Assembly: GCF_001269345.1 (NCBI RefSeq)
Contig: NZ_CXOP01000002.1
Span: 2,170,853-2,234,852 of the forward strand
Reading direction: 5' to 3'
DNA from: Limnohabitans sp. 2KL-27
Lineage (GTDB): Bacteria > Pseudomonadota > Gammaproteobacteria > Burkholderiales > Burkholderiaceae_C
DNA length: 64,000 bases
The notes below the pieces were generated by a model that saw nothing but the letters and a program-made list of their open reading frames with translations, was not told where the DNA came from and searched no databases. The stretch's first letter is position 1. Every line of letters starts with the position of its first letter. Below, piece by piece: positions 1 through 64,000 of this stretch. The translations under genes were made by a program, and so were the position numbers.

Positions 1-1329
1 GTCTTCACGGAAGATGATTTCTACCGCACCCTTGGCCCCCATCACCGCGATTTCGGCATTGGGCCAGGCAAAGTTCACATCGCCGCGCAGGTGTTTGGAA
101 GCCATCACGTCGTACGCACCGCCGTAGGCTTTGCGGGTGATGACCGTGATTTTCGGTACCGTGCACTCGGCGTACGCGTAGAGCAACTTGGCCCCGTGCT
201 TGATGATGCCGCCGAACTCTTGCGAAGTGCCGGGCATGAAACCGGGCACGTCCACGAAGGTTATGACGGGAATGTTGAAAGCGTCACAGAAACGCACAAA
301 ACGTGCGGCCTTGATGGAGCTCTTGATGTCGAGACATCCGGCCAACACCAAGGGCTGATTGGCCACGATGCCCACCGTCTGGCCTTCCATGCGGGCAAAG
401 CCGATCAGGATGTTTTTGGCGTAATCGGGTTGCAGCTCAAAGAAGTCGCCATCGTCCACGGTTTTGACGATGAGTTCCTTCATGTCATAGGCTTTGTTCG
501 GGTTCTCAGGCACCAAGGTGTCCAGGCTCATGTCCAGACGACCCGAGGGATCACCGCTGGGGCGCACAGGTGCTTTTTCGCGGTTGTTGAGCGGCAGGTA
601 GTTGTACAAGCGGCGCAGCATCAGCAAGGCTTCGACGTCGTTTTCAAAGGCCATGTCGGCCACGCCGCTCTTAGTGGTGTGGGTCAAAGCACCGCCCAAC
701 TCTTCGGCGGTGACTTCTTCGTGGGTCACGGTCTTGACCACTTCTGGCCCCGTCACAAACATGTAAGACGTGTCCTTGACCATGAAAATGAAGTCGGTCA
801 AAGCCGGCGAATACACCGCACCACCGGCCGATGGGCCCATGATCATGCTGATCTGCGGCACCACACCGCTGGCCATCACATTGCGCTGGAACACGTCGGC
901 ATAACCGCCAAGCGAAGCCACGCCTTCCTGGATGCGGGCGCCGCCAGAATCGTTCAGGCCAATCACGGGCGCGCCGACCTTCATGGCCTGGTCCATGATT
1001 TTGCAAATCTTCTCGGCATGCGTTTCAGACAATGCACCGCCATACACGGTGAAGTCCTGGCTGAACACGAACACCAAGCGGCCGTTGATCATGCCGTAGC
1101 CCGTGACCACACCGTCGCCGGGAATCTTGTTGTCCTGCATGCCGAAATCGGTGCAGCGGTGCTCCACGAACATGTCCCACTCTTCAAAGGTGCCTTCGTC
1201 CAGCAGCACTTCCAGGCGTTCACGGGCGGTGAGCTTGCCTTTGGCGTGCTGCGCATCGATGCGCTTTTGTCCGCCGCCCAAGCGAGCCGCAGCGCGCTTT
1301 TTTTCCAGTTGTTCAATGATGTCTTGCAT
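1..1329 (-). CDS. pccB: Propionyl-CoA carboxylase beta subunit (partial)
   Basis: Carboxyltransferase subunit of a biotin-dependent acyl-CoA carboxylase, expected to move the carboxyl group from biotin to propionyl-CoA and give methylmalonyl-CoA in the cytosol. The protein starts [20 protein letters not shown] and continues with the crotonase-like halves of the family: [15 protein letters not shown] near residue 150, and [19 protein letters not shown] then [14 protein letters not shown] near residues 390-420. About 443 residues are visible, so some 65-70 C-terminal residues of a roughly 510-residue enzyme lie beyond base 1. It is the last visible gene of the mutase/meaB operon, 18 bases after meaB. 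No biotinylated alpha subunit is in the window. Methylcrotonyl-CoA carboxylase beta is an alternative, but the mutase context favours propionyl-CoA. Confidence 0.9.
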
Positions 1330-1347
1330 GGTGGCTCTCTCTTTTCT

Positions 1348-2372
1348 TCAGGAAGATGGGGGGGCACTCTGCGCTTGGTAGGCGCTGAGCAGTTGACGGG
1401 CAGCCGTGGACGCGGCCAATCGGCCCGTGCCGACTTGTTGGCTGAGTTGGGGCAGCAGAGTTTGAACACTCGGCTGAGCCCGGAAATTTTGCTTGAGCCC
1501 GGCGTCGATGCGCTCCCACATCCACGACAGGGCCTGGTGTTGGCGGCGCAGCCCCAAGCGGCCATTGGCTGTTTGCAAGCGACGGAACTCGCTGACCGCC
1601 GACCAAAAGCTGTCCACGCCCTGGCCCAGCAAAGCGCTCAGCTGCACCACCTTGGGGTGCCATTGGGTGCTATCGGCGTGTGCATGGCCCGAGCCGCCGT
1701 GCATGCCCAACAATTGCAAGGCACTGGTGATCTGCAGCTCGGCGCGGGTGGCCGCGATGGCATCGAGGTCGGCCTTGTTGATGACCACCAAATCGGCGAT
1801 CTCCATCACGCCTTTTTTGATGGCCTGCAAATCGTCGCCCGCATTGGGCAACTGCATCAACACAAACATGTCGGTCATGTTGGCCACCGCCGTCTCGGAC
1901 TGGCCCACGCCCACCGTCTCGACGATGACCACGTCGTAGCCCGCGGCTTCACAAACCAGCATGGACTCGCGGGTTTTTTCGGCCACGCCACCCAAGGTGC
2001 CGCTGCTGGGGCTGGGGCGGATGTAAGCGCGTTCGTGCACGCTGAGCAACTCCATGCGGGTCTTGTCGCCCAAAATCGAGCCCCCCGACACCGTGCTGGA
2101 CGGGTCCACCGCCAGCACCGCCACGCGGTGGCCTTGGCCAATCAAATACAGGCCCAGCGCCTCGATGAAGGTGGACTTGCCCACACCCGGCACGCCGCTT
2201 ATCCCTAAGCGAAACGACTGTCCGGTGTGGGGCAGCATGGCCGTGAGCAACTCGTCGGCCATCGCCCGGTGGTCCGCACGCGTCGATTCAAGCAGCGTGA
2301 TGGCTTTGGCCATGGCACGGCGCTGCCCGGCAGCGTTGCCGTGCAACAAGCCGTCGAGCAGCTGCGCAGGGT

Positions 2373-2376
<4 letters not shown>
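1348..2376 (-). CDS. meaB: Methylmalonyl-CoA mutase-associated GTPase MeaB
   Basis: G3E P-loop GTPase that protects and reloads the B12 cofactor of methylmalonyl-CoA mutase. At 342 residues it has the family length. The Walker A motif GVPGVGKS lies near residue 62, the Mg-binding stretch VDPSS near 95, the switch region ETVGVGQSE near 155, and the base-recognition motif NKAD near 200. The start is GTG (product begins [10 protein letters not shown]), and its first bases overlap the mutase stop in a GTGA arrangement, which suggests translational coupling. Older annotation calls this family ArgK or LAO/AO transport ATPase, but the mutase neighbour makes the chaperone role clear. Confidence 0.93.
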
Positions 2377-4550
<2,174 letters not shown>

Positions 4551-4599
4551 GGCGCTGTGCTTTCGGGACAAAAATGGCTGAGCCGGATTTTGGCAGCTT

Positions 4600-4692
4600 G
4601 GGGCTGCATACCGGCTTACAGGTACCGTGATTCATAATTATTGATGCAGAATATTTTAACCGGCTTACAATTCAACATCTGAAACGCCCTTC
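4600..4692. promoter_or_regulatory. Divergent promoter region with repeats, mutase operon/GntR
   Basis: AT-rich gap between the divergent mutase operon and the GntR-type regulator. The 10-mer CCGGCTTACA occurs twice in the same orientation, at 4611-4620 and 4660-4669. Between the copies, around 4631-4643, lies TCATAATTATTGA, which is palindromic except for one base pair. GntR/FCD regulators usually bind short palindromes in such divergent gaps, so this is a plausible operator site; that role is inference. Confidence 0.35.
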
Positions 4693-5373
4693 ATGCCGTT
4701 TGGCCAAGCCCAAACAGCTTCCCCCCTGAATCTGCTCATGTCCGCCCTGTCCCTCGCCCCCCGCGCCCTGTACGAAGAAGTTGCCGAATTGCTGCGGCAG
4801 CGGATTTTTGCGCGCGAGCTGGAGCCCGGCAGTTGGATCGACGAGTTGCGCATCGCCGAGGCCCTGGGCATCAGCCGCACCCCTCTGCGCGAAGCCCTGA
4901 AGGTACTGGCCGCCGAAGGCCTGGTGACCATGAAGGTCCGCCGGGGCGCTTACGTGACCGAGGTCAGCGAGAAAGACCTGCGCGACGTCTACCACCTGCT
5001 GGCCTTGCTCGAATCCGACGCGGCCCGCGTGGTGGCGCACAACGCGAACGCTGAGCAGATGGCGCAGATCAGCGCCTTGCACCAGGATCTGGAAAAAGCC
5101 ACCCACGACCGGGACCGTTTTTTCGAGATCAACGAAGCTTTTCACATGCTGCTGATGGAATTGGCCGACAACCGCTGGCGCGACCAGATGGTGGCCGACC
5201 TGCGCAAGGTGATGAAGCTCAACCGCCACAGCTCACTGTTCAAAGAAGGCCGCATCGAGCAATCCCTGGCCGAGCACCGCGCCATTGTGCAGGCACTGGT
5301 AGCGCGTCAGCCCGAGCAAGCGGCCAAGCGCATGTCGGCGCACTTCATGAACGGCTTGCAGGCGGCGCAATGA
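4693..5373 (+). CDS. GntR family regulator, FCD (FadR-like) subfamily
   Basis: DNA-binding repressor or activator. The N-terminal winged helix covers about residues 25-90, with the typical stretch ALGISRTPLREALKVLAAEG followed by the wing (RRGAYVTEV). The C-terminal all-helical FCD ligand domain shows the usual acidic and histidine metal-ligand pattern (FFEINEAFH, EHRAIVQAL, SAHF). Being divergent from the mutase operon, it probably controls propionate genes in response to an organic acid or acyl-CoA, which is inferred from position. Two starts are possible, ATG 4693 or ATG 4738 (MSALSLAPRALYEE); neither has a convincing ribosome binding site. Length is 226 or 211 residues. Confidence 0.85.
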   Translation: MPFGQAQTASPLNLLMSALSLAPRALYEEVAELLRQRIFARELEPGSWIDELRIAEALGISRTPLREALKVLAAEGLVTMKVRRGAYVTEVSEKDLRDVYHLLALLESDAARVVAHNANAEQMAQISALHQDLEKATHDRDRFFEINEAFHMLLMELADNRWRDQMVADLRKVMKLNRHSSLFKEGRIEQSLAEHRAIVQALVARQPEQAAKRMSAHFMNGLQAAQ

Positions 5374-5385
5374 GGCAGGCCTTGA

Positions 5386-6387
5386 TCAGTCGGTGACGAC
5401 CGCGCCTCGCGCCAGCGCAGCTCGGGCCAAAGCCCAGACCTCACGCGGCGGCAAGGGCTTGAGTTTGTGGTCACTCCAGACCTGACGCCACAAACGCCCG
5501 CCCCGCTGGCCGTGGTACAGGCCCAGCATGTGACGGGCAATCGCATACCAAGGGCAGCCATCTTCGGCAAAAGCGCGTTCCATATAGGCCACCATGGCCT
5601 CTTCCACTGCTTCGCGGCTAGGCACCTCGTGGGTATCGCCATAAAACGCAGCGTCCCAAGTGCCCAACAGCCAAGGGTTGTAATAGGCTTCACGTCCAAC
5701 CATCACGCCGTCGGCCTGCTGCAAATGCAGAGCGATTTCCTCGTTGGTCTTGATGCCGCCGTTCACGGCGATCAGCAGCGATGGAAAATCTTTTTTGAGC
5801 CGATAGGCCAATTCATAGCGCAGCGGCGGGATTTCGCGGTTCTCCTTCGGGGAAAGGCCGTCGAGCCAGGCATTGCGGGCGTGCACGATGAAGACTTTGC
5901 AACCGGCATCGCTGACCGTACCCACAAAGTCGCGCACAAAGTCGTAGCTCTCGATGCGGTCAATGCCGATTCGGTGCTTCACCGTCACCGGCACATCGAC
6001 CACGTCCAGCATGGCTTTCACGCCATCGGCCACGGTGGTCGGCTCGTTCATCAAGCAGGCGCCAAATGCGCCACGCTGCACACGGTCTGAAGGGCAGCCG
6101 CAGTTGAGGTTGATCTCGTCGTAACCCCACTCTTGCCCCAGCTTGGCGGCGTGGGCCAGGTCGGCGGCGTCACTGCCGCCCAATTGCAGGGCCACCGGGT
6201 GCTCTTCGGCGTTGAAACGCAGGTGCCGCTGCACACTGCCGTGGCGCAGCGCACCAGTGGTCACCATCTCGGTGTACAGCAAGGTGTGGCGAGTCAGCAG
6301 GCGGTGGAAAAATCGGCAGTGCCGGTCGGTCCAATCCATCATGGGCGCCACAGAAAGACGCCAGCGTTGGGGTTCAGGGAAATGCAT
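5386..6387 (-). CDS. dusA: tRNA-dihydrouridine(20/20a) synthase DusA
   Basis: FMN- and NADPH-dependent enzyme that reduces U20/U20a in the D-loop of tRNAs. The TIM-barrel start VAPMMDWTDRHCR, the flavin contact VALQLGGSDA near residue 65, and the catalytic cysteine loop NLNCGCPSDRVQ near residue 95 are all visible, as are VKHRIGID and NGGI further on. The 333-residue length suits DusA. It is convergent with the GntR gene, with 12 bases between the stop codons, and divergent from the NfeD gene. DusA is preferred over DusB or DusC from the SVAPMMDWTD and LYTEMVTTGA stretches. Confidence 0.93.
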   Translation of the reverse strand: MHFPEPQRWRLSVAPMMDWTDRHCRFFHRLLTRHTLLYTEMVTTGALRHGSVQRHLRFNAEEHPVALQLGGSDAADLAHAAKLGQEWGYDEINLNCGCPSDRVQRGAFGACLMNEPTTVADGVKAMLDVVDVPVTVKHRIGIDRIESYDFVRDFVGTVSDAGCKVFIVHARNAWLDGLSPKENREIPPLRYELAYRLKKDFPSLLIAVNGGIKTNEEIALHLQQADGVMVGREAYYNPWLLGTWDAAFYGDTHEVPSREAVEEAMVAYMERAFAEDGCPWYAIARHMLGLYHGQRGGRLWRQVWSDHKLKPLPPREVWALARAALARGAVVTD

Positions 6388-6499
6388 GGGGGCTGATTAT
6401 CCTTGGCTTGCGCGGGACTTGACCCCGGCGCTGGGTGGTCAGCGTATAAAGACAGAAGTTCAAGCCCGACAATATGCGGGCCAAGCTGAAGGAGGCGAG

Positions 6500-6919
6500 A
6501 TGGGCAATGCAACGATGTGGTGGGTGCTGACCGGCGTGCTGGTGGCACTGGAGTTGGTGACTGGCACTTTTTACCTGCTGATGCTGGGCTTGGGGTCTGG
6601 GGCCGCAGCCTTGGCCGCGATGGCCGGCTATGGCCTGAGCACCCAACTGGTGGCGGCGGCCGTCGTGGGTGGCCTGGGGGCTGTGCTGCTGGGCCAATGG
6701 CGCAAACGCCAAACCCCCACGCCCCAAGAAGCCCAAGACCAGCACCTGGACCTGGGTGCCACCGTGCAAGTTGAGGCCTGGGACGCGCAAAGCACAGCTC
6801 AAGTCAAACACCGAGGTGCCGCTTGGACCGCCGTGCTGGCCCCCGGCCAATCCGCAGCGCCTGGCGCACACCGTATTCAGGCCATGTCAGGCAACCGCCT
6901 GGTTCTTGAAAAAATCTGA
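6500..6919 (+). CDS. NfeD family membrane protein
   Basis: Small membrane protein of 139 residues, starting MGNATMWWVLTG. Two to three hydrophobic segments (residues about 5-30 and 35-65) precede a soluble C-terminal OB-fold domain containing LDLGATVQVEAWD and the closing IQAMSGNRLVLEKI. NfeD proteins pair with SPFH proteins and are thought to help organise membrane microdomains or assist quality control. The start at 6500 is chosen because GGAGG lies at 6491-6495; a longer upstream reading frame would overlap dusA. The paraslipin gene follows after 36 bases, the standard arrangement for this pair. Confidence 0.87.
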   Translation: MGNATMWWVLTGVLVALELVTGTFYLLMLGLGSGAAALAAMAGYGLSTQLVAAAVVGGLGAVLLGQWRKRQTPTPQEAQDQHLDLGATVQVEAWDAQSTAQVKHRGAAWTAVLAPGQSAAPGAHRIQAMSGNRLVLEKI

Positions 6920-6955
6920 GCACGCCGATCGAAACACTGAAAAGGGAGAAAAACC

Positions 6956-7873
6956 ATGGAAGTCGCTGCCGTCCTTGTGATCATCGCGATCCTGTTCGTC
7001 GTCAAGACCGTCAAGGTCGTGCCGCAGCAAGAGGCCTGGGTGGTCGAAAGGCTGGGCAAATTCCACGCCAGCCTGGCCCCGGGCCTGAACTTTGTAGTGC
7101 CCTTTGTGGACAACGTGATCCAGAAACACAGCCTGAAAGAAATTCCGCTGGATGTGCCCAGCCAGATCTGCATCACGCGCGACAACACGCAGCTGCAGGT
7201 CGACGGCATTTTGTACTTCCAGGTGACCGACCCCAAGCTGGCCAGTTACGGCTCGTCCAATTACATCGTGGCGGTGACCCAGCTGGCGCAAACCAGCCTG
7301 CGCAGCGTGATCGGCAAGCTGGAGCTGGACAAGACTTTTGAAGAGCGCGACATCATCAACGCACAGGTGGTGGCCGCCATCGACGAAGCGGCGCTCAACT
7401 GGGGCGTGAAGGTGTTGCGTTACGAGATCAAGGATCTGACGCCACCCAAAGAAATCTTGCTGGCCATGCAATCGCAAATCACGGCCGAGCGCGAAAAGCG
7501 CGCCCTGATCGCGGCCTCCGAAGGCCGGCGCCAAGAACAGATCAACATCGCCACCGGTGAGCGCGAGGCCTTCATTGCCCGCTCAGAAGGCGAAAAGCAA
7601 GCGGCCATCAACAAGGCCCAAGGCGATGCCGCCGCCATCACCGAAATGGCCAATGCCACGGCCCAAGCGATTGAGCGGATTGCCACCGCCATCCGCCAGC
7701 CCGGGGGCGAGCAGGCCGTGCAGCTCAAGGTGGCCGAGCAGGCGGTGCAGGCCTACGCCAAAGTGGCGCAAGACGCCAAGACCACCCTGATCGTACCGGG
7801 CAACATGACCGAGGTCTCGGGATTGATCGCTTCGGCCATGCAGATGGTGAGCACCGGCAAACAAGCGGGTTAA
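6956..7873 (+). CDS. SPFH/paraslipin (stomatin-like, QmcA type)
   Basis: Membrane-anchored band-7 protein of 305 residues. A single N-terminal hydrophobic segment (residues 1-20) is followed by the SPFH core with VPQQEAWVVERLGKFH, GLNFVVPFVD and SLKEIPLDVPSQICITRDN. The coiled-coil-prone region that follows holds AEREKRALIAASEG and REAFIARSEGEKQAAINKAQG. Stomatin-like proteins form large oligomers at the inner membrane and cooperate with NfeD partners and proteases; the client here is unknown. It lies directly downstream of the nfeD-like gene and ends before a bidirectional terminator shared with phaB. Confidence 0.9.
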   Translation: MEVAAVLVIIAILFVVKTVKVVPQQEAWVVERLGKFHASLAPGLNFVVPFVDNVIQKHSLKEIPLDVPSQICITRDNTQLQVDGILYFQVTDPKLASYGSSNYIVAVTQLAQTSLRSVIGKLELDKTFEERDIINAQVVAAIDEAALNWGVKVLRYEIKDLTPPKEILLAMQSQITAEREKRALIAASEGRRQEQINIATGEREAFIARSEGEKQAAINKAQGDAAAITEMANATAQAIERIATAIRQPGGEQAVQLKVAEQAVQAYAKVAQDAKTTLIVPGNMTEVSGLIASAMQMVSTGKQAG

Positions 7874-7890
7874 AGCGAGCCTGCAGACGC

Positions 7891-7918
7891 AAAAAAACCC
7901 GCCGAGGCGGGTTTTTTG
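7891..7918. terminator. Bidirectional rho-independent terminator
   Basis: The sequence AAAACCCGCC-GAG-GGCGGGTTTT forms a strong GC stem flanked by an A run on one side and a T run on the other. It lies between the convergent paraslipin and phaB genes and can end transcription in both directions. Confidence 0.85.
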
Positions 7919-7936
7919 GTGGGTACTGCTTGCGCA

Positions 7937-8674
7937 TCAACCCATGTGCAAACCGCCGTTGACAGCGAAGTCAGCACCGGTCGTGTAGCCACCGTCTTCG
8001 CTGGCCATCCAAGCGATGATGGAAGCGATTTCGCTGGGCTTGCCCAAGCGCTTGACGGGCACAGTGGCCACGATTTTCTCGAGCACGTCCGGGCGAATGG
8101 CGTTGACCATGTCGGTGCCAATATAGCCAGGCGAGACGGTATTGACCGTGACGCCTTTGGTGGCCAGCTCTTGGGCCAAGGCCATCGAGAAACCGTGCAT
8201 GCCAGCTTTGGCGGCCGAGTAGTTGGTCTGACCGGCCTGGCCTTTTTCGCCGTTGACCGAGCTGATGTTGATGATGCGGCCCCAGCCTTTTTCGACCATG
8301 TCGGCGACCACTTGTTTGGTCACGTTGAACATGGAGTCGAGGTTGGTGTTCATCACAGCCTGCCAGTCTTCACGGGTCATCTTCAGGAACATGCGGTCCT
8401 TGGTGATGCCGGCATTGTTGACCAAGACATCGATCGGGCCATGCTCGGCTTTGGCCTTGGTGAAGGCTTCCACGGTGGAGTCCCAGTCGCCAACATTGCC
8501 GACCGAGGCGAAGAAGGTGAAGCCCAGGGCTTTTTGCTCGTCCAGCCATTTGGTGAAGTCACGGGTGGGGCCGCAACCGGCGATGACCTTGAAGCCCTCT
8601 TGATGCAGGCGCTGGCAGATCGCGGTACCGATGCCGCCCATGCCACCTGTGACGTACGCTACTTTTTGACTCAT
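7937..8674 (-). CDS. phaB: Acetoacetyl-CoA reductase PhaB
   Basis: NADPH-dependent short-chain dehydrogenase that reduces acetoacetyl-CoA to (R)-3-hydroxybutyryl-CoA, the monomer for polyhydroxybutyrate. The Rossmann motif GGMGGIGTAIC lies near residue 11, NNAG near residue 88, the catalytic serine in NISSVNGEKGQAGQTNYSAAK near residue 140, and the YxxxK pair in the same stretch. The C-terminus ADFAVNGGLHMG is typical of PhaB. At 245 residues it matches the family. It is the last gene of the phaCAB operon, with a GGAGAC ribosome binding site just upstream. Confidence 0.95.
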   Translation of the reverse strand: MSQKVAYVTGGMGGIGTAICQRLHQEGFKVIAGCGPTRDFTKWLDEQKALGFTFFASVGNVGDWDSTVEAFTKAKAEHGPIDVLVNNAGITKDRMFLKMTREDWQAVMNTNLDSMFNVTKQVVADMVEKGWGRIINISSVNGEKGQAGQTNYSAAKAGMHGFSMALAQELATKGVTVNTVSPGYIGTDMVNAIRPDVLEKIVATVPVKRLGKPSEIASIIAWMASEDGGYTTGADFAVNGGLHMG

Positions 8675-8765
8675 GATTGTCTCCTGGTTATGAGTGTGCT
8701 GAGATCGTGAAAAACCACCCCAACCCGCTTGATCGGCTGCCCTTATACAACTGGACAGTGCGCCG

Positions 8766-8788
8766 ACCCGCGCTGCTTGAGCGGCGGG
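8766..8788 (-). other. Intercistronic hairpin phaA-phaB
   Basis: Directly after the phaA stop the transcript can fold CCCGC-CGCT against AGCG-CGGG. No T run follows, so this is more likely an mRNA-stability or processing hairpin than a full terminator. The rest of the 120-base gap holds nothing recognisable. Confidence 0.3.
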
Positions 8789-8794
8789 ATTGGG

Positions 8795-9976
8795 TTAAAC
8801 GCGCTCGATGGCCAGGGACACGCCCATGCCGCCGCCAATGCACAAAGCGGCCACGCCCTTGCGGGCCTGGGTGCGCTGCATTTCGTGCAACAAAGTCACC
8901 AGAATGCGGCAACCGGACGCGCCGATGGGGTGGCCGATCGCGATCGCACCGCCATTGACGTTGACCTTGGCCGGATCGATGTCCAGCGCCTGGTTCACAG
9001 CGCAGGCTTGCGCGGCAAAGGCTTCGTTAAGCTCAAACAGGTCCACGTCTTGGGCTTTCCAGCCGGCACGGGCCAGCGCTTTTTGCGAAGCGGGCACTGG
9101 GCCCATGCCCATGGTGGCCGGGTCCAAGCCGCTGGTGCCAAAAGCAGCAATGCGGGCCAGGGGCTTGAGGCCCAAAGCGGCGGCCTTCTTGGCGCTCATG
9201 ACCATCACGGCGGCTGCGCCGTCGTTGATGCCCGAGGCGTTGCCTGCGGTCACGCTGCCCGCCTTGTCAAACGCCGGGCGCAAACCCGCCAACACTTCCA
9301 CCGTGGTTTTCTTGTTGATGAACTCGTCGGTGTTGAACACCAGCGCATCGCCCTTGCGCTGGGGAATCAGCACATCGACGATTTCGTCCTTGAACTTGCC
9401 TGCGTCTTGCGCGGCAGCGGCTTTGCGCTGGCTGCCAGCAGCCAAAGCATCCTGCATGTCACGGGTGATGCCGTGGGCCTTGGCCACGTTTTCGGCGGTG
9501 ATGCCCATGTGGTACTGGTTGTACACGTCCCAAAGGCCGTCAACGATCATGGTGTCGGTCATCTTCCAGTCGCCCATGCGCTGACCGTCACGGCTACCGT
9601 TCAAAACGTGCGGGCTGGCGCTCATGTTTTCCTGACCACCGGCGATCACGATCTCGCTGTCGCCCCAAGCCACGGCTTGCGCGGCCAGCATCACGGCCTT
9701 GAGGCCCGAGCCGCACACGGCATTGATGGTGAGCGCTGGTGTTTCCTTGGCCACACCGGCTTTCATCATGGCCTGGCGCGCAGGGTTCTGGCCAACGCCA
9801 GCGGCCAGCACTTGGCCCATGATGACTTCGCCAATGGCATCCACCGGCAAACCGCTGCGCTCGAGCAAACCCTTGATGACGATGCTGCCCAACTCGGTGG
9901 CCGGGGTTTTGGCGAGCGAGCCACCAAACTTGCCCACGGCGGTGCGAGCGGCTGCAACGATGACGATGTCTTCCAT
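8795..9976 (-). CDS. phaA: Acetyl-CoA C-acetyltransferase (beta-ketothiolase) PhaA
   Basis: Biosynthetic thiolase condensing two acetyl-CoA to acetoacetyl-CoA. The start is the ATG giving MEDIVIVAAARTAVG; the longer upstream frame runs into phaC. The length of 393 residues equals that of classical PhaA enzymes. The acylated cysteine lies in NAVCGSGLKAV near residue 88, the histidine in NVNGGAIAIGHPIGASG near residue 348, and the second cysteine in ALCIGGGMGVSLAIE near residue 378. It sits between phaC and phaB in the order known from other Burkholderiales. Confidence 0.95.
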   Translation of the reverse strand: MEDIVIVAAARTAVGKFGGSLAKTPATELGSIVIKGLLERSGLPVDAIGEVIMGQVLAAGVGQNPARQAMMKAGVAKETPALTINAVCGSGLKAVMLAAQAVAWGDSEIVIAGGQENMSASPHVLNGSRDGQRMGDWKMTDTMIVDGLWDVYNQYHMGITAENVAKAHGITRDMQDALAAGSQRKAAAAQDAGKFKDEIVDVLIPQRKGDALVFNTDEFINKKTTVEVLAGLRPAFDKAGSVTAGNASGINDGAAAVMVMSAKKAAALGLKPLARIAAFGTSGLDPATMGMGPVPASQKALARAGWKAQDVDLFELNEAFAAQACAVNQALDIDPAKVNVNGGAIAIGHPIGASGCRILVTLLHEMQRTQARKGVAALCIGGGMGVSLAIERV

Positions 9977-9999
9977 TTTTGTCTCCAGTAAAAAATTGA

Positions 10000-11718
10000 T
10001 CAGGCTTTGGCTTTGACGTAACGGCCAGGGGCGGCTTCGATGGCCTTGTATTTGGCAGCTTTGCCATAGGTTTTGGGCGCAGCAATTTGTTTGCCCGCAT
10101 GGCCCTTGAGCCAGTTCGACCAATCGGTCCACCAGCTGCCGGGCACCTCTTTGGCGCTGGCAATCCAGTCGTTCACATCGGCTGGGAATTTCGAGCCCTC
10201 GCTGAGCCAATGGCTGCGCTTTTTGGCCGCTGGCGGGTTGATCACGCCAGCAATATGACCAGAGGCCCCCATCACGAAACGCTTTTTGCCCGGCAGCACT
10301 TGGGTGCTGGCATAAGCCCCGCCGATGGGCACGATGTGGTCTTCGCGCGAGCCGTAGATGTAAACCGGCATGTCGACCTTGCCCAAATCGATCGCCTCGC
10401 CACAGACCTTGACCTTGCCAGGTTGAACCAGGTTGTTTTCCAGGTAGGTGTTGCGCAGGTACCAGGCGTAGAAGGGCCCCGGCAGGTTGGTCGAATCGCT
10501 GTTCCAGTAGAGCAAGTCAAACGGCGGAGGGGTCTCGCCTTTGAGGTAGTTGCCCACCACGTAGTTCCAGACCAAGTCGTTGGGGCGCAAAAAGCTGAAA
10601 GTGGACGCCAAATCCTGGCCTTTGAGCAAGCCGCCTTGGCCCATTTGCTGTTCACGGAATTTGACGAAGTTCTCGTCAATGAAGACATCCAGGATGCCGG
10701 TGTCGGTGAAGTTGATCAGGGTGGTGAGGAAGGTGGCACTGGCCACCGGCTTGTCGCCGCGTGCGGCCAGCACGGCCAGGGCGGTCGACAAAATGGTGCC
10801 GCCCACGCAAAAGCCCAAGGCGTTGATTTTGGGTGCGCCGGTGATGGCCTGCACGGTGTGGATGGCCTCGATGGCGGCGTGCTCGATGTAGTCGTCCCAG
10901 CTCTTTTGCGCCATCGACTCGTCGGGGTTGCGCCAGCTCACCACAAAGGTGCGGTGGCCCTGGCTCACCGCGTAGCGAATGAGCGAATTTTCGGGTTGCA
11001 GGTCCAGGATGTAGAACTTGTTGATGCAGGGAGGCACCAACAAAAACGGCCTTTCATAGACCTTGGCGGTCAGTGGCTTGTATTCGATGAGTTGGAAAAA
11101 TTCGTTCTCAAAAACGACCGCACCCTCGGTGGTGGCGACGTTCTTGCCGACTTCAAACAGGCTCTCGTCGGTCATGGAGACATGGCCTTGCTGCATGTCG
11201 TGCATCAGGTTTTTCATGCCTTTGGCGATGCTCTCGCCTTGGGTTTCAATGGCTTTCTTTTGCGCTTCGGCATTGAAGGCCAAAAAATTGCTGGGCGCGG
11301 CAGCCGCCACCCATTGCTCCACGGCAAAGCGGATGCGGCTGCGCGTTTTTTCATCCGATTCCACCGCATCGGCCAGACCCATCAGAATCCGGGCATTGAG
11401 CAAGTAAGTGGCGGCATTGAAGGCCGCCATCGGGTTGGAGGCCCACGCATCCCCCGAAAAACGACGGTCCTTGACCTGCAAACTGTTGTTCAGGCTCTGA
11501 TTCCACAAATCAGAGGCGTCTTTGAAATACTGCCCTTGCAGAGCCTGGAGCTTTTCAGGCGAGAATTTGACTTGCGGCACGTTCGCATCGGCACCAGCTT
11601 TCAGCCCACCGAGGTCGATGGTTTGGAAATGCTGCATCGCCTGCCCCCAGCTTTTGGTCAGGTTTTGCTGAAAACCCTCACTCATGCTGGACCAGTAATC
11701 TGGCATCGATGTGCTCAT
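10000..11718 (-). CDS. phaC: Class I poly(3-hydroxyalkanoate) synthase PhaC
   Basis: Polymerises (R)-3-hydroxyacyl-CoA into storage polyester on the granule surface. At 572 residues it has the class I length. The alpha/beta-hydrolase nucleophile is the cysteine of the lipase-box variant GFCVGGT near residue 315. Supporting stretches are ERPFLLVPPCINKFYILDLQP, SQGHRTFVVSWRNPD, the aspartate region MPVYIYGSREDHIVP, and the histidine in GASGHIAGVINPP. I start at ATG 11718 (MSTSMPDYW) because GGAGG precedes it; the longer frame adds 18 unlikely residues. It is the first gene of phaCAB. No phasin or PhaR regulator gene is present in the window. Confidence 0.95.
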   Translation of the reverse strand: MSTSMPDYWSSMSEGFQQNLTKSWGQAMQHFQTIDLGGLKAGADANVPQVKFSPEKLQALQGQYFKDASDLWNQSLNNSLQVKDRRFSGDAWASNPMAAFNAATYLLNARILMGLADAVESDEKTRSRIRFAVEQWVAAAAPSNFLAFNAEAQKKAIETQGESIAKGMKNLMHDMQQGHVSMTDESLFEVGKNVATTEGAVVFENEFFQLIEYKPLTAKVYERPFLLVPPCINKFYILDLQPENSLIRYAVSQGHRTFVVSWRNPDESMAQKSWDDYIEHAAIEAIHTVQAITGAPKINALGFCVGGTILSTALAVLAARGDKPVASATFLTTLINFTDTGILDVFIDENFVKFREQQMGQGGLLKGQDLASTFSFLRPNDLVWNYVVGNYLKGETPPPFDLLYWNSDSTNLPGPFYAWYLRNTYLENNLVQPGKVKVCGEAIDLGKVDMPVYIYGSREDHIVPIGGAYASTQVLPGKKRFVMGASGHIAGVINPPAAKKRSHWLSEGSKFPADVNDWIASAKEVPGSWWTDWSNWLKGHAGKQIAAPKTYGKAAKYKAIEAAPGRYVKAKA

Positions 11719-11805
11719 GCTTGCCTCCAATAAATGGTTTTTTTGGTATCTGCTACCTTCAGTATCTGTCAATTTGTTGTCACCTAAATTACAAAGCGCA
11801 AAAAA

Positions 11806-12114
11806 ATGTATTTGATCGTTATCGCCTGGCTCTACGTGACCTTGCTGATGGGCTTGGCTGAAGCATTTAGTACCCAGGGCACCGTGTTGGGTGCCATCAT
11901 CACTTTCCTTCTGTACGGGGTTTTACCCATGTCATTGCTCGTCTACCTGATGGGCACGCCTTTGCGCCGAAAGGCCCGGCAACAGACCGAGCAAAAGCAA
12001 AGGGCACAGCTTGAGACCCCACCCTCCAATTCATCGGGTGAGCCAGATGCAGGCCGCCATGCGGCCAGTCTGCCCGAGGACTCGGCTGTCTCGCCGGTGA
12101 GAAAAGAACCTTGA
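11806..12114 (+). CDS. Small membrane protein of unknown function
   Basis: A 102-residue protein I cannot assign to a named family. Two hydrophobic segments, about residues 2-18 and 28-47 (GAIITFLLYGVLPMSLLVYLMG), are followed by a basic turn (TPLRRKARQQTEQKQR) and a polar, proline- and serine-rich cytoplasmic tail. It is divergent from phaC, with 87 bases between the starts. Its last 84 bases overlap the 3' end of pgeF on the other strand, so the tail is constrained by, or eroded into, that gene. Coding potential is good in the membrane part and weaker in the tail. Confidence 0.65.
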   Translation: MYLIVIAWLYVTLLMGLAEAFSTQGTVLGAIITFLLYGVLPMSLLVYLMGTPLRRKARQQTEQKQRAQLETPPSNSSGEPDAGRHAASLPEDSAVSPVRKEP

Positions 12115-12819
12115 CTCCTGCGTGACGGTGCACCAGGAGGGTTGGCTGTCGTTGCCAAAAACCCGGTCCAGGCCACGTTGGCGCAATCGCCACCGAGCAA
12201 GGCCTGCCAAATCGGCCAACCATTTACCAGCCAGCCCAGGTGTGAAATACCCGGCCGCCTCGGGGTCGTGCATGCAAAAAGCTGCCCGAACCTCTGCCCC
12301 GACTTCAAAGGCCTGAGGACCAATACAAGGGCCCAGCCACACCAGAATGCGGTCTGGTGGCGTGTCCCGCAAAGCGGGTTGATCGAGCAAGGACTCCAAG
12401 ACACCCCTACCGCCCTCACCCGCCAGGCCGCGCCAGCCTGCATGGGCAGCAGCCACCCATTGGCCTGACGTGTCACACAACAAGACGGGCAAACAATCGG
12501 CCACCATGATGGTGCATGCCACCCCAGAATTCACCGCGACACTCGCATCCGCCTCGGTGCCGTCCACACTGTGGGCATGAAGCACCACAGAGCGATGGCC
12601 ATGCACCTGTTTGAGGAAAACGGGACGATGGCCGATGGCCTCTTGGAGGCGCTGGCGATTGAGTTCAATGTCCTGCGACTCGTCCCCCACATGGTCCCCC
12701 AGATTCATGCTGTCCCAGGGGGCTCGGGATACGCCTCCGCGCCGATCGGTCATCAAAGCCTGAACGTGGGCTGGCGCAGGCCACTCGGGTCGCAACCAAT
12801 GGGCGGGTAGTGGTGTCAT
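12031..12819 (-). CDS. pgeF: Peptidoglycan editing factor PgeF (YfiH, laccase-domain)
   Basis: Zinc protein of the multicopper-polyphenol-oxidase-like (DUF152) family. Members remove wrongly incorporated residues from UDP-MurNAc precursors, and several also act on purine nucleosides. The metal and active-site residues are in FLKQVHGHRSVV, MVADCLPVLLCD and AAHAGWRGLAGEGG. The C-terminus SRFFSHRRDSRVLGQTGRMAACIWL is diagnostic. The start is MTPLPAHWLRPEW at 12819, giving 262 residues; the longer frame would overlap the aat start region. Convergent overlap with the small membrane gene is 84 bases. Confidence 0.9.
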   Translation of the reverse strand: MTPLPAHWLRPEWPAPAHVQALMTDRRGGVSRAPWDSMNLGDHVGDESQDIELNRQRLQEAIGHRPVFLKQVHGHRSVVLHAHSVDGTEADASVAVNSGVACTIMVADCLPVLLCDTSGQWVAAAHAGWRGLAGEGGRGVLESLLDQPALRDTPPDRILVWLGPCIGPQAFEVGAEVRAAFCMHDPEAAGYFTPGLAGKWLADLAGLARWRLRQRGLDRVFGNDSQPSWCTVTQESRFFSHRRDSRVLGQTGRMAACIWLTR

Positions 12820-12943
12820 CACACTGAAAAAAAATAAAAAATGCGACTTGGGCATCGCTGTGCTGTGGAGGATAAACCCAAAAAAATGGCGATCCCATGC
12901 AAAAGCGACAAGAAATGCGTACCCGTTCAGGTGTAATGCACCC

Positions 12944-13711
12944 ATGCCGAGCACCACACCCATGCCTGAATTGAGCTGGATTGAAGCGGACCAGGCCCTT
13001 CCACCCGTTCACCTGGCTTGGGGCCCACAGTCGTCCGCCCCGGGCTTGCTGGCAGCCGGTCAAGACCTGTCGGCCGCACGTTTGCTGGAGTCCTACAGCC
13101 ATGGGGTCTTTCCCTGGTTCAGCGATGGCCAGCCCGTTCTGTGGTGGAGCCCCGACCCCCGAATGGTCTTGCGTCCGCTCGATTTCCGCTTTCAACGTTC
13201 ACTGCGCCAATCCCTCAAGCGCTGGCTGCGCCAACCGGGTTTTTCGCTGACATTTGACCGCGATTTTGGCCAGGTCATTCGCCGTTGCAGCGCCTCCCCC
13301 AGACCCGGTCAAAACGGGACATGGATCGTTCCGACCATGGTGCAGGCCTACGAAGACTTGCATCGCGCAGGCTACGCGCACAGTGCCGAAGTCTGGCTCG
13401 ATGGCGAGCTGGTTGCCGGCTTGTATTTTGTGGCGCTGGGCCATGCCGTTTTTGGCGAGTCGATGTTCACGACCATCAGCGATGGCTCCAAGATGGCTTT
13501 GGCTTGTCTGGTCAGTGTGTGCTTGGCGCATGGCGTTGCCATCATCGACTGCCAACAAAACACCGCGCACCTGGCATTGCTGGGCGCCCAAGAAATCCCC
13601 CGCAACGATTTTGTGGCCAGTGTCCAACAAGAGCGTCTAAAGCCCCCCATAGACTGGGGACAGCAAACTTTATACTGGAACACGTTGACGGCTTTGGACA
13701 TCCCGTTGTGA
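12944..13711 (+). CDS. aat: Leucyl/phenylalanyl-tRNA-protein transferase
   Basis: Adds Leu or Phe from aminoacyl-tRNA to proteins with N-terminal Arg or Lys, marking them for ClpS/ClpAP. The family core is clear: [68 protein letters not shown] and [17 protein letters not shown] start at ATG 12944 ([12 protein letters not shown]), giving 255 residues; ATG 12962 is an alternative. The stop overlaps the GTG start of the next gene, bpt, so the two N-end-rule transferases form one unit. Confidence 0.93.
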
Positions 13712-14445
13712 CCCATCTCAAAGATCTCCCCATTCAGGCTTTGCAGTTTTACGCAACGGCGCCTTATGCGTGCAGCTATCTGCCTGAACGATTGGCGCGC
13801 TCTCAGGTTGCAACGCCCAGCCATCTGATCCAAAACGAGGTCTACTCTGACTTGGTGGAACAAGGCTTTCGCCGCAGCGGGATGTTCACCTACCGCCCCT
13901 ATTGCGACGGCTGTCAGGCCTGCCAACCCTTGCGGGTCAAGGTCGACGCTTTCAAGCCGGACCGCAGCCAACGGCGCGCCTGGCGTCAACACCAGCAGAT
14001 GCAGGTTCGGGTGCTCGATCTGCAATTCGATCCTGAGCATTACGCTTTGTATTTGCGCTACCAGACCCGCCGTCACCCGGGTGGGGGTATGGACCAGGAC
14101 AGCGTGGACCAATACAACCAGTTTTTACTGCAAAGCCGGGTCAATTCGCGCATCGTGGAGTTCCGCGAGCCCACCAGTGAAGGCACCTTGGGCGCTCTGA
14201 AAATGGTCAGCATTGTGGATGTGTTGAACCATGGCCTGTCAGCGGTTTACACCTTCTACGAACCCGAAGAGCAAGCCAGCTATGGGACGTTCGGTGTGCT
14301 GTGGCAAATTCAGCAGGCGGCAAAACTGCAGCTGCCCTATGTGTATTTGGGTTATTGGATTGAAAGCAGTCCCAAAATGAACTACAAATCGCGCTTTGAA
14401 CCCTGTGAAATACGTGTTCATGGTGAATGGCGAGCACCGATCTGA
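13708..14445 (+). CDS. bpt: Arginyl/leucyl-tRNA-protein transferase (Bpt/Ate family)
   Basis: Bacterial homologue of arginyltransferase. It adds Leu (Bpt) or Arg to proteins with N-terminal Asp or Glu in the N-end rule. The N-terminal cysteine cluster [13 protein letters not shown] and [18 protein letters not shown], the central [18 protein letters not shown] and the C-terminal [25 protein letters not shown] are typical. The start is GTG 13708 ([13 protein letters not shown]), overlapping the aat stop as GTGA and giving 245 residues. Translational coupling with aat is likely. Whether leucine or arginine is transferred cannot be read directly; most bacterial members use leucine. Confidence 0.92.
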
Positions 14446-14451
14446 CAGGCT

Positions 14452-14473
14452 AAATTTTCACAGTGTAAAATTT
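14452..14473. promoter_or_regulatory. Palindrome upstream of the IclR gene
   Basis: AAATTTTCACA-G-TGTAAAATTT forms a near-perfect AT-rich palindrome (one extra base in the left arm), 20 bases before the IclR-type start codon. IclR proteins commonly repress their own gene through such sites. The function is inferred from position and symmetry. Confidence 0.45.
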
Positions 14474-14493
14474 GGGCATCGCCAGACGACACC

Positions 14494-15273
14494 ATGAAAA
14501 AAGACCCCGCATTCACGCCATCGCCCACCATCCAAGTCATAGAGCGGATGTTTTCGCTGATTGACGTGCTCGCATCTCGGGAAGAGGCCATTTCCCTGAA
14601 GGAAATCAGCGAAAAAACAGGCCTGCACCCCTCGACCGCACACCGCATCTTGAACGACCTGGCCACCGGCCGATTTGTCGATCGCCCCGAAGCGGGCAAC
14701 TACCGCCTGGGCATGAGGCTTCTGGAACTGGGCAATTTGGTCAAAGGCCGGCTCAATGTGCGCGATGCAGCGCTCGCTCCCATGCGCGAATTGCACAAGC
14801 TCATTCAGCAACCTGTGAATCTCAGCATGCGCCAAAGCGATGAAATCGTTTACATCGAGCGCGCCTACAGTGAACGCTCAGGCATGCAGGTGGTTCGGGC
14901 CATCGGCGGGCGTGCACCTTTGCACCTGACCTCGGTGGGCAAACTTTTCCTGGCAGCAGATGACCCTCTGCGTGTTCGCTCTTATGCCACCCGCACGGGC
15001 CTGCTGGGCCAAACACGCAACAGCATCACGCAGCTGCAAGTCCTTGAACGGGAGCTGACACGCGTCAAGCAGCATGGCATTGCCCGCGACAACGAAGAGC
15101 TGGAGTTGGGCGTACGCTGCATCGCAGCTGGCATCTACGACGACCAAGGCAAGCTGCTGGCAGGCTTGTCGATCTCTGCGCCTGCTGACCGCCTGGACGA
15201 GGGATGGCTGCCCAAGCTGCAGGCCACGGCCCATGAAATCAGCAAAACATTGGGTTATCACGGCGACCATTGA
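14494..15273 (+). CDS. IclR family transcriptional regulator
   Basis: A 259-residue regulator. The N-terminal winged helix spans about residues 10-75 (IQVIERMFSLIDVLA, SLKEISEKTGLHPSTAHRILNDLATGRFV). The C-terminal GAF-like effector domain includes ERSGMQVVRAIGGRAPLHLTSVGKLFLA and GIARDNEELELGVRCIAAGIYDDQGKLLAGLSIS, with the usual small-molecule pocket pattern. No catabolic genes are adjacent, so its target is unknown. The palindrome just upstream suggests autoregulation. A symmetric terminator follows. Confidence 0.9.
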   Translation: MKKDPAFTPSPTIQVIERMFSLIDVLASREEAISLKEISEKTGLHPSTAHRILNDLATGRFVDRPEAGNYRLGMRLLELGNLVKGRLNVRDAALAPMRELHKLIQQPVNLSMRQSDEIVYIERAYSERSGMQVVRAIGGRAPLHLTSVGKLFLAADDPLRVRSYATRTGLLGQTRNSITQLQVLERELTRVKQHGIARDNEELELGVRCIAAGIYDDQGKLLAGLSISAPADRLDEGWLPKLQATAHEISKTLGYHGDH

Positions 15274-15284
15274 GGCGCTTGACC

Positions 15285-15321
15285 CCATGAAAAAAGGCCT
15301 CTGAGAGGCCTTTTTTCATGG
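15285..15321. terminator. Bidirectional rho-independent terminator
   Basis: A fully symmetric sequence, CATGAAAAAAGGCCTC-TGA-GAGGCC followed by TTTTTTCATG, lies between the convergent IclR gene and pbpG. The GC stem has A and T runs on its two sides, so it should work on both strands. Confidence 0.85.
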
Positions 15322-15331
15322 GACTGGCGGG

Positions 15332-16432
15332 TCAGCCGGGCTGGCGTTCGGCCAAAGCCGAATGCCTGACACCTGAGGCGCCCGATGACTTTTCCAACCA
15401 GCGGCGTACACGCTCTGCATCGGCAGTGCGGCTGAGTTTGCCTGCCGAATCCAAAAACACCATGATCAGTTTGCGCCCGGCCACTTGCGCCTGCATCACC
15501 AAGCACTGACCCGCTTCAGAGATGTAGCCGGTTTTTTGCAAACCGATGTCCCACTCGGCGCTTTTCACCAAGCGATTGGTGTTGTTGTACTGGAGGGTTC
15601 GACGTCCGACTTCGATCTCTCGGCCATGCGATGTGGACAGTTCACGCAAAACAGGTTCTTGGTAGGCCGCCCCCACCAAAACGGCCAGATCACTGGCGCT
15701 GGACTGGTTTCGGCTGGACAAACCCGTGGGCTCCACATAGCGTGTATCGGACATGCCCAAATTTTGTGCACGGGCATTCATACGCGAGACAAAAACAGCC
15801 AATCCACCCGGAAAACTTCTGCCCAAAGCATGTGCTGCACGGTTTTCGCTGGACATCAAAGCCAGATGCAACAAGTCACCCCGGCTGAGCACCGTGCCCA
15901 CAGCCAAACGGGAAGAACTGCCTTTTTCTGTGTCCACATCGGCCTGGGTGATGGTGATCATCTCGGACATGGGCAATTGGGCCTCTGAAATGACCAAGCC
16001 GGTCATCAGCTTGGTCAAAGAGGCAATGGGCAAAACGGCATGGTCGTTTTTGCGGAACAAAACTTCCCGGGTGTCTTGGTCAATGACCAAGGCCACGCTC
16101 GAGCGCAAATCCAGAGGATCGTTGGCACTGTGAAGACCAGCCATTTGCCCGTAAGACGCACGCATGGGCACGGCCTTGCGGTTGGCTGCCCCAGGGCGCT
16201 GGCCTTTGGTTTTTTGAGCAACCGTCTGCTTCTTTTTCTGAACGGTTTTGGGCGCACTTGCAACCGGGCGCTTTTTGGCATTGGCAGTATTGTTTTGCGC
16301 CAGCACCGTGGTGGGCCATGCGGATACGGCCAGCAACACCCCTGCGGTCAAAGCGGCCAACAGACTTTGAGGCCATCGGCCGCTGGCCATTGGGGTGAAG
16401 AGTGCAGTCAATCGCATCAGGGGCATCATCAT
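15332..16432 (-). CDS. pbpG: D-alanyl-D-alanine endopeptidase (PBP7 type)
   Basis: Low-molecular-weight penicillin-binding protein of the S11 family, acting in the periplasm on peptidoglycan crosslinks. The N-terminal hydrophobic segment (about residues 18-45, ending near VLAQ) is a signal peptide. A lysine-rich linker (KKRPVASAPKTVQKKKQ) follows. The three catalytic motifs are present: SLTK near residue 136, SSEN near residue 195, and KTG near residue 305. Its 366 residues and lack of a long C-terminal amphipathic anchor favour endopeptidase over carboxypeptidase. It lies downstream of leuA but is separated from it by a terminator. Confidence 0.88.
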   Translation of the reverse strand: MMMPLMRLTALFTPMASGRWPQSLLAALTAGVLLAVSAWPTTVLAQNNTANAKKRPVASAPKTVQKKKQTVAQKTKGQRPGAANRKAVPMRASYGQMAGLHSANDPLDLRSSVALVIDQDTREVLFRKNDHAVLPIASLTKLMTGLVISEAQLPMSEMITITQADVDTEKGSSSRLAVGTVLSRGDLLHLALMSSENRAAHALGRSFPGGLAVFVSRMNARAQNLGMSDTRYVEPTGLSSRNQSSASDLAVLVGAAYQEPVLRELSTSHGREIEVGRRTLQYNNTNRLVKSAEWDIGLQKTGYISEAGQCLVMQAQVAGRKLIMVFLDSAGKLSRTADAERVRRWLEKSSGASGVRHSALAERQPG

Positions 16433-16473
16433 GGCGTCATTGGGTTAATTCCCGCAAGTTTACCCAAATAAAA

Positions 16474-16507
16474 AAAGTCACGCAAGAACAATAACTTGCG
16501 TGACTTT
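16474..16507 (-). terminator. Rho-independent terminator after leuA
   Basis: AAAGTCACGCAAG and CTTGCGTGACTTT form a 13-bp stem around an 8-base loop. In the leuA direction a T run follows (TTTTTTTATTTGG), so it should end the leuA transcript before pbpG. Confidence 0.85.
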
Positions 16508-16542
16508 ATTGAAGCCAGACAGTACGTCTAAATGCTTAAATC

Positions 16543-18081
16543 TCAGCCTTGGGCTGCCACCCTGTCAGCCTTGCTTTGCAACTTATTGAGTGCACTCAGA
16601 TACGCCTTGGCAGAGGCCACGACGATATCGGGGTCAGAACCGACGCCATTGACCACACGACCACTGTTTTGGAGTCGTACTGTGACTTCGCCCTGACTTT
16701 CGGTGGAGCCACTGATGGCGTTGACCGAATAAAGCACCATCTCGGCGCCACTTTTGACATGGGACTCGATGGCTTTCAAAGAGGCATCGACTGGGCCATT
16801 GCCATCCGACTCGGTGCGGACTTCCTTGCCCTCGACCGTGAAAACCACGGCCGCATGAGGACGCTCACCGGTTTCGCTGTGCTGCGACATCGAGACAAAG
16901 CCGTATTGCTCTTTTTCAGCGGTCACGCTCTCGTCACCCACCAACGCCAGGATGTCTTCGTCAAAAATTTCGCTCTTGCGGTCGGCCAACTCCTTGAACT
17001 TGGCAAAGGCGTTGTTGATTTCGGTTTCGCTGTCGAGCGTGACGCCCAAATCTTGCAAACGCTGTTTGAAAGCATTGCGGCCGCTGAGCTTGCCCAGCAC
17101 GATCTTGTTGGTGGTCCAACCCACGTCCTCGGCGCGCATGATTTCATAGGTGTCACGCGCCTTGAGCACGCCATCTTGGTGAATGCCCGAGGCGTGGGCA
17201 AAGGCGTTGGCCCCGACCACCGCCTTGTTGGGCTGCACCACAAAACCCGTGGTTTGGCTGACCATGCGGCTGGCCGCCACGATGTGGCTGGTGTCAATGC
17301 CGATATCAAGGCCAAAATAGTCGCGTCGCGTCTTGACGGCCATGACCACTTCTTCGAGTGAGCAATTGCCCGCGCGCTCCCCCAATCCGTTGATGGTGCA
17401 CTCCACCTGGCGCGCGCCGCCGATCTTCACGCCCGCCAGGGAGTTGGCCACCGCCATGCCCAGATCGTTGTGGCAGTGCACAGACCAGATGGCTTTGTCC
17501 GAGTTGGGAATGCGCTCGCGCAAGGTGCGGATGAACTCGCCGTACAACTCGGGCACGGCATATCCCACGGTGTCGGGCACGTTGATGGTGGTGGCGCCCT
17601 CGGCAATCACCGCTTCGAGCACACGGCACAAAAAGTCCATGTCGCTGCGGTAACCGTCTTCGGGACTGAACTCGACATCGCCCACCAAATTGCGCGCAAA
17701 GCGCACCGATTGCTTAGCCTGTTCAAACACCTGATCAGGTGTCATGCGCAGCTTCTTCTCCATGTGCAAAGGGGAAGTGGCGATGAAGGTGTGAATGCGG
17801 CCGCTGTTGGCGCCTTTGAGGGCCTCGGCAGCGCGCGCAATGTCCCTGTCATTGGCACGGGACAAGGAACAAATGGTGGAGTCCTTGATCGCGTCGGCAA
17901 TGCTTTTGACGGCCTCGAAATCACCGTTGGAGCTGGCGGCAAAACCGGCTTCGATCACATCCACGCGCAGACGCTCCAGCTGGCGGGCAATGCGCAGCTT
18001 CTCGTCGCGGGTCATGGAGGCACCGGGCGATTGCTCGCCATCGCGCAAGGTGGTGTCGAAAATAATCAGTTTGTCAGTCAT
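16543..18081 (-). CDS. leuA: 2-isopropylmalate synthase
   Basis: First committed enzyme of leucine synthesis, condensing acetyl-CoA with 2-oxoisovalerate. The TIM barrel begins [18 protein letters not shown], with metal ligands in [12 protein letters not shown] near residue 205 and the glycine-rich [11 protein letters not shown]. The C-terminal regulatory domain (about residues 390-505) includes the leucine-feedback region. I choose ATG 18081 (MTDKLIIFD) because AGGAG lies five bases upstream; an in-frame GTG two codons earlier is less well placed. The length is 512 residues. It is preceded by a leader peptide and attenuator and follows pssA and the ilv genes. Confidence 0.95.
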
Positions 18082-18123
18082 GTTCACTCCTGGTCAAAAA
18101 CCCGCAAGTCCAAGCAAAAATGC

Positions 18124-18157
18124 AAAAGGCCCGATGCGGATGGCATTCGGGCCTTTT
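18124..18157 (-). terminator. Attenuator hairpin upstream of leuA
   Basis: In the leuA direction AAAAGGCCCG-A-ATGC pairs with GCAT-CGGGCCTTTT, then GCATTTTTG follows, giving an intrinsic terminator within the leuA leader, before the gene. CATCCGC inside its loop and 3' arm (18136-18142) can instead pair with GCGGGATG at the end of the leader peptide gene (18182-18189), a possible antiterminator. The arrangement fits ribosome-mediated leucine attenuation; switching itself is inference. Confidence 0.65.
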
Positions 18158-18176
18158 GGGAAAATGTTTGCGTGTG

Positions 18177-18230
18177 CTACACATCCCGCCCGAGAGGCGC
18201 TAGCAGTAGTGCAAACAAAGAAAAGTTCAT
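18177..18230 (-). CDS. Leucine-rich leader peptide of leuA
   Basis: A 17-codon open frame reading MNFSLFALLLAPLGRDV and ending in TAG lies 20 bases before the attenuator hairpin. Five of 17 residues are leucine, three in a row (CTA CTG CTA). CTA appears infrequent in the flanking GC-rich genes, so ribosomes should stall there when leucyl-tRNA is scarce. No strong Shine-Dalgarno sequence is seen. It is below normal gene-finder length limits. Similar leaders are known upstream of leu operons in other proteobacteria; this exact peptide I do not recognise. Confidence 0.65.
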   Translation of the reverse strand: MNFSLFALLLAPLGRDV

Positions 18231-18277
18231 GAGAATACTGTAGCACAGTTCAAAACAAGCTTTCTCGTGCACATGAC

Positions 18278-19093
18278 TCACTGGTGCAAGCCGCGCTCTT
18301 CTGGCTCATCGGTTGAGGTACTGATCATGCTGGTCGGTTGACCTTTGGCCTTGCGCCAAACATAAATCACATAACCGCTCAAACCATAGGCGACAAAAAC
18401 GCCAAACAACACGGTTGGGGGGTCGATGTTGACCACCGCAATGCCCAAGGCGACCAGAACGAGTGTGGCGAAGGGCACGCTCTTTTTCATGTGCATGTCC
18501 TTGAAACTGTAAAACGGCACATTGGTCACCATGGTCAGGCCCGCAAACAAGCACACAGCAAACATGCCCCAGGACACGGCTTTGGCGGGCACGGCGTTTT
18601 CAAACATGATCCAGACAAAACCCATCACCAAAGCCGCTGCAGCTGGCGAGGGCAAGCCCTGGAAATAACGCTTATCGACCACGCCCGTATTGACATTGAA
18701 ACGCGCCAGGCGCAGCGCCGCACAAGCGCAGTAAACAAAAGCCGCAATCCAGCCCCAACGACCGAGCTCCTTCAGGGTCCAGACATAGGCGATCAAAGCG
18801 GGCGCGGCACCAAAGGACACCATGTCGGAGAGCGAATCCATTTGCTCACCAAAGGCGCTTTGGGTGTTGGTCATGCGTGCCACTCGGCCATCCAGGCTGT
18901 CGAGCACCATGGCACTGAAGATGCCCACTGTGGCCAAGTCAAAACGGCCATTGATGGCCATCACGACGGCATAAAAACCAGCAAACAGGGCAGCCAAAGT
19001 GATCATATTGGGCAGCATGTAGATGCCCTTGGAGGGCTTGCGCACCGGTGCTGGGCCCTCTGCGTCTTCAGCGGTGTCGTTGGCTTTGTTCAT
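18278..19093 (-). CDS. pssA: CDP-diacylglycerol-serine O-phosphatidyltransferase
   Basis: Integral membrane enzyme making phosphatidylserine, the precursor of phosphatidylethanolamine. The CDP-alcohol phosphotransferase signature (DGxxAR...GxxxDSLxD) is visible as DSLDGRVARMTN then FGEQMDSLSDMVSFGAAP near residues 65-100. Several transmembrane helices follow (for instance WIAAFVYCACAALRLARF). The length is 271 residues. It lies between ilvC and leuA, a linkage seen in many betaproteobacteria, but terminator-like hairpins on either side mean it may be transcribed separately. No decarboxylase (psd) is next to it. Confidence 0.93.
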   Translation of the reverse strand: MNKANDTAEDAEGPAPVRKPSKGIYMLPNMITLAALFAGFYAVVMAINGRFDLATVGIFSAMVLDSLDGRVARMTNTQSAFGEQMDSLSDMVSFGAAPALIAYVWTLKELGRWGWIAAFVYCACAALRLARFNVNTGVVDKRYFQGLPSPAAAALVMGFVWIMFENAVPAKAVSWGMFAVCLFAGLTMVTNVPFYSFKDMHMKKSVPFATLVLVALGIAVVNIDPPTVLFGVFVAYGLSGYVIYVWRKAKGQPTSMISTSTDEPEERGLHQ

Positions 19094-19165
19094 TGTCCAT
19101 TCCTGTTGTGGTTTTTTGGATCCATCCCATGTCAGCAGAGTTTAAGGCAGACCCAGCGCCCAAGA

Positions 19166-19189
19166 AAAAGGCCACCTGAGTGGCCTTTT
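19166..19189 (-). terminator. Rho-independent terminator after ilvC
   Basis: AAAAGGCCAC and GTGGCCTTTT form a 10-bp stem with a four-base loop, and the T run continues in the ilvC direction (TTTTTC). It lies 23 bases after the ilvC stop and ahead of pssA. Confidence 0.75.
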
Positions 19190-19211
19190 CCAATATTGCC
19201 CAAAGGACCGA

Positions 19212-20255
<1,044 letters not shown>

Positions 20256-20268
20256 TCAAGAGTTAAGT

Positions 20269-20760
20269 TTAGACGCGCAGGATGCGCTCGCCGCGCCCGA
20301 TACCGCATGCACCCGTGCGCACGGTTTCCAAGATAGCGCTGCGGTCGATCGCCTCCAAAAAGGCGTCGTTCTTCGATTGGTCACCCGTGAGCTCAATGGT
20401 GTAGCTCTTGTCGGTGACATCAATCACACGGCCACGAAAAATGTCGGCCATGCGTTTCATTTCTTCGCGTTCCTTGCCCACGGCACGCACCTTCACCAGC
20501 ATCAGCTCGCGTTCGGTGTAAGCGCCTTCGGTCAGGTCCACCACCTTGACCACCTCGATCAGGCGGTTCAGGTGTTTGGTGATTTGCTCAATCACATCGT
20601 CAGAGCCGGTGGTCTGGATGGTCATGCGCGACAGGCTGGGGTCTTCGGTCGGGGCCACGGTCAAGGACTCGATGTTGTAGCCGCGGGCAGAGAACAAGCC
20701 CACCACACGGGACAAGGCGCCCGCTTCGTTTTCAATCAATACAGCGATGATGTGTTTCAT
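20269..20760 (-). CDS. ilvH: Acetolactate synthase small (regulatory) subunit
   Basis: ACT-domain subunit that stimulates the catalytic subunit and confers valine feedback control. The first ACT domain starts HIIAVLIENEAGALSRVVGLFSARGYNI (residues 3-30) with the effector-site glycine pattern; the second domain covers about residues 85-160. Its 163 residues are the usual IlvH length. It begins two bases after the ilvI stop, so the two subunits are almost certainly co-translated. Confidence 0.95.
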   Translation of the reverse strand: MKHIIAVLIENEAGALSRVVGLFSARGYNIESLTVAPTEDPSLSRMTIQTTGSDDVIEQITKHLNRLIEVVKVVDLTEGAYTERELMLVKVRAVGKEREEMKRMADIFRGRVIDVTDKSYTIELTGDQSKNDAFLEAIDRSAILETVRTGACGIGRGERILRV

Positions 20761-20762
20761 GA

Positions 20763-22526
20763 TTACAGGTCCTCCACGCCCATGAGCATCTCGGTGATGC
20801 CCTTGCCAGCCTGAACCATGGGGAACACGTTTTCAGTCGGGTCCGTGCGGATGTCCAGGAAAACCGTGCGGTCCTTGAGTCTGCGGGCCTCGCGCAAAGC
20901 AGGCTCCACATCTTCGGGTTTTTCAACCAAGATGCCGACGTGGCCATAGGCTTCGGCCAACTTCACGAAGTTGGGCAAAGCATCCATGTAGCTGTGGCTG
21001 TAACGACCGGAGTAATCAATCTCCTGCCACTGGCGCACCATGCCCAAGTAACCGTTGTTCAGGGCCACCACTTTGATGGGCGTGTTGTATTGCAGGCAGG
21101 TCGAGAGCTCCTGAATGCACATCTGCACCGAACCTTCACCCGTCACACAGAACACTTCGCTGTCCGGTTTGGCCAGTTTGATGCCCATGGCATAGGGAAT
21201 GCCCACACCCATGGTGCCCAGACCACCCGAGTTGATCCAGCGGCGCGGCTCGTTGAATTTGTAATACTGCGCCGCCCACATCTGGTGCTGACCCACGTCC
21301 GAGGTGATGTATGCATCGGCGTCCTTGGTCATGTCCCACAAGGTCTCGATGACCTTTTGAGGTTTGATGACTTGGGTATTGCTGTTGTCGTACTTCATGC
21401 AATCGCGTTTGCGCCAGCCTTCGACCGTTTCCCACCACTGGGCCAAGGCCTGTGGGTCCGGTTTGAGACCGGACTCGCGGATCATGCCCATGAGTTCTGT
21501 CAAAACGTCTTTCACGTCGCCCACGATGGGCACATCCACCTTGACGCGCTTGGAAATGCTGGACGGATCGATGTCGATGTGGATGATCTTGCGGTCCACC
21601 GAAGCAAAGTGCTTGGGATTGCCGATCACGCGGTCGTCAAAACGGGCCCCCACCGCCAACAAAACATCGCAGTTTTGCATGGCGTTGTTGGCCTCGAGCG
21701 TGCCGTGCATGCCCAACATGCCCAAGAAACGGCGATCGGTTGCGGGGAAAGCCCCCAAACCCATCAACGTGTTGGTGACCGGCGCATTGAGCATGTCCAC
21801 CAGGGCGCGCAGCTCTGCGCTGGCATTGCTCAGCAAGACGCCGCCGCCCGTGTAGATGTAAGGGCGCTTGGCGGACATCAACAACTGCAAAGCCTTGCGG
21901 ATCTGGCCGCCATGGCCCTTGCGCACCGGGTTGTAAGAGCGCATCTCGACCGACTCGGGGTAGCCGGTAAAAAGCGTTTTGTTGAAAGACACATCCTTGG
22001 GCACGTCCACAACCACAGGGCCAGGACGGCCACTGCGCGCAATGTGGAAGGCCTTTTTCATGACCTCGGCCATGTCCTTGGCGTCTTTGACCAGGAAATT
22101 GTGCTTGACGATCGGGCGGGTAATACCCACGGTGTCGCACTCTTGGAATGCATCCAGACCAATGGCCGCAGTGGGCACCTGCCCACTGATGATGACCATG
22201 GGGATGCTGTCCATGTAAGCCGTGGCGATGCCAGTCACGGCATTGGTCAGGCCGGGGCCCGAAGTCACCAGCGCCACACCCACCTCACCCGTGGCCCGGG
22301 CGAAACCGTCGGCCGCGTGCACGGCAGCTTGCTCGTGACGCACCAAAACGTGCTGAATGGTGTCTTGCTTGTAGAACGCGTCATAAATGTGAAGAACGGC
22401 ACCCCCAGGGTAACCCCAGACGTACTGCACGTTTTCAGCTTGAAGCGCTTTGACGAGAATTTCTGCGCCGCGCAATTCTTGAGCGCCCGCAGAAGGGTGA
22501 GCCGTATCGGCCTTGTTCATTTCCAT
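20763..22526 (-). CDS. ilvI: Acetolactate synthase large (catalytic) subunit
   Basis: Thiamine-diphosphate enzyme condensing two pyruvates to acetolactate, or pyruvate with 2-oxobutyrate. The catalytic glutamate is in YVWGYPGGAVLHIYDAF...VRHEQAAVHAADGFARATGEVGVA; the FAD-contact middle domain includes LLAVGARFDDRVIGNP; the ThDP motif GEGSVQMCIQELSTCLQY...NNGYLGMV lies near residues 470-510. I choose ATG 22526 (MEMNKADTA) because AAAGG precedes it by six bases; a TTG two codons upstream is also open. The length is about 587 residues. It heads ilvIHC. Confidence 0.95.
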   Translation of the reverse strand: MEMNKADTAHPSAGAQELRGAEILVKALQAENVQYVWGYPGGAVLHIYDAFYKQDTIQHVLVRHEQAAVHAADGFARATGEVGVALVTSGPGLTNAVTGIATAYMDSIPMVIISGQVPTAAIGLDAFQECDTVGITRPIVKHNFLVKDAKDMAEVMKKAFHIARSGRPGPVVVDVPKDVSFNKTLFTGYPESVEMRSYNPVRKGHGGQIRKALQLLMSAKRPYIYTGGGVLLSNASAELRALVDMLNAPVTNTLMGLGAFPATDRRFLGMLGMHGTLEANNAMQNCDVLLAVGARFDDRVIGNPKHFASVDRKIIHIDIDPSSISKRVKVDVPIVGDVKDVLTELMGMIRESGLKPDPQALAQWWETVEGWRKRDCMKYDNSNTQVIKPQKVIETLWDMTKDADAYITSDVGQHQMWAAQYYKFNEPRRWINSGGLGTMGVGIPYAMGIKLAKPDSEVFCVTGEGSVQMCIQELSTCLQYNTPIKVVALNNGYLGMVRQWQEIDYSGRYSHSYMDALPNFVKLAEAYGHVGILVEKPEDVEPALREARRLKDRTVFLDIRTDPTENVFPMVQAGKGITEMLMGVEDL

Positions 22527-22840
22527 ATTCAACCTTTGTGAATTTCTCTAACGAAAAACCTTGGGTGCCCCTGGGCTCGACTCTTGTGAAGTGGCTTTGG
22601 GACTTAAGACCACAGACATGGGCACCAAACTGTAAAAGTGCCGGACGGTGATCCGTTTGCTTTTTTTCAATTGCAATCGCGCATTATCGCATTTGTAAAG
22701 CGCCCTTCCCGAATTTCGGGGTGCGCCGTCATCGGATGCCATAATTCAGACCCACCGGGCTGTGACCCACTTCGGTCATCAGGTCCAAACCATTTCCATC
22801 AAACTGGCAAAAGCACCGCTGACACGGGCGCTCAAAAAAG
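22527..22840. other. Divergent intergenic region ilvI/sigma factor
   Basis: About 314 bases without a convincing gene. It must hold promoters for ilvIHC (leftwards) and the sigma factor operon (rightwards). The 13-bp palindrome CCCGAA-T-TTCGGG at 22708-22720 is the only clear symmetric element and could be an operator. A 23-codon frame leftwards from 22620 is not enriched enough in Ile, Val or Leu to be a convincing ilv leader. Confidence 0.4.
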
Positions 22841-23407
22841 TTGGCATCCGACTCCGAACTCTCAGAATTTCTGAAAAATATGGAAAAGAAAGCGTTCAAA
22901 CGCGCTTTCTACCATGTTCGGAACGAGGATGCGGCCCTGGACATCCTGCAAGACAGCATGATGAAGCTGTGCACCAACTACGCCGACAAACCTGTCGGCG
23001 AGTTGCCTTTGCTGTTTCAGCGCATCCTGTCGAACACCATGCTGGACTGGTTTCGCAGGCAAAAAACCCGCAATGCCGTTTTCACCAATTTGGGGGATTT
23101 CGGCGGAGCCGATGCAGAGGGTGACTTCGACCTGCTGGAAGTAACCTCTGACAGCTCAGGCGAGGTTGCGCACGAAAGCGCCGAAGCATGGCTCGGCCGA
23201 ATTCAGACGCTGGAACACATTGAAACAGCCGTCATGGCACTTCCGGCACGTCAACGAGAAGCCTTCCTGCTGCGTTATTGGGAGGAGCTGGATGTTGCAG
23301 AGACAGCTGCAGTGATGGGCTGCTCAGAAGGCAGCGTCAAAACCCATTGTTCTCGGGCCATTCAAGCCCTGAGCCAAACATTGGGAACTCAAGGAATCAG
23401 ACCATGA
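22841..23407 (+). CDS. RNA polymerase sigma factor, sigma-70 (ECF-like)
   Basis: A 188-residue sigma factor with region 2 (EDAALDILQDSMMKLCTNYADKP, then LPLLFQRILSNTMLDWFRRQKTRNAVF) and region 4 (MALPARQREAFLLRYWEELDVAETAAVMGCSEGSVKTHCSRAIQAL). The reading frame opens with TTG 22841 (product MASDSELSEFLKN), which matches the N-terminus I recall for relatives in Comamonadaceae; the first ATG is 22880 (MEKKAFKRAF). The operon with DUF3619, DUF3106 and RDD proteins suggests a membrane-linked regulatory unit in which the DUF3619 protein may act like an anti-sigma factor, which is inference. Confidence 0.85.
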   Translation: MASDSELSEFLKNMEKKAFKRAFYHVRNEDAALDILQDSMMKLCTNYADKPVGELPLLFQRILSNTMLDWFRRQKTRNAVFTNLGDFGGADAEGDFDLLEVTSDSSGEVAHESAEAWLGRIQTLEHIETAVMALPARQREAFLLRYWEELDVAETAAVMGCSEGSVKTHCSRAIQALSQTLGTQGIRP

Positions 23408-23850
23408 AATACCCCAACACAACGACCGAGCAAACCATGGACCGATGGGGACAGTTTTTTTCACAACAACTGACCCTGGCCACCCCGGATTTGCCACATG
23501 ACATCAGCGAACGGCTGCGCGTGGCCCGGCAGTTGGCTGTGGCTCAGCGCAAGCCGCTGTTGCAGTCACGGAGGGCGAAAAGTGCACACATCAACAACAA
23601 CGGTACCTTGACCGCTCCAGCCGATGAAGGCCTGAGCGTTTGGAGCATCTTGGCTTCTGCCGTGCCCCTGCTGGCTTTGGTGATCGGTTTGATGGCCATT
23701 CAATGGGTCCAGCAGGACCACATCACATCTGAAATCGCTGCGACCGACTCGGCCTTGCTCACCGACGAATTGCCACCTGATGCCTATACGGACGCTGGTT
23801 TTGCCCAGTTTTTGAAGCAGGGCCTGGGCACCAGCAAGACCCATGACTGA
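23404..23850 (+). CDS. DUF3619 family membrane protein (possible anti-sigma role)
   Basis: A 148-residue protein starting MKYPNTTTEQTMDRWGQFF, overlapping the sigma factor stop as ATGA. The N-terminal 75 residues are soluble and contain ERLRVARQLAVAQRK. One transmembrane helix follows (SVWSILASAVPLLALVIGLMAIQWV, about residues 78-102), then a short periplasmic tail (TDELPPDAYTDAGFAQFLKQG). I recognise the DUF3619 pattern, which commonly follows this sigma factor in Burkholderiales. The architecture of cytosolic domain plus single helix resembles anti-sigma factors, but no zinc-binding HxxxCxxC motif is present. Confidence 0.75.
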   Translation: MKYPNTTTEQTMDRWGQFFSQQLTLATPDLPHDISERLRVARQLAVAQRKPLLQSRRAKSAHINNNGTLTAPADEGLSVWSILASAVPLLALVIGLMAIQWVQQDHITSEIAATDSALLTDELPPDAYTDAGFAQFLKQGLGTSKTHD

Positions 23851-24562
23851 TCTGTTAGCCAACTGCCCAAAGTGCCTGATTGCCGCCCTGAAACTGGGTG
23901 GCGCTTGGCTTTTGTCGGCTGGTTTGAGCACCGTGGCGGCCCAATCGACACCTGCGCAGACGCCTGCGGCTGTGCCGGCTCAGGCCAGCACAGCACAAGT
24001 TCAGCCCCCCCCTGTTTCAAAGGCGTGGCAGCAACTGACCCCCAAACAAAAGCAAGCCTTGGCACCTTTGGGTGCCCAATGGGGGGCCTTGACTGGACGT
24101 CAACAAAATAAATGGCTGGCGATTTCAACCAATTTCACGCAGCTGTCCGTGGCGGACCAGATCACCATGCATGAGCGGATGGCCGACTGGGTGGCCCTGA
24201 GCCCTCAGCAACGCAATTTGGCGCGTCTGAACTTCAACAAACTTCAGAATTTGCCCAAAGAAGACAAAAAAGCCAAATGGGAGGCTTACCAAGCGCTGTC
24301 CAGCGAAGAAAAACGCCTGCTGTCGGCCGGCTCCACGGTCTTGCCCAAGAATGCGGCGCCCACCGCCAAACCCCTGGAGCCTCATCGCCAGGTCCAAACA
24401 CCCCTGAAATCGGCTCCTGGCAATACGCCAGCAGCCCCCATCGCCATCGACCGCAAAACCCTTCTGCCAAGGCCTGCTGCGATGGCAGCGCCTACGCAAG
24501 AAGTGCCTTCGACGGAGACGCCAGAGGGCGGTCGGCCAGCCACAGAAACAGCCCCCTCATGA
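23843..24562 (+). CDS. DUF3106 domain protein, exported
   Basis: A 239-residue protein with an N-terminal hydrophobic segment (IAALKLGGAWLLSAGLSTVAAQ, residues 13-34), probably a signal peptide. The DUF3106 core runs from about residue 55 to 155, with repeated short units rich in W, L and Q: WQQLTPKQKQALAPLGAQW, ALTGRQQNKWLAIS, LSPQQRNLARLNFNKL. Such repeats resemble helical hairpins. The C-terminal third is proline-rich and low complexity. It overlaps the preceding gene by 8 bases and the next gene by 4. The function is unknown; it is likely periplasmic. Confidence 0.8.
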   Translation: MTDLLANCPKCLIAALKLGGAWLLSAGLSTVAAQSTPAQTPAAVPAQASTAQVQPPPVSKAWQQLTPKQKQALAPLGAQWGALTGRQQNKWLAISTNFTQLSVADQITMHERMADWVALSPQQRNLARLNFNKLQNLPKEDKKAKWEAYQALSSEEKRLLSAGSTVLPKNAAPTAKPLEPHRQVQTPLKSAPGNTPAAPIAIDRKTLLPRPAAMAAPTQEVPSTETPEGGRPATETAPS

Positions 24563-25101
24563 CGCAAAACGGCTCGCCCCCCTCAACTGCCCTGGACCTC
24601 TCACCCCCCTCCATCACCCGCCGCATGGCCTGCTGGCTCTATGAAGGCATGCTGCTGTTTGGTGTGATGGTGTCCTCCGGCTTGGTTTATTTCATCGCGG
24701 CCTATTGGCTGACTGGCCTGGCGCCCGGTGACATGAGCCTCCACCCCCAACTGAAATCCGGACTGCAAGCCATCAGCTTTCTCGTGCTGGGGATGTATTT
24801 CATCTGGATGTGGCGCCGTGGCCAGACTTTGGCCATGAAAACCTGGCGCATTGAAATGGTGGATCTGCAGGGCCAACGCGTGAGCCATCAACTCGCGCTC
24901 AAGCGTTATGTGTCCAGCTGGCTCTGGTTCATTCCGCCCTTGGCTGTGGCTGCACCCTTGCATTTGTCTGTCATCGAAATCACGTTTTTGACCGCGGCTT
25001 GGGTGGCTGTCTGGGCCCTCCTCAGCCGCTTTCATCCGCAGCGCCAGTTCTGGCATGATGCGCTCGCGGGAACGCGTCTGATCACCGCTCGCCCAACTTG
25101 A
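24559..25101 (+). CDS. RDD family membrane protein
   Basis: A 180-residue inner-membrane protein starting MTQNGSPPSTALD and overlapping the DUF3106 stop as ATGA. The RDD signature arginine lies in ITRRMACWLYEGMLLFGVMV, and the aspartates in the C-terminal part include FWHDALAGTRLI. Four hydrophobic segments are visible (about residues 25-50, 70-92, 115-135, 138-155). RDD proteins are of uncertain function; some are ion exchangers or partners of secretion and regulatory systems. It closes the four-gene overlapping operon with the sigma factor. Confidence 0.82.
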   Translation: MTQNGSPPSTALDLSPPSITRRMACWLYEGMLLFGVMVSSGLVYFIAAYWLTGLAPGDMSLHPQLKSGLQAISFLVLGMYFIWMWRRGQTLAMKTWRIEMVDLQGQRVSHQLALKRYVSSWLWFIPPLAVAAPLHLSVIEITFLTAAWVAVWALLSRFHPQRQFWHDALAGTRLITARPT

Positions 25102-25119
25102 ACACGCTGAGCACCCTTC

Positions 25120-25521
25120 ATGCAAGACCCGTCCTCCCCTCACTCAGAAGTCAACCCTCAAAAAGCCCGTCAAGGCCTCAACCGCATCGTGCATGCAGGG
25201 GGCTATTCCATCCAAGGCCTGATGGCTGGTTGGGGCGAAACGGCCTTTCGCCAAGAAGCCATGTTGGCCATGGTCTTGCTGCCACTGGCTTTCTGGCTGG
25301 GGCAAGGCTGGGTCGAAACGGCCTTGCTCGCCGGATCGGTCATCCTGGTCTTGGTCGTGGAATTGCTCAACACCTGTGTGGAGTCGGCCATTGACCGCAT
25401 CGGTCCGGAGTGGCATGACCTGTCCAAACGCGCCAAAGACATGGGCAGCGCAGCCGTTTTGCTCAGTTTGCTGTTGTGTGGCGGCATTTGGGTCGGCGCA
25501 CTTTGGCAGCGACTGGCTTGA
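25120..25521 (+). CDS. dgkA: Diacylglycerol kinase
   Basis: Small integral membrane kinase phosphorylating diacylglycerol to phosphatidic acid, recycling lipid from membrane-derived oligosaccharide synthesis. The hallmark region is VVELLNTCVESAIDRIGPEWHDLSKRAKDMGSAAVLLSLL near residues 75-115, which holds the catalytic glutamate and the NTxxE metal-site motif. The N-terminal stretch ARQGLNRIVHAGGYSIQGLMAGWGETAFRQEA is also typical. At 133 residues with three transmembrane helices it fits the family. Confidence 0.93.
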   Translation: MQDPSSPHSEVNPQKARQGLNRIVHAGGYSIQGLMAGWGETAFRQEAMLAMVLLPLAFWLGQGWVETALLAGSVILVLVVELLNTCVESAIDRIGPEWHDLSKRAKDMGSAAVLLSLLLCGGIWVGALWQRLA

Positions 25522-25526
25522 AGCCC

Positions 25527-26126
25527 ATGCAAGCCAAGCCTACGACACCCCCTTTCTCCATCTGCGTCTATTGCGGCTCCAAACCCGGCAACTCGCCTGA
25601 ATTTGCACAGGTGGCAAGACAAGTGGGCACCTGGATCGGTGCACATGGCGGCCAATTGGTCTATGGTGGCGGGCGCAACGGCCTGATGGGCCTGGTGGCC
25701 GAAGCCACGCTGTTCGCAGGTGGCACCGTGGTGGGCATCATCCCAAAGGCATTGGTCGAAAAGGAATGGGCGAACCACGGCTGCACTGAGCTGCATGTGG
25801 TGGACACCATGCACGAGCGCAAACGCCTGATGGCCGAGAAGGCCGACGCGTTTTTGGCTTTGCCCGGGGGCATTGGCACCTTCGAAGAACTTTTTGAAGT
25901 CTGGACCTGGCGGCAACTGGGTTACCACGACAAACCCGTGGGCATCCTCAACAGCCAAGGCTATTACGATGGTCTGATGACCTTCATCGACCAAGTGGTC
26001 AAAGAGGGCTTCATGTCCGATTGGCAAACCGGACTGGTGAGCGTGGGGACCGCGCCTCAGGACTTGCTCCAAGCACTGGTGGAAGCGGCGGGTTTTTCAC
26101 CCACGGCCAAACTCGAACTGCTTTGA
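25527..26126 (+). CDS. LOG family protein (Rossmann-fold nucleotide hydrolase)
   Basis: A 199-residue protein of the TIGR00730/LOG family. Members hydrolyse nucleoside 5'-monophosphates to free base and ribose 5-phosphate; plant homologues activate cytokinins. The motifs are ICVYCGSKPGNSPEF at the start, YGGGRNGLMGLVAEA near residue 48, and the family signature PGGIGTFEELFEVWTWRQLG near residue 112. I start at ATG 25527 (MQAKPTTPPFS), just after the dgkA stop; the longer frame overlaps dgkA. Bacterial members are often general AMP-type nucleosidases rather than hormone enzymes. Confidence 0.88.
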   Translation: MQAKPTTPPFSICVYCGSKPGNSPEFAQVARQVGTWIGAHGGQLVYGGGRNGLMGLVAEATLFAGGTVVGIIPKALVEKEWANHGCTELHVVDTMHERKRLMAEKADAFLALPGGIGTFEELFEVWTWRQLGYHDKPVGILNSQGYYDGLMTFIDQVVKEGFMSDWQTGLVSVGTAPQDLLQALVEAAGFSPTAKLELL

Positions 26127-26168
26127 ATTGAAGCGAATGACAGGCCTGTATGCCCAGGCCCGTACCCC

Positions 26169-28216
<2,048 letters not shown>

Positions 28217-28220
28217 ACAG

Positions 28221-29408
28221 GTGCTGGAAAATGTGAGCTTGAATTATGTCACCCGGGTGCAAGACGACCTGAGTGCCATCGCGCCCGAGGCTTGGGACGG
28301 CTTGCTCGCCCAGCAGGATGCCCCATCCCCCTTCATGCGGCATGCCTATTTGTCGGCCCTGCACGCCAGCGGCTCGGCCGTGCCCGAGACCGGTTGGACC
28401 CTGCAAGTGATCAGTTTGTGGCACGACACCCCCACAGGCCCCACATTGGCCGCCGCCTGTCCGCTCTACCTCAAGACCCATTCACGCGGCGAGTATGTGT
28501 TCGACCACGCTTGGGCCGACGCCTACGAGCGCCATGGCCTGAACTATTACCCCAAGGCCCTGCTGGCCTCGCCCTTCACGCCCGTGCCCGGCAGCCGTTT
28601 GCTGGCCGAAAGTGCTGCCGCTCGGCAAGCGCTGCTGGCCGCCTTGCTGGATTTGTGTCAAACCAACGAGATCCCCTCGCTGCACATCCTGTTTGGCAGC
28701 CCGCAAGACCTGCAGGCCTGCGAACAAGCCGGGCTGCTGCAGCGCAGCCAGGTGCAATTCCATTGGCAAAACCAAGGCTGGCGCGACTTTGATGACTTTT
28801 TGGGCAGCCTGAACCAGGAAAAGCGCAAAAAGATCCGGCAAGAACGCCGCAAAGTGGCTGAAGCTGGGGTCAGCTTTCGCGCCGTGCGTGGCCCCGACAT
28901 GACGGGCGATGACTGGGCCTTGCTGTTGCGCTGCTACCAGCAAACCTATTGGGAACACGGCAACGCGCCGTATTTGACCCCAGCGTTTTTTGAATCGATG
29001 CGCACCGACATGGCCGCCAATTGGCTGCTCTTTGTGGCTGAACACGAGGGGCAAGCCATTGGCATCAGCCTGATCGGCTTGCACCTGAACGCCGCTGGCC
29101 AGCCCGAAGTGGCCTACGGCCGTTACTGGGGGGCGCTCGCGCGGGTGGACTGCCTGCACTTTGAGGCCTGTTACTACCAGCCCATCGCGTGGTGCATCGC
29201 CAATGGCGTCAAGCGTTTTGAGGGCGGAGCCCAAGGCGAACACAAAATGGCCCGCGCCCTGCTGCCCACCCCCACCCACAGCGCCCACTGGCTGGCGCAT
29301 CCGGCGTTTTCTGAGGCGGTGGCGCGGTTTTTGGAGCGGGAAAAAGCAGGGGTGGAGAACTACCTGGAAGCGCTGCAGCAGCACTCGCCATTGAAGAAGG
29401 CCCCATAA
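28221..29408 (+). CDS. GNAT/FemAB-like acyltransferase (DUF482 type)
   Basis: About 395 residues of the family described as peptidogalycan biosynthesis proteins or GNAT N-acetyltransferases. Typical stretches are YFDHAWADAYERHG-like VFDHAWADAYERHGLNYYPK, FLGSLNQEKRKKIRQERRKV, FYQ-like RCYQQTYWEHGNAPYL and the C-terminal RFEGGAQGEHKMARALLPT. It resembles the FemAB/aminoacyltransferase double-GNAT fold; the substrate is unknown. The start is uncertain: GTG 28221 follows GGAG at 28207-28210; GTG 28233 is a second choice. The promoter must lie inside or beside the nadE start, as the gap is only four bases. Confidence 0.8.
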   Translation: MLENVSLNYVTRVQDDLSAIAPEAWDGLLAQQDAPSPFMRHAYLSALHASGSAVPETGWTLQVISLWHDTPTGPTLAAACPLYLKTHSRGEYVFDHAWADAYERHGLNYYPKALLASPFTPVPGSRLLAESAAARQALLAALLDLCQTNEIPSLHILFGSPQDLQACEQAGLLQRSQVQFHWQNQGWRDFDDFLGSLNQEKRKKIRQERRKVAEAGVSFRAVRGPDMTGDDWALLLRCYQQTYWEHGNAPYLTPAFFESMRTDMAANWLLFVAEHEGQAIGISLIGLHLNAAGQPEVAYGRYWGALARVDCLHFEACYYQPIAWCIANGVKRFEGGAQGEHKMARALLPTPTHSAHWLAHPAFSEAVARFLEREKAGVENYLEALQQHSPLKKAP

Positions 29409-29476
29409 AAAAACGCCAGCGCGGCGCAAACCGGGCAGGCGTTCACAGTGTGGCAAGCGCTCAAGGGGCGAGCGCT
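29405..29476 (-). terminator. Terminator region after ppa
   Basis: Two hairpins follow ppa. The proximal one pairs GAGCGC-type arms (AGCGCTC and GAGCGCT, 29456-29476). The distal one pairs AACGCC with GGCGTT across a long loop and ends in seven Ts in the ppa direction (29407-29442), giving a plausible terminator between the convergent acyltransferase and ppa genes. Confidence 0.5.
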
Positions 29477-29488
29477 CAACCAGCCGCA

Positions 29489-30025
29489 TCAGGCCTTGGT
29501 TTTGTTGTAGGCCGCGATGCCGTCCAAAATTTCCTTGTGGGCAGAGTCCTTGCCTTCCCAGCCCAGCACTTTGACCCACTTGCCTTTTTCAAGGTCTTTG
29601 TAGTGCTCAAAGAAGTGGGCAATCGCGTTGCGGCGCATCGCGTTCACATCCGAGATGTCTTGCCAGTGGTCGTACATCGGCAAAATTTTGCTGGTCGGCA
29701 CAGCAATCACTTTGCCGTCCACTCCGGCCTCGTCTTCCATCATCAAAATGCCCAAGGCGCGGCAGGGCACCACCACACCGGGGTGCAAGGCGTAAGGGGT
29801 GATCACCAACACATCCACCGGGTCTCCGTCGCCAGACAGGGTTTGGGGCACGTAACCGTAATTGGTGGGGTAGTGCATGGCGGTGGTCATGAAACGGTCC
29901 ACGAACAAGGCGCCGGTTTCCTTGTCCACTTCGTACTTGATCGGATCGGAGTTCATCGGGATTTCGATGATCACGTTGAAGGTCTCGGGTGCTTTGCTGC
30001 CGGGGGTCACGTTGTCGAGGGACAT
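29489..30025 (-). CDS. ppa: Inorganic pyrophosphatase (soluble, family I)
   Basis: Cytosolic Mg-dependent hydrolase of pyrophosphate. The family signature DxDPxD is in [13 protein letters not shown] near residue 68, with the N-terminal [18 protein letters not shown] and [18 protein letters not shown], and [14 protein letters not shown] with further acidic ligands. The 178 residues are the prokaryotic length. It is divergent from hppA, the membrane pyrophosphatase, so both routes of pyrophosphate disposal lie back to back. Confidence 0.95.
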
Positions 30026-30173
30026 CTTGCGGGTCTCTTTGTGAAAAGTTAAGAAAAAACGGAATCGCTAGGGATTAACCCCGATTTTACTTTCACAGGC
30101 CTTGCGCAAATCCCCATACAGCCTCTTTAATGAATTGTTGGCCAATCGTTCTCAAGTTTCGGGGACTGAGGAA

Positions 30174-30205
30174 GCAACGCCGTGGAGGGGTCTCCAGTGC
30201 GTTGC
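30174..30205 (+). other. Strong hairpin in the hppA 5' leader
   Basis: GCAACGC and GCGTTGC pair perfectly, then after a 2x2 internal loop TGGAG pairs with CTCCA around a GGGT tetraloop. No T run follows, so it is not a terminator. It lies 36 bases before the hppA start codon. It matches no riboswitch consensus that I know (fluoride, c-di-GMP and yybP types were considered). Confidence 0.5.
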
Positions 30206-30241
30206 CCCTCTGTTCTGCGACAACCATCGAGGAGTTCAACG

Positions 30242-32311
30242 ATGACAGGAAATTCAGCGCTCATTTTGGCGCTCGTATGTGGTCTTATTGCCGTGGCTTA
30301 CGGCATTTGGGCCCGAGGGTGGATCCTTTCTCAAGATGCTGGCAATGCCCGGATGCAGGAAATTGCCGCTGCCATTCAGGCTGGTGCGGCGGCCTATCTG
30401 GCGAGGCAATACAAAACCATCGCCATCGTCGGCGTCGTGCTGGCCATCTTGATGGGCATCTTTCTGGATGGCATCACCGCCATCGGCTTCGTGATCGGCG
30501 CGGTGCTTTCTGGCGCGTGCGGTTTCATCGGCATGAATGTGTCGGTCAAAGCCAACGTTCGCACGGCACAGGCCGCCACCAAAGGCATTGGCCCAGCGCT
30601 CGACGTGGCGTTTCGGGGCGGTGCCATTACCGGCATGCTGGTGGTGGGTTTGGGTCTGTTGGGTGTGTCCGGTTTTTACTGGTTTCTGGTGGGCAACGGC
30701 AACCTGACGCCCGACAAGAACCTGGCCAATTTGCTCAACCCCCTGATTGGCTTTGCCTTCGGCTCTTCGCTGATCTCAATTTTTGCCCGACTGGGCGGCG
30801 GCATTTTCACCAAGGGTGCAGACGTCGGGGCTGACCTGGTGGGCAAGGTGGAAGCGGGCATTCCCGAAGACGACCCGCGCAACCCGGCCGTGATTGCCGA
30901 CAACGTGGGTGATAACGTGGGTGACTGCGCGGGCATGGCTGCCGATCTGTTCGAGACCTACGCGGTCACACTGATCGCCACCATGGTGCTGGGCGCATTG
31001 CTGGTTTCGGCAGCGCCGGGTCAAGCCGTGCTGTACCCGTTGGCCTTGGGCGCGGTGTCCATCATCGCCTCCATCATTGGCTGCTTCTTCGTCAAAGCCT
31101 CGCCGGGCATGACCAATGTGATGCCCGCGCTCTACAAAGGCCTGGCCATCTCGGGTGTGCTGTCGCTGATCGCCTTTTACTTTGTCACCACATGGTTGAT
31201 GCCCGACAACGCCCTAGGCGCTGCGGGCAGCCAAATGAAACTGTTTGGTGCCTGCACCGTGGGCTTGGTGCTCACGGCCGCCTTGGTCTGGATCACCGAG
31301 TTCTACACCGGCACGCAATACGCCCCGGTGCAGCACATCGCCCAGGCTTCGACCACCGGCCACGGCACCAACATCATTGCCGGTTTGGGCGTGTCCATGC
31401 GCTCCACCGCCTGGCCGGTGATGTTCGTCTGTCTGGCCATCTGGACGGCGTATGCGCTGGGTGGCTTGTACGGCATTGCCGTGGCGGCTACCTCCATGCT
31501 GAGCATGGCGGGCATCGTGGTGGCGCTGGACGCCTATGGCCCCATCACCGACAACGCGGGCGGCATTGCCGAAATGGCTGAAATGCCCAGCAGCGTGCGC
31601 GACATCACCGACCCGTTGGATGCAGTGGGCAACACCACCAAGGCCGTGACCAAGGGCTACGCCATCGGCTCGGCAGGCCTGGCCTCGCTGGTGCTGTTTG
31701 CCGACTACACGCACAAACTGGAAGCGTACGGCAAGGCCATCAGTTTTGACTTGTCCGACCCTCTGGTCATCATTGGCCTGTTCATTGGCGGTCTGATCCC
31801 CTACTTGTTCGGGGCCATGGCCATGGAAGCGGTGGGCCGGGCAGCAGGCAGCGTGGTGGTTGAAGTGCGCCGCCAGTTCAAGGAGATCCCCGGCATCATG
31901 GAAGGCACGGCCAAGCCCGAGTACGGCAAAGCCGTTGACATGCTGACCACGGCCGCCATCAAGGAAATGGTCATCCCGAGCCTGCTGCCCGTGGTGGTGC
32001 CAGTGCTGGTGGGCTTGATCCTGGGGCCCAAGGCGCTGGGCGGTCTGCTGATGGGCACCATCATCACCGGCCTGTTTGTGGCGATTTCCATGTGCACCGG
32101 CGGCGGTGCTTGGGACAACGCCAAAAAATATATCGAAGACGGCCATCACGGCGGCAAAGGCTCTGACGCCCACAAGGCAGCCGTGACCGGTGATACGGTG
32201 GGTGACCCTTACAAGGACACCGCTGGCCCTGCCATCAACCCACTGATCAAGATCATCAACATCGTGGCCCTGCTGATTGTGCCGCTGGTGATGAAGTTTC
32301 ACGGGGGCTGA
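30242..32311 (+). CDS. hppA: K(+)-insensitive pyrophosphate-energized proton pump
   Basis: Membrane-integral pyrophosphatase of 689 residues, coupling pyrophosphate hydrolysis to proton export with about 16 transmembrane helices. The substrate site is in [45 protein letters not shown] near residues 195-240. [10 protein letters not shown] near residue 460 carries Lys and Thr at the positions that mark K-independent pumps. The second acidic cluster lies near the C-terminus ([21 protein letters not shown]). The start at ATG 30242 is supported by AGGAG at 30230-30234. It is divergent from ppa, with a strong leader hairpin and a terminator after the gene. Confidence 0.95.
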
Positions 32312-32326
32312 TGGGCCCTGCGGTTT

Positions 32327-32357
32327 AAAAGGCCCGCTTTGGCGGGCCTTTTTTTGC
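32327..32357 (+). terminator. Rho-independent terminator after hppA
   Basis: AAAAGGCCCGC-TTT-GGCGGGCC followed by seven Ts; a strong GC stem 16 bases after the hppA stop. Confidence 0.88.
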
Positions 32358-32427
32358 CCGGCTGCGCCGCAAAGGTCGATGTCCCATGGGTGATTTTCAA
32401 AATCCTGCCCGGTTTCACAATAGCCCC

Positions 32428-33861
32428 ATGCAATTGAATCTCATCGCCAACCAATCCGTCCCTGCCCTGGCAGGCCAAACCATTGACGTGCTCGACCCGT
32501 CTGACGGACAAGTGTTCGAACAAATCCCGCGCAGCCAAGCGGCCGACATCGATGCCGCTGTGGTGGCGGCGCGAACGGCCTTTAATGGTCCTTGGGGCAA
32601 GCTGAGCGCCATGGAGCGGGGTCGCCTGCTCATGAAGCTGTCGCAAAAAGTGAGCGAGCACGCCGCCGAACTGGCCGCGCTGGAGCAGCGCGACTGCGGC
32701 AAACCCACTAAACAGGCCGCTGCCGATTCGGTGGCTTTGGCGCGTTACTTTGAGTTTTATGCCGGAGCATGCGACAAGCTGCACGGCGAGACCCTGCCCT
32801 ACCAAAACGGTTACAGCGTACTGACCTGGCGCGAGCCACACGGCGTGACGGGCCATGTGATCCCCTGGAACTACCCCATGCAAATTTTTGGCCGCAGCGT
32901 GGGTGGCGCTTTGGCTGCGGGCAATGCCTGCGTGGTCAAACCCGCCGAAGACGCGTGCCTGAGCCTGATCAGGGTGGCGCAGTTGGCGGCCGAAGTCGGC
33001 TTCCCGGCCGGTGCCTTGAACATCGTCACGGGTTACGGCCACGAGGTGGGTGACGCGCTGGCCCGCCACCCCGGCATCGACCACATCAGCTTCACCGGCA
33101 GCCCCCGCGTGGGCACGCTGATCCAGCAGGTGGCCGCCGAGCGCCACTGCCCCGTGACGCTGGAGTTGGGTGGCAAAAGCCCCCAAATCATTTTTGACGA
33201 CGCTGACCTGGACGCCGCCATTCCCGTGGTGGTCAACGCCATCGTGCAGAACTCGGGCCAAACCTGCAGTGCAGGCTCCCGCGTGTTGATTCAGCAAGGC
33301 ATTTACGAGCCCCTGCTCAAGCGCTTGGGCGAAGCCTTTGGCCGCCTGCAAGTGGGCTCGGCCAGCATGAATCTGGACTTGGGTCCCCAGATACGCGCCA
33401 GCCAGTTGGAGCGGGTCACCGGCTTTTTGGACCAGGCCAAGGCGGATGGCATTGCCACCGTGGCCCAGGGGAAAATTGCGGCGGGTGTGCCTGCGGGCGG
33501 CTTTTACCAAGCCCCCACTTTGCTGCGCGATGTGCCGGTGATGCACCGCGTGGCGCAAGAAGAAGTGTTTGGCCCGGTGCTGTCGGCCATGTCCTTCAAA
33601 GACGAAGACCATGCCATTGAATTGGCCAACGCCACCGAGTTTGGCCTGGTCGCAGGCATCTGGACACGCGACGGCGGTCGCCAGTTCCGCATGGCCAAAC
33701 GCGTGCGCAGCGGCCAAGTCTTCATCAACAACTACGGCGCAGCGGGCGGGGTGGAGCTGCCATTCGGTGGCGTCAAGTCCTCAGGCTACGGCCGCGAAAA
33801 AGGCCTGGAAGCGCTGCTGGGCTTCACCACCCTCAAGACCGTGGCCATCGCACACGGCTGA
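32428..33861 (+). CDS. Aldehyde dehydrogenase family protein
   Basis: A 477-residue NAD(P)-dependent aldehyde dehydrogenase. The cofactor motif is VIPWNYPMQIFGRSVGGALAAGNACVVKPAE near residue 150, the catalytic glutamate is in VTLELGGKSPQIIFDDADL near residue 250, and the cysteine nucleophile in NSGQTCSAGSRVLIQ near residue 285. EEVFGPVLS and the C-terminal LPFGGVKSSGYGREKG are also present. The start is ATG 32428 (MQLNLIANQS). The substrate cannot be told; betaine aldehyde or gamma-aminobutyraldehyde type enzymes look similar. It is a stand-alone gene with terminator-like hairpins on both sides. Confidence 0.88.
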   Translation: MQLNLIANQSVPALAGQTIDVLDPSDGQVFEQIPRSQAADIDAAVVAARTAFNGPWGKLSAMERGRLLMKLSQKVSEHAAELAALEQRDCGKPTKQAAADSVALARYFEFYAGACDKLHGETLPYQNGYSVLTWREPHGVTGHVIPWNYPMQIFGRSVGGALAAGNACVVKPAEDACLSLIRVAQLAAEVGFPAGALNIVTGYGHEVGDALARHPGIDHISFTGSPRVGTLIQQVAAERHCPVTLELGGKSPQIIFDDADLDAAIPVVVNAIVQNSGQTCSAGSRVLIQQGIYEPLLKRLGEAFGRLQVGSASMNLDLGPQIRASQLERVTGFLDQAKADGIATVAQGKIAAGVPAGGFYQAPTLLRDVPVMHRVAQEEVFGPVLSAMSFKDEDHAIELANATEFGLVAGIWTRDGGRQFRMAKRVRSGQVFINNYGAAGGVELPFGGVKSSGYGREKGLEALLGFTTLKTVAIAHG

Positions 33862-33895
33862 TCACACGGCTGCCCGTCTGCCGACCAGCACCCCC

Positions 33896-33919
33896 GGGGA
33901 GTCCTTGCCCGGGACTCCC
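33896..33919 (+). terminator. Hairpin between aldehyde dehydrogenase and moaA
   Basis: GGGAGTCC and GGACTCCC pair as an 8-bp stem around a seven-base loop, followed by only a weak T-rich stretch (CTTGGGTTTG). It is likely a terminator for the dehydrogenase gene, or part of the moaA leader. It does not resemble the molybdenum-cofactor riboswitch. Confidence 0.4.
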
Positions 33920-33948
33920 GCTTGGGTTTGAGGGCACAATTGCCACCT

Positions 33949-35091
33949 ATGTCTGAACGCGTCATTCCGCTGGTTGATCAGCGCCATCCCAGCTTGCCTT
34001 TGCCCACGCCAATGGCGGGCCAAGACCTGAGCACCTTGCCCCTGGACGGGCTGCGCCGACCGCTGACCGATTTGCGCATCAGCGTGACCGACCGCTGCAA
34101 CTTCCGCTGCAGCTACTGCATGCCCAAAGAAGTCTTTGACAAGGACTACGCCTACCTGCCGCACAGCCACCTGCTGAGCTTCGAAGAAATCACCCGCATC
34201 GCCACCGTGTTTGTGGGCCGGGGCGTACGCAAAATCCGTTTGACGGGTGGTGAGCCTTTGCTGCGCAAAAACATCGAGATCCTGATCGAACAACTGGCCG
34301 CGCTGCGCACACCCGACGGCCAGCCGCTCGATTTGACCCTGACCACCAACGGATCGCTCTTGGCCCGCAAGGCCCAAAGCCTGAAAGACGCGGGCTTGCA
34401 ACGCGTCACCGTCAGCCTAGATGGGCTGGACGACACGGTCTTTCGCCAAATGAACGACGTGGACTTTCCGGTGGCCGATGTGCTGGCCGGGATCGAGGCG
34501 GCGCGCGCTGCGGGTCTCCGGCCGATCAAGGTGAACATGGTGGTCAAGCGCGGCACCAACGCGCACGAAATCTTGCCCATGGCGCGGCATTTCAGAGGCA
34601 CGGGCATTGTGCTGCGCTTCATCGAATACATGGACGTGGGCGCGACGAACGGCTGGCGCATGGACGAGGTGCTGCCCAGCGCCGACGTGATCCGCCTGCT
34701 GCAAACCGAGCTGCCTCTGGTGCCACTCGACCCCGCCGCCCCTGGCGAAACCGCCGAACGCTGGGGTTATGCCAATGCACAGGGTGAATACGACCCGTCT
34801 TTGGGGGAAGTGGGTGTGATCAGCAGTGTGACGCAGGCCTTTTGCGGCGACTGCAACCGCGCACGCCTGTCCACCGAAGGCCGCCTGTATTTGTGCCTGT
34901 TTGCCAGCCAAGGCTTCGATCTGCGCCAACTCTTGCGCGACCCCGCGCAAAGCGACGCCACACTGGCCGCAACGGTGGATGCCATCTGGCGCGGACGCAC
35001 CGACCAATATTCGCGTCTGCGCAGCCTGCGCGCGCCCGACACCGCCAGCGGCAATGGCCGTCGGGTGGAAATGAGCTACATCGGAGGCTGA
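33949..35091 (+). CDS. moaA: GTP 3',8-cyclase (MoaA)
   Basis: Radical-SAM enzyme starting molybdopterin synthesis from GTP. The N-terminal iron-sulfur cysteines are in [15 protein letters not shown] near residue 50. The SAM-binding GGEP motif is in [13 protein letters not shown] near residue 97. The second cluster is in [21 protein letters not shown] near residue 305. The protein ends in the functionally needed double glycine (SYIGG). The start is ATG 33949 ([11 protein letters not shown]), giving 380 residues; an upstream TTG is less likely. It heads moaA-mobA-moeA. Confidence 0.95.
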
Positions 35092-35096
35092 AGGCC

Positions 35097-35720
35097 ATGA
35101 ACCACCACACACCAGGCATCACCGGCCTGATCCTCTCAGGCGGGCGCGGCTCGCGCATGGGCGGCATCGACAAGGGCCTGCAAAATTTTCGTGGCCTGCC
35201 CCTGGCCCTGCAAACCCTGATGCGTCTGCAGCTGCAAAGCCTGCCGCTGCAAGAAGTACTGATCAACGCCAACCGCAACCTGTCCGCCTATGAATCGCTG
35301 GGTGTGCCGGTGTGGCCCGACAGCATCGACGGTTTTGCCGGGCCGCTGGCGGGTTTCCTCACGGGTCTGGAGCGCTGCGAAACCCCGCTCTTGCTCACCG
35401 TGCCTTGCGACACACCGCTGTTTCCGCTGGATCTGGTGGAACGCCTCGAACAAGCCATGCAGGATCAAGCCGCCGACATGGCCATGGCCGCCGCACCCGA
35501 GGGCGATGGCGCGGTGCGCCCGCAGCCGGTGTTTTGCCTGCTCAAAACCGAGCTGCTGGAGAGCCTGGTGAAGTTCACCCAAGGCGGTGGCCGCAAGATC
35601 GACGCCTGGACCGCTCAGCACCGCTGCGCGATCGTGCCTTTTGACTTGCCCGGCGACAGCCCGCAGGCCTTTGCCAATGCCAACACCCTGGCCGAGTTGC
35701 AACAGCTCGAAGCCCTCTGA
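35097..35720 (+). CDS. mobA: Molybdenum cofactor guanylyltransferase
   Basis: Transfers GMP to molybdopterin to make the bis-MGD cofactor used by enzymes of the DMSO reductase family. The nucleotide-binding loop [19 protein letters not shown] lies at residues 11-29, [14 protein letters not shown] near residue 80, and the metal aspartate in VPCDTPLFP near residue 100. The length is 207 residues. It starts five bases after the moaA stop. Its presence implies a bis-MGD enzyme elsewhere in the genome. Confidence 0.93.
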
Positions 35721-35736
35721 ATTCCTTGGCCACACA

Positions 35737-37050
35737 ATGGCCGCGCCGACCATGACCACGCCACTGACGCCCTCCTTGACCCTGAATGAGATCGCCGAAC
35801 GCCTGCAAGGCTACGACCCACAGGCTCTCTCGGCCCGCCATGTGAACGACTTTTTGGCCCAGCTGGTGCAGCCGGTGCGCGAACAAGAAACCTTACCGCT
35901 GATGCAAGTCCATGGCCGCATCTTGGCGCAGGATGTGGTCTCGCCCATCAGCGTGCCACCGCACGACAATTCGGCCATGGACGGCTACGCGCTGCGCGGC
36001 GCTGAACTTTTGAGTGACGCCCCCACCCCTTTGACCGTAGTGGGCACAGCGTTTGCCGGTGCCGCCTGGCAAGGCACTGTGAATGCGGGCGAGTGCGTGC
36101 GCATCATGACCGGGGCCATCATGCCTGCTGGGCTGGACACCGTGGCCCCCCAGGAGCTGGTGCAGGTGGCAGGCGACTCAGTGCACATCCCGCCCGGCCT
36201 GCTGCAAGCGGGGGACAACCGGCGCCTGTTGGGCGAAGACTTGATGGCCGGACAGCCCGCACTGCACGCAGGCACCCGCCTCACCCCTGCCGCCTGCGGT
36301 CTGCTGGCCAGCCTGGGCTTGCCCAGCGTGCCTGTCTGGCGCAGGCCCAAAGTGGCCTACTTTTCGACCGGTGACGAAATCCTGAGCCTGGGCGATGCGC
36401 CCCGAGAAGGCGCGGTCTATGACAGCAACCGCTACACCGTGGCGGGCATGCTGCAGGCGCTGGGCTGCGAGCTGATCGACATGGGCGTGGTGCGCGACGA
36501 CCCTGTCGCACTGGAAGAGGCCTTCTTGGGTGCTGCCGAACAGGCTGACGCCATCATCACCAGCGGTGGCGTCAGCGTGGGCGAGGCCGACCACACCAAA
36601 GCCATGATGAAAAAACTCGGTGATGTGGCCTTTTGGCGCATCGCCATGCGCCCGGGCCGCCCCATGGCGGTGGGGCGCATTCAGCGCGGCGAACGCTCGG
36701 CCGTGTTGTTTGGTCTGCCCGGCAACCCGGTGGCCGTCATGGTCACCTTTGCGGCCTTTGTGCGCCCCGCCCTGCAGCAACTCATGGGCTGGCATGCGCC
36801 TGCCCTGCCACTGCTCAAAGCGAAAAGCACTGAGGCCCTGCGCAAAAAACCCGGCCGCACCGAATACCAGCGGGGCATCGTCAGCACCGATGCTGCGGGC
36901 CAGTTGCAAGTCAGCATCACCGGCAACCAGGGCTCGGGCGTGCTCAGCTCCATGGTGCAGGCCAACGGCCTGATCGTGCTGGGCCACGCCCAAGGCAACG
37001 TGGCCGTGGGCGACGAGGTGGATGTGATGATGTTTGACGGGCACCTGTAA
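35737..37050 (+). CDS. moeA: Molybdopterin molybdenumtransferase
   Basis: Inserts molybdate into adenylated molybdopterin. Characteristic stretches are SVPPHDNSAMDGYALRGAEL near residue 75, GECVRIMTGAIMPAGLDTVAPQE near residue 115, YFSTGDEILSLGDAPREGAVYDSNRYTV near residue 210, ITSGGVSVGEADHTK near residue 270, and FGLPGNPVAVMVTF near residue 325. The start is ATG 35737 (MAAPTMTTPL) or ATG 35752, giving about 437 residues. It is the last gene of the operon; no terminator is seen before the decayed region that follows. Confidence 0.94.
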   Translation: MAAPTMTTPLTPSLTLNEIAERLQGYDPQALSARHVNDFLAQLVQPVREQETLPLMQVHGRILAQDVVSPISVPPHDNSAMDGYALRGAELLSDAPTPLTVVGTAFAGAAWQGTVNAGECVRIMTGAIMPAGLDTVAPQELVQVAGDSVHIPPGLLQAGDNRRLLGEDLMAGQPALHAGTRLTPAACGLLASLGLPSVPVWRRPKVAYFSTGDEILSLGDAPREGAVYDSNRYTVAGMLQALGCELIDMGVVRDDPVALEEAFLGAAEQADAIITSGGVSVGEADHTKAMMKKLGDVAFWRIAMRPGRPMAVGRIQRGERSAVLFGLPGNPVAVMVTFAAFVRPALQQLMGWHAPALPLLKAKSTEALRKKPGRTEYQRGIVSTDAAGQLQVSITGNQGSGVLSSMVQANGLIVLGHAQGNVAVGDEVDVMMFDGHL

Positions 37051-37153
37051 GACCTTGTGCGGATGTCCGATGGCCCGCCAATGGAGCCTACCCGCAAAGT
37101 GTCTACAACGCGTTCAGCCTATGCCAGTTGCGGATCGTCGGATCTGGTCTTGA

Positions 37154-37645
37154 TCACATCGTCTCCCCGATCATGTGCGCAGCTTCACCCAGAGCAGACT
37201 TTGCGTATAGGTATTCTTCAAAACAGCTGCCTGCATGCTTGATGGTGTGTGACTCTGGGTCCTTGAAGCAGTCTTCGGCCTTGGCCGGCATCAGGATGGC
37301 AGCCAGCAGCTAAGGCTTGCCAGCTTTGGGTTTACCGTCTAGCCCCCCTGCTGTTGCGATCAACATCATGGCTTCGACCTCATCCGTGTTGGTGACGCTG
37401 TGCATGAACCGGTCATCTGTGCTTTAAGTTCGGCCTCGGTGGTCTGCACGTGAGTACATAACTCATGGCTTTAGGCTGTTGGCCTTGATCTTGATCTCGT
37501 TGCCATCGACCACAATGTCGCCCCGCTTGTGCAACCCCATCTCGCGTTCTGGGAGCACCGCCCAGATAAACAATTCAGTGAATTCAGCCACTGGCAGCAG
37601 CCGAAAGCCCCGTATCGTCTGATGCGTCGAAAGTTGGCTGCCCAA
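37154..37645 (-). pseudogene. Decayed coding remnants, unknown protein(s)
   Basis: The 704 bases from 37051 to 37754 hold no intact gene. On the minus strand protein-like text continues across frame breaks. One frame ends in RGDIVVDGNEIKIKANSLKP (37463-37645). The next frame continues ELCTHVQTTEAELKAQMTG. A third continues FMHSVTNTDEVEAMMLIAT and stops at TAG 37310-37312. After that a short frame from 37291 to 37154 reads MPAKAEDCFKDPESHTIKH and ends in MIGETM. This pattern suggests one or two genes broken by frameshifts. I do not recognise the family. Position at the edge of the accessory operon suggests a relic of the insertion event. Confidence 0.35.
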
Positions 37646-37650
37646 AGTCG

Positions 37651-37669
37651 CCTAAGGGAAATCCTTAGG
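37651..37669. repeat. 7-bp inverted repeat upstream of the accessory operon
   Basis: CCTAAGG-GAAAT-CCTTAGG, perfect arms with a five-base spacer, 86 bases before the first gene of the operon and just before the tandem CGAARTCGAAA repeats. It may be part of the control region. Confidence 0.4.
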
Positions 37670-37672
37670 TTT

Positions 37673-37703
37673 CGAAGTCGAAAATGGCCTTGCGAAATCG
37701 AAA
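37673..37703. promoter_or_regulatory. Candidate DeoR-type operator: tandem CGAARTCGAAA repeats
   Basis: CGAAGTCGAAA (37673-37683) and CGAAATCGAAA (37693-37703) are spaced by exactly 20 bp, two helical turns. Read on the minus strand they are TTTCGACTTCG and TTTCGATTTCG, like the TTTCG-rich repeats bound by several DeoR-family repressors. A DeoR gene lies in the same operon. Binding is inference. Confidence 0.5.
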
Positions 37704-37754
37704 GAACCTGCCATCATTGGTTCATCCAGTTGAATACAGGTTTTGGGAATTCAC

Positions 37755-38477
37755 ATGAGCCCCATCAGTTTTTCGGTTCAGGGAAAGCATGTCTTGATCA
37801 GCGGTGGTTGCGGAGGAATTGGCAGCGCCTTCGCCCACGCGTTCCTTGAACAGGGCGCCAATGTGATCGTCACAGACCTCAAGCCGCCGCCAGACGACCT
37901 GATCCGTGCAGGCGCACGTTTCGAGCCACTGGATGTGACCAGCGATGAAGGGGTGGTGGCGTTATCGAAAAAAATCGACAAGCTTGATGTGTTGATTCAC
38001 TGCGCCGGAAAGCTCAAACGCTGGGAGGAGCATCAGCCTGAAGTCTTTCGCGAGATCGTCGACATCCACCTTTTCGGCAATGTACGTCTAGCCGCCGCCT
38101 TCAGGCCCCAATTGAAAGCAACACAGGGCTGCCTAATCAACATTGCCTCAATGTACAGTTACTTTGGCGCCCCCCAAGTGCCCGCCTATGCTGCGGCCAA
38201 GACGGCTATCGTTGGACTGACCCGGTCATTGGCCTTGGCCTACGCCGAAGACGGGATTCGGGTGAACGCGATTGCTCCTGGCTGGATCGCCACCGACATT
38301 AGCCGCGGCGGGCGAGAAAACCCCGAATTCAACGACAAACTCATGACACGCTTGCCCAACAAGCGGTGGGCGGAGCCAGAGGAACTGGCTGGCACGGCGA
38401 TATTCCTCGCATCCTCCGCTTCGGCGTTGATCAATGGGGTGACGATTCCAGTAGATGGCGGCTACACCTCCGCCTGA
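37755..38477 (+). CDS. Short-chain dehydrogenase/reductase
   Basis: A 240-residue classical SDR, first gene of the accessory operon. The dinucleotide motif is VLISGGCGGIGSAF near residue 12, the acidic residue after strand 2 is in VIVTDLKPPPDD (suggesting NAD preference), and the catalytic serine and YxxxK are in NIASMYSYFGAPQVPAYAAAKTAIVGL near residues 130-155. It ends ALINGVTIPVDGGYTSA. I start at ATG 37755 (MSPISFSVQGKH). It probably oxidises or reduces the sugar substrate or a cleavage product. A sulfoquinovose dehydrogenase role is possible but no lactonase or dehydratase is nearby. Confidence 0.85.
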   Translation: MSPISFSVQGKHVLISGGCGGIGSAFAHAFLEQGANVIVTDLKPPPDDLIRAGARFEPLDVTSDEGVVALSKKIDKLDVLIHCAGKLKRWEEHQPEVFREIVDIHLFGNVRLAAAFRPQLKATQGCLINIASMYSYFGAPQVPAYAAAKTAIVGLTRSLALAYAEDGIRVNAIAPGWIATDISRGGRENPEFNDKLMTRLPNKRWAEPEELAGTAIFLASSASALINGVTIPVDGGYTSA

Positions 38478-38527
38478 TTTCGCAAGTAGTGTTGGTACAT
38501 AGGCGTTTTAACAAAAAGGAGTTCAAG

Positions 38528-39832
38528 ATGAGGCATACCCTTGGCGTTCTGGCCGCTGCGGCCGCGATGGTTTTCAGTTCTGGTTCTGCCGTTGCGCAGG
38601 CCTTCAACTGGAAAAAACACGACGGACAGACAATCAATCTGCTCCTGAACAACCACCCTTGGTCGCAGGCGATCAAGGACATGTCAGGCGATTTCACCGC
38701 CAAGACGGGTATCAGGCTGCGCGTGGAGATCTTCAACGAAGAACAATACCGCGCCCGCCTGAACACCATGCTGCAGGCCAAATCCAGCGATATCGATGTG
38801 TTCATGTCGCTTAAGTTCCGTGAAGGTGCCATGTACGACAAGGCTGGTTGGTACGCCAACTTGAGCCCGCTTCTTGCGTCATCGGCCTCAACCTCGCCCG
38901 ATTTCAACTTCACCGACATCGGCGAAGGTCTTCGTCGCGCTGAGACAATCGGCGACAAGCTGGTGGGCCTCCCTATCAACCTTGAAGGTCCCCTCTTTTA
39001 CTGGAACAAGGAGATCTTTCAAAAGTGCAATGTGGCAGAACCCATGTTTCTGGAAGACCTGCCAGAAGCTGCTGCCAAACTCAAGGCTTGCCCTGCCCGC
39101 GGTGACGCGACGGTTTGGGCCGCACGCGGTATCCGCGGTGCGATCTCTTATGCGGTCTCAGGTTTCATCTACAACAGCGGCGGCGATTTTTCGGGGGCCA
39201 ATGGCAAGCCAAGCATGTGCAACCCGAACAGTATCAAGGGAGCAGAACTCTATGCGACGCTGCTCAAGGACTACGGACCTCCCGGTGCCGCCAACCACAC
39301 CTTCACCCAAGTGATTGAAATGCTGGGCCAAGGAAGGCTGGCAATGACGCACGAATCTTCCAATGAATTCGCCAACATCATGAAGTTCCCTGGGCGAGAC
39401 AAGGACATCGGCATCAAAGTGCTGCCCAAGGGAAAGGCTACCGGCATTTCCAAGCCCATTGTGTTCGGTTGGGGCGTTTCGGTGTCCAACTTCTCAACCA
39501 AGAAGGACGCAGCATGGTTCTTTCTGCAATGGGCCACCAGCGCAGAGATGCAGACTAAGCTTGTCAAGAACGGCGTAGCACCCCCACGCGCATCGGTGTT
39601 CAATGGCCCAGAGTTTAAGACGTGGACCACGGAGTTGCCCGTACGTCAGTCCTGGGCCAATGCGTTGGTCGAGATCAGCAAGACCGGAACGGCCATCTCT
39701 TACCCACCCACAGAGCGTGTAGTTGAAGCACGCGAGATGGTAGGTGCCGCCGTCCAAAAGGTCTTCTTGGGACAAGGCAACGCAAAGGACACCTTGTGCG
39801 CGCTTGACGGCGAATTGGCCAAACTGCAGTAA
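38528..39832 (+). CDS. ABC sugar transporter substrate-binding protein (family 1)
   Basis: A 434-residue periplasmic binding protein. The signal peptide is MRHTLGVLAAAAAMVF... cleaved near AVAQ-A (residue 24). The mature part starts FNWKKHDGQTINLLLNNHPW and shows the family-1 fold with TAKTGIRLRVEIFNEEQYRARLNTMLQAKSSDIDVFMSL, LVGLPINLEGPLFYWNKEIF and the late DAAWFFLQWATSAEMQ. AAGGAG at 38516-38521 supports the start. It feeds the two permeases that follow directly. The ligand is not readable, but this family takes up oligosaccharides, sugar glycosides and glycerol-linked sugars. Confidence 0.9.
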   Translation: MRHTLGVLAAAAAMVFSSGSAVAQAFNWKKHDGQTINLLLNNHPWSQAIKDMSGDFTAKTGIRLRVEIFNEEQYRARLNTMLQAKSSDIDVFMSLKFREGAMYDKAGWYANLSPLLASSASTSPDFNFTDIGEGLRRAETIGDKLVGLPINLEGPLFYWNKEIFQKCNVAEPMFLEDLPEAAAKLKACPARGDATVWAARGIRGAISYAVSGFIYNSGGDFSGANGKPSMCNPNSIKGAELYATLLKDYGPPGAANHTFTQVIEMLGQGRLAMTHESSNEFANIMKFPGRDKDIGIKVLPKGKATGISKPIVFGWGVSVSNFSTKKDAAWFFLQWATSAEMQTKLVKNGVAPPRASVFNGPEFKTWTTELPVRQSWANALVEISKTGTAISYPPTERVVEAREMVGAAVQKVFLGQGNAKDTLCALDGELAKLQ

Positions 39833-39843
39833 GACATAAAGCA

Positions 39844-40707
39844 ATGAAGGCACAGCGGGCGGCATCACTCCACGGGCTTATGTGGCCCGCAGTGGCCTTC
39901 GTCATATTGATGGTGGTATTTCCATTCGGCTATGCCTTTTGGCTGAGCCTGATGGATTACAAAATCGGACAGCCCCACCAATTTATCGGTCTGGGTAACT
40001 ATAGGGCGCTCCTGATCGACGAACAGTTCTGGAATGGAGCGCGACTGAGTGCAATCCTTTATGTCAGTGCACTCGCAGTGCAACTCGTTTTAGGAGTTGC
40101 CTTGGGGATGCTTTTGCACCGCGTGCAGGTCATGCGTGGCCTGCTACGGACACTGATGGTCTCGCCTTTTATGCTCCCTCCGGTGGTCATCGGAATGATG
40201 TCCATCGTGATTCTCGACCCTGGCATGGGGGTTGCTAATTTTTTACTGAAGTCAGCCAACCTGCCAACCAGTCTTTTCTTGGCTTCCACCGATTACGTGA
40301 TCTTCACTGTAGTGATGATTGATACTTGGCAGTGGACGCCTTTTGTGGCCCTGATCGTACTGGGCGGGTTGCAGTCGCTGCCCACGAAAATTTATGAAGC
40401 AGCGTCTATCGATGGTGCCACGGGATGGCGTGAATTTTTTTACATCACCCTGCCAATGTTAGGCCCCACGATCTTGACCGCCGCTGTGCTTCGCAGCGTT
40501 GACCTGCTGCGCTTTTTTGATGTGATATACATCACCACACAGGGCGGACCGGGCTATGCCTCCTCAACCCTCAATATCTACGCTTATCGCAAAGCGTTCG
40601 AATTTTCAGACTTGGGCTACGCGTCAGCCCTGATGATCACATTGAGCACCATCGTACTGGGTGCTGTGCTGGTGTTTTCGCAAATGCGAAAGAAGGTGAC
40701 TTGGTGA
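39844..40707 (+). CDS. ABC sugar transporter permease (MalF type)
   Basis: A 287-residue inner-membrane permease with six hydrophobic segments. The EAA loop that docks with the ATPase is EAASIDGATGWREFFYITLPMLGP near residues 180-203. It starts 11 bases after the binding-protein stop and overlaps the second permease. Its partners are the second permease and the MalK-like ATPase in the same operon. Confidence 0.92.
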   Translation: MKAQRAASLHGLMWPAVAFVILMVVFPFGYAFWLSLMDYKIGQPHQFIGLGNYRALLIDEQFWNGARLSAILYVSALAVQLVLGVALGMLLHRVQVMRGLLRTLMVSPFMLPPVVIGMMSIVILDPGMGVANFLLKSANLPTSLFLASTDYVIFTVVMIDTWQWTPFVALIVLGGLQSLPTKIYEAASIDGATGWREFFYITLPMLGPTILTAAVLRSVDLLRFFDVIYITTQGGPGYASSTLNIYAYRKAFEFSDLGYASALMITLSTIVLGAVLVFSQMRKKVTW

Positions 40708-41516
40708 GAAAAATCCTCCTAAAGTACCTGATGGGGCTTCAAGTTTTCATCTTGTGCATCGCACTTTTTGCCCCCATTGCATGGATGATTTTGGCCAGTT
40801 TCAAGAACCGCGCCGACATCACCAAGTATCCACCCCAGCTGCTTTTTACGCCTACCCTGGAAAACTACACCCAGCTGTTCACTAGAACTGATTTTTTGGA
40901 AAACACCCTCAATAGTTTTTATGTCGCTGGGGGCTCCACCTTGCTAGGCTTGTTACTGGCGGTGCCAGCAGCCTATGCCATCTCTTGGCACCGGCTGGTC
41001 TGGCCAGCCACCCTGACCCTGTTCGCTCGCATGGCACCCGGCACGCTGTTTTTGTTGCCGTGGTTCATCATGTTTTCCAATGTTGGTCTGTCCGGCACCC
41101 ACTTCGCTCTGATCATCACGCACGCGGTGATCACCGTGCCCATCGCCTTGTGGACCTTGCTCCCACACTTTGATGGTCTGCCAAGGGAGTTGACTGAGAG
41201 CGCTCAAATCGACGGCTGCGGTGCACTCAAGATTTTGCTGCTTATTGCCCTGCCAGTCGTGATGCCAGGGCTGATTGTGGCGGTGATCCTGTCCTTCATC
41301 TTCTCGTGGAACTATTTCCTTTTTGCGCTCGCACTTTCAGGCATCTCCTCAAAGACGGCTATTGTTGCGTCCTTTAATTTCATCGGCGAAGGTGTGACCA
41401 ACTGGGGGGCACTCATGGCAGCCGCCACAGTCATCGCCCTGCCACCGATCATCCTGACCTTTGTGATCCAGCGAAAACTGGTGGCAGGTCTTGCCTTTGG
41501 CGCAGTGAAAGGTTGA
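40704..41516 (+). CDS. ABC sugar transporter permease (MalG type)
   Basis: A 270-residue permease with six hydrophobic segments. The EAA-like loop is LTESAQIDGCGALKILLLIALPVVMPG near residues 165-190. The start is GTG 40704, overlapping the previous stop as GTGA, with AGAAGG seven bases upstream; TTG 40701 is the alternative. It completes the membrane part of the importer. Confidence 0.9.
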   Translation: MRKILLKYLMGLQVFILCIALFAPIAWMILASFKNRADITKYPPQLLFTPTLENYTQLFTRTDFLENTLNSFYVAGGSTLLGLLLAVPAAYAISWHRLVWPATLTLFARMAPGTLFLLPWFIMFSNVGLSGTHFALIITHAVITVPIALWTLLPHFDGLPRELTESAQIDGCGALKILLLIALPVVMPGLIVAVILSFIFSWNYFLFALALSGISSKTAIVASFNFIGEGVTNWGALMAAATVIALPPIILTFVIQRKLVAGLAFGAVKG

Positions 41517-41520
41517 TGAC

Positions 41521-42486
41521 ATGAAGGCAGCGAGGTTTGATGGCGAAGGCCAAATTTCGATCGCAGAGGTCCCTACACCCGTCGCCCCCGCTGGTGAGGT
41601 GTTGCTTCGGGTTAAGGCATGCTCTCTTTGTGGAAGCGACTTGCGCCCGTGGCGCAAGGGCTGGCCAGTGACGCCTGGGCACGAAATTTTTGGGATCGTC
41701 CAACATCCCGGTCATGCCCTTCATGGGAAAAGGTGCTTGGTTTACATCCCTGTCTGGTGCGGCCAATGTCCTGAATGCTTAGCCGGTCAACACCACATTT
41801 GCCGTAACGCCAACGAACTGATTGGTTGGCAAAGGCCTGGTGGCTACGCGCAATATGTCAGCGTGCCTGATCAATGCCTCTTGCCGGTACCCGATGACAT
41901 CCCTGATCATCTGGCCCCCTTGCTGCTGGATACGATCGGTACGGCCGGTCACGGTGTTCGCCTGAGCCGCAAGATCGTCAATTCGGGCAAAGCATTGGTG
42001 ATGGGCGCTGGCCCTATCGGGCTGGGGGGATTGCTGGTTCTACAGAACTTTGGCTTTGAGCGAGTTGAGGTGTTTGATCCGAATCGATTTCGTCGCGAAT
42101 TTGCCGCTTCACTCGGTGCTGTCGCGCTGGAATCGGTAGACCTTACTGCGGCCTACGATCTTGTCCTAGAGTGCAGCGGCAAGGATGCCGGGCGCCAGAC
42201 TGCCCTAGAGGCGGTCAGAGCCCATGGCGCTGTGGTGCAATTGGGTGAATCTGACACATGGCAGGTCCATGAGACGAAGGCTATTCGGCGCAAGGATTTT
42301 TACTACATCCGCTCGTTTTACTTCCCAATCAGCGAGTACGCAGAAAACATCGAGATTCTGCGCAAGAAAAGACCCCAATTCGAGCAACTGGTCGATGCTC
42401 AAGTCCCTCTGGAGGGTCTTTCTGACCTGTTCGTTAGATTTGCAGCAGGCGACCGCATCAAGCCCCAACTTCATATTCATGATTGA
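41521..42486 (+). CDS. Zinc-dependent alcohol dehydrogenase (MDR family)
   Basis: A 321-residue medium-chain dehydrogenase. The catalytic zinc region is CSLCGSDLRPWRKGWPVTPGHEIFG near residues 35-60, and the structural zinc lobe is intact: CGQCPECLAGQHHIC near residues 80-95. The Rossmann fold is near residue 155 (KALVMGAGPIGLGGLLVLQNFGF). Members with this layout oxidise polyols or sugars such as sorbitol, galactitol or L-threonine. In this operon it could oxidise the imported substrate, or reduce the aldehyde released by aldol cleavage. It sits between the permease and ATPase genes, so it is an integral part of the transcription unit. Confidence 0.88.
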   Translation: MKAARFDGEGQISIAEVPTPVAPAGEVLLRVKACSLCGSDLRPWRKGWPVTPGHEIFGIVQHPGHALHGKRCLVYIPVWCGQCPECLAGQHHICRNANELIGWQRPGGYAQYVSVPDQCLLPVPDDIPDHLAPLLLDTIGTAGHGVRLSRKIVNSGKALVMGAGPIGLGGLLVLQNFGFERVEVFDPNRFRREFAASLGAVALESVDLTAAYDLVLECSGKDAGRQTALEAVRAHGAVVQLGESDTWQVHETKAIRRKDFYYIRSFYFPISEYAENIEILRKKRPQFEQLVDAQVPLEGLSDLFVRFAAGDRIKPQLHIHD

Positions 42487-42493
42487 TTACCCT

Positions 42494-43549
42494 ATGGCTG
42501 GCGTCACCATTCGCAATGTCAAAAAGAACTACGGCGACGTCAAGGTCATTCGTGATCTGAGCGTTGAAATTCAAGCCGGCGAATTTCTAGTCTTTGTCGG
42601 ACCATCAGGATGCGGGAAATCCACACTCCTGCGCATGATCGCTGGACTCGAGAGTTTTGAGTCTGGCGAAATCCATATCAATGGCAATCGCGTCAATGAC
42701 CTGCACCCGAGCAAGCGCGACATCGCCATGGTCTTCCAAGAGTACGCACTGTATCCGCACATGTCAGTAAGAAAGAACATGGGATTTGGGCTGAAGATGC
42801 GTGGCTACCCAGCGCAAGAAATCGACCAGCGCATCGACAGCGCAGCGGCGATTTTGCAGATCGAACCTTTGCTCGAACGCAAGCCGCGAGAACTCTCTGG
42901 CGGCCAGCGCCAACGTGTGGCAATGGGTCGCGCCATTGTGCGAAACCCCCAGGTTTTTTTGTTCGATGAGCCGCTGTCCAACCTAGATGCCAAGCTTCGC
43001 GTGGACATGCGAAGCGAGATCAAGGCGCTCCATCAGCGCTTAAAAACCACTTCAGTCTATGTCACCCATGACCAGGTCGAGGCGATGACCATGGCTGACC
43101 GAATCGTCGTGCTCAATAAGGGTGAAATTGAGCAAGTGGGCACCCCACTGGAGCTTTACAACGCCCCGGTTTCGCGCTTTGTCGCCGGCTTCCTTGGCTC
43201 GCCGCCGATGAACTTTTTACCGGTGCAATTGCAGCCAAATCGTATCGACCTGCCAAACGGTCAGTCGATACCTTATGCGGGCTCTTTTTTGGGCGCTGCG
43301 GACTTGGGGATCCGGCCAGAAAACTTGTCTGTCGTACCTGACGGAGAAAATGCACACCTCAGTGGCGAAGTATCCCTGATCGAGCCCCTTGGTGCCGATA
43401 CCCTCATCACCATCAAGACCGGCGTGCACAAAATTGTCGCACGCGTGATTGGTGCCTCCTCGATGCGACTTGGCGAGCAAGCAGGCCTCACCTGGCGCGC
43501 GCAGGACCATCATCTTTTTGAAGGTGCCAGCGGACAGAGGCTGACATGA
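42494..43549 (+). CDS. ABC sugar transporter ATP-binding protein (UgpC/MalK type)
   Basis: Energises the importer. Walker A is VGPSGCGKSTLLRMIAGL near residue 37, the Q-loop VFQEYALYPHMSV, the signature LSGGQRQRVAMGRAIVRNP near residue 134, Walker B FLFDEPLSNLDA, and the H-loop YVTHDQVEAMTMADR. A C-terminal TOBE domain (about residues 235-350, LGIRPENLSV) is present. I start at ATG 42494 (MAGVTIRNVKK); ATG 42479 is also open and would overlap the dehydrogenase stop. The length is about 351 residues. It overlaps the kinase gene as ATGA. Confidence 0.93.
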   Translation: MAGVTIRNVKKNYGDVKVIRDLSVEIQAGEFLVFVGPSGCGKSTLLRMIAGLESFESGEIHINGNRVNDLHPSKRDIAMVFQEYALYPHMSVRKNMGFGLKMRGYPAQEIDQRIDSAAAILQIEPLLERKPRELSGGQRQRVAMGRAIVRNPQVFLFDEPLSNLDAKLRVDMRSEIKALHQRLKTTSVYVTHDQVEAMTMADRIVVLNKGEIEQVGTPLELYNAPVSRFVAGFLGSPPMNFLPVQLQPNRIDLPNGQSIPYAGSFLGAADLGIRPENLSVVPDGENAHLSGEVSLIEPLGADTLITIKTGVHKIVARVIGASSMRLGEQAGLTWRAQDHHLFEGASGQRLT

Positions 43550-44451
43550 GCCGTCTCGTCTGTTTAGGAATGGTCGTCAAAGATATCGTTTTTCGAGTCC
43601 CCAAGATCCCTTCTCTACCCCAAAAGCTGACCGCATTTGAATTGCGAAGCCAGTTCGGCGGGATGGCTGCGACCGCTGCGGCTGCGGCGGCTGCGCTCGG
43701 GGGCAAGGTCGAATTTTGGGGGCGAATTGGTGATGACGAATCGGGCCAAGAGGCCATGCACGCATTTCGACGTCGAGGAGTCGAGCCACGATTGAGCGTC
43801 ACCATCGGTTCGCAGTCGCCCATGTCCGCAGTCATTGTTGATGAAGCTGGAGAACGCATGCTGGCGGTCTACACTGGCCTGCTTGATCCAGCAACGGATT
43901 GGCTGCCGCTTGAAAAGCTCCAAGGCGCAGGTGCAGTACACGCCGATTTTCGCTGGGTCGAGGGAGCCCGTGCACTTTACGAAGCCGCACGCGCCCAAGG
44001 TATTCCGCGGGTACTGGATGCGGACGCGGGCAACAATGAGGCGGTCCGGTCCCTCATCGCACTCGCAGATCACGTTATTTTTTCCGAGCGCGGCCTGGCA
44101 GAAATAGCCGGTGACATGCCGGCCGATCAGGCACTGCTCCAAGTGGCACAGGACGCAGCCGAGGATCCGTCGAGGGTGATGGGTGTCACGTTGGGCGACC
44201 GGGGCAGCCTCTTTTGCCACGCGGGTCGCATTCATGCCTTTGCTGCGCCTCGCATCAAGCCCACAGATACCAATGGCGCTGGAGATGTTTTTCACGGTGC
44301 CTACGCATTGGCGTTGGCGCGAGGTCAGTCTTGGGTCCAGTCTGTGAACTACGCCACGACCGCGGCTAGCCTCAAATGCACGCGTGACCACGGTTGGGAC
44401 CAACTGCCCGATCACGAAGAAGTGACAGCCTTCATGCAGGCTCATTCATGA
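43546..44451 (+). CDS. PfkB-family sugar kinase, YihV-like
   Basis: A 301-residue ribokinase-fold kinase resembling 6-deoxy-6-sulfofructose kinase YihV. Shared text with the E. coli enzyme (recalled from memory) includes FGGMAATAAAAAAALGG against its GGGPAATAAVAAARLG, VHADFRWVEGARALYEAAR against VLADVRWHDGAKKAF, and HVIFSERGLAEIAGD. The catalytic GAGD motif is in DTNGAGDVFHGAYALALARG near residue 245. The arginine of DFRW and the lysine of PQKL align with sulfonate-contacting positions I recall (K27, R138). The third, N109, aligns with valine. So a sulfosugar, or another ketose phosphate position, remains possible. It overlaps both flanking genes as ATGA. Confidence 0.85.
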   Translation: MSRLVCLGMVVKDIVFRVPKIPSLPQKLTAFELRSQFGGMAATAAAAAAALGGKVEFWGRIGDDESGQEAMHAFRRRGVEPRLSVTIGSQSPMSAVIVDEAGERMLAVYTGLLDPATDWLPLEKLQGAGAVHADFRWVEGARALYEAARAQGIPRVLDADAGNNEAVRSLIALADHVIFSERGLAEIAGDMPADQALLQVAQDAAEDPSRVMGVTLGDRGSLFCHAGRIHAFAAPRIKPTDTNGAGDVFHGAYALALARGQSWVQSVNYATTAASLKCTRDHGWDQLPDHEEVTAFMQAHS

Positions 44452-45254
44452 CCGACGCGCTCACCCCCCGTTCACGCCGCGAAAAGATTTTGGAACTCGT
44501 CAAGCAGGCGGGTTACATGCCTATTGAGGCTCTGACCTTGAATTTCCAGGTGACACCGCAGACGATCCGTGTAGATCTCAATGTGCTGGCCGACGAAGGC
44601 CGGGTCGTACGCCATCACGGGGGCGCTTCGATCCCCTCAAGTGTGACCAACACCGACTACGAATCCCGTCGATCAGATTTTGCTGGCGTCAAATCCAGTC
44701 TGGCTCAAGCCGTTTCGAACACCATCTCTGACAAAAGCGCGGTGTTCATGGCGCTGGGAACCACAATGCTGGCGATGGCTGCGGCGTTGTCAAATCGCAA
44801 AGGTTTGAAGATCATCACCAACCACACCGAGGCAGCCTTGATGCTCGCCAAGCAACCAGGATTTGACGTGGTCGTACTCGGCGGTCGACTTGATCCGAGG
44901 AATCTCGGAACCACGGGGCCCATGACCCTCGAGGCTGTAGCCAACTACCGACCAGACGTTTGCATTTTCAGCGCGGGTGGCATCGACACTGAAGGAAACA
45001 TCTTGGACTACTACGAGCACGAGGCAGCCATCGTGCGCCTCATGATCAAGCGCTCGCGCCGGAGTATTTTGGCAGTGGATCACAGCAAGTTTGGCCGCAG
45101 CGCTTCAGTGCTTGTGGGCAATGTGGCGGACATCCACCAGCTTTTTACCGATAAGCCGCCGCCCGCCGGCATCAAGAAGCTCTTGAAGCTACACAAGACC
45201 GACCTGATCCAGGTTCCCCAACGACATGCAGGAAATTTCCATGGCCGCTCCTAA
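44448..45254 (+). CDS. DeoR family transcriptional regulator, YihW-like
   Basis: A 268-residue repressor. The N-terminal helix-turn-helix is SRREKILELVKQAGYMPIEALTLNFQVTPQTIRVDLNVLADEG followed by the family mark VVRHHGGA. The C-terminal sugar-phosphate sensor domain starts near residue 90 and has ITNHTEAALMLAKQPGFDVVVLGG, SAGGIDTEGNILDYYEHEAAIVRLM and LAVDHSKFG. It starts at ATG 44448, overlapping the kinase stop as ATGA. Its position beside YihV- and YihT-like genes parallels E. coli YihW. It probably binds the CGAARTCGAAA repeats upstream of the operon and is released by a phosphorylated intermediate. Confidence 0.9.
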   Translation: MTDALTPRSRREKILELVKQAGYMPIEALTLNFQVTPQTIRVDLNVLADEGRVVRHHGGASIPSSVTNTDYESRRSDFAGVKSSLAQAVSNTISDKSAVFMALGTTMLAMAAALSNRKGLKIITNHTEAALMLAKQPGFDVVVLGGRLDPRNLGTTGPMTLEAVANYRPDVCIFSAGGIDTEGNILDYYEHEAAIVRLMIKRSRRSILAVDHSKFGRSASVLVGNVADIHQLFTDKPPPAGIKKLLKLHKTDLIQVPQRHAGNFHGRS

Positions 45255-46116
45255 ACCTATTGATGCATTAACCCGGCCCTCGGGCGCCTTTGCCATGCTT
45301 GCGATCGACCAGCGTGAATCGATGCGCGCCATGTTTGGCGAGTATCAAAAAACACCGGTGAGCGACCAACAACTCACCGACTTTAAGTTGGCAGCGCTTC
45401 GAGCTCTTTCACCACTGGCTTCTGCTGTCCTGATAGACCGCCAGTTTGCCTGGCGCCAGGCGATCGACCAGCACGCCGTGGCGCCCAGCTGCGGGTTGAT
45501 CGCTGCAGCAGATGATTTCATTCCCAGCCCCAACGAAATCGTCTCTGACGTGAGGATCGACGAGAAAGTCGAGCCGCTGTCGGTCAAGGCCGATGGTGCA
45601 TTGGCACTCAAGTTGCTGGTGCTGTGGCGTCCAGATGAAAGCGCGGAGGTTCGCAAGGACATGGTGCGTGATTTCATCGGTCGATGTCGACAGGCGGGGC
45701 TCGTGAGCATCATCGAGCCGGTATCTCGTAAGCCTCGTGACGGACGAGCCTGGGACACAAATGACGGCATACAGGCCGCGGCCGAAGAATTAGGCAACCT
45801 GGGCGCTGACCTCTACAAAGCCGAGGTACCTTTGCATGGACAAGGCGGTGAACGCGCAGTGCGTGGGGCGAGCGCGCGTCTCAATCAGACAATCAAGGGG
45901 CCTTGGGTGGTGCTGTCCTCGGGCGTATCGCCCGACGATTTTCCGCAGGCTGTTGAATGGGCATGCAGGGAAGGTGCAAGCGGATTTCTGGCCGGTCGTG
46001 CCGTTTGGCGAAATGTCATTGGAAGCCGTGACATCCCGCGAGCCCTGATCGACGACGCTGCGGTGCGCCTGCAACGTCTGATCGATGTGGTGGATCGCGT
46101 GGTCGTTCGCTGCTGA
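45241..46116 (+). CDS. Class I aldolase, YihT (sulfofructosephosphate aldolase)-like
   Basis: A 291-residue TIM-barrel aldolase close to YihT. Landmarks match in order: LTRPSGAFAMLAIDQRESMRAMF at the start, the Schiff-base lysine in GADLYKAEVPLHGQG, VVLSSGVSPDDFPQAVEWA and GASGFLAGRAVW. YihT cleaves 6-deoxy-6-sulfofructose 1-phosphate to dihydroxyacetone phosphate and sulfolactaldehyde; related LacD enzymes cleave tagatose 1,6-bisphosphate. I prefer ATG 45241 (MAAPKPIDAL), with AGGA just upstream; ATG 45226 is open. It overlaps the DeoR gene by 14 bases. Similarity to YihT over the whole length is high by eye, but substrate is not proven. Confidence 0.87.
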   Translation: MAAPKPIDALTRPSGAFAMLAIDQRESMRAMFGEYQKTPVSDQQLTDFKLAALRALSPLASAVLIDRQFAWRQAIDQHAVAPSCGLIAAADDFIPSPNEIVSDVRIDEKVEPLSVKADGALALKLLVLWRPDESAEVRKDMVRDFIGRCRQAGLVSIIEPVSRKPRDGRAWDTNDGIQAAAEELGNLGADLYKAEVPLHGQGGERAVRGASARLNQTIKGPWVVLSSGVSPDDFPQAVEWACREGASGFLAGRAVWRNVIGSRDIPRALIDDAAVRLQRLIDVVDRVVVRC

Positions 46117-46139
46117 GACAGGCTCGCACCAGGCCCCAT

Positions 46140-46883
46140 ATGGCTGAGAACAACTTCATATCACCCATCGAAGCCCAGGTTCGCCGGGAATTGGCCGCCT
46201 TTTATAGGCTGATGGCGCACTTCAATATGACGGATTTGATCGACACGCATATCAGCGCGCGCGTGCCCGGAACGCCCGACCATTTCCTCATTAACCGCTA
46301 TGGCGTTCTCTTTGACGAAATGCGTTCGCAGGATTTGGTCAAGATCGATCTGCAGGGGCGTTTGGTAGAAGGCCAAGACCCTGCGAACTCACGCATCAAC
46401 CTAGCGGGTTTCACCATTCATTCCGCAATCCATGCCGCGCGACACGATCTGGCCTGTGTGGTTCACACCCACACAACCGATGGAATAGCAGTTTCTTGCC
46501 AAGCGGAGGGACTATTGCCTATCAGCCAGCACGCTCTGAAGTTCTTCAACCGGATCGGTTACCACGACTACGAAGGTGTTGCGCTCGATCTGGACGAGCG
46601 CGCCCGCCTAGCCAGGAGCATGGGTCCGCATGAGGTGATGATCCTGCGCAATCACGGCTTGGTGGCTGCGGGCTCGTCTATCCCTAAGGCATTTCACAAC
46701 ATCATGTTTTTGGAGCGTGCCTGCAGCGCACAGATCAAGGCACTGAGTGGTGGACGCCCGTTGTCGATCCCAAGTCCCGAGGTCTGTGCGCGAGCAAGCG
46801 AGCAAGGCTCTGATCGAGCCGAGGTGTCCGAGATCGTGCAACTAGGTTGGGATGCAGCTTTGCGGCTGTTACGCCCAATCTGA
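46140..46883 (+). CDS. Adducin-like/class II aldolase family protein
   Basis: A 247-residue protein of the class II aldolase/adducin fold. Zinc-ligand histidines are visible in CVVHTHTTDGIAVS and in MILRNHGLVAAG. The glutamate that serves as catalytic base in fuculose-phosphate aldolase (EWRFH stretch) is replaced: this protein has AGFTIHSAIHAARHD at that place, as in adducin head domains. GLLPISQHAL and IGYHDYEG are also adducin-like. It may therefore be a decarboxylase, epimerase-like or non-catalytic member rather than a true aldolase. It lies between the two class I aldolase genes of the operon. Confidence 0.82.
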   Translation: MAENNFISPIEAQVRRELAAFYRLMAHFNMTDLIDTHISARVPGTPDHFLINRYGVLFDEMRSQDLVKIDLQGRLVEGQDPANSRINLAGFTIHSAIHAARHDLACVVHTHTTDGIAVSCQAEGLLPISQHALKFFNRIGYHDYEGVALDLDERARLARSMGPHEVMILRNHGLVAAGSSIPKAFHNIMFLERACSAQIKALSGGRPLSIPSPEVCARASEQGSDRAEVSEIVQLGWDAALRLLRPI

Positions 46884-46935
46884 TCAGCCGGCTGGGCTCA
46901 TTTTTGATCTCGAAATTTTTGAAGGCCACCTCGAC

Positions 46936-47985
46936 ATGCTATTGACGCCACTGAACTTGGGCAAGACTCGAGGCATGCGACGCCTGGCCAATCAAACCGG
47001 GCATTTCACGACCATTGCCCTGGACCAACGTCCACCGATTGCTCAGATACTGGCAGCGCGAAGGGGTGTCGCTCCTGATCAGGTAGGTTTTGACGACATG
47101 ATGGCGGCCAAGCGCGTCATCGTGGAGACCCTGGGCCCTAGCGCAAGCGCCATGTTGTTTGATCCAAATTACGCACTACCCGCTGCGATCGCTTGCTTGC
47201 CAGCGCACACAGGTCTGATCGTGACACTCGAGGACCATCGGTTTCAAGATACGCCAGGTGGGCGTATGTCGAACTCGATTGCCAATTGGAATGTCGACAA
47301 GATCAAGCGCTTAGGCGGCGATGGGGTTAAGGTGCTGGCGTGGTACCGTCCCGATGCCGCGCCCGAGGTCTTGGCCCATCAAAAAGCCTATGTGAAACAC
47401 GTGGGCGACGAGTGTCGTCGCTGTGATATTGCGTATGTGCTTGAACTCTTAACCTATCCGTTCAAGAGGCTCGACGGCAAGCCTTGTCCACAATTGCCAG
47501 AAGTACAGGCGCAAAACGTGATCGACAGCCTGCGCGAATTTTCAAAGCCCGAATATGGGGTGGATTTGTTCAAATTGGAAAGCCCACTGCCGGGCGCAAG
47601 CTTGCCTGAAACGGACGGATCGGTTCCGCATCAGTTGGCGCTCAATTGGTTCAACGAGATGGGACGAATCTGCCGCGAAGCGAGCGTGCCGTGGGTGATG
47701 TTGTCCGCGGGGGTGACGCCTGAGCAGTTCTTGCGGGTCATGCATTACGCTTACGCCGCGGGTGCCAATGGCTTCTTAGCTGGACGAGCGATCTGGTCTG
47801 AAGCACTGCAATGTTTTCCTGATTTGCAAGCTTGCCGCGAGGTACTGCGCGTGCAGAGCCTGCAGACTCTCCAGCGCCTTATGGATCTCACGCACAGAGA
47901 GGGGCAAGCTTGGACACCGAGCTATAACGGCTTGGATCAAATTCAAGTCGAGGGCGATATGTGCAACGCCTACACCAGCTCCTGA
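46936..47985 (+). CDS. Tagatose-1,6-bisphosphate aldolase-like (LacD family)
   Basis: A 349-residue class I aldolase distantly related to the YihT-like protein in the same operon. Landmarks are TTIALDQRPPIAQIL near residue 25, LIVTLEDHRFQDTPGGR, the Schiff-base lysine in VDLFKLESPLPGAS near residue 215, WVMLSAGVTPEQFLRVMHYAYAAGANGFLAGRAIW near residue 260. I start at ATG 46936 (MLLTPLNLGKTRG); an ATG at 46852 lies inside the preceding gene. Having both a YihT-like and a LacD-like aldolase suggests two cleavage substrates or a heteromer. No terminator is visible after it. Confidence 0.85.
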   Translation: MLLTPLNLGKTRGMRRLANQTGHFTTIALDQRPPIAQILAARRGVAPDQVGFDDMMAAKRVIVETLGPSASAMLFDPNYALPAAIACLPAHTGLIVTLEDHRFQDTPGGRMSNSIANWNVDKIKRLGGDGVKVLAWYRPDAAPEVLAHQKAYVKHVGDECRRCDIAYVLELLTYPFKRLDGKPCPQLPEVQAQNVIDSLREFSKPEYGVDLFKLESPLPGASLPETDGSVPHQLALNWFNEMGRICREASVPWVMLSAGVTPEQFLRVMHYAYAAGANGFLAGRAIWSEALQCFPDLQACREVLRVQSLQTLQRLMDLTHREGQAWTPSYNGLDQIQVEGDMCNAYTSS

Positions 47986-48066
47986 GAGCGACTTGGTCAT
48001 CGGTCATTCAGGGCAAACAGTGAATTGTCTGTCAATCATGGCCGTGTCTTGAGCCGTCGATGTAGA

Positions 48067-51000
48067 TCAGTGACTCAATTGATCGTCCATAGCCACCGCC
48101 TTGTTCGGACCTGGCACCACCTTGCGGGCCAGCAGTGAATACATGGTGGGTACCACAAAGATGGCCAGCAAAGTCCCCAGGCTCATGCCGCCCACAATCA
48201 CCCAGCCGATTTGGGTGCGGCTTTCGGCACCTGCCCCGGTGGCCAGCGCCAGCGGCACGGCACCGAGCACCATGGCACCTGTGGTCATCAGGATCGGGCG
48301 CAAGCGCTGGGCAGAGGCCTTGATCAGCGCTTCTTGCATCGCCATACCCTGCTCGCGCAATTGGTTGGTGAACTCCACGATCAAAATGCCGTGCTTGGTG
48401 ATCAGGCCCACCAAGGTGATCAAGCCGATTTGCGAATAGACGTTGAGCGATCCACCCGTGAACTTGAGCGCCAACAACGCCCCGATCGTGGACAGCGGCA
48501 CGGACAACATGATCACAAACGGGTCCACAAAGCTCTCAAACTGGGCCGCCAGCACCAAAAAGATGAAGAACAGCGCCAGCACAAACACGATCACCAAGGC
48601 GCCCTGCGAGCTCTTGAATTCGCGCGAAGTGCCGTTGAGCTCGGTGGTGTAGCCCGGCTTGAGCACCTTGGCTGCGGTGTCGTCCATGAACTTGATCGCT
48701 TCGCCCAAGGAATAGTCAGGCGACAAGTTGGCTGTGATCGACACCGAGCGGCGCTGACCAAAGTGGTTCAACTCGCGAGGTGACACGCTCTCGCGCACCT
48801 TCACCAGGCTCGACAAGGGGATCATGGTGTCGTTGCGGCCCCGCACCTGGATCACGTCGATGTCGTCCGGCGTATTGCGGGCGGAGGGCAAGGTCTGCAC
48901 GATCACATCGTACTGCTCGGCATCGCGCTTGTAACGGGTCACCACGCGTCCGCCCAGCATGGTCTCGATGGTTTTGGCCACCACCTCGATACTGACGCCC
49001 AACTCGGCGGCCTTGACGCGGTCCACTTCGACGCGCAGTTCTGGCTTGTTCAGGCGCAAGTCCACATCAGGCTGCAAAATGCCCGGGTTTTTGGCCACCT
49101 CGTCCATCATTTGCCGAGCCACCGCGCTCAGGTTTTGGTAGCTGTCCGAAGTCTGGATCACGAAGTTCAAAGGCCGCTCACGGAAACCCTGGCCCAGCGA
49201 TGGCGGGGTGATCGGGAAGGCATTCACGCCCGACAAGGCACCGAATTTCGGTCCCATTTCTCGGGCAATTTCCAGCGTAGTGCGTTGGCGCTCATCCCAG
49301 TCCTTGGCCCGGTAAATCACCGAGCCCTGACCCACCGTGGGGTTGCCCATGCTGGCAAAAATACGGTCGAATTCAGGGTAAGACTGGCCAATTTTTTCCA
49401 GCACACGCGCATAGCGGTCAGTGAATTCCAGGGTCGAGCCGTCGGGCGCGTTGATGGTCGCCAAAATCGTGCCCCGGTCCTCCAGCGGCGCGAGTTCTTG
49501 CTTCATGGTCGGGTAGATGTAGGCAATGCCTGCCCCGCAGGCCAACATCACGAGCAACACCAACCATCGGGCACGGGTCAGAATCAGGCGCAATAGATTT
49601 TCATAACCGGTTGACAAGGCCGTGAGCCAGCGCTCCATGCTGTGGTCAAACCAGCCGGGGTTGGGGTTATGTCGCAGCAGTTTGCTGCTGAGCATGGGCG
49701 CCAAGGTCAAGGCCACAAAACCGGACACGATCACCGCCCCAGCCAATGCCAGGGCAAACTCGCCGAACAATTTGCCCGTTCGCCCAGGCGTGAAAGCCAG
49801 GGGCGCAAACACGGCCGCCAGTGTCATGGTCATGGCCACCACGGCAAAACTGATCTCGCGCACGCCTTTGATGGCGGCAGAAAACGGGTCCAACCCTTCT
49901 TCGATGTGCCGGTAAATGTTCTCCAACACCACGATCGCATCGTCCACCACCAAGCCAATGGCCAGCACCAGTGCCAGCAAGGTCAGGGTGTTGATGGTGA
50001 AACCCGCCAAAGCCATCATGGCAAAGGCGCCAATCAGGCTGACCGGGATGGTGATGATCGGGATGATGGACGCTCGCACAGTGCGCAAAAAGACAAAGAT
50101 CACCAAAGCCACCAGCACCACAGCTTCGACGATCGTGCTGAACACGTTCTTGACGGAGCGGTCAATGAAGACCGAGTTGTCGTTGGCGATGTCGATGGTG
50201 ATGTCCCCGGGCAAATCGGCCTTCAGACGGGGGATCATCTCGCGCACCCCAGTCGACAAGTCCAGCGGGTTGGCCGTGGCTTGGCGGATCACGCCGGCCG
50301 ATATGGCCGATTGGCCGTTCAGGCGCACCAAGCTGCGGTCGTTGGCCGCGCCTTCCCGGATTTGCGCCACATCGCGCAACTTGACCGGAAAGCCATTCAC
50401 ACTGCGGATCACGATCTCGCCAAACTGTCCAGGGCGATTCAAATCGGTTTGAGAGGACACGCTGAATTCGCGGTTGGTCGACTCGATGCGCCCGGCCGGT
50501 AACTCCAGGTTGTTGCGGCGGATGGCGTCTTCCACGTCTTGCGGCGTGAGCTTGTAAGACGACAAGCGAGCGTGGTCGAGCGACACCAGCATGGCGTATT
50601 TGCGCTCGCCAAAAATGCGCACATCGGCCACGCCGGTCACGGTCTGCAGGCGCGGCTTGACCACACGGTTGACCAAATCGTTGATCTGCAAGGCGTTGAG
50701 TGTGTCGCTGGAAAAAGCCAGCCAAATCACCGGGAAGGCGTCGGCTTCCACCTTCGCAATGACGGGCTCTTCGATGGCCTGTGGCAATCGGTTGCGCACC
50801 CGAGACGTGCGGTCACGCACTTCGGCCGCGGCCGTGTCAGCGTCTTTTTCCAGCCGGAATCGGACCGTGATCTGGGACTGCTCGGCACGGCTGATGGAGG
50901 TGATCACATCCACCGCGTCGATGCCCGCAATCGAGTCCTCCAGCGGTTTGGTGACCTGCGACTCCACCACCTCGGCCGATGCGCCCACATAGCGGGTGGT

Positions 51001-51141
51001 GACGGTGACGGTGGGTTCGTCGATCTTGGGGTACTCGCGCAGCGAGAGGCTTTTGAAACTGACCGCACCGATCAGCAAGATCAGCAAGGACATGACGACC
51101 GCCAAGACTGGCCGCCGGATGGAAACTTCAGCGAGCTGCAT
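48067..51141 (-). CDS. RND efflux transporter permease (HAE1, AcrB-like)
   Basis: Inner-membrane proton-driven multidrug pump of about 1,024 residues with two six-helix repeats and large periplasmic loops. Typical stretches are FIRRPVLAVVMSLLI-like SIRRPVLAVVMSLLILLIGAVSF at the start, YPKIDEPTVTVTTRYVGASAEVVESQVTKPLEDSIAGID, the charged helix ALVLAIGLVVDDAIVVLENIYRHIEEG near residue 400 with the proton-relay aspartates, and TRTIGWV-like SRTQIGWVIVGGMSLGTLLAI near the end. I start at ATG 51141 (MQLAEVSIRRP), preceded by GAGGGG; GTG 51147 is also open. It overlaps the adaptor gene by 14 bases. No outer-membrane channel gene is adjacent. Confidence 0.94.
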   Translation of the reverse strand: MQLAEVSIRRPVLAVVMSLLILLIGAVSFKSLSLREYPKIDEPTVTVTTRYVGASAEVVESQVTKPLEDSIAGIDAVDVITSISRAEQSQITVRFRLEKDADTAAAEVRDRTSRVRNRLPQAIEEPVIAKVEADAFPVIWLAFSSDTLNALQINDLVNRVVKPRLQTVTGVADVRIFGERKYAMLVSLDHARLSSYKLTPQDVEDAIRRNNLELPAGRIESTNREFSVSSQTDLNRPGQFGEIVIRSVNGFPVKLRDVAQIREGAANDRSLVRLNGQSAISAGVIRQATANPLDLSTGVREMIPRLKADLPGDITIDIANDNSVFIDRSVKNVFSTIVEAVVLVALVIFVFLRTVRASIIPIITIPVSLIGAFAMMALAGFTINTLTLLALVLAIGLVVDDAIVVLENIYRHIEEGLDPFSAAIKGVREISFAVVAMTMTLAAVFAPLAFTPGRTGKLFGEFALALAGAVIVSGFVALTLAPMLSSKLLRHNPNPGWFDHSMERWLTALSTGYENLLRLILTRARWLVLLVMLACGAGIAYIYPTMKQELAPLEDRGTILATINAPDGSTLEFTDRYARVLEKIGQSYPEFDRIFASMGNPTVGQGSVIYRAKDWDERQRTTLEIAREMGPKFGALSGVNAFPITPPSLGQGFRERPLNFVIQTSDSYQNLSAVARQMMDEVAKNPGILQPDVDLRLNKPELRVEVDRVKAAELGVSIEVVAKTIETMLGGRVVTRYKRDAEQYDVIVQTLPSARNTPDDIDVIQVRGRNDTMIPLSSLVKVRESVSPRELNHFGQRRSVSITANLSPDYSLGEAIKFMDDTAAKVLKPGYTTELNGTSREFKSSQGALVIVFVLALFFIFLVLAAQFESFVDPFVIMLSVPLSTIGALLALKFTGGSLNVYSQIGLITLVGLITKHGILIVEFTNQLREQGMAMQEALIKASAQRLRPILMTTGAMVLGAVPLALATGAGAESRTQIGWVIVGGMSLGTLLAIFVVPTMYSLLARKVVPGPNKAVAMDDQLSH

Positions 51142-52459
51142 CGGCACCCCTCAGGCAAGGGTTGGGACCCGACAGGGCCACAGGCTTGGCTGGCGGCTGT
51201 GCTGGCTTGGCCGAGGCACTGGGTGCGCCGGCAGCTGCAGGGGCTGGGCCACCCGGGACTGAGGCCGATGCGGCAGGCGCAGCCGATGCGCCAGCCGCTG
51301 GTGCGCCAGCCGGCGCCGGCCCACCAGCGGGACGGCCACCGCCAGGCTGTGACAAATCCACCACGCGCACAGCAGTGCCGTCTTTTTGCAAACGCTGATG
51401 ACCTGCAGTCACCACGGTGTCGCCTGCGGCCAGGCCTTCCAGAATCTCGACCTTGCCCGGCAGGCGCAGGCCGACCTTGACCGCCACGCGTTCGGAGACC
51501 CGGACATCGGGCTTGTCTCCTGCCACGACTTTGACCACAAAGGTGCGACCGCCTTGCGGGATGATGGCCTCTTCAGGGATCACCAGCGCGTTGTCACGCA
51601 CACCAAACACCACATTGACCCGGGCAAACATGCCCGGACGCAGTTGTTGTTGGCGGTTGTCGATGCAGCCCCTGACCCCCACAGAGCGGCCATTGGCCTC
51701 GATCAAGGGGTCCACCGCCTGAACGATGGCCGAGAAGGGGCGGCCCGGCAAGGCGTCCACCGTCAGCTGGGCCTTTTGTCCAGCCCGGATCTTGGCCTGA
51801 AAGCGCTCGGGCAAACGGAAATCGACCAGCACGGCATCGATGTCCTCGATGTTGACCATGTCGGCGCCGTCCTTGAGGTAATCACCCACGTTGATTTGCT
51901 TGAGACCAGTGATCCCGTCGAACGGGGCCAGCACTTTGAGGCGCTGCAAGGTGGCATCGGCCAAGGCCAGCTTGGCCCGCGAGACTTCCAGCGCAGCCCC
52001 GCTTTCATCGAGGGATCGCTTGCTGATGAAGTTTTGCGTCACCAGCTCCTGGTTGCGCTTGTGGTTGGCCTCGGCAATCGACAGCTCGGCCTTGGCCTGT
52101 GACAACTGGGCTTGCTGCAGCTGGTCTTCAAATTGAACCAGCACCTGGCCTTTGCGCACACGCTGGCCATCGTTGAAGAAAATCTTCTGGACTCGCCCAC
52201 CCACCTCGGGTCGCAGCATCACACCTTGGCGAGAGCGCAAACTGCCCACCGCTTGGGTTTCGTCGACCAGGGTCATGGTGTCCACCTTGGCCACCTCCAC
52301 AGCGGGGGCTCGAGCAGGGCCTGCTGGTGCGGCTGCCGTGGTGGCAGGTTTGGCCGCTTCGCCCGACGCACTGCCTTTGTTTTGAAGCCACCAGGCCGCA
52401 CCGGACGCCACGCCCACACCCACCAACGCCAACACAGCGTATTTTTTCTTGTAAGCCAT
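51128..52459 (-). CDS. RND efflux periplasmic adaptor subunit
   Basis: Membrane-fusion protein of 443 residues linking the pump to an outer-membrane channel. The N-terminal segment KYAVLALVGVGVASGAAWWL is a signal anchor. The biotinyl-lipoyl halves are around VGSLRSRQGVMLRPEVGGRVQKIFFNDGQRVRKGQVLVQ and LAPFDGITGLKQINVGDYL. The beta-barrel region follows with GRSVGVRGCIDNRQQQLRPGMFARVNVVF. The last 60 residues are an unusual Ala/Pro/Gly-rich tail (GGGRPAGGPAPAGAPAAGAS...) of low complexity. It is the first gene of the two-gene pump operon. Confidence 0.9.
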   Translation of the reverse strand: MAYKKKYAVLALVGVGVASGAAWWLQNKGSASGEAAKPATTAAAPAGPARAPAVEVAKVDTMTLVDETQAVGSLRSRQGVMLRPEVGGRVQKIFFNDGQRVRKGQVLVQFEDQLQQAQLSQAKAELSIAEANHKRNQELVTQNFISKRSLDESGAALEVSRAKLALADATLQRLKVLAPFDGITGLKQINVGDYLKDGADMVNIEDIDAVLVDFRLPERFQAKIRAGQKAQLTVDALPGRPFSAIVQAVDPLIEANGRSVGVRGCIDNRQQQLRPGMFARVNVVFGVRDNALVIPEEAIIPQGGRTFVVKVVAGDKPDVRVSERVAVKVGLRLPGKVEILEGLAAGDTVVTAGHQRLQKDGTAVRVVDLSQPGGGRPAGGPAPAGAPAAGASAAPAASASVPGGPAPAAAGAPSASAKPAQPPAKPVALSGPNPCLRGADAAR

Positions 52460-52504
52460 TCAGATCTCTCTCAGGTTGAATTCACCAAGACTGACAGAAT
52501 GTAA

Positions 52505-52537
52505 CAGCGCCGCCCCATTTGCCCAATGGGCTGCGCT
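52505..52537 (-). other. Hairpin between rnhA and the efflux operon
   Basis: AGCGC...CCCATT-TGCCC-AATGGG...GCGCT folds as two stacked stems, without a T run. A run of nine Gs lies at about 52564-52572. The 151-base gap otherwise holds the efflux promoter, which I cannot locate precisely. Confidence 0.3.
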
Positions 52538-52610
52538 CAGCTGTTTGGAGGCATGGGGTCGCGGGGGGGGGAGCAGGTCAACGGCGGCCAGCCCGGCCCA
52601 AACAGCGCTT

Positions 52611-53057
52611 TCAGCGGCCCAAAGCTTTCTCAACGCCTTGGTTGGCCAGCGCATCCGCCCGCTCGTTGCCCGGATCGCCGTTGTGGCCCTTGACCCAGCG
52701 CCAGTCGATTTGGTGTCCCGAAGTGGACACCACCGTGTCCAGTTTTTGCCACAAGTCGGCATTTTTGACGGGCTGCTTGGCGGCAGTGCGCCAGCCCCGG
52801 GCTTTCCAGCCGTGAATCCACTCGGTGATGCCTTTGCGCACGTATTCGCTGTCCAGGTACAGCGTGACCCGGCAGGGGCGCTTCAAAGCCAGCAGGCCTT
52901 CGATGACGGCGGTCATCTCCATGCGGTTGTTGGTGGTGTTCAGCTCGCCGCCAAAGAGCTCTTGAACGTGCTGGCCCGACTGCAGGCGAACGCCCCAGCC
53001 ACCCGGGCCGGGATTGCCCTTGCAGGCACCATCGGTGTGAATTTCAACGTGGGTCAA
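52611..53057 (-). CDS. rnhA: Ribonuclease HI
   Basis: Degrades the RNA strand of RNA-DNA hybrids. The catalytic acids are in [20 protein letters not shown] (Asp10), [18 protein letters not shown] (Glu48), [12 protein letters not shown] (Asp70) and [16 protein letters not shown] (His and last Asp). At 148 residues it is the E. coli length. No ATG is available; the start is probably TTG 53057 (product [10 protein letters not shown]) or the adjacent TTG 53060. It overlaps the end of the methyltransferase gene. The gloB-methyltransferase-rnhA order parallels E. coli gloB-yafS-rnhA, but dnaQ does not follow here. Confidence 0.93.
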
Positions 53058-53874
53058 CAAACTCTTTCGGGGCCGTGGCTTGGCCCATGGTGGTGTCTGA
53101 ACGGGCCACCGGTACGGTGGCCGCAGCGGGCGATCGTACCGTGCGCCAGCGGCGTCCATCGATCAAGCGGCCGCCGGGCACCCTTTTGGTGGCCATGATC
53201 AGGTACACCCCGCCCAAAATCGGCCACCAGCGCTCCCCCAGCGTGTCCATCCACTGCAACCGCTGCATCCAGCGTTCGCTGCCCAAGGCTGGGGTCCATC
53301 CGCCAAATCGGCTGACCTGCACCTCAAAACCGAGCAAACGCAACCAGTCACGCAAACGCCGGTAGCCAATCAAGGCGGCCACATGTGCATCGCCCAGCCC
53401 TGCGCCGCGCCCTCCACGTGTTTGCGGCCAACCCCACAAACTCCAAGGATTGAGCCCGGTGATCAACACCTGTCCCTCCGGGATCAGGACACGCTCGACT
53501 TCGCGCAAACAGGCATGCGGATCGGCCGAGCGCTCCAGCGTATGGGGCAAAACCACCAAGTCCAAGCTGTCGGCAGCCCAAGGCCATGCCCGGCTGTCCA
53601 GGCAGACATGCGCCCCCTCAGCTTGGGCCTCTGCTGGCTGCGTCAAGATGGGTTCGAATTCGGCCCGGGCCATCCAGCGGTGCGGCATCCGGTTGCTGCG
53701 CAGGGCCTGCAACTGGGGCCAGCCCAGTTGCACCGCGTGGTATCCAAACACATCAGCCAGCAAGTCATCGGCCTGCTGCTGCTCCCAAGCCAGCAGGCGC
53801 GAAGCCACCGGCTGCCCCAAACGGGCCAACCAAGCGTCACCTGAATACTGGCTTTCTATAATCTGACTCTCCAT
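53044..53874 (-). CDS. SAM-dependent methyltransferase (YafS-like, UbiE/class I)
   Basis: A class I methyltransferase of about 276 residues. The N-terminal part ([47 protein letters not shown]) is typical of the YafS group. The SAM-domain features include [45 protein letters not shown] near residues 105-150. The substrate is unknown. The start is uncertain: ATG 53874 shares its CATG with the gloB start on the other strand; ATG 53883 and TTG 53907 lie further inside gloB. The conserved position next to gloB and rnhA supports the YafS assignment. Confidence 0.85.
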
Positions 53875-54643
53875 GAAACTCATTGCACTGCCCGCATTCT
53901 CGGACAACTACATCTGGTTGTTGCACGACGACCACCACGCCTTGGTGGTGGACCCCGGGGACAGTGCGCCTGTGCTGGCCTGGTTGGGACAGCACCCTGG
54001 GGTGCGGCTGGACTTGATTTTAGTCACCCACCACCATGCAGACCACACAGGCGGCCTCGCCGACCTGGTGGAACGCACGGGGGCGCAGGTGGTCGGCCCG
54101 GCCTTGGAAAAAATGCCCGTTCAGGCCCGCGGGCTGCAGCAAGGCGACCGCCTGGACTGGCACGGCTTGTGTTTTGAGGTCCATGAGGTTCCGGGGCACA
54201 CCTTGGGACACATCGCTTTTTGGGCACACCCTGCCCCACAAGACCCGCTCCTTTTTTGTGGCGACACCCTGTTTTCGGGCGGCTGCGGTCGTCTGTTTGA
54301 AGGCACGCCGGCCCAAATGCTCGACTCCCTGGACCGTTTGGCCGCCCTGCCTGGCAGCACCCGCGTTTGCTGTGCCCATGAATACACCCTGTCGAACCTG
54401 AAATTTGCCCGGGCGGTCGACCCCGACAACCTGGTCCTGCGGGAATACACCGAAACTTGCACCGCCCTGCGCCAGCAAAACCTGGCCACCCTGCCTGTTG
54501 CGCTGTCGATCGAGCGCGCGATCAACCCATTTTTACGCAGCCGCAGCAGTGCTGTTGTCCGCGCCGTGCGCCAGCGCGATTCCCACGCGCAGGACGATGT
54601 CACGACTTTTGCCGCACTGCGCTCATGGAAGAACGAATTTTGA
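53873..54643 (+). CDS. gloB: Hydroxyacylglutathione hydrolase (glyoxalase II)
   Basis: Hydrolyses S-lactoylglutathione to lactate and glutathione in methylglyoxal detoxification. The dinuclear metal site THHHADHTGG lies near residue 53, further ligands in HEVPGHTLGHIAFW near residue 110, the bridging aspartate in LLFCGDTLFSGGCGRLFEG near residue 130, and the last histidine in VCCAHEYTLSNLKFA near residue 170. The C-terminal glutathione-binding part includes INPFLRSR. The length is 256 residues. It is divergent from the methyltransferase, with overlapping start codons, and its stop overlaps the mltD start region. Confidence 0.94.
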   Translation: MKLIALPAFSDNYIWLLHDDHHALVVDPGDSAPVLAWLGQHPGVRLDLILVTHHHADHTGGLADLVERTGAQVVGPALEKMPVQARGLQQGDRLDWHGLCFEVHEVPGHTLGHIAFWAHPAPQDPLLFCGDTLFSGGCGRLFEGTPAQMLDSLDRLAALPGSTRVCCAHEYTLSNLKFARAVDPDNLVLREYTETCTALRQQNLATLPVALSIERAINPFLRSRSSAVVRAVRQRDSHAQDDVTTFAALRSWKNEF

Positions 54644-56211
54644 CCACCCCACTTTCCAGCCACAGCCCGACAAAGGCGTTTGTTGAATGCGGTGCCGCCA
54701 GGCACTGGCTGCCTGCCGTTTGCTTGGGCCTGAGCCTGCTGCTGGGGGCCTGCGCGAGCGCGCCAACGTCCAGCTCGGAACAGCCCCCCCCCTCGACACC
54801 GGTGCCTGCCACCCCGCAAGCCGAGCAAAAGGTCGCATCCGAGCCCGAAAAAGTCCCGGCCGTGACGGCCGAGGCTTCTGTGGCGCTCAAACCCCAAGGT
54901 CATTTGGGGTTGACCCCACCCACCGATGTGTGGGAACGCATTCGGCGCGGTTTTGCCATGCCCGATCTGGACAACGACCTGGTCCGCAACCGAGAGCAGT
55001 GGTATTCCAGCCGTCCCGACTACATGCTGCGCATGACCGAGCGCTCGCGCCCGTACTTGTTTCATGTGGTGGAGGAGCTCGAGCGACGCAAAATGCCCAC
55101 CGAGCTGGCCTTGCTGCCCTTCATCGAGTCGGCCTTCAATCCCCAGGCTGTCTCCAGTGCCAAAGCGGCAGGCATGTGGCAGTTCATGCCCGCCACCGGC
55201 AAGTACTTCGACTTGAAGCAAAACCTGTTTCGGGACGACCGCCGGGACGTGCTGGAATCGACACGCGCTGCGCTCGATTACCTGCAAAAACTCTACAACC
55301 TGTTTGGCGACTGGCACTTGGCGCTGGCCGCCTACAACTGGGGCGAAGGCAGTGTGGGCCGTGCGCTCGCACGCAACAAAGCCCAGGGCAAACCGCTGAC
55401 CTACAGAGACTTGAGCATGCCCAATGAAACCCGTTACTACGTGCCCAAGCTGCAAGCGGTCAAAAACATCATCGCCCACCCCGAAGCATTCAACGCACAG
55501 CTGCCCCTGATCCAGAACCACCCCTACTTCAAAAGTGTCCCCATTGAGCGGGACATTGACGTGGCCGTTGCCGTCAAGCTTGCAGCCGTGAGCCTGGGAG
55601 ACTTCAAGGCACTCAACCCTTCGATGAACCGCCCGGTCATTTTGGCGGCGGGCACCCCCCAAATCCTGCTGCCCTGGGACAATGCCACGGTGTTTGAGCG
55701 CAACTTGCAAGCCCATGCCAACCGGCCCTTGGCCACCTGGACAGCATGGCAAGCTCCTCGCACCATGAAACCGGAGGACGTGGCGCAGCTGCTGGACATG
55801 CCTGTTGAGCAACTGCGGTCGGTCAACGGCATCCCCCCAAGGATGATGGTCACAGCCGGCTCCACTTTGCTGGTCCACCGCAAAGGGCGACTGGACAAAG
55901 ATGTGACGGAACACCTGGCTGACAACGGCCACCTGGGCCTGGCCCCTGAAGTGGTGCTCAAAAGGATTGCCGTCAAGGCACGCCAAGGTGACTCACTGGC
56001 CAGCCTGGCCGCACGACATGGTGTTTCAGAAGCGAACATGGCCTCTTGGAACAAACTCAAGCCCAATGCCCGATTGAGAGCAGGCCAAAACCTGACCATT
56101 CTGGTGCCTTCTCAAGCCTCGAGGCGCGTGGCCCGCAGCAGTCCGGGCCAGTCCGCCAAACCCAAAGCGTCCGCGAAACCGCTCAACAAGTCCAGCCAGC
56201 CCCAACGCTGA
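54625..56211 (+). CDS. mltD: Membrane-bound lytic murein transglycosylase D
   Basis: Outer-membrane lipoprotein that cleaves peptidoglycan glycan strands with 1,6-anhydro product formation. The lipobox is LLLGACAS (cysteine near residue 39). A proline-rich linker follows. The SLT catalytic domain begins near residue 135; its glutamate is in ALLPFIESAFNPQAVSSAKAAGMWQFMPATGKYF, with AAYNWGEGSVGRAL later. One clear LysM domain lies at the C-terminus (VKARQGDSLASLAARHGVSEANMASWNKL), and a weaker one near residue 390. I start at ATG 54625 (MEERILTTPLSS), 528 residues, overlapping gloB by 19 bases. Confidence 0.9.
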   Translation: MEERILTTPLSSHSPTKAFVECGAARHWLPAVCLGLSLLLGACASAPTSSSEQPPPSTPVPATPQAEQKVASEPEKVPAVTAEASVALKPQGHLGLTPPTDVWERIRRGFAMPDLDNDLVRNREQWYSSRPDYMLRMTERSRPYLFHVVEELERRKMPTELALLPFIESAFNPQAVSSAKAAGMWQFMPATGKYFDLKQNLFRDDRRDVLESTRAALDYLQKLYNLFGDWHLALAAYNWGEGSVGRALARNKAQGKPLTYRDLSMPNETRYYVPKLQAVKNIIAHPEAFNAQLPLIQNHPYFKSVPIERDIDVAVAVKLAAVSLGDFKALNPSMNRPVILAAGTPQILLPWDNATVFERNLQAHANRPLATWTAWQAPRTMKPEDVAQLLDMPVEQLRSVNGIPPRMMVTAGSTLLVHRKGRLDKDVTEHLADNGHLGLAPEVVLKRIAVKARQGDSLASLAARHGVSEANMASWNKLKPNARLRAGQNLTILVPSQASRRVARSSPGQSAKPKASAKPLNKSSQPQR

Positions 56212-56249
56212 TGGGGGTGCGCTGAAAACGCTGCCCGTCCGCAGACCGC

Positions 56250-57281
56250 TCAGGCTGCGAAACGGTTTTTGGACTTCACCGCAAAGCCATTGGTGTAGGT
56301 CGGCATCAAAGGCAGGCGGGCGCTGTTCAAACGTCCGGGCAAACGGGTGTGCACACGCCAGGCATTGGCCACGGCGTCCGCAGCAAACAAGCCGTCCAGC
56401 GCATAGGACTCGCGCAATTTTTCGAAAGCGCCCAGATAAATGGCCCGATCGCCCATCCAGTGGTAGGCAGGGACCGTCTTCAGGATATCGGTCAAGCCAG
56501 CCGTTTGGAGCCATTTCAGGGCATGCACCACCGCGTCGCTCAAGGCCTGGGCCAGCTCGGTCTGACGCTGCAAAAAATCAGCCTTTGCAAACAAACACGC
56601 CCCAGGAACCGGGCCACCCATCAGTTTGCGCGTGGACATCAGGGTGCGCGCTTCAGCCAACACCCGAATGTCGTTTTTTTGTTCCAGTCCGTACATGAGC
56701 GGATCGGGGTTGCACAAAAGGTCGATGGCACCACCGCGCAGGGCATCGGCCGCTGCCGCAGAAGAGCCCACTTCGACAAAAACCACGTCTTCTGGCAACA
56801 AGCCATTTTGCAAAAGCCACTGGCAGGTCATCCAATAAGTGCTGGAGTCCAGTGAGGTCACGCCAAAACGGGCGCCTTTGAGCGACATGGTGGAACGAAG
56901 CTCCAGCCTAGAAGCCACACCCAGGCTGACCTGGGGCGTTCGCCCGATTTGTACAAAGGCTTGGTAATTCAAGCCTTTGGCCTGCAAGCCAAACACATGG
57001 TCAAAGGCTCCGGCCACCACATCGGCCTGGCCCTGCAAAGCACTGGTCAGGGCTTTGGCGCCGGATTCGTGCGCCAGCCAATCGACCGAAATTCCCGCTT
57101 GCCTGAAGTAGCCCAATTGATCGGCCAGGGTGAGCGGTAAGTGGTAGAGGCTTTGGCGGGCCGGCAATGCGATGGTCACCCTGCGCAATGACTCCGCCGA
57201 CGCGTTGGACGCGCAAGTGCCTGCCCAAGCGCCCATGCCTGACAGCAAAAGTTGTCGTCGTCGCCCATTGACGCCAGACAC
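56250..57281 (-). CDS. ABC-type substrate-binding protein (SsuA/NMT1-like), orphan
   Basis: A 343-residue exported binding protein of the NMT1/THI5/SsuA fold. The start GRRRQLLLSGMGAWAGTCASNASAES carries an arginine-rich signal peptide. The mature part has VTIALPARQSLYHLPLTLADQLGYFRQAGISVDWL and GQADVVAGAFDHVFGLQAKG; GAIDLLCNPDPLMYGLE lies near residue 190. I choose GTG 57281 (product MSGVNGRRRQ) because AGGAG lies seven bases upstream; the ATG at 57308 falls inside a large palindrome. Ligands in this family are sulfonates, nitrate, taurine, pyrimidine precursors or riboflavin-like compounds. No permease or ATPase gene is adjacent. Confidence 0.8.
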   Translation of the reverse strand: MSGVNGRRRQLLLSGMGAWAGTCASNASAESLRRVTIALPARQSLYHLPLTLADQLGYFRQAGISVDWLAHESGAKALTSALQGQADVVAGAFDHVFGLQAKGLNYQAFVQIGRTPQVSLGVASRLELRSTMSLKGARFGVTSLDSSTYWMTCQWLLQNGLLPEDVVFVEVGSSAAAADALRGGAIDLLCNPDPLMYGLEQKNDIRVLAEARTLMSTRKLMGGPVPGACLFAKADFLQRQTELAQALSDAVVHALKWLQTAGLTDILKTVPAYHWMGDRAIYLGAFEKLRESYALDGLFAADAVANAWRVHTRLPGRLNSARLPLMPTYTNGFAVKSKNRFAA

Positions 57282-57290
57282 AAACCGACT

Positions 57291-57322
57291 CCTGTGAACA
57301 TCGAACATTCGATGTTCACAGG
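57291..57322. promoter_or_regulatory. 32-bp perfect inverted repeat at the orphan binding-protein gene
   Basis: CCTGTGAACATCGAA and TTCGATGTTCACAGG are perfect 15-bp arms with a two-base spacer. The left edge touches the AGGAG ribosome binding site of the binding-protein gene, so either a protein operator or an RNA hairpin here would affect expression. Confidence 0.65.
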
Positions 57323-57468
57323 ATAAGGACTGGCGCTGAGCGGCGCATCGGGATTGTTCCCGAGCGGGTTTTCACGTAATGGATTTCGGGTAATTGACAA
57401 GTCCCGATCTCCAGCACATCCAGCCCTGGCGCTGTGCACCGCCCCTTGATGGGGGGCTGGCCAGCCGT

Positions 57469-58059
57469 TCAGCGGCGGTCGACCAAGGCGTGGGCGATGG
57501 TGCCCAGGTCCACGTACTCCAGCTCGCTGCCTGCGGGCACGCCTCGGGCCAGGCGCGTGACCCTCAGGCCCTGCTGGCGGATCATCTCCGAGATCACATG
57601 CGCAGTGGCCTCGCCCTCTGCGGTGAAGTTGGTGGCCAAAATCACCTCGGTCAAGACACCGTCGGCCACACGTTTTTTCAGTTTGGCCAGGCCAATGTCA
57701 TGCGGGCCAATGCCGTCGAGCGGGCTGAGCTTGCCCATGAGCACGAAATACAAGCCCCGGTAGGTGCCGGTGCGCTCAATGGCCGACTGGTCGGCCGGGG
57801 TTTCGATCACGCACAGCTGGGTACGCTCGCGCGTGGCGTCCAGACAGGTGTCGCACAACTCGGCCTCGGTGAAGGTGTGGCAGCTTTCGCAATGGCGAAT
57901 GTGTTCCACCGCATTGTGCAATGCTGCCGCCAATTGCCGGGCCGTGGCCCGGTCGTTTTGGAGCAGCTGAAAAGCCATGCGCTGGGCCGACTTGATGCCC
58001 ACCCCCGGCAAGCCCTTGAGGGCTTGCACCAAAGTGGCAAGGGCGTGGGTGTCGGCCAT
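57469..58059 (-). CDS. recR: Recombination protein RecR
   Basis: Works with RecF and RecO to load RecA on gapped DNA. The helix-hairpin-helix [24 protein letters not shown] is at residues 10-33, the zinc finger [16 protein letters not shown] near residues 57-72, and the Toprim domain covers about 80-180 ([37 protein letters not shown]). The start is ATG 58059 ([10 protein letters not shown]), giving 196 residues. It is the last gene of dnaX-ybaB-recR, a conserved cluster. Confidence 0.95.
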
Positions 58060-58069
58060 GGTCAAGCGC

Positions 58070-58393
58070 TCAGAATGGCAGTTTCATGCCCGGTGGCAAA
58101 CCGGCGGTGAGCTTGCCCATTTTTTGTGCAGAGACCTCCTCGGCCATGCGCACGGCATCGTTGAAGGCCGCGGCCACCAGGTCTTCCAGCATGTCCTTGT
58201 CGTCGGCCAGCAAGCTCGGGTCGATGGTCACCCGGCGCACGCTGTGTTTGCAGGTCATCAGGACCTTGACCATGCCCGAACCGGCTTGACCTTCGACCTC
58301 GACAAAAGCGAGTTCATCCTGGGCTTTTTTGAGGTTGTCCTGCATGGCCTGAGCCTGTTTCATGAGACCGGCAAGTTGCCCTTTGTTGAACAT
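58070..58393 (-). CDS. ybaB: Nucleoid-associated protein, YbaB/EbfC family
   Basis: A 107-residue DNA-binding dimer. The product starts [28 protein letters not shown], a helix, then has [45 protein letters not shown] and a flexible glycine/methionine tail ([11 protein letters not shown]). ATG 58393 is chosen over a longer frame that would start inside the dnaX intergenic gap. It lies between dnaX and recR as in most bacteria. Confidence 0.93.
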
Positions 58394-58431
58394 GGTGTTT
58401 CCTTTGAAATGAGGTGGGGAATGAGGGGAAA

Positions 58432-60441
58432 TCAAATCAGCTGGATGCTGCCGGGCACGATTTTGGCTCCGAAATCACGCACCATGGCCTGCACCAATGG
58501 ATCGTTTTGAATGAGCTCTTGTGCGGCCAACATTTTTTCTGCAGCCTTCACAGCCAGACGCCGGGCAGGGCTGTCGGTCACGGTGCCCAGTTCGATGGCG
58601 AGCTTGACATCGCCATGGCCTGCAGCCTGCAAAGCCGATTGCAAACGCTCGCGGCTGGCCGGGTGGTTGAGTGTCTCGCGCTCCACACGCAGTTGCCAGT
58701 GGTCCGCGTCGCGGGCCAACAGCTGCGACTGCAGGGCCAACTCGCGCACCAAGGCGGTGATGACGTCTTGCGCCATCAAGCCTTGGACCGCCTCCAGCCA
58801 GACATCGCCTTCGGGCGTGGCCTGAACGGCAGCCAGTGCGGATGGGGTGGGCACATCGGCGCGCCCTGAGGTGGCCTCGCGCACCGGCAAAGACCGCAAA
58901 GCGGGGGCGGCCTGACGATGCTCGGGCACAGCAGCGTGTTCCACATTCACATGGACCTGGACATCGGCGTAGTCGGTGGTGTCGGGCCAATCCTCCCATG
59001 GGGGGGGCTCAGACAGGGTTGGCTCGGCTTGCGCATGGCTGATGACAGGCCCGGCGGGCGGCACCGAGCCCGGCGGCCTGGCCCTCGGAGTCGCCATGGG
59101 TGCCGCTATGGGTGGCATGGCATCACTGGGCGGGGCAACTTGCAGGGCTGGCTTGGGCTGCGGGGCGACAGCCGCAGGCGCAACAGGTGCCACAACGGGC
59201 GGCAGAGGCGCATCAATGGCCGTGGCAGCAGCCATTGATGGGGCAGGAACGGCTGGGGTGACAGCTCGGGTGGACTCAGGGTTGGCCTGAGGGGTGGCCC
59301 TAGGGCTGGTCAGCGGGCTTTTTTTTTCCGCCGATCCCGCCTGGGGCTTGAAGGCCAGCAAGCGCAACAGCACCATGGTCAGGGCCGCGTATTCATCGGG
59401 CGCAAGACCCAGCTCGGTGCGCCCATGCAGGCACAGGCTGTAAAGCAATTGGGTTTCTTCGGCGGGCATGGCCTGGGCCAGATCGGCCAAGCCCTGGGTG
59501 TCGGGGTCGTCACCGTCTTGCGCCATGCTGGGCACCATCTGCATCACGGCCATGCGCTGCAGCAGCACAGACATGTCTTCCAGGGTGGCGGCAGCCGACA
59601 CGCCTTGCAGGCGCAGGGCGTTGACCTGGTTCACCACCGCCGCGCCGTCGCCCTCGGTCAGGGCGCGGATCATGTGCAGGACGTGGCTGCGGTCCACACT
59701 GCCCAGCATCTGGCGCACGCCGGCTTCTTGCACCAAGCCATTGCCAAAGGCAATCGCCTGGTCGGTCAGGCTCAGGGCATCGCGCATGGAGCCGCGTGCG
59801 GCGCGGGCCAGCAGGCGCAAAGCCAAGGGCTCGGCGCTCAGCTGTTCGGCGGCCAGCACCTGGGTCAGGTGCTCGAACACGGTCTCGGGCGCCATGGGCC
59901 GCAGATTGAATTGCAGGCAGCGCGAGAGCACTGTCACGGGAACTTTTTGCGGGTCGGTCGTGGCCAGCACGAACTTCAAATATTCTGGGGGTTCTTCCAG
60001 GGTCTTCAACATCGCGTTGAACGCGGTGTTGGTCAGCATGTGCACCTCGTCGATCATGAAGACCTTGAAGCGCCCCTGCACCGGTTTGTAAACCGCCTGC
60101 TCCAGCAGGCTTTGCACCTCGTCCACACCCCGGTTAGAGGCCGCGTCCAGCTCGGTGTAGTCCACAAAACGCCCGGCGTCGATGTCGCGGCAGGCTTGGC
60201 ACACGCCACAAGGCTCGGCGGTGATGCCACCCTGCCCGTCTGCCCCTTGGCAATTGAGCGACTTGGCCAAAATACGCGAGACCGTGGTCTTGCCCACGCC
60301 CCGGGTGCCGGTGAACAAATACGCGTGGTGCAGACGTTGCTGCACAAGGGCATTGGTCAGGGCTTGAACCACGTGCTCCTGCCCTACCATTTCAGTGAAA
60401 TTGCGGGGGCGGTATTTGCGCGCGAGGACAAGGTAAGACAT
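58432..60441 (-). CDS. dnaX: DNA polymerase III subunit tau (and probably gamma)
   Basis: Clamp-loader ATPase of 669 residues. Walker A is [12 protein letters not shown] near residue 45, the zinc cysteines are in [23 protein letters not shown] near residues 64-86, and Walker B/sensor is [28 protein letters not shown] near residue 125. The AAA and collar domains end near residue 365. A Pro/Ala-rich linker of about 150 residues leads to the tau-specific C-terminal part. At codon 371-374 the coding strand holds nine consecutive A residues; slippage would give a roughly 376-379-residue gamma form. ATG 60441 is the start. YbaB and recR follow. Confidence 0.95.
59319..59327 (-). promoter_or_regulatory. 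Nine-adenine slippage run in dnaX
   Basis: On the coding strand the run lies in GAA AAA AAA AGC, directly after the clamp-loader domains. Adding one A (or a -1 shift) gives KPADQP and a TAG; losing one A (or a +1 shift) gives AR and a TGA. Both end the protein at once. A nine-A run in dnaX is used for gamma production in Thermus thermophilus by transcriptional slippage. Confidence 0.6.
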
Positions 60442-60510
60442 GGGGGTTGATTCTATCGGGCTGGGGGGGGTGGTTCTGGGCAGAGGGTTTCGACAAAATT
60501 ACAGCCCGAC

Positions 60511-60540
60511 GGACAAAGCTGCCGCCCGCTCGCCTACAAT
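60511..60540 (+). promoter_or_regulatory. Promoter of the SRP RNA gene
   Basis: A TACAAT -10 element at 60535-60540 is followed about 8 bases later by the predicted 5' end of the SRP RNA. GGACAA at 60511-60516 lies 18 bp upstream as a plausible -35 element. Confidence 0.55.
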
Positions 60541-60547
60541 CGACAGC

Positions 60548-60641
60548 GACGGGCCTTCCCGCATGGTGAAGCGGCCAACCGGGTCAGGTGGGGAACCAAG
60601 CAGCCCTAACTGTGAATCCAGTGCCGGGGTCAAGGCTCGTC
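60548..60641 (+). ncRNA. ffs: Signal recognition particle RNA, small bacterial (4.5S) type
   Basis: The conserved helix 8 apical region of SRP RNA is visible: GGGTCAGGTGGGGAACCAAG followed by CAGCCCTAA at 60581-60609, matching the bacterial pattern GGTCAGG...GGAA...AAGCAGCC. The ends pair: ACGGGCCTT at 60549-60557 with AAGGCTCGT at 60632-60640 (one G-U pair). The total length of about 94 bases suits the short form without an Alu domain. The RNA binds Ffh and targets membrane proteins to FtsY. It lies just upstream of the divergent dnaX gene, a linkage known in several bacteria. The exact ends are estimates. Confidence 0.88.
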
Positions 60642-60695
60642 ACCTTCCATCTCAAAAAGTGAGTCGAATCAAGGACTTGCCCAGAGGTTTGTGCC

Positions 60696-61991
60696 TCATT
60701 CAGTGATCCCGCCCAGACTCTTGAGCACGCCCAACCACAGTGCATCGCGCATCTGATAGGGCCGTGGATCTTGCCGGCCGCTGGGCTGGTCATTCACGGA
60801 GGTTTGAACCATCACGATGCCCGATTTGGGCTGAACCATGATGTGTTGACCGTGGATGCCTTGCAGCGCAAACGTGCGCTCTTTGAAAGGCGCAATCCAT
60901 GTTTGGTAGCCATATCCCATGCCGGGTGTCGCGCTGCGCGGTCGAAATGCCGGTGGCTGGCGCGCCGCGTCTGTGGCATCCAGCAGGTAATCTCGGGGGA
61001 TAACTTGAACAGCGCCCCTGAGGCCATCATTGGCCAGCAGCACGCCAAACCGGCCATAGTCGCGCAGCGTCGCGTTGAAGCTGCCTCCGGTGCCTTCGCC
61101 TTGGTCGGCACCTGCCAGCAACCAACGCGCCTCGGCCTCTGCGCCCATGGGTTGCCACAGCCAATCCTGGGTCATCTGGGAAATGCTCATGCCAGCGGCC
61201 CGACTCAACACCCTGCCCAGAATTTCCGTCTCGATGGTGGCGTATTTGAAGCGCGCACCTTGCTCTGCTTCGCGGCTGGTTTTGGTGTTGAGGTATTCCA
61301 CGATTTTTTCGGGTCGCATGCGGTTTTCTGGCAAGAACAAGACCCGGCCCCAAAGCCATATGTCGTCATCCGGCGTCCAGGTGTAGAGCTCCCTGAAAGG
61401 CACACCAGACGACATGCGCAACAAATTGCGGATGGTGGTTTGTCCGTATGCCGAAGGGGCGATTTCGGGCCAGTAATCGGCCGCCTTGTCGTCCAGTGAG
61501 CGAATCAAGCCTTTGCCGTGGGCAATGCCCACCAGCATGGCTGTGAAGGTCTTGGCCATGGAAAAAGAGCGGAACCGCATGTCGGGCTGCCGGCCATATT
61601 GGTAGCGTTCGGCCACCACGCGGCCGTCCTTGATCACCATCAGGCCCGTGGTTTTGGTGTCGGCCATGAAATCGTCCAGCGTCTTGCTCGAAAATCCCCA
61701 TCGGTAAGCAATGGCTGGCGCGTCTGGCCATCGCGGCAATGGCATGGGGTCACCCGAGGGCCTGACCAAAGAGCTGGCGGCGACTTTTTCATTGGCAGAC
61801 CAAGTCCCCACACGGCACTCGGGTCGGATCAGCGCTTGAGCGCAAACCGGATAAGCTTGTTTCATGCCCAAACGCTCGGCATCCGGGCCATCAGGCCGCA
61901 TGTGCACGTCAACGGCCGCAGCCGCAGAGAAAAGACCGAAGAAGCCCACGCAAACCAGCGTCACGGCCCATTTTGAATTGGCGATAAACAT
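60696..61991 (-). CDS. Serine hydrolase, beta-lactamase class C family
   Basis: A 431-residue penicillin-binding-protein-like hydrolase. The N-terminal segment WAVTLVCVGFFGLFSAAAAV is a signal peptide. The catalytic SxxK is SMAK in RFRSFSMAKTFTAMLVGIAHGKG near residue 150, and a tyrosine motif is plausible in FKYATIETEILGRVL (YxT/YxN type) near residue 265. The C-terminal IHGQHIMVQPKSGIVMVQTSVN carries the HxG-like third motif. The enzyme may be an esterase, 6-aminohexanoate hydrolase or peptidase rather than a beta-lactamase. The start is ATG 61991 (MFIANSKW) with GAGGAG upstream; ATG 61994 is directly before it. Confidence 0.87.
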   Translation of the reverse strand: MFIANSKWAVTLVCVGFFGLFSAAAAVDVHMRPDGPDAERLGMKQAYPVCAQALIRPECRVGTWSANEKVAASSLVRPSGDPMPLPRWPDAPAIAYRWGFSSKTLDDFMADTKTTGLMVIKDGRVVAERYQYGRQPDMRFRSFSMAKTFTAMLVGIAHGKGLIRSLDDKAADYWPEIAPSAYGQTTIRNLLRMSSGVPFRELYTWTPDDDIWLWGRVLFLPENRMRPEKIVEYLNTKTSREAEQGARFKYATIETEILGRVLSRAAGMSISQMTQDWLWQPMGAEAEARWLLAGADQGEGTGGSFNATLRDYGRFGVLLANDGLRGAVQVIPRDYLLDATDAARQPPAFRPRSATPGMGYGYQTWIAPFKERTFALQGIHGQHIMVQPKSGIVMVQTSVNDQPSGRQDPRPYQMRDALWLGVLKSLGGITE

Positions 61992-62167
61992 CATTTCTCC
62001 TCTTGGTGCCAGCGCATCGAATCCAGGATTGTTCTCGACATTCACAGCGCTCCCAGATGGGCTGATCGGTCTGTTTTGTCCAGGCAAATCCCCGTGCACA
62101 GTCCCTTGTGCAGGCGCTAAACTGTTTTGAACTGTAAGCCCTTCACCCTTTCCCCGCCGAGGAGCCC

Positions 62168-63865
62168 ATGAGCGAACTTGCACAATTTTTGGCCAGCCGC
62201 GATGCTTTGCTGACCCACCGCACCGACTACGAAGCCGCTGTGGCGGCGTTTCGCTGGCCTGTTTTGACGCATTTCAATTGGGGGCTGGACTACTTTGACA
62301 GCATCGCGCGGGACAACCCGGCCCCGGCTTTGCACATCGTGGAGGCTTCGGGTGAGCAGTTTCGCCTGAGCTATGCCCAACTGTCACAGCGCTCCAACCA
62401 AGTGGCCAACTGGTTGGTGGCCCAGGGTGCGCGCAAGGGCGATCGGATTTTGCTGATGATGGGCAACGAAGTGCCGTTGTGGGAGACCATGCTGGCCGCG
62501 ATCAAACTGGGTGTGGTGCTGATTCCCGCCACCACACTGCTGTCGGGCGATGATTTGCAAGACCGCTTGGAGCGCGGGCGGGTCAAATGCATCATCACCA
62601 ATGCGGGGGGCATGGCCAAGGTGCTGGATTTGCCCAGCGCCGTGACGAATGGGCTGACCTTGGTGAGCGTGTCGGGCGGTGCGGGCTTGCCTTCAGGGTG
62701 GCTGGATTACGCGCTGTCGCACCAAGCCAGCACCGGCTTCACACCGCCCGAGCCGACCCGGGTGACCGATCCTTTGCTGGAGTATTTTACCTCGGGCACC
62801 ACGGCCAAACCCAAGCTGGTGCAGCACACCCAGCAAAGCTACCCGGTGGGGCATTTGTCCACCTTGTATTGGCTGGGCCTGCAAAAAGGCGATGTGCACT
62901 GGACCATCAGCTCGCCGGGCTGGGCCAAGCACGCCTGGAGTTGCTTTTTTGCGCCGCTCAACGCGGAGGCCTGCGTGTTCATTTACAACTACACGCGCTT
63001 CAATGGGCCGGACATTCTGGGTACGTTGGTGCAGCACAGGGTCAACACCTTGTGCGCGCCGCCCACGGTGTGGCGAATGCTGATTCAAGAAGACCTGAAA
63101 GCCTGGCCCGTGCAATTGCGCGAGCTGATTTCAGCGGGTGAGCCGCTCAATCCCGAAGTGATCGATCAGGTGCGGGCCGCTTGGCAAATCACCATCCGCG
63201 ACGGTTATGGCCAAACCGAGACCACGGCCCAGATTGGCAACCCGCCGGGTGCGCCGCTCAAGGCGGGCTCGATGGGGCGGCCTTTGCCAGGCTACCGGAT
63301 GGTGCTGTTGAATGCCGATGGCCAACCCGCCGAAGAAGGCGAGATCTGCATTGACCTGGCACACCGCCCCACCGCACTCATGAACGGTTATGCCGACGAT
63401 GCGGACAAAACCGCCGAGGCCATGCGCGATGGCCATTACCACACGGGCGACGTGGGCCAACGCGATGAGCAGGGTTACATCACCTACGTGGGAAGGGCCG
63501 ACGATGTGTTCAAGTCCTCGGGCTACCGCATCAGCCCCTTCGAGCTGGAGAGTGCGCTGATCGAACACCCGGCGGTGGCCGAGGCGGCGGTGGTGCCCGC
63601 ACCCGATCCGGTGCGCGGCTTGGTGCCCAAGGCCTATGTGATCTTGGCCCCGGGCCATGCGCCAGATGCGGCCACGGCGGGGGGCATTTTCAAGTTCATG
63701 CGGGAGCGGGTTTCGGGCTACAAATTGGTGCGCCGCATCGAGTTCAGCGACCTGCCCAAAACCATTTCGGGCAAGATCCGCCGGGTGGATTTGCGGGCCC
63801 AAGAAACTGCGCGGGCAAGCCAAGGTGGCCGTTACGCAGGCGAGTTCAGAGAAGAAAACCCTTGA
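62168..63865 (+). CDS. Acyl-CoA synthetase (AMP-binding), medium-chain/benzoate type
   Basis: A 565-residue adenylate-forming enzyme that activates a carboxylic acid to its CoA ester. Motif P-loop YFTSGTTAKPKLVQHT lies near residue 210, the adenine-binding DGYGQTETT near residue 350, the hinge GDVGQRDEQGYITYVGRADDVFKSSGYRISPFELE near residues 425-460, and the catalytic lysine in LPKTISGKIRRVDLR near residue 530. ISPFELES is common in medium-chain and aromatic acyl-CoA synthetases of Burkholderiales. GAGGAG precedes ATG 62168. It is divergent from the serine hydrolase gene. Confidence 0.9.
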   Translation: MSELAQFLASRDALLTHRTDYEAAVAAFRWPVLTHFNWGLDYFDSIARDNPAPALHIVEASGEQFRLSYAQLSQRSNQVANWLVAQGARKGDRILLMMGNEVPLWETMLAAIKLGVVLIPATTLLSGDDLQDRLERGRVKCIITNAGGMAKVLDLPSAVTNGLTLVSVSGGAGLPSGWLDYALSHQASTGFTPPEPTRVTDPLLEYFTSGTTAKPKLVQHTQQSYPVGHLSTLYWLGLQKGDVHWTISSPGWAKHAWSCFFAPLNAEACVFIYNYTRFNGPDILGTLVQHRVNTLCAPPTVWRMLIQEDLKAWPVQLRELISAGEPLNPEVIDQVRAAWQITIRDGYGQTETTAQIGNPPGAPLKAGSMGRPLPGYRMVLLNADGQPAEEGEICIDLAHRPTALMNGYADDADKTAEAMRDGHYHTGDVGQRDEQGYITYVGRADDVFKSSGYRISPFELESALIEHPAVAEAAVVPAPDPVRGLVPKAYVILAPGHAPDAATAGGIFKFMRERVSGYKLVRRIEFSDLPKTISGKIRRVDLRAQETARASQGGRYAGEFREENP

Positions 63866-63960
63866 GCAAGGGTGTCTGCGGCGCCTTGGGTTGATGCGCT
63901 AGGGCCACCAGTCGCACCCGCGCAAAAAAGACAGCGGCAAGCCCTATGCGCCTAAAACAC

Positions 63961-64000
63961 TCAGGCCATGCGCTGACGCAGCGCTGGAAAAGGCATGGTT
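63961..64000 (-). CDS. Possible 3' end of a gene cut by the window edge
   Basis: On the minus strand the last 40 bases read in one frame as TMPFPALRQRMA followed by TGA. This may be the C-terminus of a gene that continues past base 64000. Too little is visible to name it. The 95 bases between it and the acyl-CoA synthetase show no clear terminator. Confidence 0.25.
   Translation of the reverse strand, partial: TMPFPALRQRMA

Follow-up and report, generated by a model that had tools for sequence, protein, structure and literature searches.

Eleven genes on one strand (+) occupy positions 37755 to 47985 of the window, by which we mean the whole 64,000-nucleotide stretch of Limnohabitans sp. 2KL-27 DNA analyzed, in the order SDR, binding protein, two permeases, zinc dehydrogenase (ZnDH), ATPase, PfkB kinase, DeoR regulator, class I aldolase (aldolase 1), adducin-like protein, and class I aldolase (aldolase 2). 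Open reading frames and domain matches bear out this run, its order, and its place as described in the initial annotation. The "many" 4-base overlaps mentioned there are a little strongly worded, as with the start codons chosen here an overlap of exactly four bases exists at three of the ten junctions (PermA/PermB, ATPase/kinase, and kinase/DeoR); that between the DeoR and aldolase 1 genes comprises 14 bases. A Rubrivivax MAG (L005) has all 11 genes in this order with identities of 70–94%, and portions of the set lie around the aldolase in the 22 other YihT-type and four LacD-type loci compared, L018, L063, and L073 having the fewest recurring genes. The arrangement is therefore more than chance.

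The GC content of the operon is 56.1% versus about 62% in its flanks, and its left border carries an IS1182-like transposase remnant (37415..37585) that shares 70.9% identity with a transposase annotated as IS1182 family on a Polaromonas plasmid. A search of 399 family genomes, including five others of the genus, found the YihT-type aldolase in the strain's own genome only, and the operon therefore looks acquired.

Importer genes and the spread of the layout

The importer consists of an ABC solute-binding protein (38528..39832, +; PF13416/PF01547), two permeases (39844..40707 and 40704..41516, both + and PF00528), and an ATPase of the UgpC/MalK type (42494..43549, +), which reaches 502.2 bits with model NF008653 (cut-off 432). 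Among solved structures, the binding protein is closest to 5iai, 4rya ("Sorbitol"), and 1eu8, none of them a sulfosugar protein, which counts against a sulfosugar reading; SmoF (7nbz) follows with an E value of 1e-10. No further use was made of an AlphaFold model of the binding protein built from five sequences (mean pLDDT 37.2).

Plasmid loci of Neorhizobium NCHU2750, Shinella HZN7, Rhizobium CC-CFT758, and Variovorax SPNA7 (L077–L080) present the genes for binding protein, PermA, PermB, ZnDH, ATPase, kinase, and a LacD-type aldolase, the type of aldolase 2, in the same order and share the SDR as well. They differ in that a LacI-like regulator takes the place of DeoR; neither a YihT-type aldolase nor an adducin-like gene was seen in them, and some have additional TSUP, MR/MLE, or SSADH genes; an SDR together with an MR/MLE-type gene occurs in L077–L079. 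Compared to these plasmid operons, three genes are inserted in the Limnohabitans operon. The shared gene order places the layout in a dispersed operon family, and the proposal of a yih core recombined with an ABC importer and new dehydrogenases is not simply correct, since the part from the ABC genes through ZnDH and kinase to aldolase 2 is homologous, in order, to these alphaproteobacterial and Variovorax operons.

Kinase, regulator, and aldolases

The PfkB kinase (43546..44451, +) has sulfofructose kinase 7ag6 as its best PDB match (E value 3e-48) and is, by sequence, a homolog of this enzyme, being 36.8% identical to E. coli YihV (E value 6e-47); the second-best match, 2rbc, is named "Sugar kinase" with no substrate stated. 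Three residues of YihV, K27, N109, and R138, are presumably involved in sulfonate binding; the columns of K27 and R138 are conserved in the kinase and N109 is replaced by V. The adjacent DeoR-family regulator (44448..45254, +) is a relative of CsqR/YihW (38.9% to CsqR, E value 8e-62). Aldolase 1 (45241..46116, +) is of the YihT type, its best PDB matches being the SFP aldolases 7ag1/7ag7/1to3 with E values of 1.2e-89 or better; it shares 53.3% identity over 285 amino acids with E. coli YihT and conserves the lysine column of YihT K193. The likening of these three proteins to YihV, YihW, and YihT in the initial annotation is thus sustained by identities of 37, 39, and 53%. In an aldolase tree that includes few characterized enzymes, in which 11 of 24 inner branches are open forks and only starred splits were used, the aldolase 1 clade is sister to E. 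coli YihT and not within YihT, and aldolase 1 does not fall in a clade with characterized non-sulfonated sugar enzymes.

Aldolase 2 (46936..47985, +) is closest, with 55–59% identity, to 8TNF of Paracoccus strain Merri, titled "sulfohexulose-1-phosphate aldolase," and not to LacD proper. A model made from eight sequences (mean pLDDT 76.5) matches many class I aldolases, with 8TNF clear of the others. Among the best 120 relatives listed, the names given are tagatose 1,6-diphosphate aldolase; an identification as LacD was rejected, as the score with equivalog model TIGR01232 is 141.8 bits (cut-off 432.2), and aldolase 2 does exceed the cut-off of the broad subfamily PRK12858 (363.8 vs. 184). From strain and family, 8TNF would correspond to MDP0926269 of strain Merri; a full-text literature search found no paper with the term "sulfohexulose." Between both aldolase genes lies that for a class II aldolase/adducin-like protein (46140..46883, +; NF005451 328.7 bits, cut-off 207), for which close relatives (73–85%) among the loci compared occur only in L005 and L006, and which has no place in the scheme proposed below. 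The kinase and the two aldolases have open reading frames with conserved motifs.

Dehydrogenases, the absent isomerase, and three-carbon sulfonate genes

The SDR (37755..38477, +; PF13561) is 84–86% identical to that of L005, 65–66% to that of Variovorax E3, and 43.5% to that of the Shinella operon, and it may be one of two dehydrogenases acting on an imported sulfosugar or sulfohexitol. The other would be ZnDH (41521..42486, +; PF08240), the candidate for making the sulfoketose, with identities of 57–61% to six loci of a Belnapia/Roseomonas family search and 48–54% to 11 of 13 matching plasmid records.

Absence of counterparts of YihQ and YihS, as the initial annotation had claimed, holds for the operon and, in family searches, for the whole genome, where neither the SQ-SF isomerase family of YihS (PF07221) nor the GH31 sulfoquinovosidase family of YihQ (PF01055) gave a match. 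Neither was encountered within 9 kb in 24 YihT-type and four LacD-type loci. Enterobacterial loci (L011–L014, L075, and L076) are excluded from the 24, and YihS is present in L075 and L076. PF07221 genes exist elsewhere in the genomes of four of the eight relatives searched (three whole genomes and one plasmid record) and GH31 in two of eight, and the pathways of those relatives therefore need not be isomerase-free. An MDR, SDR, or mannitol dehydrogenase gene is found near 22 of the 24 YihT-type loci, a count that includes L018 and L068 with only an SDR on the opposite strand, versus 3 of 20 control stretches placed by hand at round coordinates in four genomes; the 24 loci are not independent, as L007, L008, L065, and L066 are close kin, and Fisher values for the contrast were for both reasons not taken as evidence. 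By family, MDR occurs in 17, SDR in 13, and mannitol dehydrogenase in 4 of them, and MDR and SDR together in 8, three of which (L007, L061, and L062) have the SDR on the opposite strand.

The domain search detected no SLA reductase or dehydrogenase within the operon, and SSADH, YihU, TauE, and SuyAB are all missing from it. That YihU has no counterpart there had been correctly recognized, and the rest of the genome contains only YihU relatives of 27–33% identity, together with SSADH relatives (37–57% to Cereibacter SSADH). An ALDH of the window (32386–33858) was rejected as a clear SLA dehydrogenase, since it stays below the cut-off of each of the 25 models shown. About 119 kb from the operon, the same genome harbors an hps/suy-like cluster for three-carbon sulfonates, encoding SlcC/ComC-like and SuyAB-like enzymes, with the gene order of Cupriavidus pinatubonensis plasmid p2 (HpsN-like 80%, HpsO-like 65%, ZnDH 61%, SuyA-like 65%, and SuyB-like 84%); the p2 record names only hpsN and hpsO, and the other genes are named here after passages of a review (PMC9594981) and by common usage. 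The zinc dehydrogenase of this cluster was rejected as an equivalent of the operon ZnDH (25.5% identity). SuyB-like genes occur in 55 of the 399 family genomes, the aldolase was found in the strain's own genome only, and the cluster is therefore weak evidence for a link to the operon; the seven TauE-family genes of the genome say nothing, since such genes are present in all 14 control genomes. Sulfonate-metabolism genes are also found in the surroundings of operon relatives: SSADH genes near 6 of 24 YihT-type and 1 of 4 LacD-type loci, TauE/TSUP genes near 2 of 24 and 4 of 4 (one being a 97-residue match on the opposite strand), and, in L072, an hpsN/hpsO/suyA/suyB/slcC/comC-like set at most about 11 kb from the aldolase. 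Plasmid pB of Cereibacter sphaeroides 2.4.1 likewise bears a group of ABC, ZnDH, SSADH, TDH, aldolase, and kinase genes.

A possible sulfosugar pathway and its alternatives

Judged by sequence, this compact 11-gene set probably imports a sulfosugar and cleaves it to two C3 fragments. Homology and context support sulfosugar chemistry; the substrate, the role of the dehydrogenases, the specificity of kinase and aldolases, and the hps/suy link are what we infer. On balance we favor an ABC-fed variant of sulfo-EMP for a six-carbon sulfosugar in which one or more dehydrogenases would replace the isomerase. A sulfohexose (e.g., sulfofucose or sulfoquinovose) or sulfohexitol would enter via binding protein, permeases, and ATPase, and ZnDH and/or SDR would convert it to a 6-deoxy-6-sulfo-ketohexose, a step for which sulfo-EMP uses an aldose-ketose isomerase. 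The kinase would phosphorylate C1 of the sulfoketose, and one or both class I aldolases would cleave the sulfoketose-1-phosphate to DHAP, destined for central metabolism, and sulfolactaldehyde. An enzyme encoded outside the operon (an SSADH homolog or HpsN-like enzyme) might then form sulfolactate, which SlcC/ComC-like and SuyAB-like enzymes might convert to pyruvate and sulfite. A more far-reaching version, which we put forward tentatively and with more doubt than belief, is a redox-driven branch of sulfoglycolysis in which SDR and zinc MDR interconvert sulfoaldose, sulfohexitol, and sulfoketose in lieu of an isomerase and supply two sulfo-aldolases that differ in lineage and may serve the fructo and tagato C4 epimers, so that a single bacterium would degrade a sulfosugar or natural sulfohexitol completely to sulfite. 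SDR and zinc MDR are also the two classes to which HpsO and HpsP of three-carbon DHPS metabolism belong. We know of no report of a natural sulfohexitol; the papers listed by a literature search do not contain the word "sulfosorbitol," and no paper combining Limnohabitans and sulfoquinovose was found.

Sugar and "Sorbitol" binding proteins as closest relatives of the binding protein, polyol-type dehydrogenases (including a mannitol-dehydrogenase-family gene in four loci), the tagatose 1,6-diphosphate aldolase names among the best 120 aldolase 2 relatives listed, and, for the kinase, the unconserved N109 and the match to 2rbc would all suit a non-sulfonated hexitol or ketose pathway, in which a dehydrogenase would yield the ketose, the kinase its 1-phosphate, and the aldolases DHAP and glyceraldehyde; available passages of one study also link the yih cassette to a lactose cassette of Bacilli (PMC5816610). 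We consider such a pathway unlikely, as kinase, regulator, and both aldolases, the latter from two lineages, are closest, among named relatives found, to sulfosugar enzymes or a sulfosugar regulator, and as TauE/TSUP, SSADH, sulfatase, and hps/suy-like genes adjoin operon relatives. It is also rather improbable that ordinary sulfo-EMP on sulfoquinovose operates with a non-homologous isomerase (e.g., SqvD-type) and a non-GH31 sulfoquinovosidase encoded at another place in the genome, with side roles for SDR and ZnDH. The sections available of two reports describe SqvD in place of YihS in some sulfo-EMP clusters (PMC9594981) and Arthrobacter clusters without known SQase (PMC8873060); YihS, however, is nearby in none of the 24 loci, and an accessory role explains poorly the recurring dehydrogenases of different families. 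Compared with the E. coli yih genes, the Limnohabitans operon encodes YihV-, YihT-, and CsqR-like proteins but lacks YihS, YihQ, YihR, YihU, and YihO/P, having an ABC importer and dehydrogenases instead. The modified sulfo-EMP of Arthrobacter AK01/AK04, as far as described in those sections, likewise combines an ABC importer, kinase, and aldolase with no known SQase, whereas these strains encode YihS and an SLA dehydrogenase, neither of which is in the Limnohabitans operon (PMC8873060).

The sulfofucose degrader Merri (Paracoccus wurundjeri) is instructive for another rival. According to the portions available of its description, the ED enzymes SfcH/D/F/E are its demonstrated route, and its cluster 2 encodes a PF08240 dehydrogenase, PF00294 kinase, PF01791 aldolase, and ABC importer; on sulfofucose, neither the kinase nor the PF01791 aldolase was induced, isomerase activity was not detected, and the zinc dehydrogenase was induced yet did not oxidize sulfolactaldehyde (PMC12421959). 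These results from Merri, the V in place of N109 in the kinase, the position of the aldolase 1 clade beside YihT, and the tagatose aldolase names among relatives of aldolase 2 all weigh against the sulfo-EMP reading. By family description, in so far as these portions allow, cluster 2 resembles the Limnohabitans operon in clustering importer, PF08240 dehydrogenase, PfkB kinase, and PF01791 aldolase; besides the likeness of 8TNF to aldolase 2, SuyAB/SlcC/ComC-like genes exist in each genome. A sulfofucose-type ED route, with SDR as sulfosugar 1-dehydrogenase and kinase and aldolases unused, as seemingly in Merri, would agree with these data and with the SDR plus MR/MLE-type gene in L077–L079, but we deem it very unlikely: unlike Merri, the Limnohabitans operon has no gene for an MR/MLE dehydratase, PF03328 aldolase, or lactonase by domain search and adds a YihT-type aldolase, CsqR-like regulator, and adducin-like protein, the SDR was rejected as a sulfofucose 1-dehydrogenase, sharing only 28% identity with that of an Arthrobacter ED-type locus with DgoD- and SMP-30-type genes (a stand-in for SfcH), and kinase and both aldolases keep open frames and conserved motifs.

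Sulfosugars make up a large pool within the sulfur cycle. In a 2026 survey, according to the part available, a genome region counted as sulfo-EMP only if an SQ isomerase, a kinase, an aldolase, and an SLA enzyme were encoded together (PMC13372026), and an isomerase-free variant would be missed by this rule. In Merri, the description as available leaves kinase, PF01791 aldolase, and zinc dehydrogenase without demonstrated role (PMC12421959). A conserved operon with the same kinds of parts as its sole cleavage machinery offers these orphan enzymes a job, and through it a gap in the picture of natural sulfur recycling becomes testable.

Operon layout and the kinase and aldolase genes

The 11-gene operon proposed at 37755-47985 by the initial annotation was borne out as one tight run on a single strand with the full gene set present. 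By domain it encodes, from 5' to 3', an SDR, a solute-binding protein (SBP), two permeases (PermA, PermB), an ADH_N/zinc dehydrogenase (ZnDH), a UgpC-type ATPase, a PfkB kinase, a DeoR regulator, a DeoC/LacD aldolase (aldolase 1), a class II aldolase/adducin protein, and a second aldolase of the LacD-like subfamily (aldolase 2). Genes resembling moaA, mobA, and moeA lie upstream and an RND-pump-like gene lies downstream on the opposite strand, all named from their translations. GC content is 56.1% in the operon versus about 62% on both flanks, and a 171-base stretch in the gap 5' of the SDR gene has 71% identity to an IS1182 transposase. Close relatives (73-85%) of the adducin-like protein (46140-46883) occur, among the loci compared, only in L006 and in a Rubrivivax MAG (L005).

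Aldolase 1 is 53.3% identical to E. coli YihT, the regulator 38.9% to CsqR, and the kinase 36.8% to YihV. Solved SFP aldolases match aldolase 1 at E 1.2e-89 or better, followed by 8tnf (1.4e-17) and by LacD enzymes (3e-10 or weaker). A tree built from 25 YihT-type and 2 LacD-type aldolases places it in a 22-row clade (99/97), outside of which E. coli YihT and the aldolases of L074 and L018 fall. The best solved relative of the kinase is the sulfofructose kinase 7ag6 (E 3e-48); the second best, a "Sugar kinase" (2rbc, E 1e-39), counts against a sulfosugar reading, and ribokinases rank below it (E 8e-25 and weaker). K27, N109, and R138 are presumably the sulfonate-binding residues of YihV. In an alignment of 27 kinases from these loci and related ones (two of them YihV), the K27 and R138 columns are both conserved in 22; six of these 22 also keep N109, where the kinase studied here has V. 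Another PfkB protein of the same genome (L002) lacks R138 and has a gap at the K27 column. The five kinases in which the pair is not kept (L064, L067, L017, L072, and L074) stand beside YihT-type aldolases and perhaps form a second kinase lineage; the L074 kinase is one of the five even though its neighboring aldolase is 66% identical to YihT.

Related loci in other genomes

A scan of genome contigs for relatives gave five loci. Searches at the level of the phylum and the family found matches in 5 of 398 and 1 of 399 genomes, respectively (own genome included in both). Further searches matched 3 of 346 and 13 of 299 genomes, including genomes from earlier searches, and 22 plasmid records, four of which, all outside the enterobacteria, were examined in detail. 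The operon, the five scan loci, these four plasmid loci, and 14 regions from the 346- and 299-genome searches make up 24 YihT-type loci, which are partly close kin, so that counts within 9 kb of the aldolase are descriptive and not statistical tests. A kinase is found at 21 loci, ABC permeases at 18, an MDR (the class of ZnDH) at 17, an SDR at 13, both dehydrogenases together at eight, and a mannitol-dehydrogenase-family gene at four; SSADH occurs at six, TauE at two, and a YihU relative at two. At least one of the three dehydrogenase classes is present at 22 loci, all except L063 and L073, and YihS and YihQ at none of the 24 within this distance. The same search of 20 control stretches from four genomes detected an SDR in three but no member of the ten remaining classes sought. 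L018 and L068, whose sole hit among the three dehydrogenase classes is an SDR on the opposite strand, count against the dehydrogenase reading. PF07221 (YihS family) genes elsewhere in four of eight genomes or records with such loci argue against an isomerase-free route, and GH31 genes in two of eight genomes, an overlapping set, are a further point against. In the own genome, neither PF07221 nor PF01055 (GH31) has a match.

In the related loci L007, L008, L065, and L066, a mannitol-dehydrogenase-family gene lies beside the operon on the opposite strand. On the Arthrobacter YA7-1 plasmid (L017, 9075-17143), an ED-type set adjoins an EMP-type set: genes for a PfkB kinase, a YihT-type aldolase, SSADH, and TauE come immediately after SDR, galactonate-dehydratase-type, DHDPS-type, and SMP-30 genes. 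A tartrate-dehydrogenase-family gene adjoins SSADH in L015 (11348-12403), L006, L061, and L062, and because sulfolactate is a malate analogue, one might guess that the enzyme acts on sulfolactate.

LacD-type plasmid operons and the hps/suy-like cluster

Plasmid matches numbered 13 for ZnDH and 12 for aldolase 2, with both in 11 records about 3 kb apart; four of these shared records and one further record were examined. The Neorhizobium, Shinella, and Rhizobium operons read LacI, SBP, PermA, PermB, ZnDH, ATPase, kinase, aldolase 2, and then SDR, MR/MLE, and TSUP, with an additional SSADH among these last genes in Shinella and with sulfatase genes coming next in Neorhizobium and Rhizobium. The Variovorax SPNA7 operon reads LacI, SBP, SDR, PermA, PermB, ZnDH, ATPase, kinase, aldolase 2. 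The operon studied here therefore looks like a LacD-type operon with an extra YihT-type aldolase and adducin-like gene and with a CsqR-like regulator instead of LacI.

Within L103 (G000:C2:2335000-2350000) of the same genome, about 119 kb downstream of the operon, lies an hps/suy-type gene cluster for DHPS and sulfolactate (G000:C2:2337778-2347153) that includes SlcC- and ComC-like genes. It comprises a histidinol-dehydrogenase-family gene, a SerC-like gene, a GD_AH gene matching SuyB in size, and genes for an SDR, a zinc dehydrogenase, a D-2-hydroxyacid dehydrogenase, and a PF03601 protein. Also present are a 93-aa gene with 65% identity to the one that precedes suyB in Cupriavidus and a gene for which the best NCBIfam model, L-sulfolactate dehydrogenase, scores 227 bits, below its cut-off of 500. 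Five genes are 61-84% identical, in conserved order, to hpsN-hpsO-ZnDH-UxaA-UxaA of Cupriavidus pinatubonensis, the species in which the DHPS route via HpsN, HpsO, HpsP, and SuyAB was elucidated (PMC9594981). The SDR of the operon shares 34% identity with the SDR of this cluster, and ZnDH shares 25.5% with the cluster's zinc enzyme. Of 399 genomes of the family, 55 have SuyB-like genes, but none of five other genomes of the genus does. In L072, a kinase-aldolase-dehydrogenase-transporter set adjoins an hps/suy/slcC/comC-like set. YihU relatives of the own genome reach 27-33% identity, and the best of its five SSADH-class matches is 57% identical to the Cereibacter SSADH. On a Sinorhizobium mexicanum plasmid (L114), an SSADH (5364-6797) with 68% identity to its counterpart in the Cereibacter operon shares 41 kb with DgoD-, SDR-, and SuyAB/SlcC/ComC-like genes and is, by sequence, a candidate for the sulfolactaldehyde dehydrogenase type reported missing in strain Merri.

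A possible route

Homology and context provide good evidence for a sulfosugar chemistry of the operon. In the simplest scheme using well-identified parts, the substrate would be imported, one or more dehydrogenases would convert it to a sulfoketose on which the kinase would act, and aldolase cleavage would give sulfolactaldehyde, to be passed to the hps/suy gene products. We infer the dehydrogenase step because an isomerase gene is absent beside these aldolases and unlike dehydrogenases recur there; the HpsO and HpsP pair acting on DHPS may serve as a precedent for a dehydrogenase pair, in kind only. As a guess, each of the two aldolases could serve a different C4 epimer. What would be new is an unusual wiring of parts of known kinds, giving a variant of sulfoglycolysis with a putative sulfosugar substrate and a putative first step.
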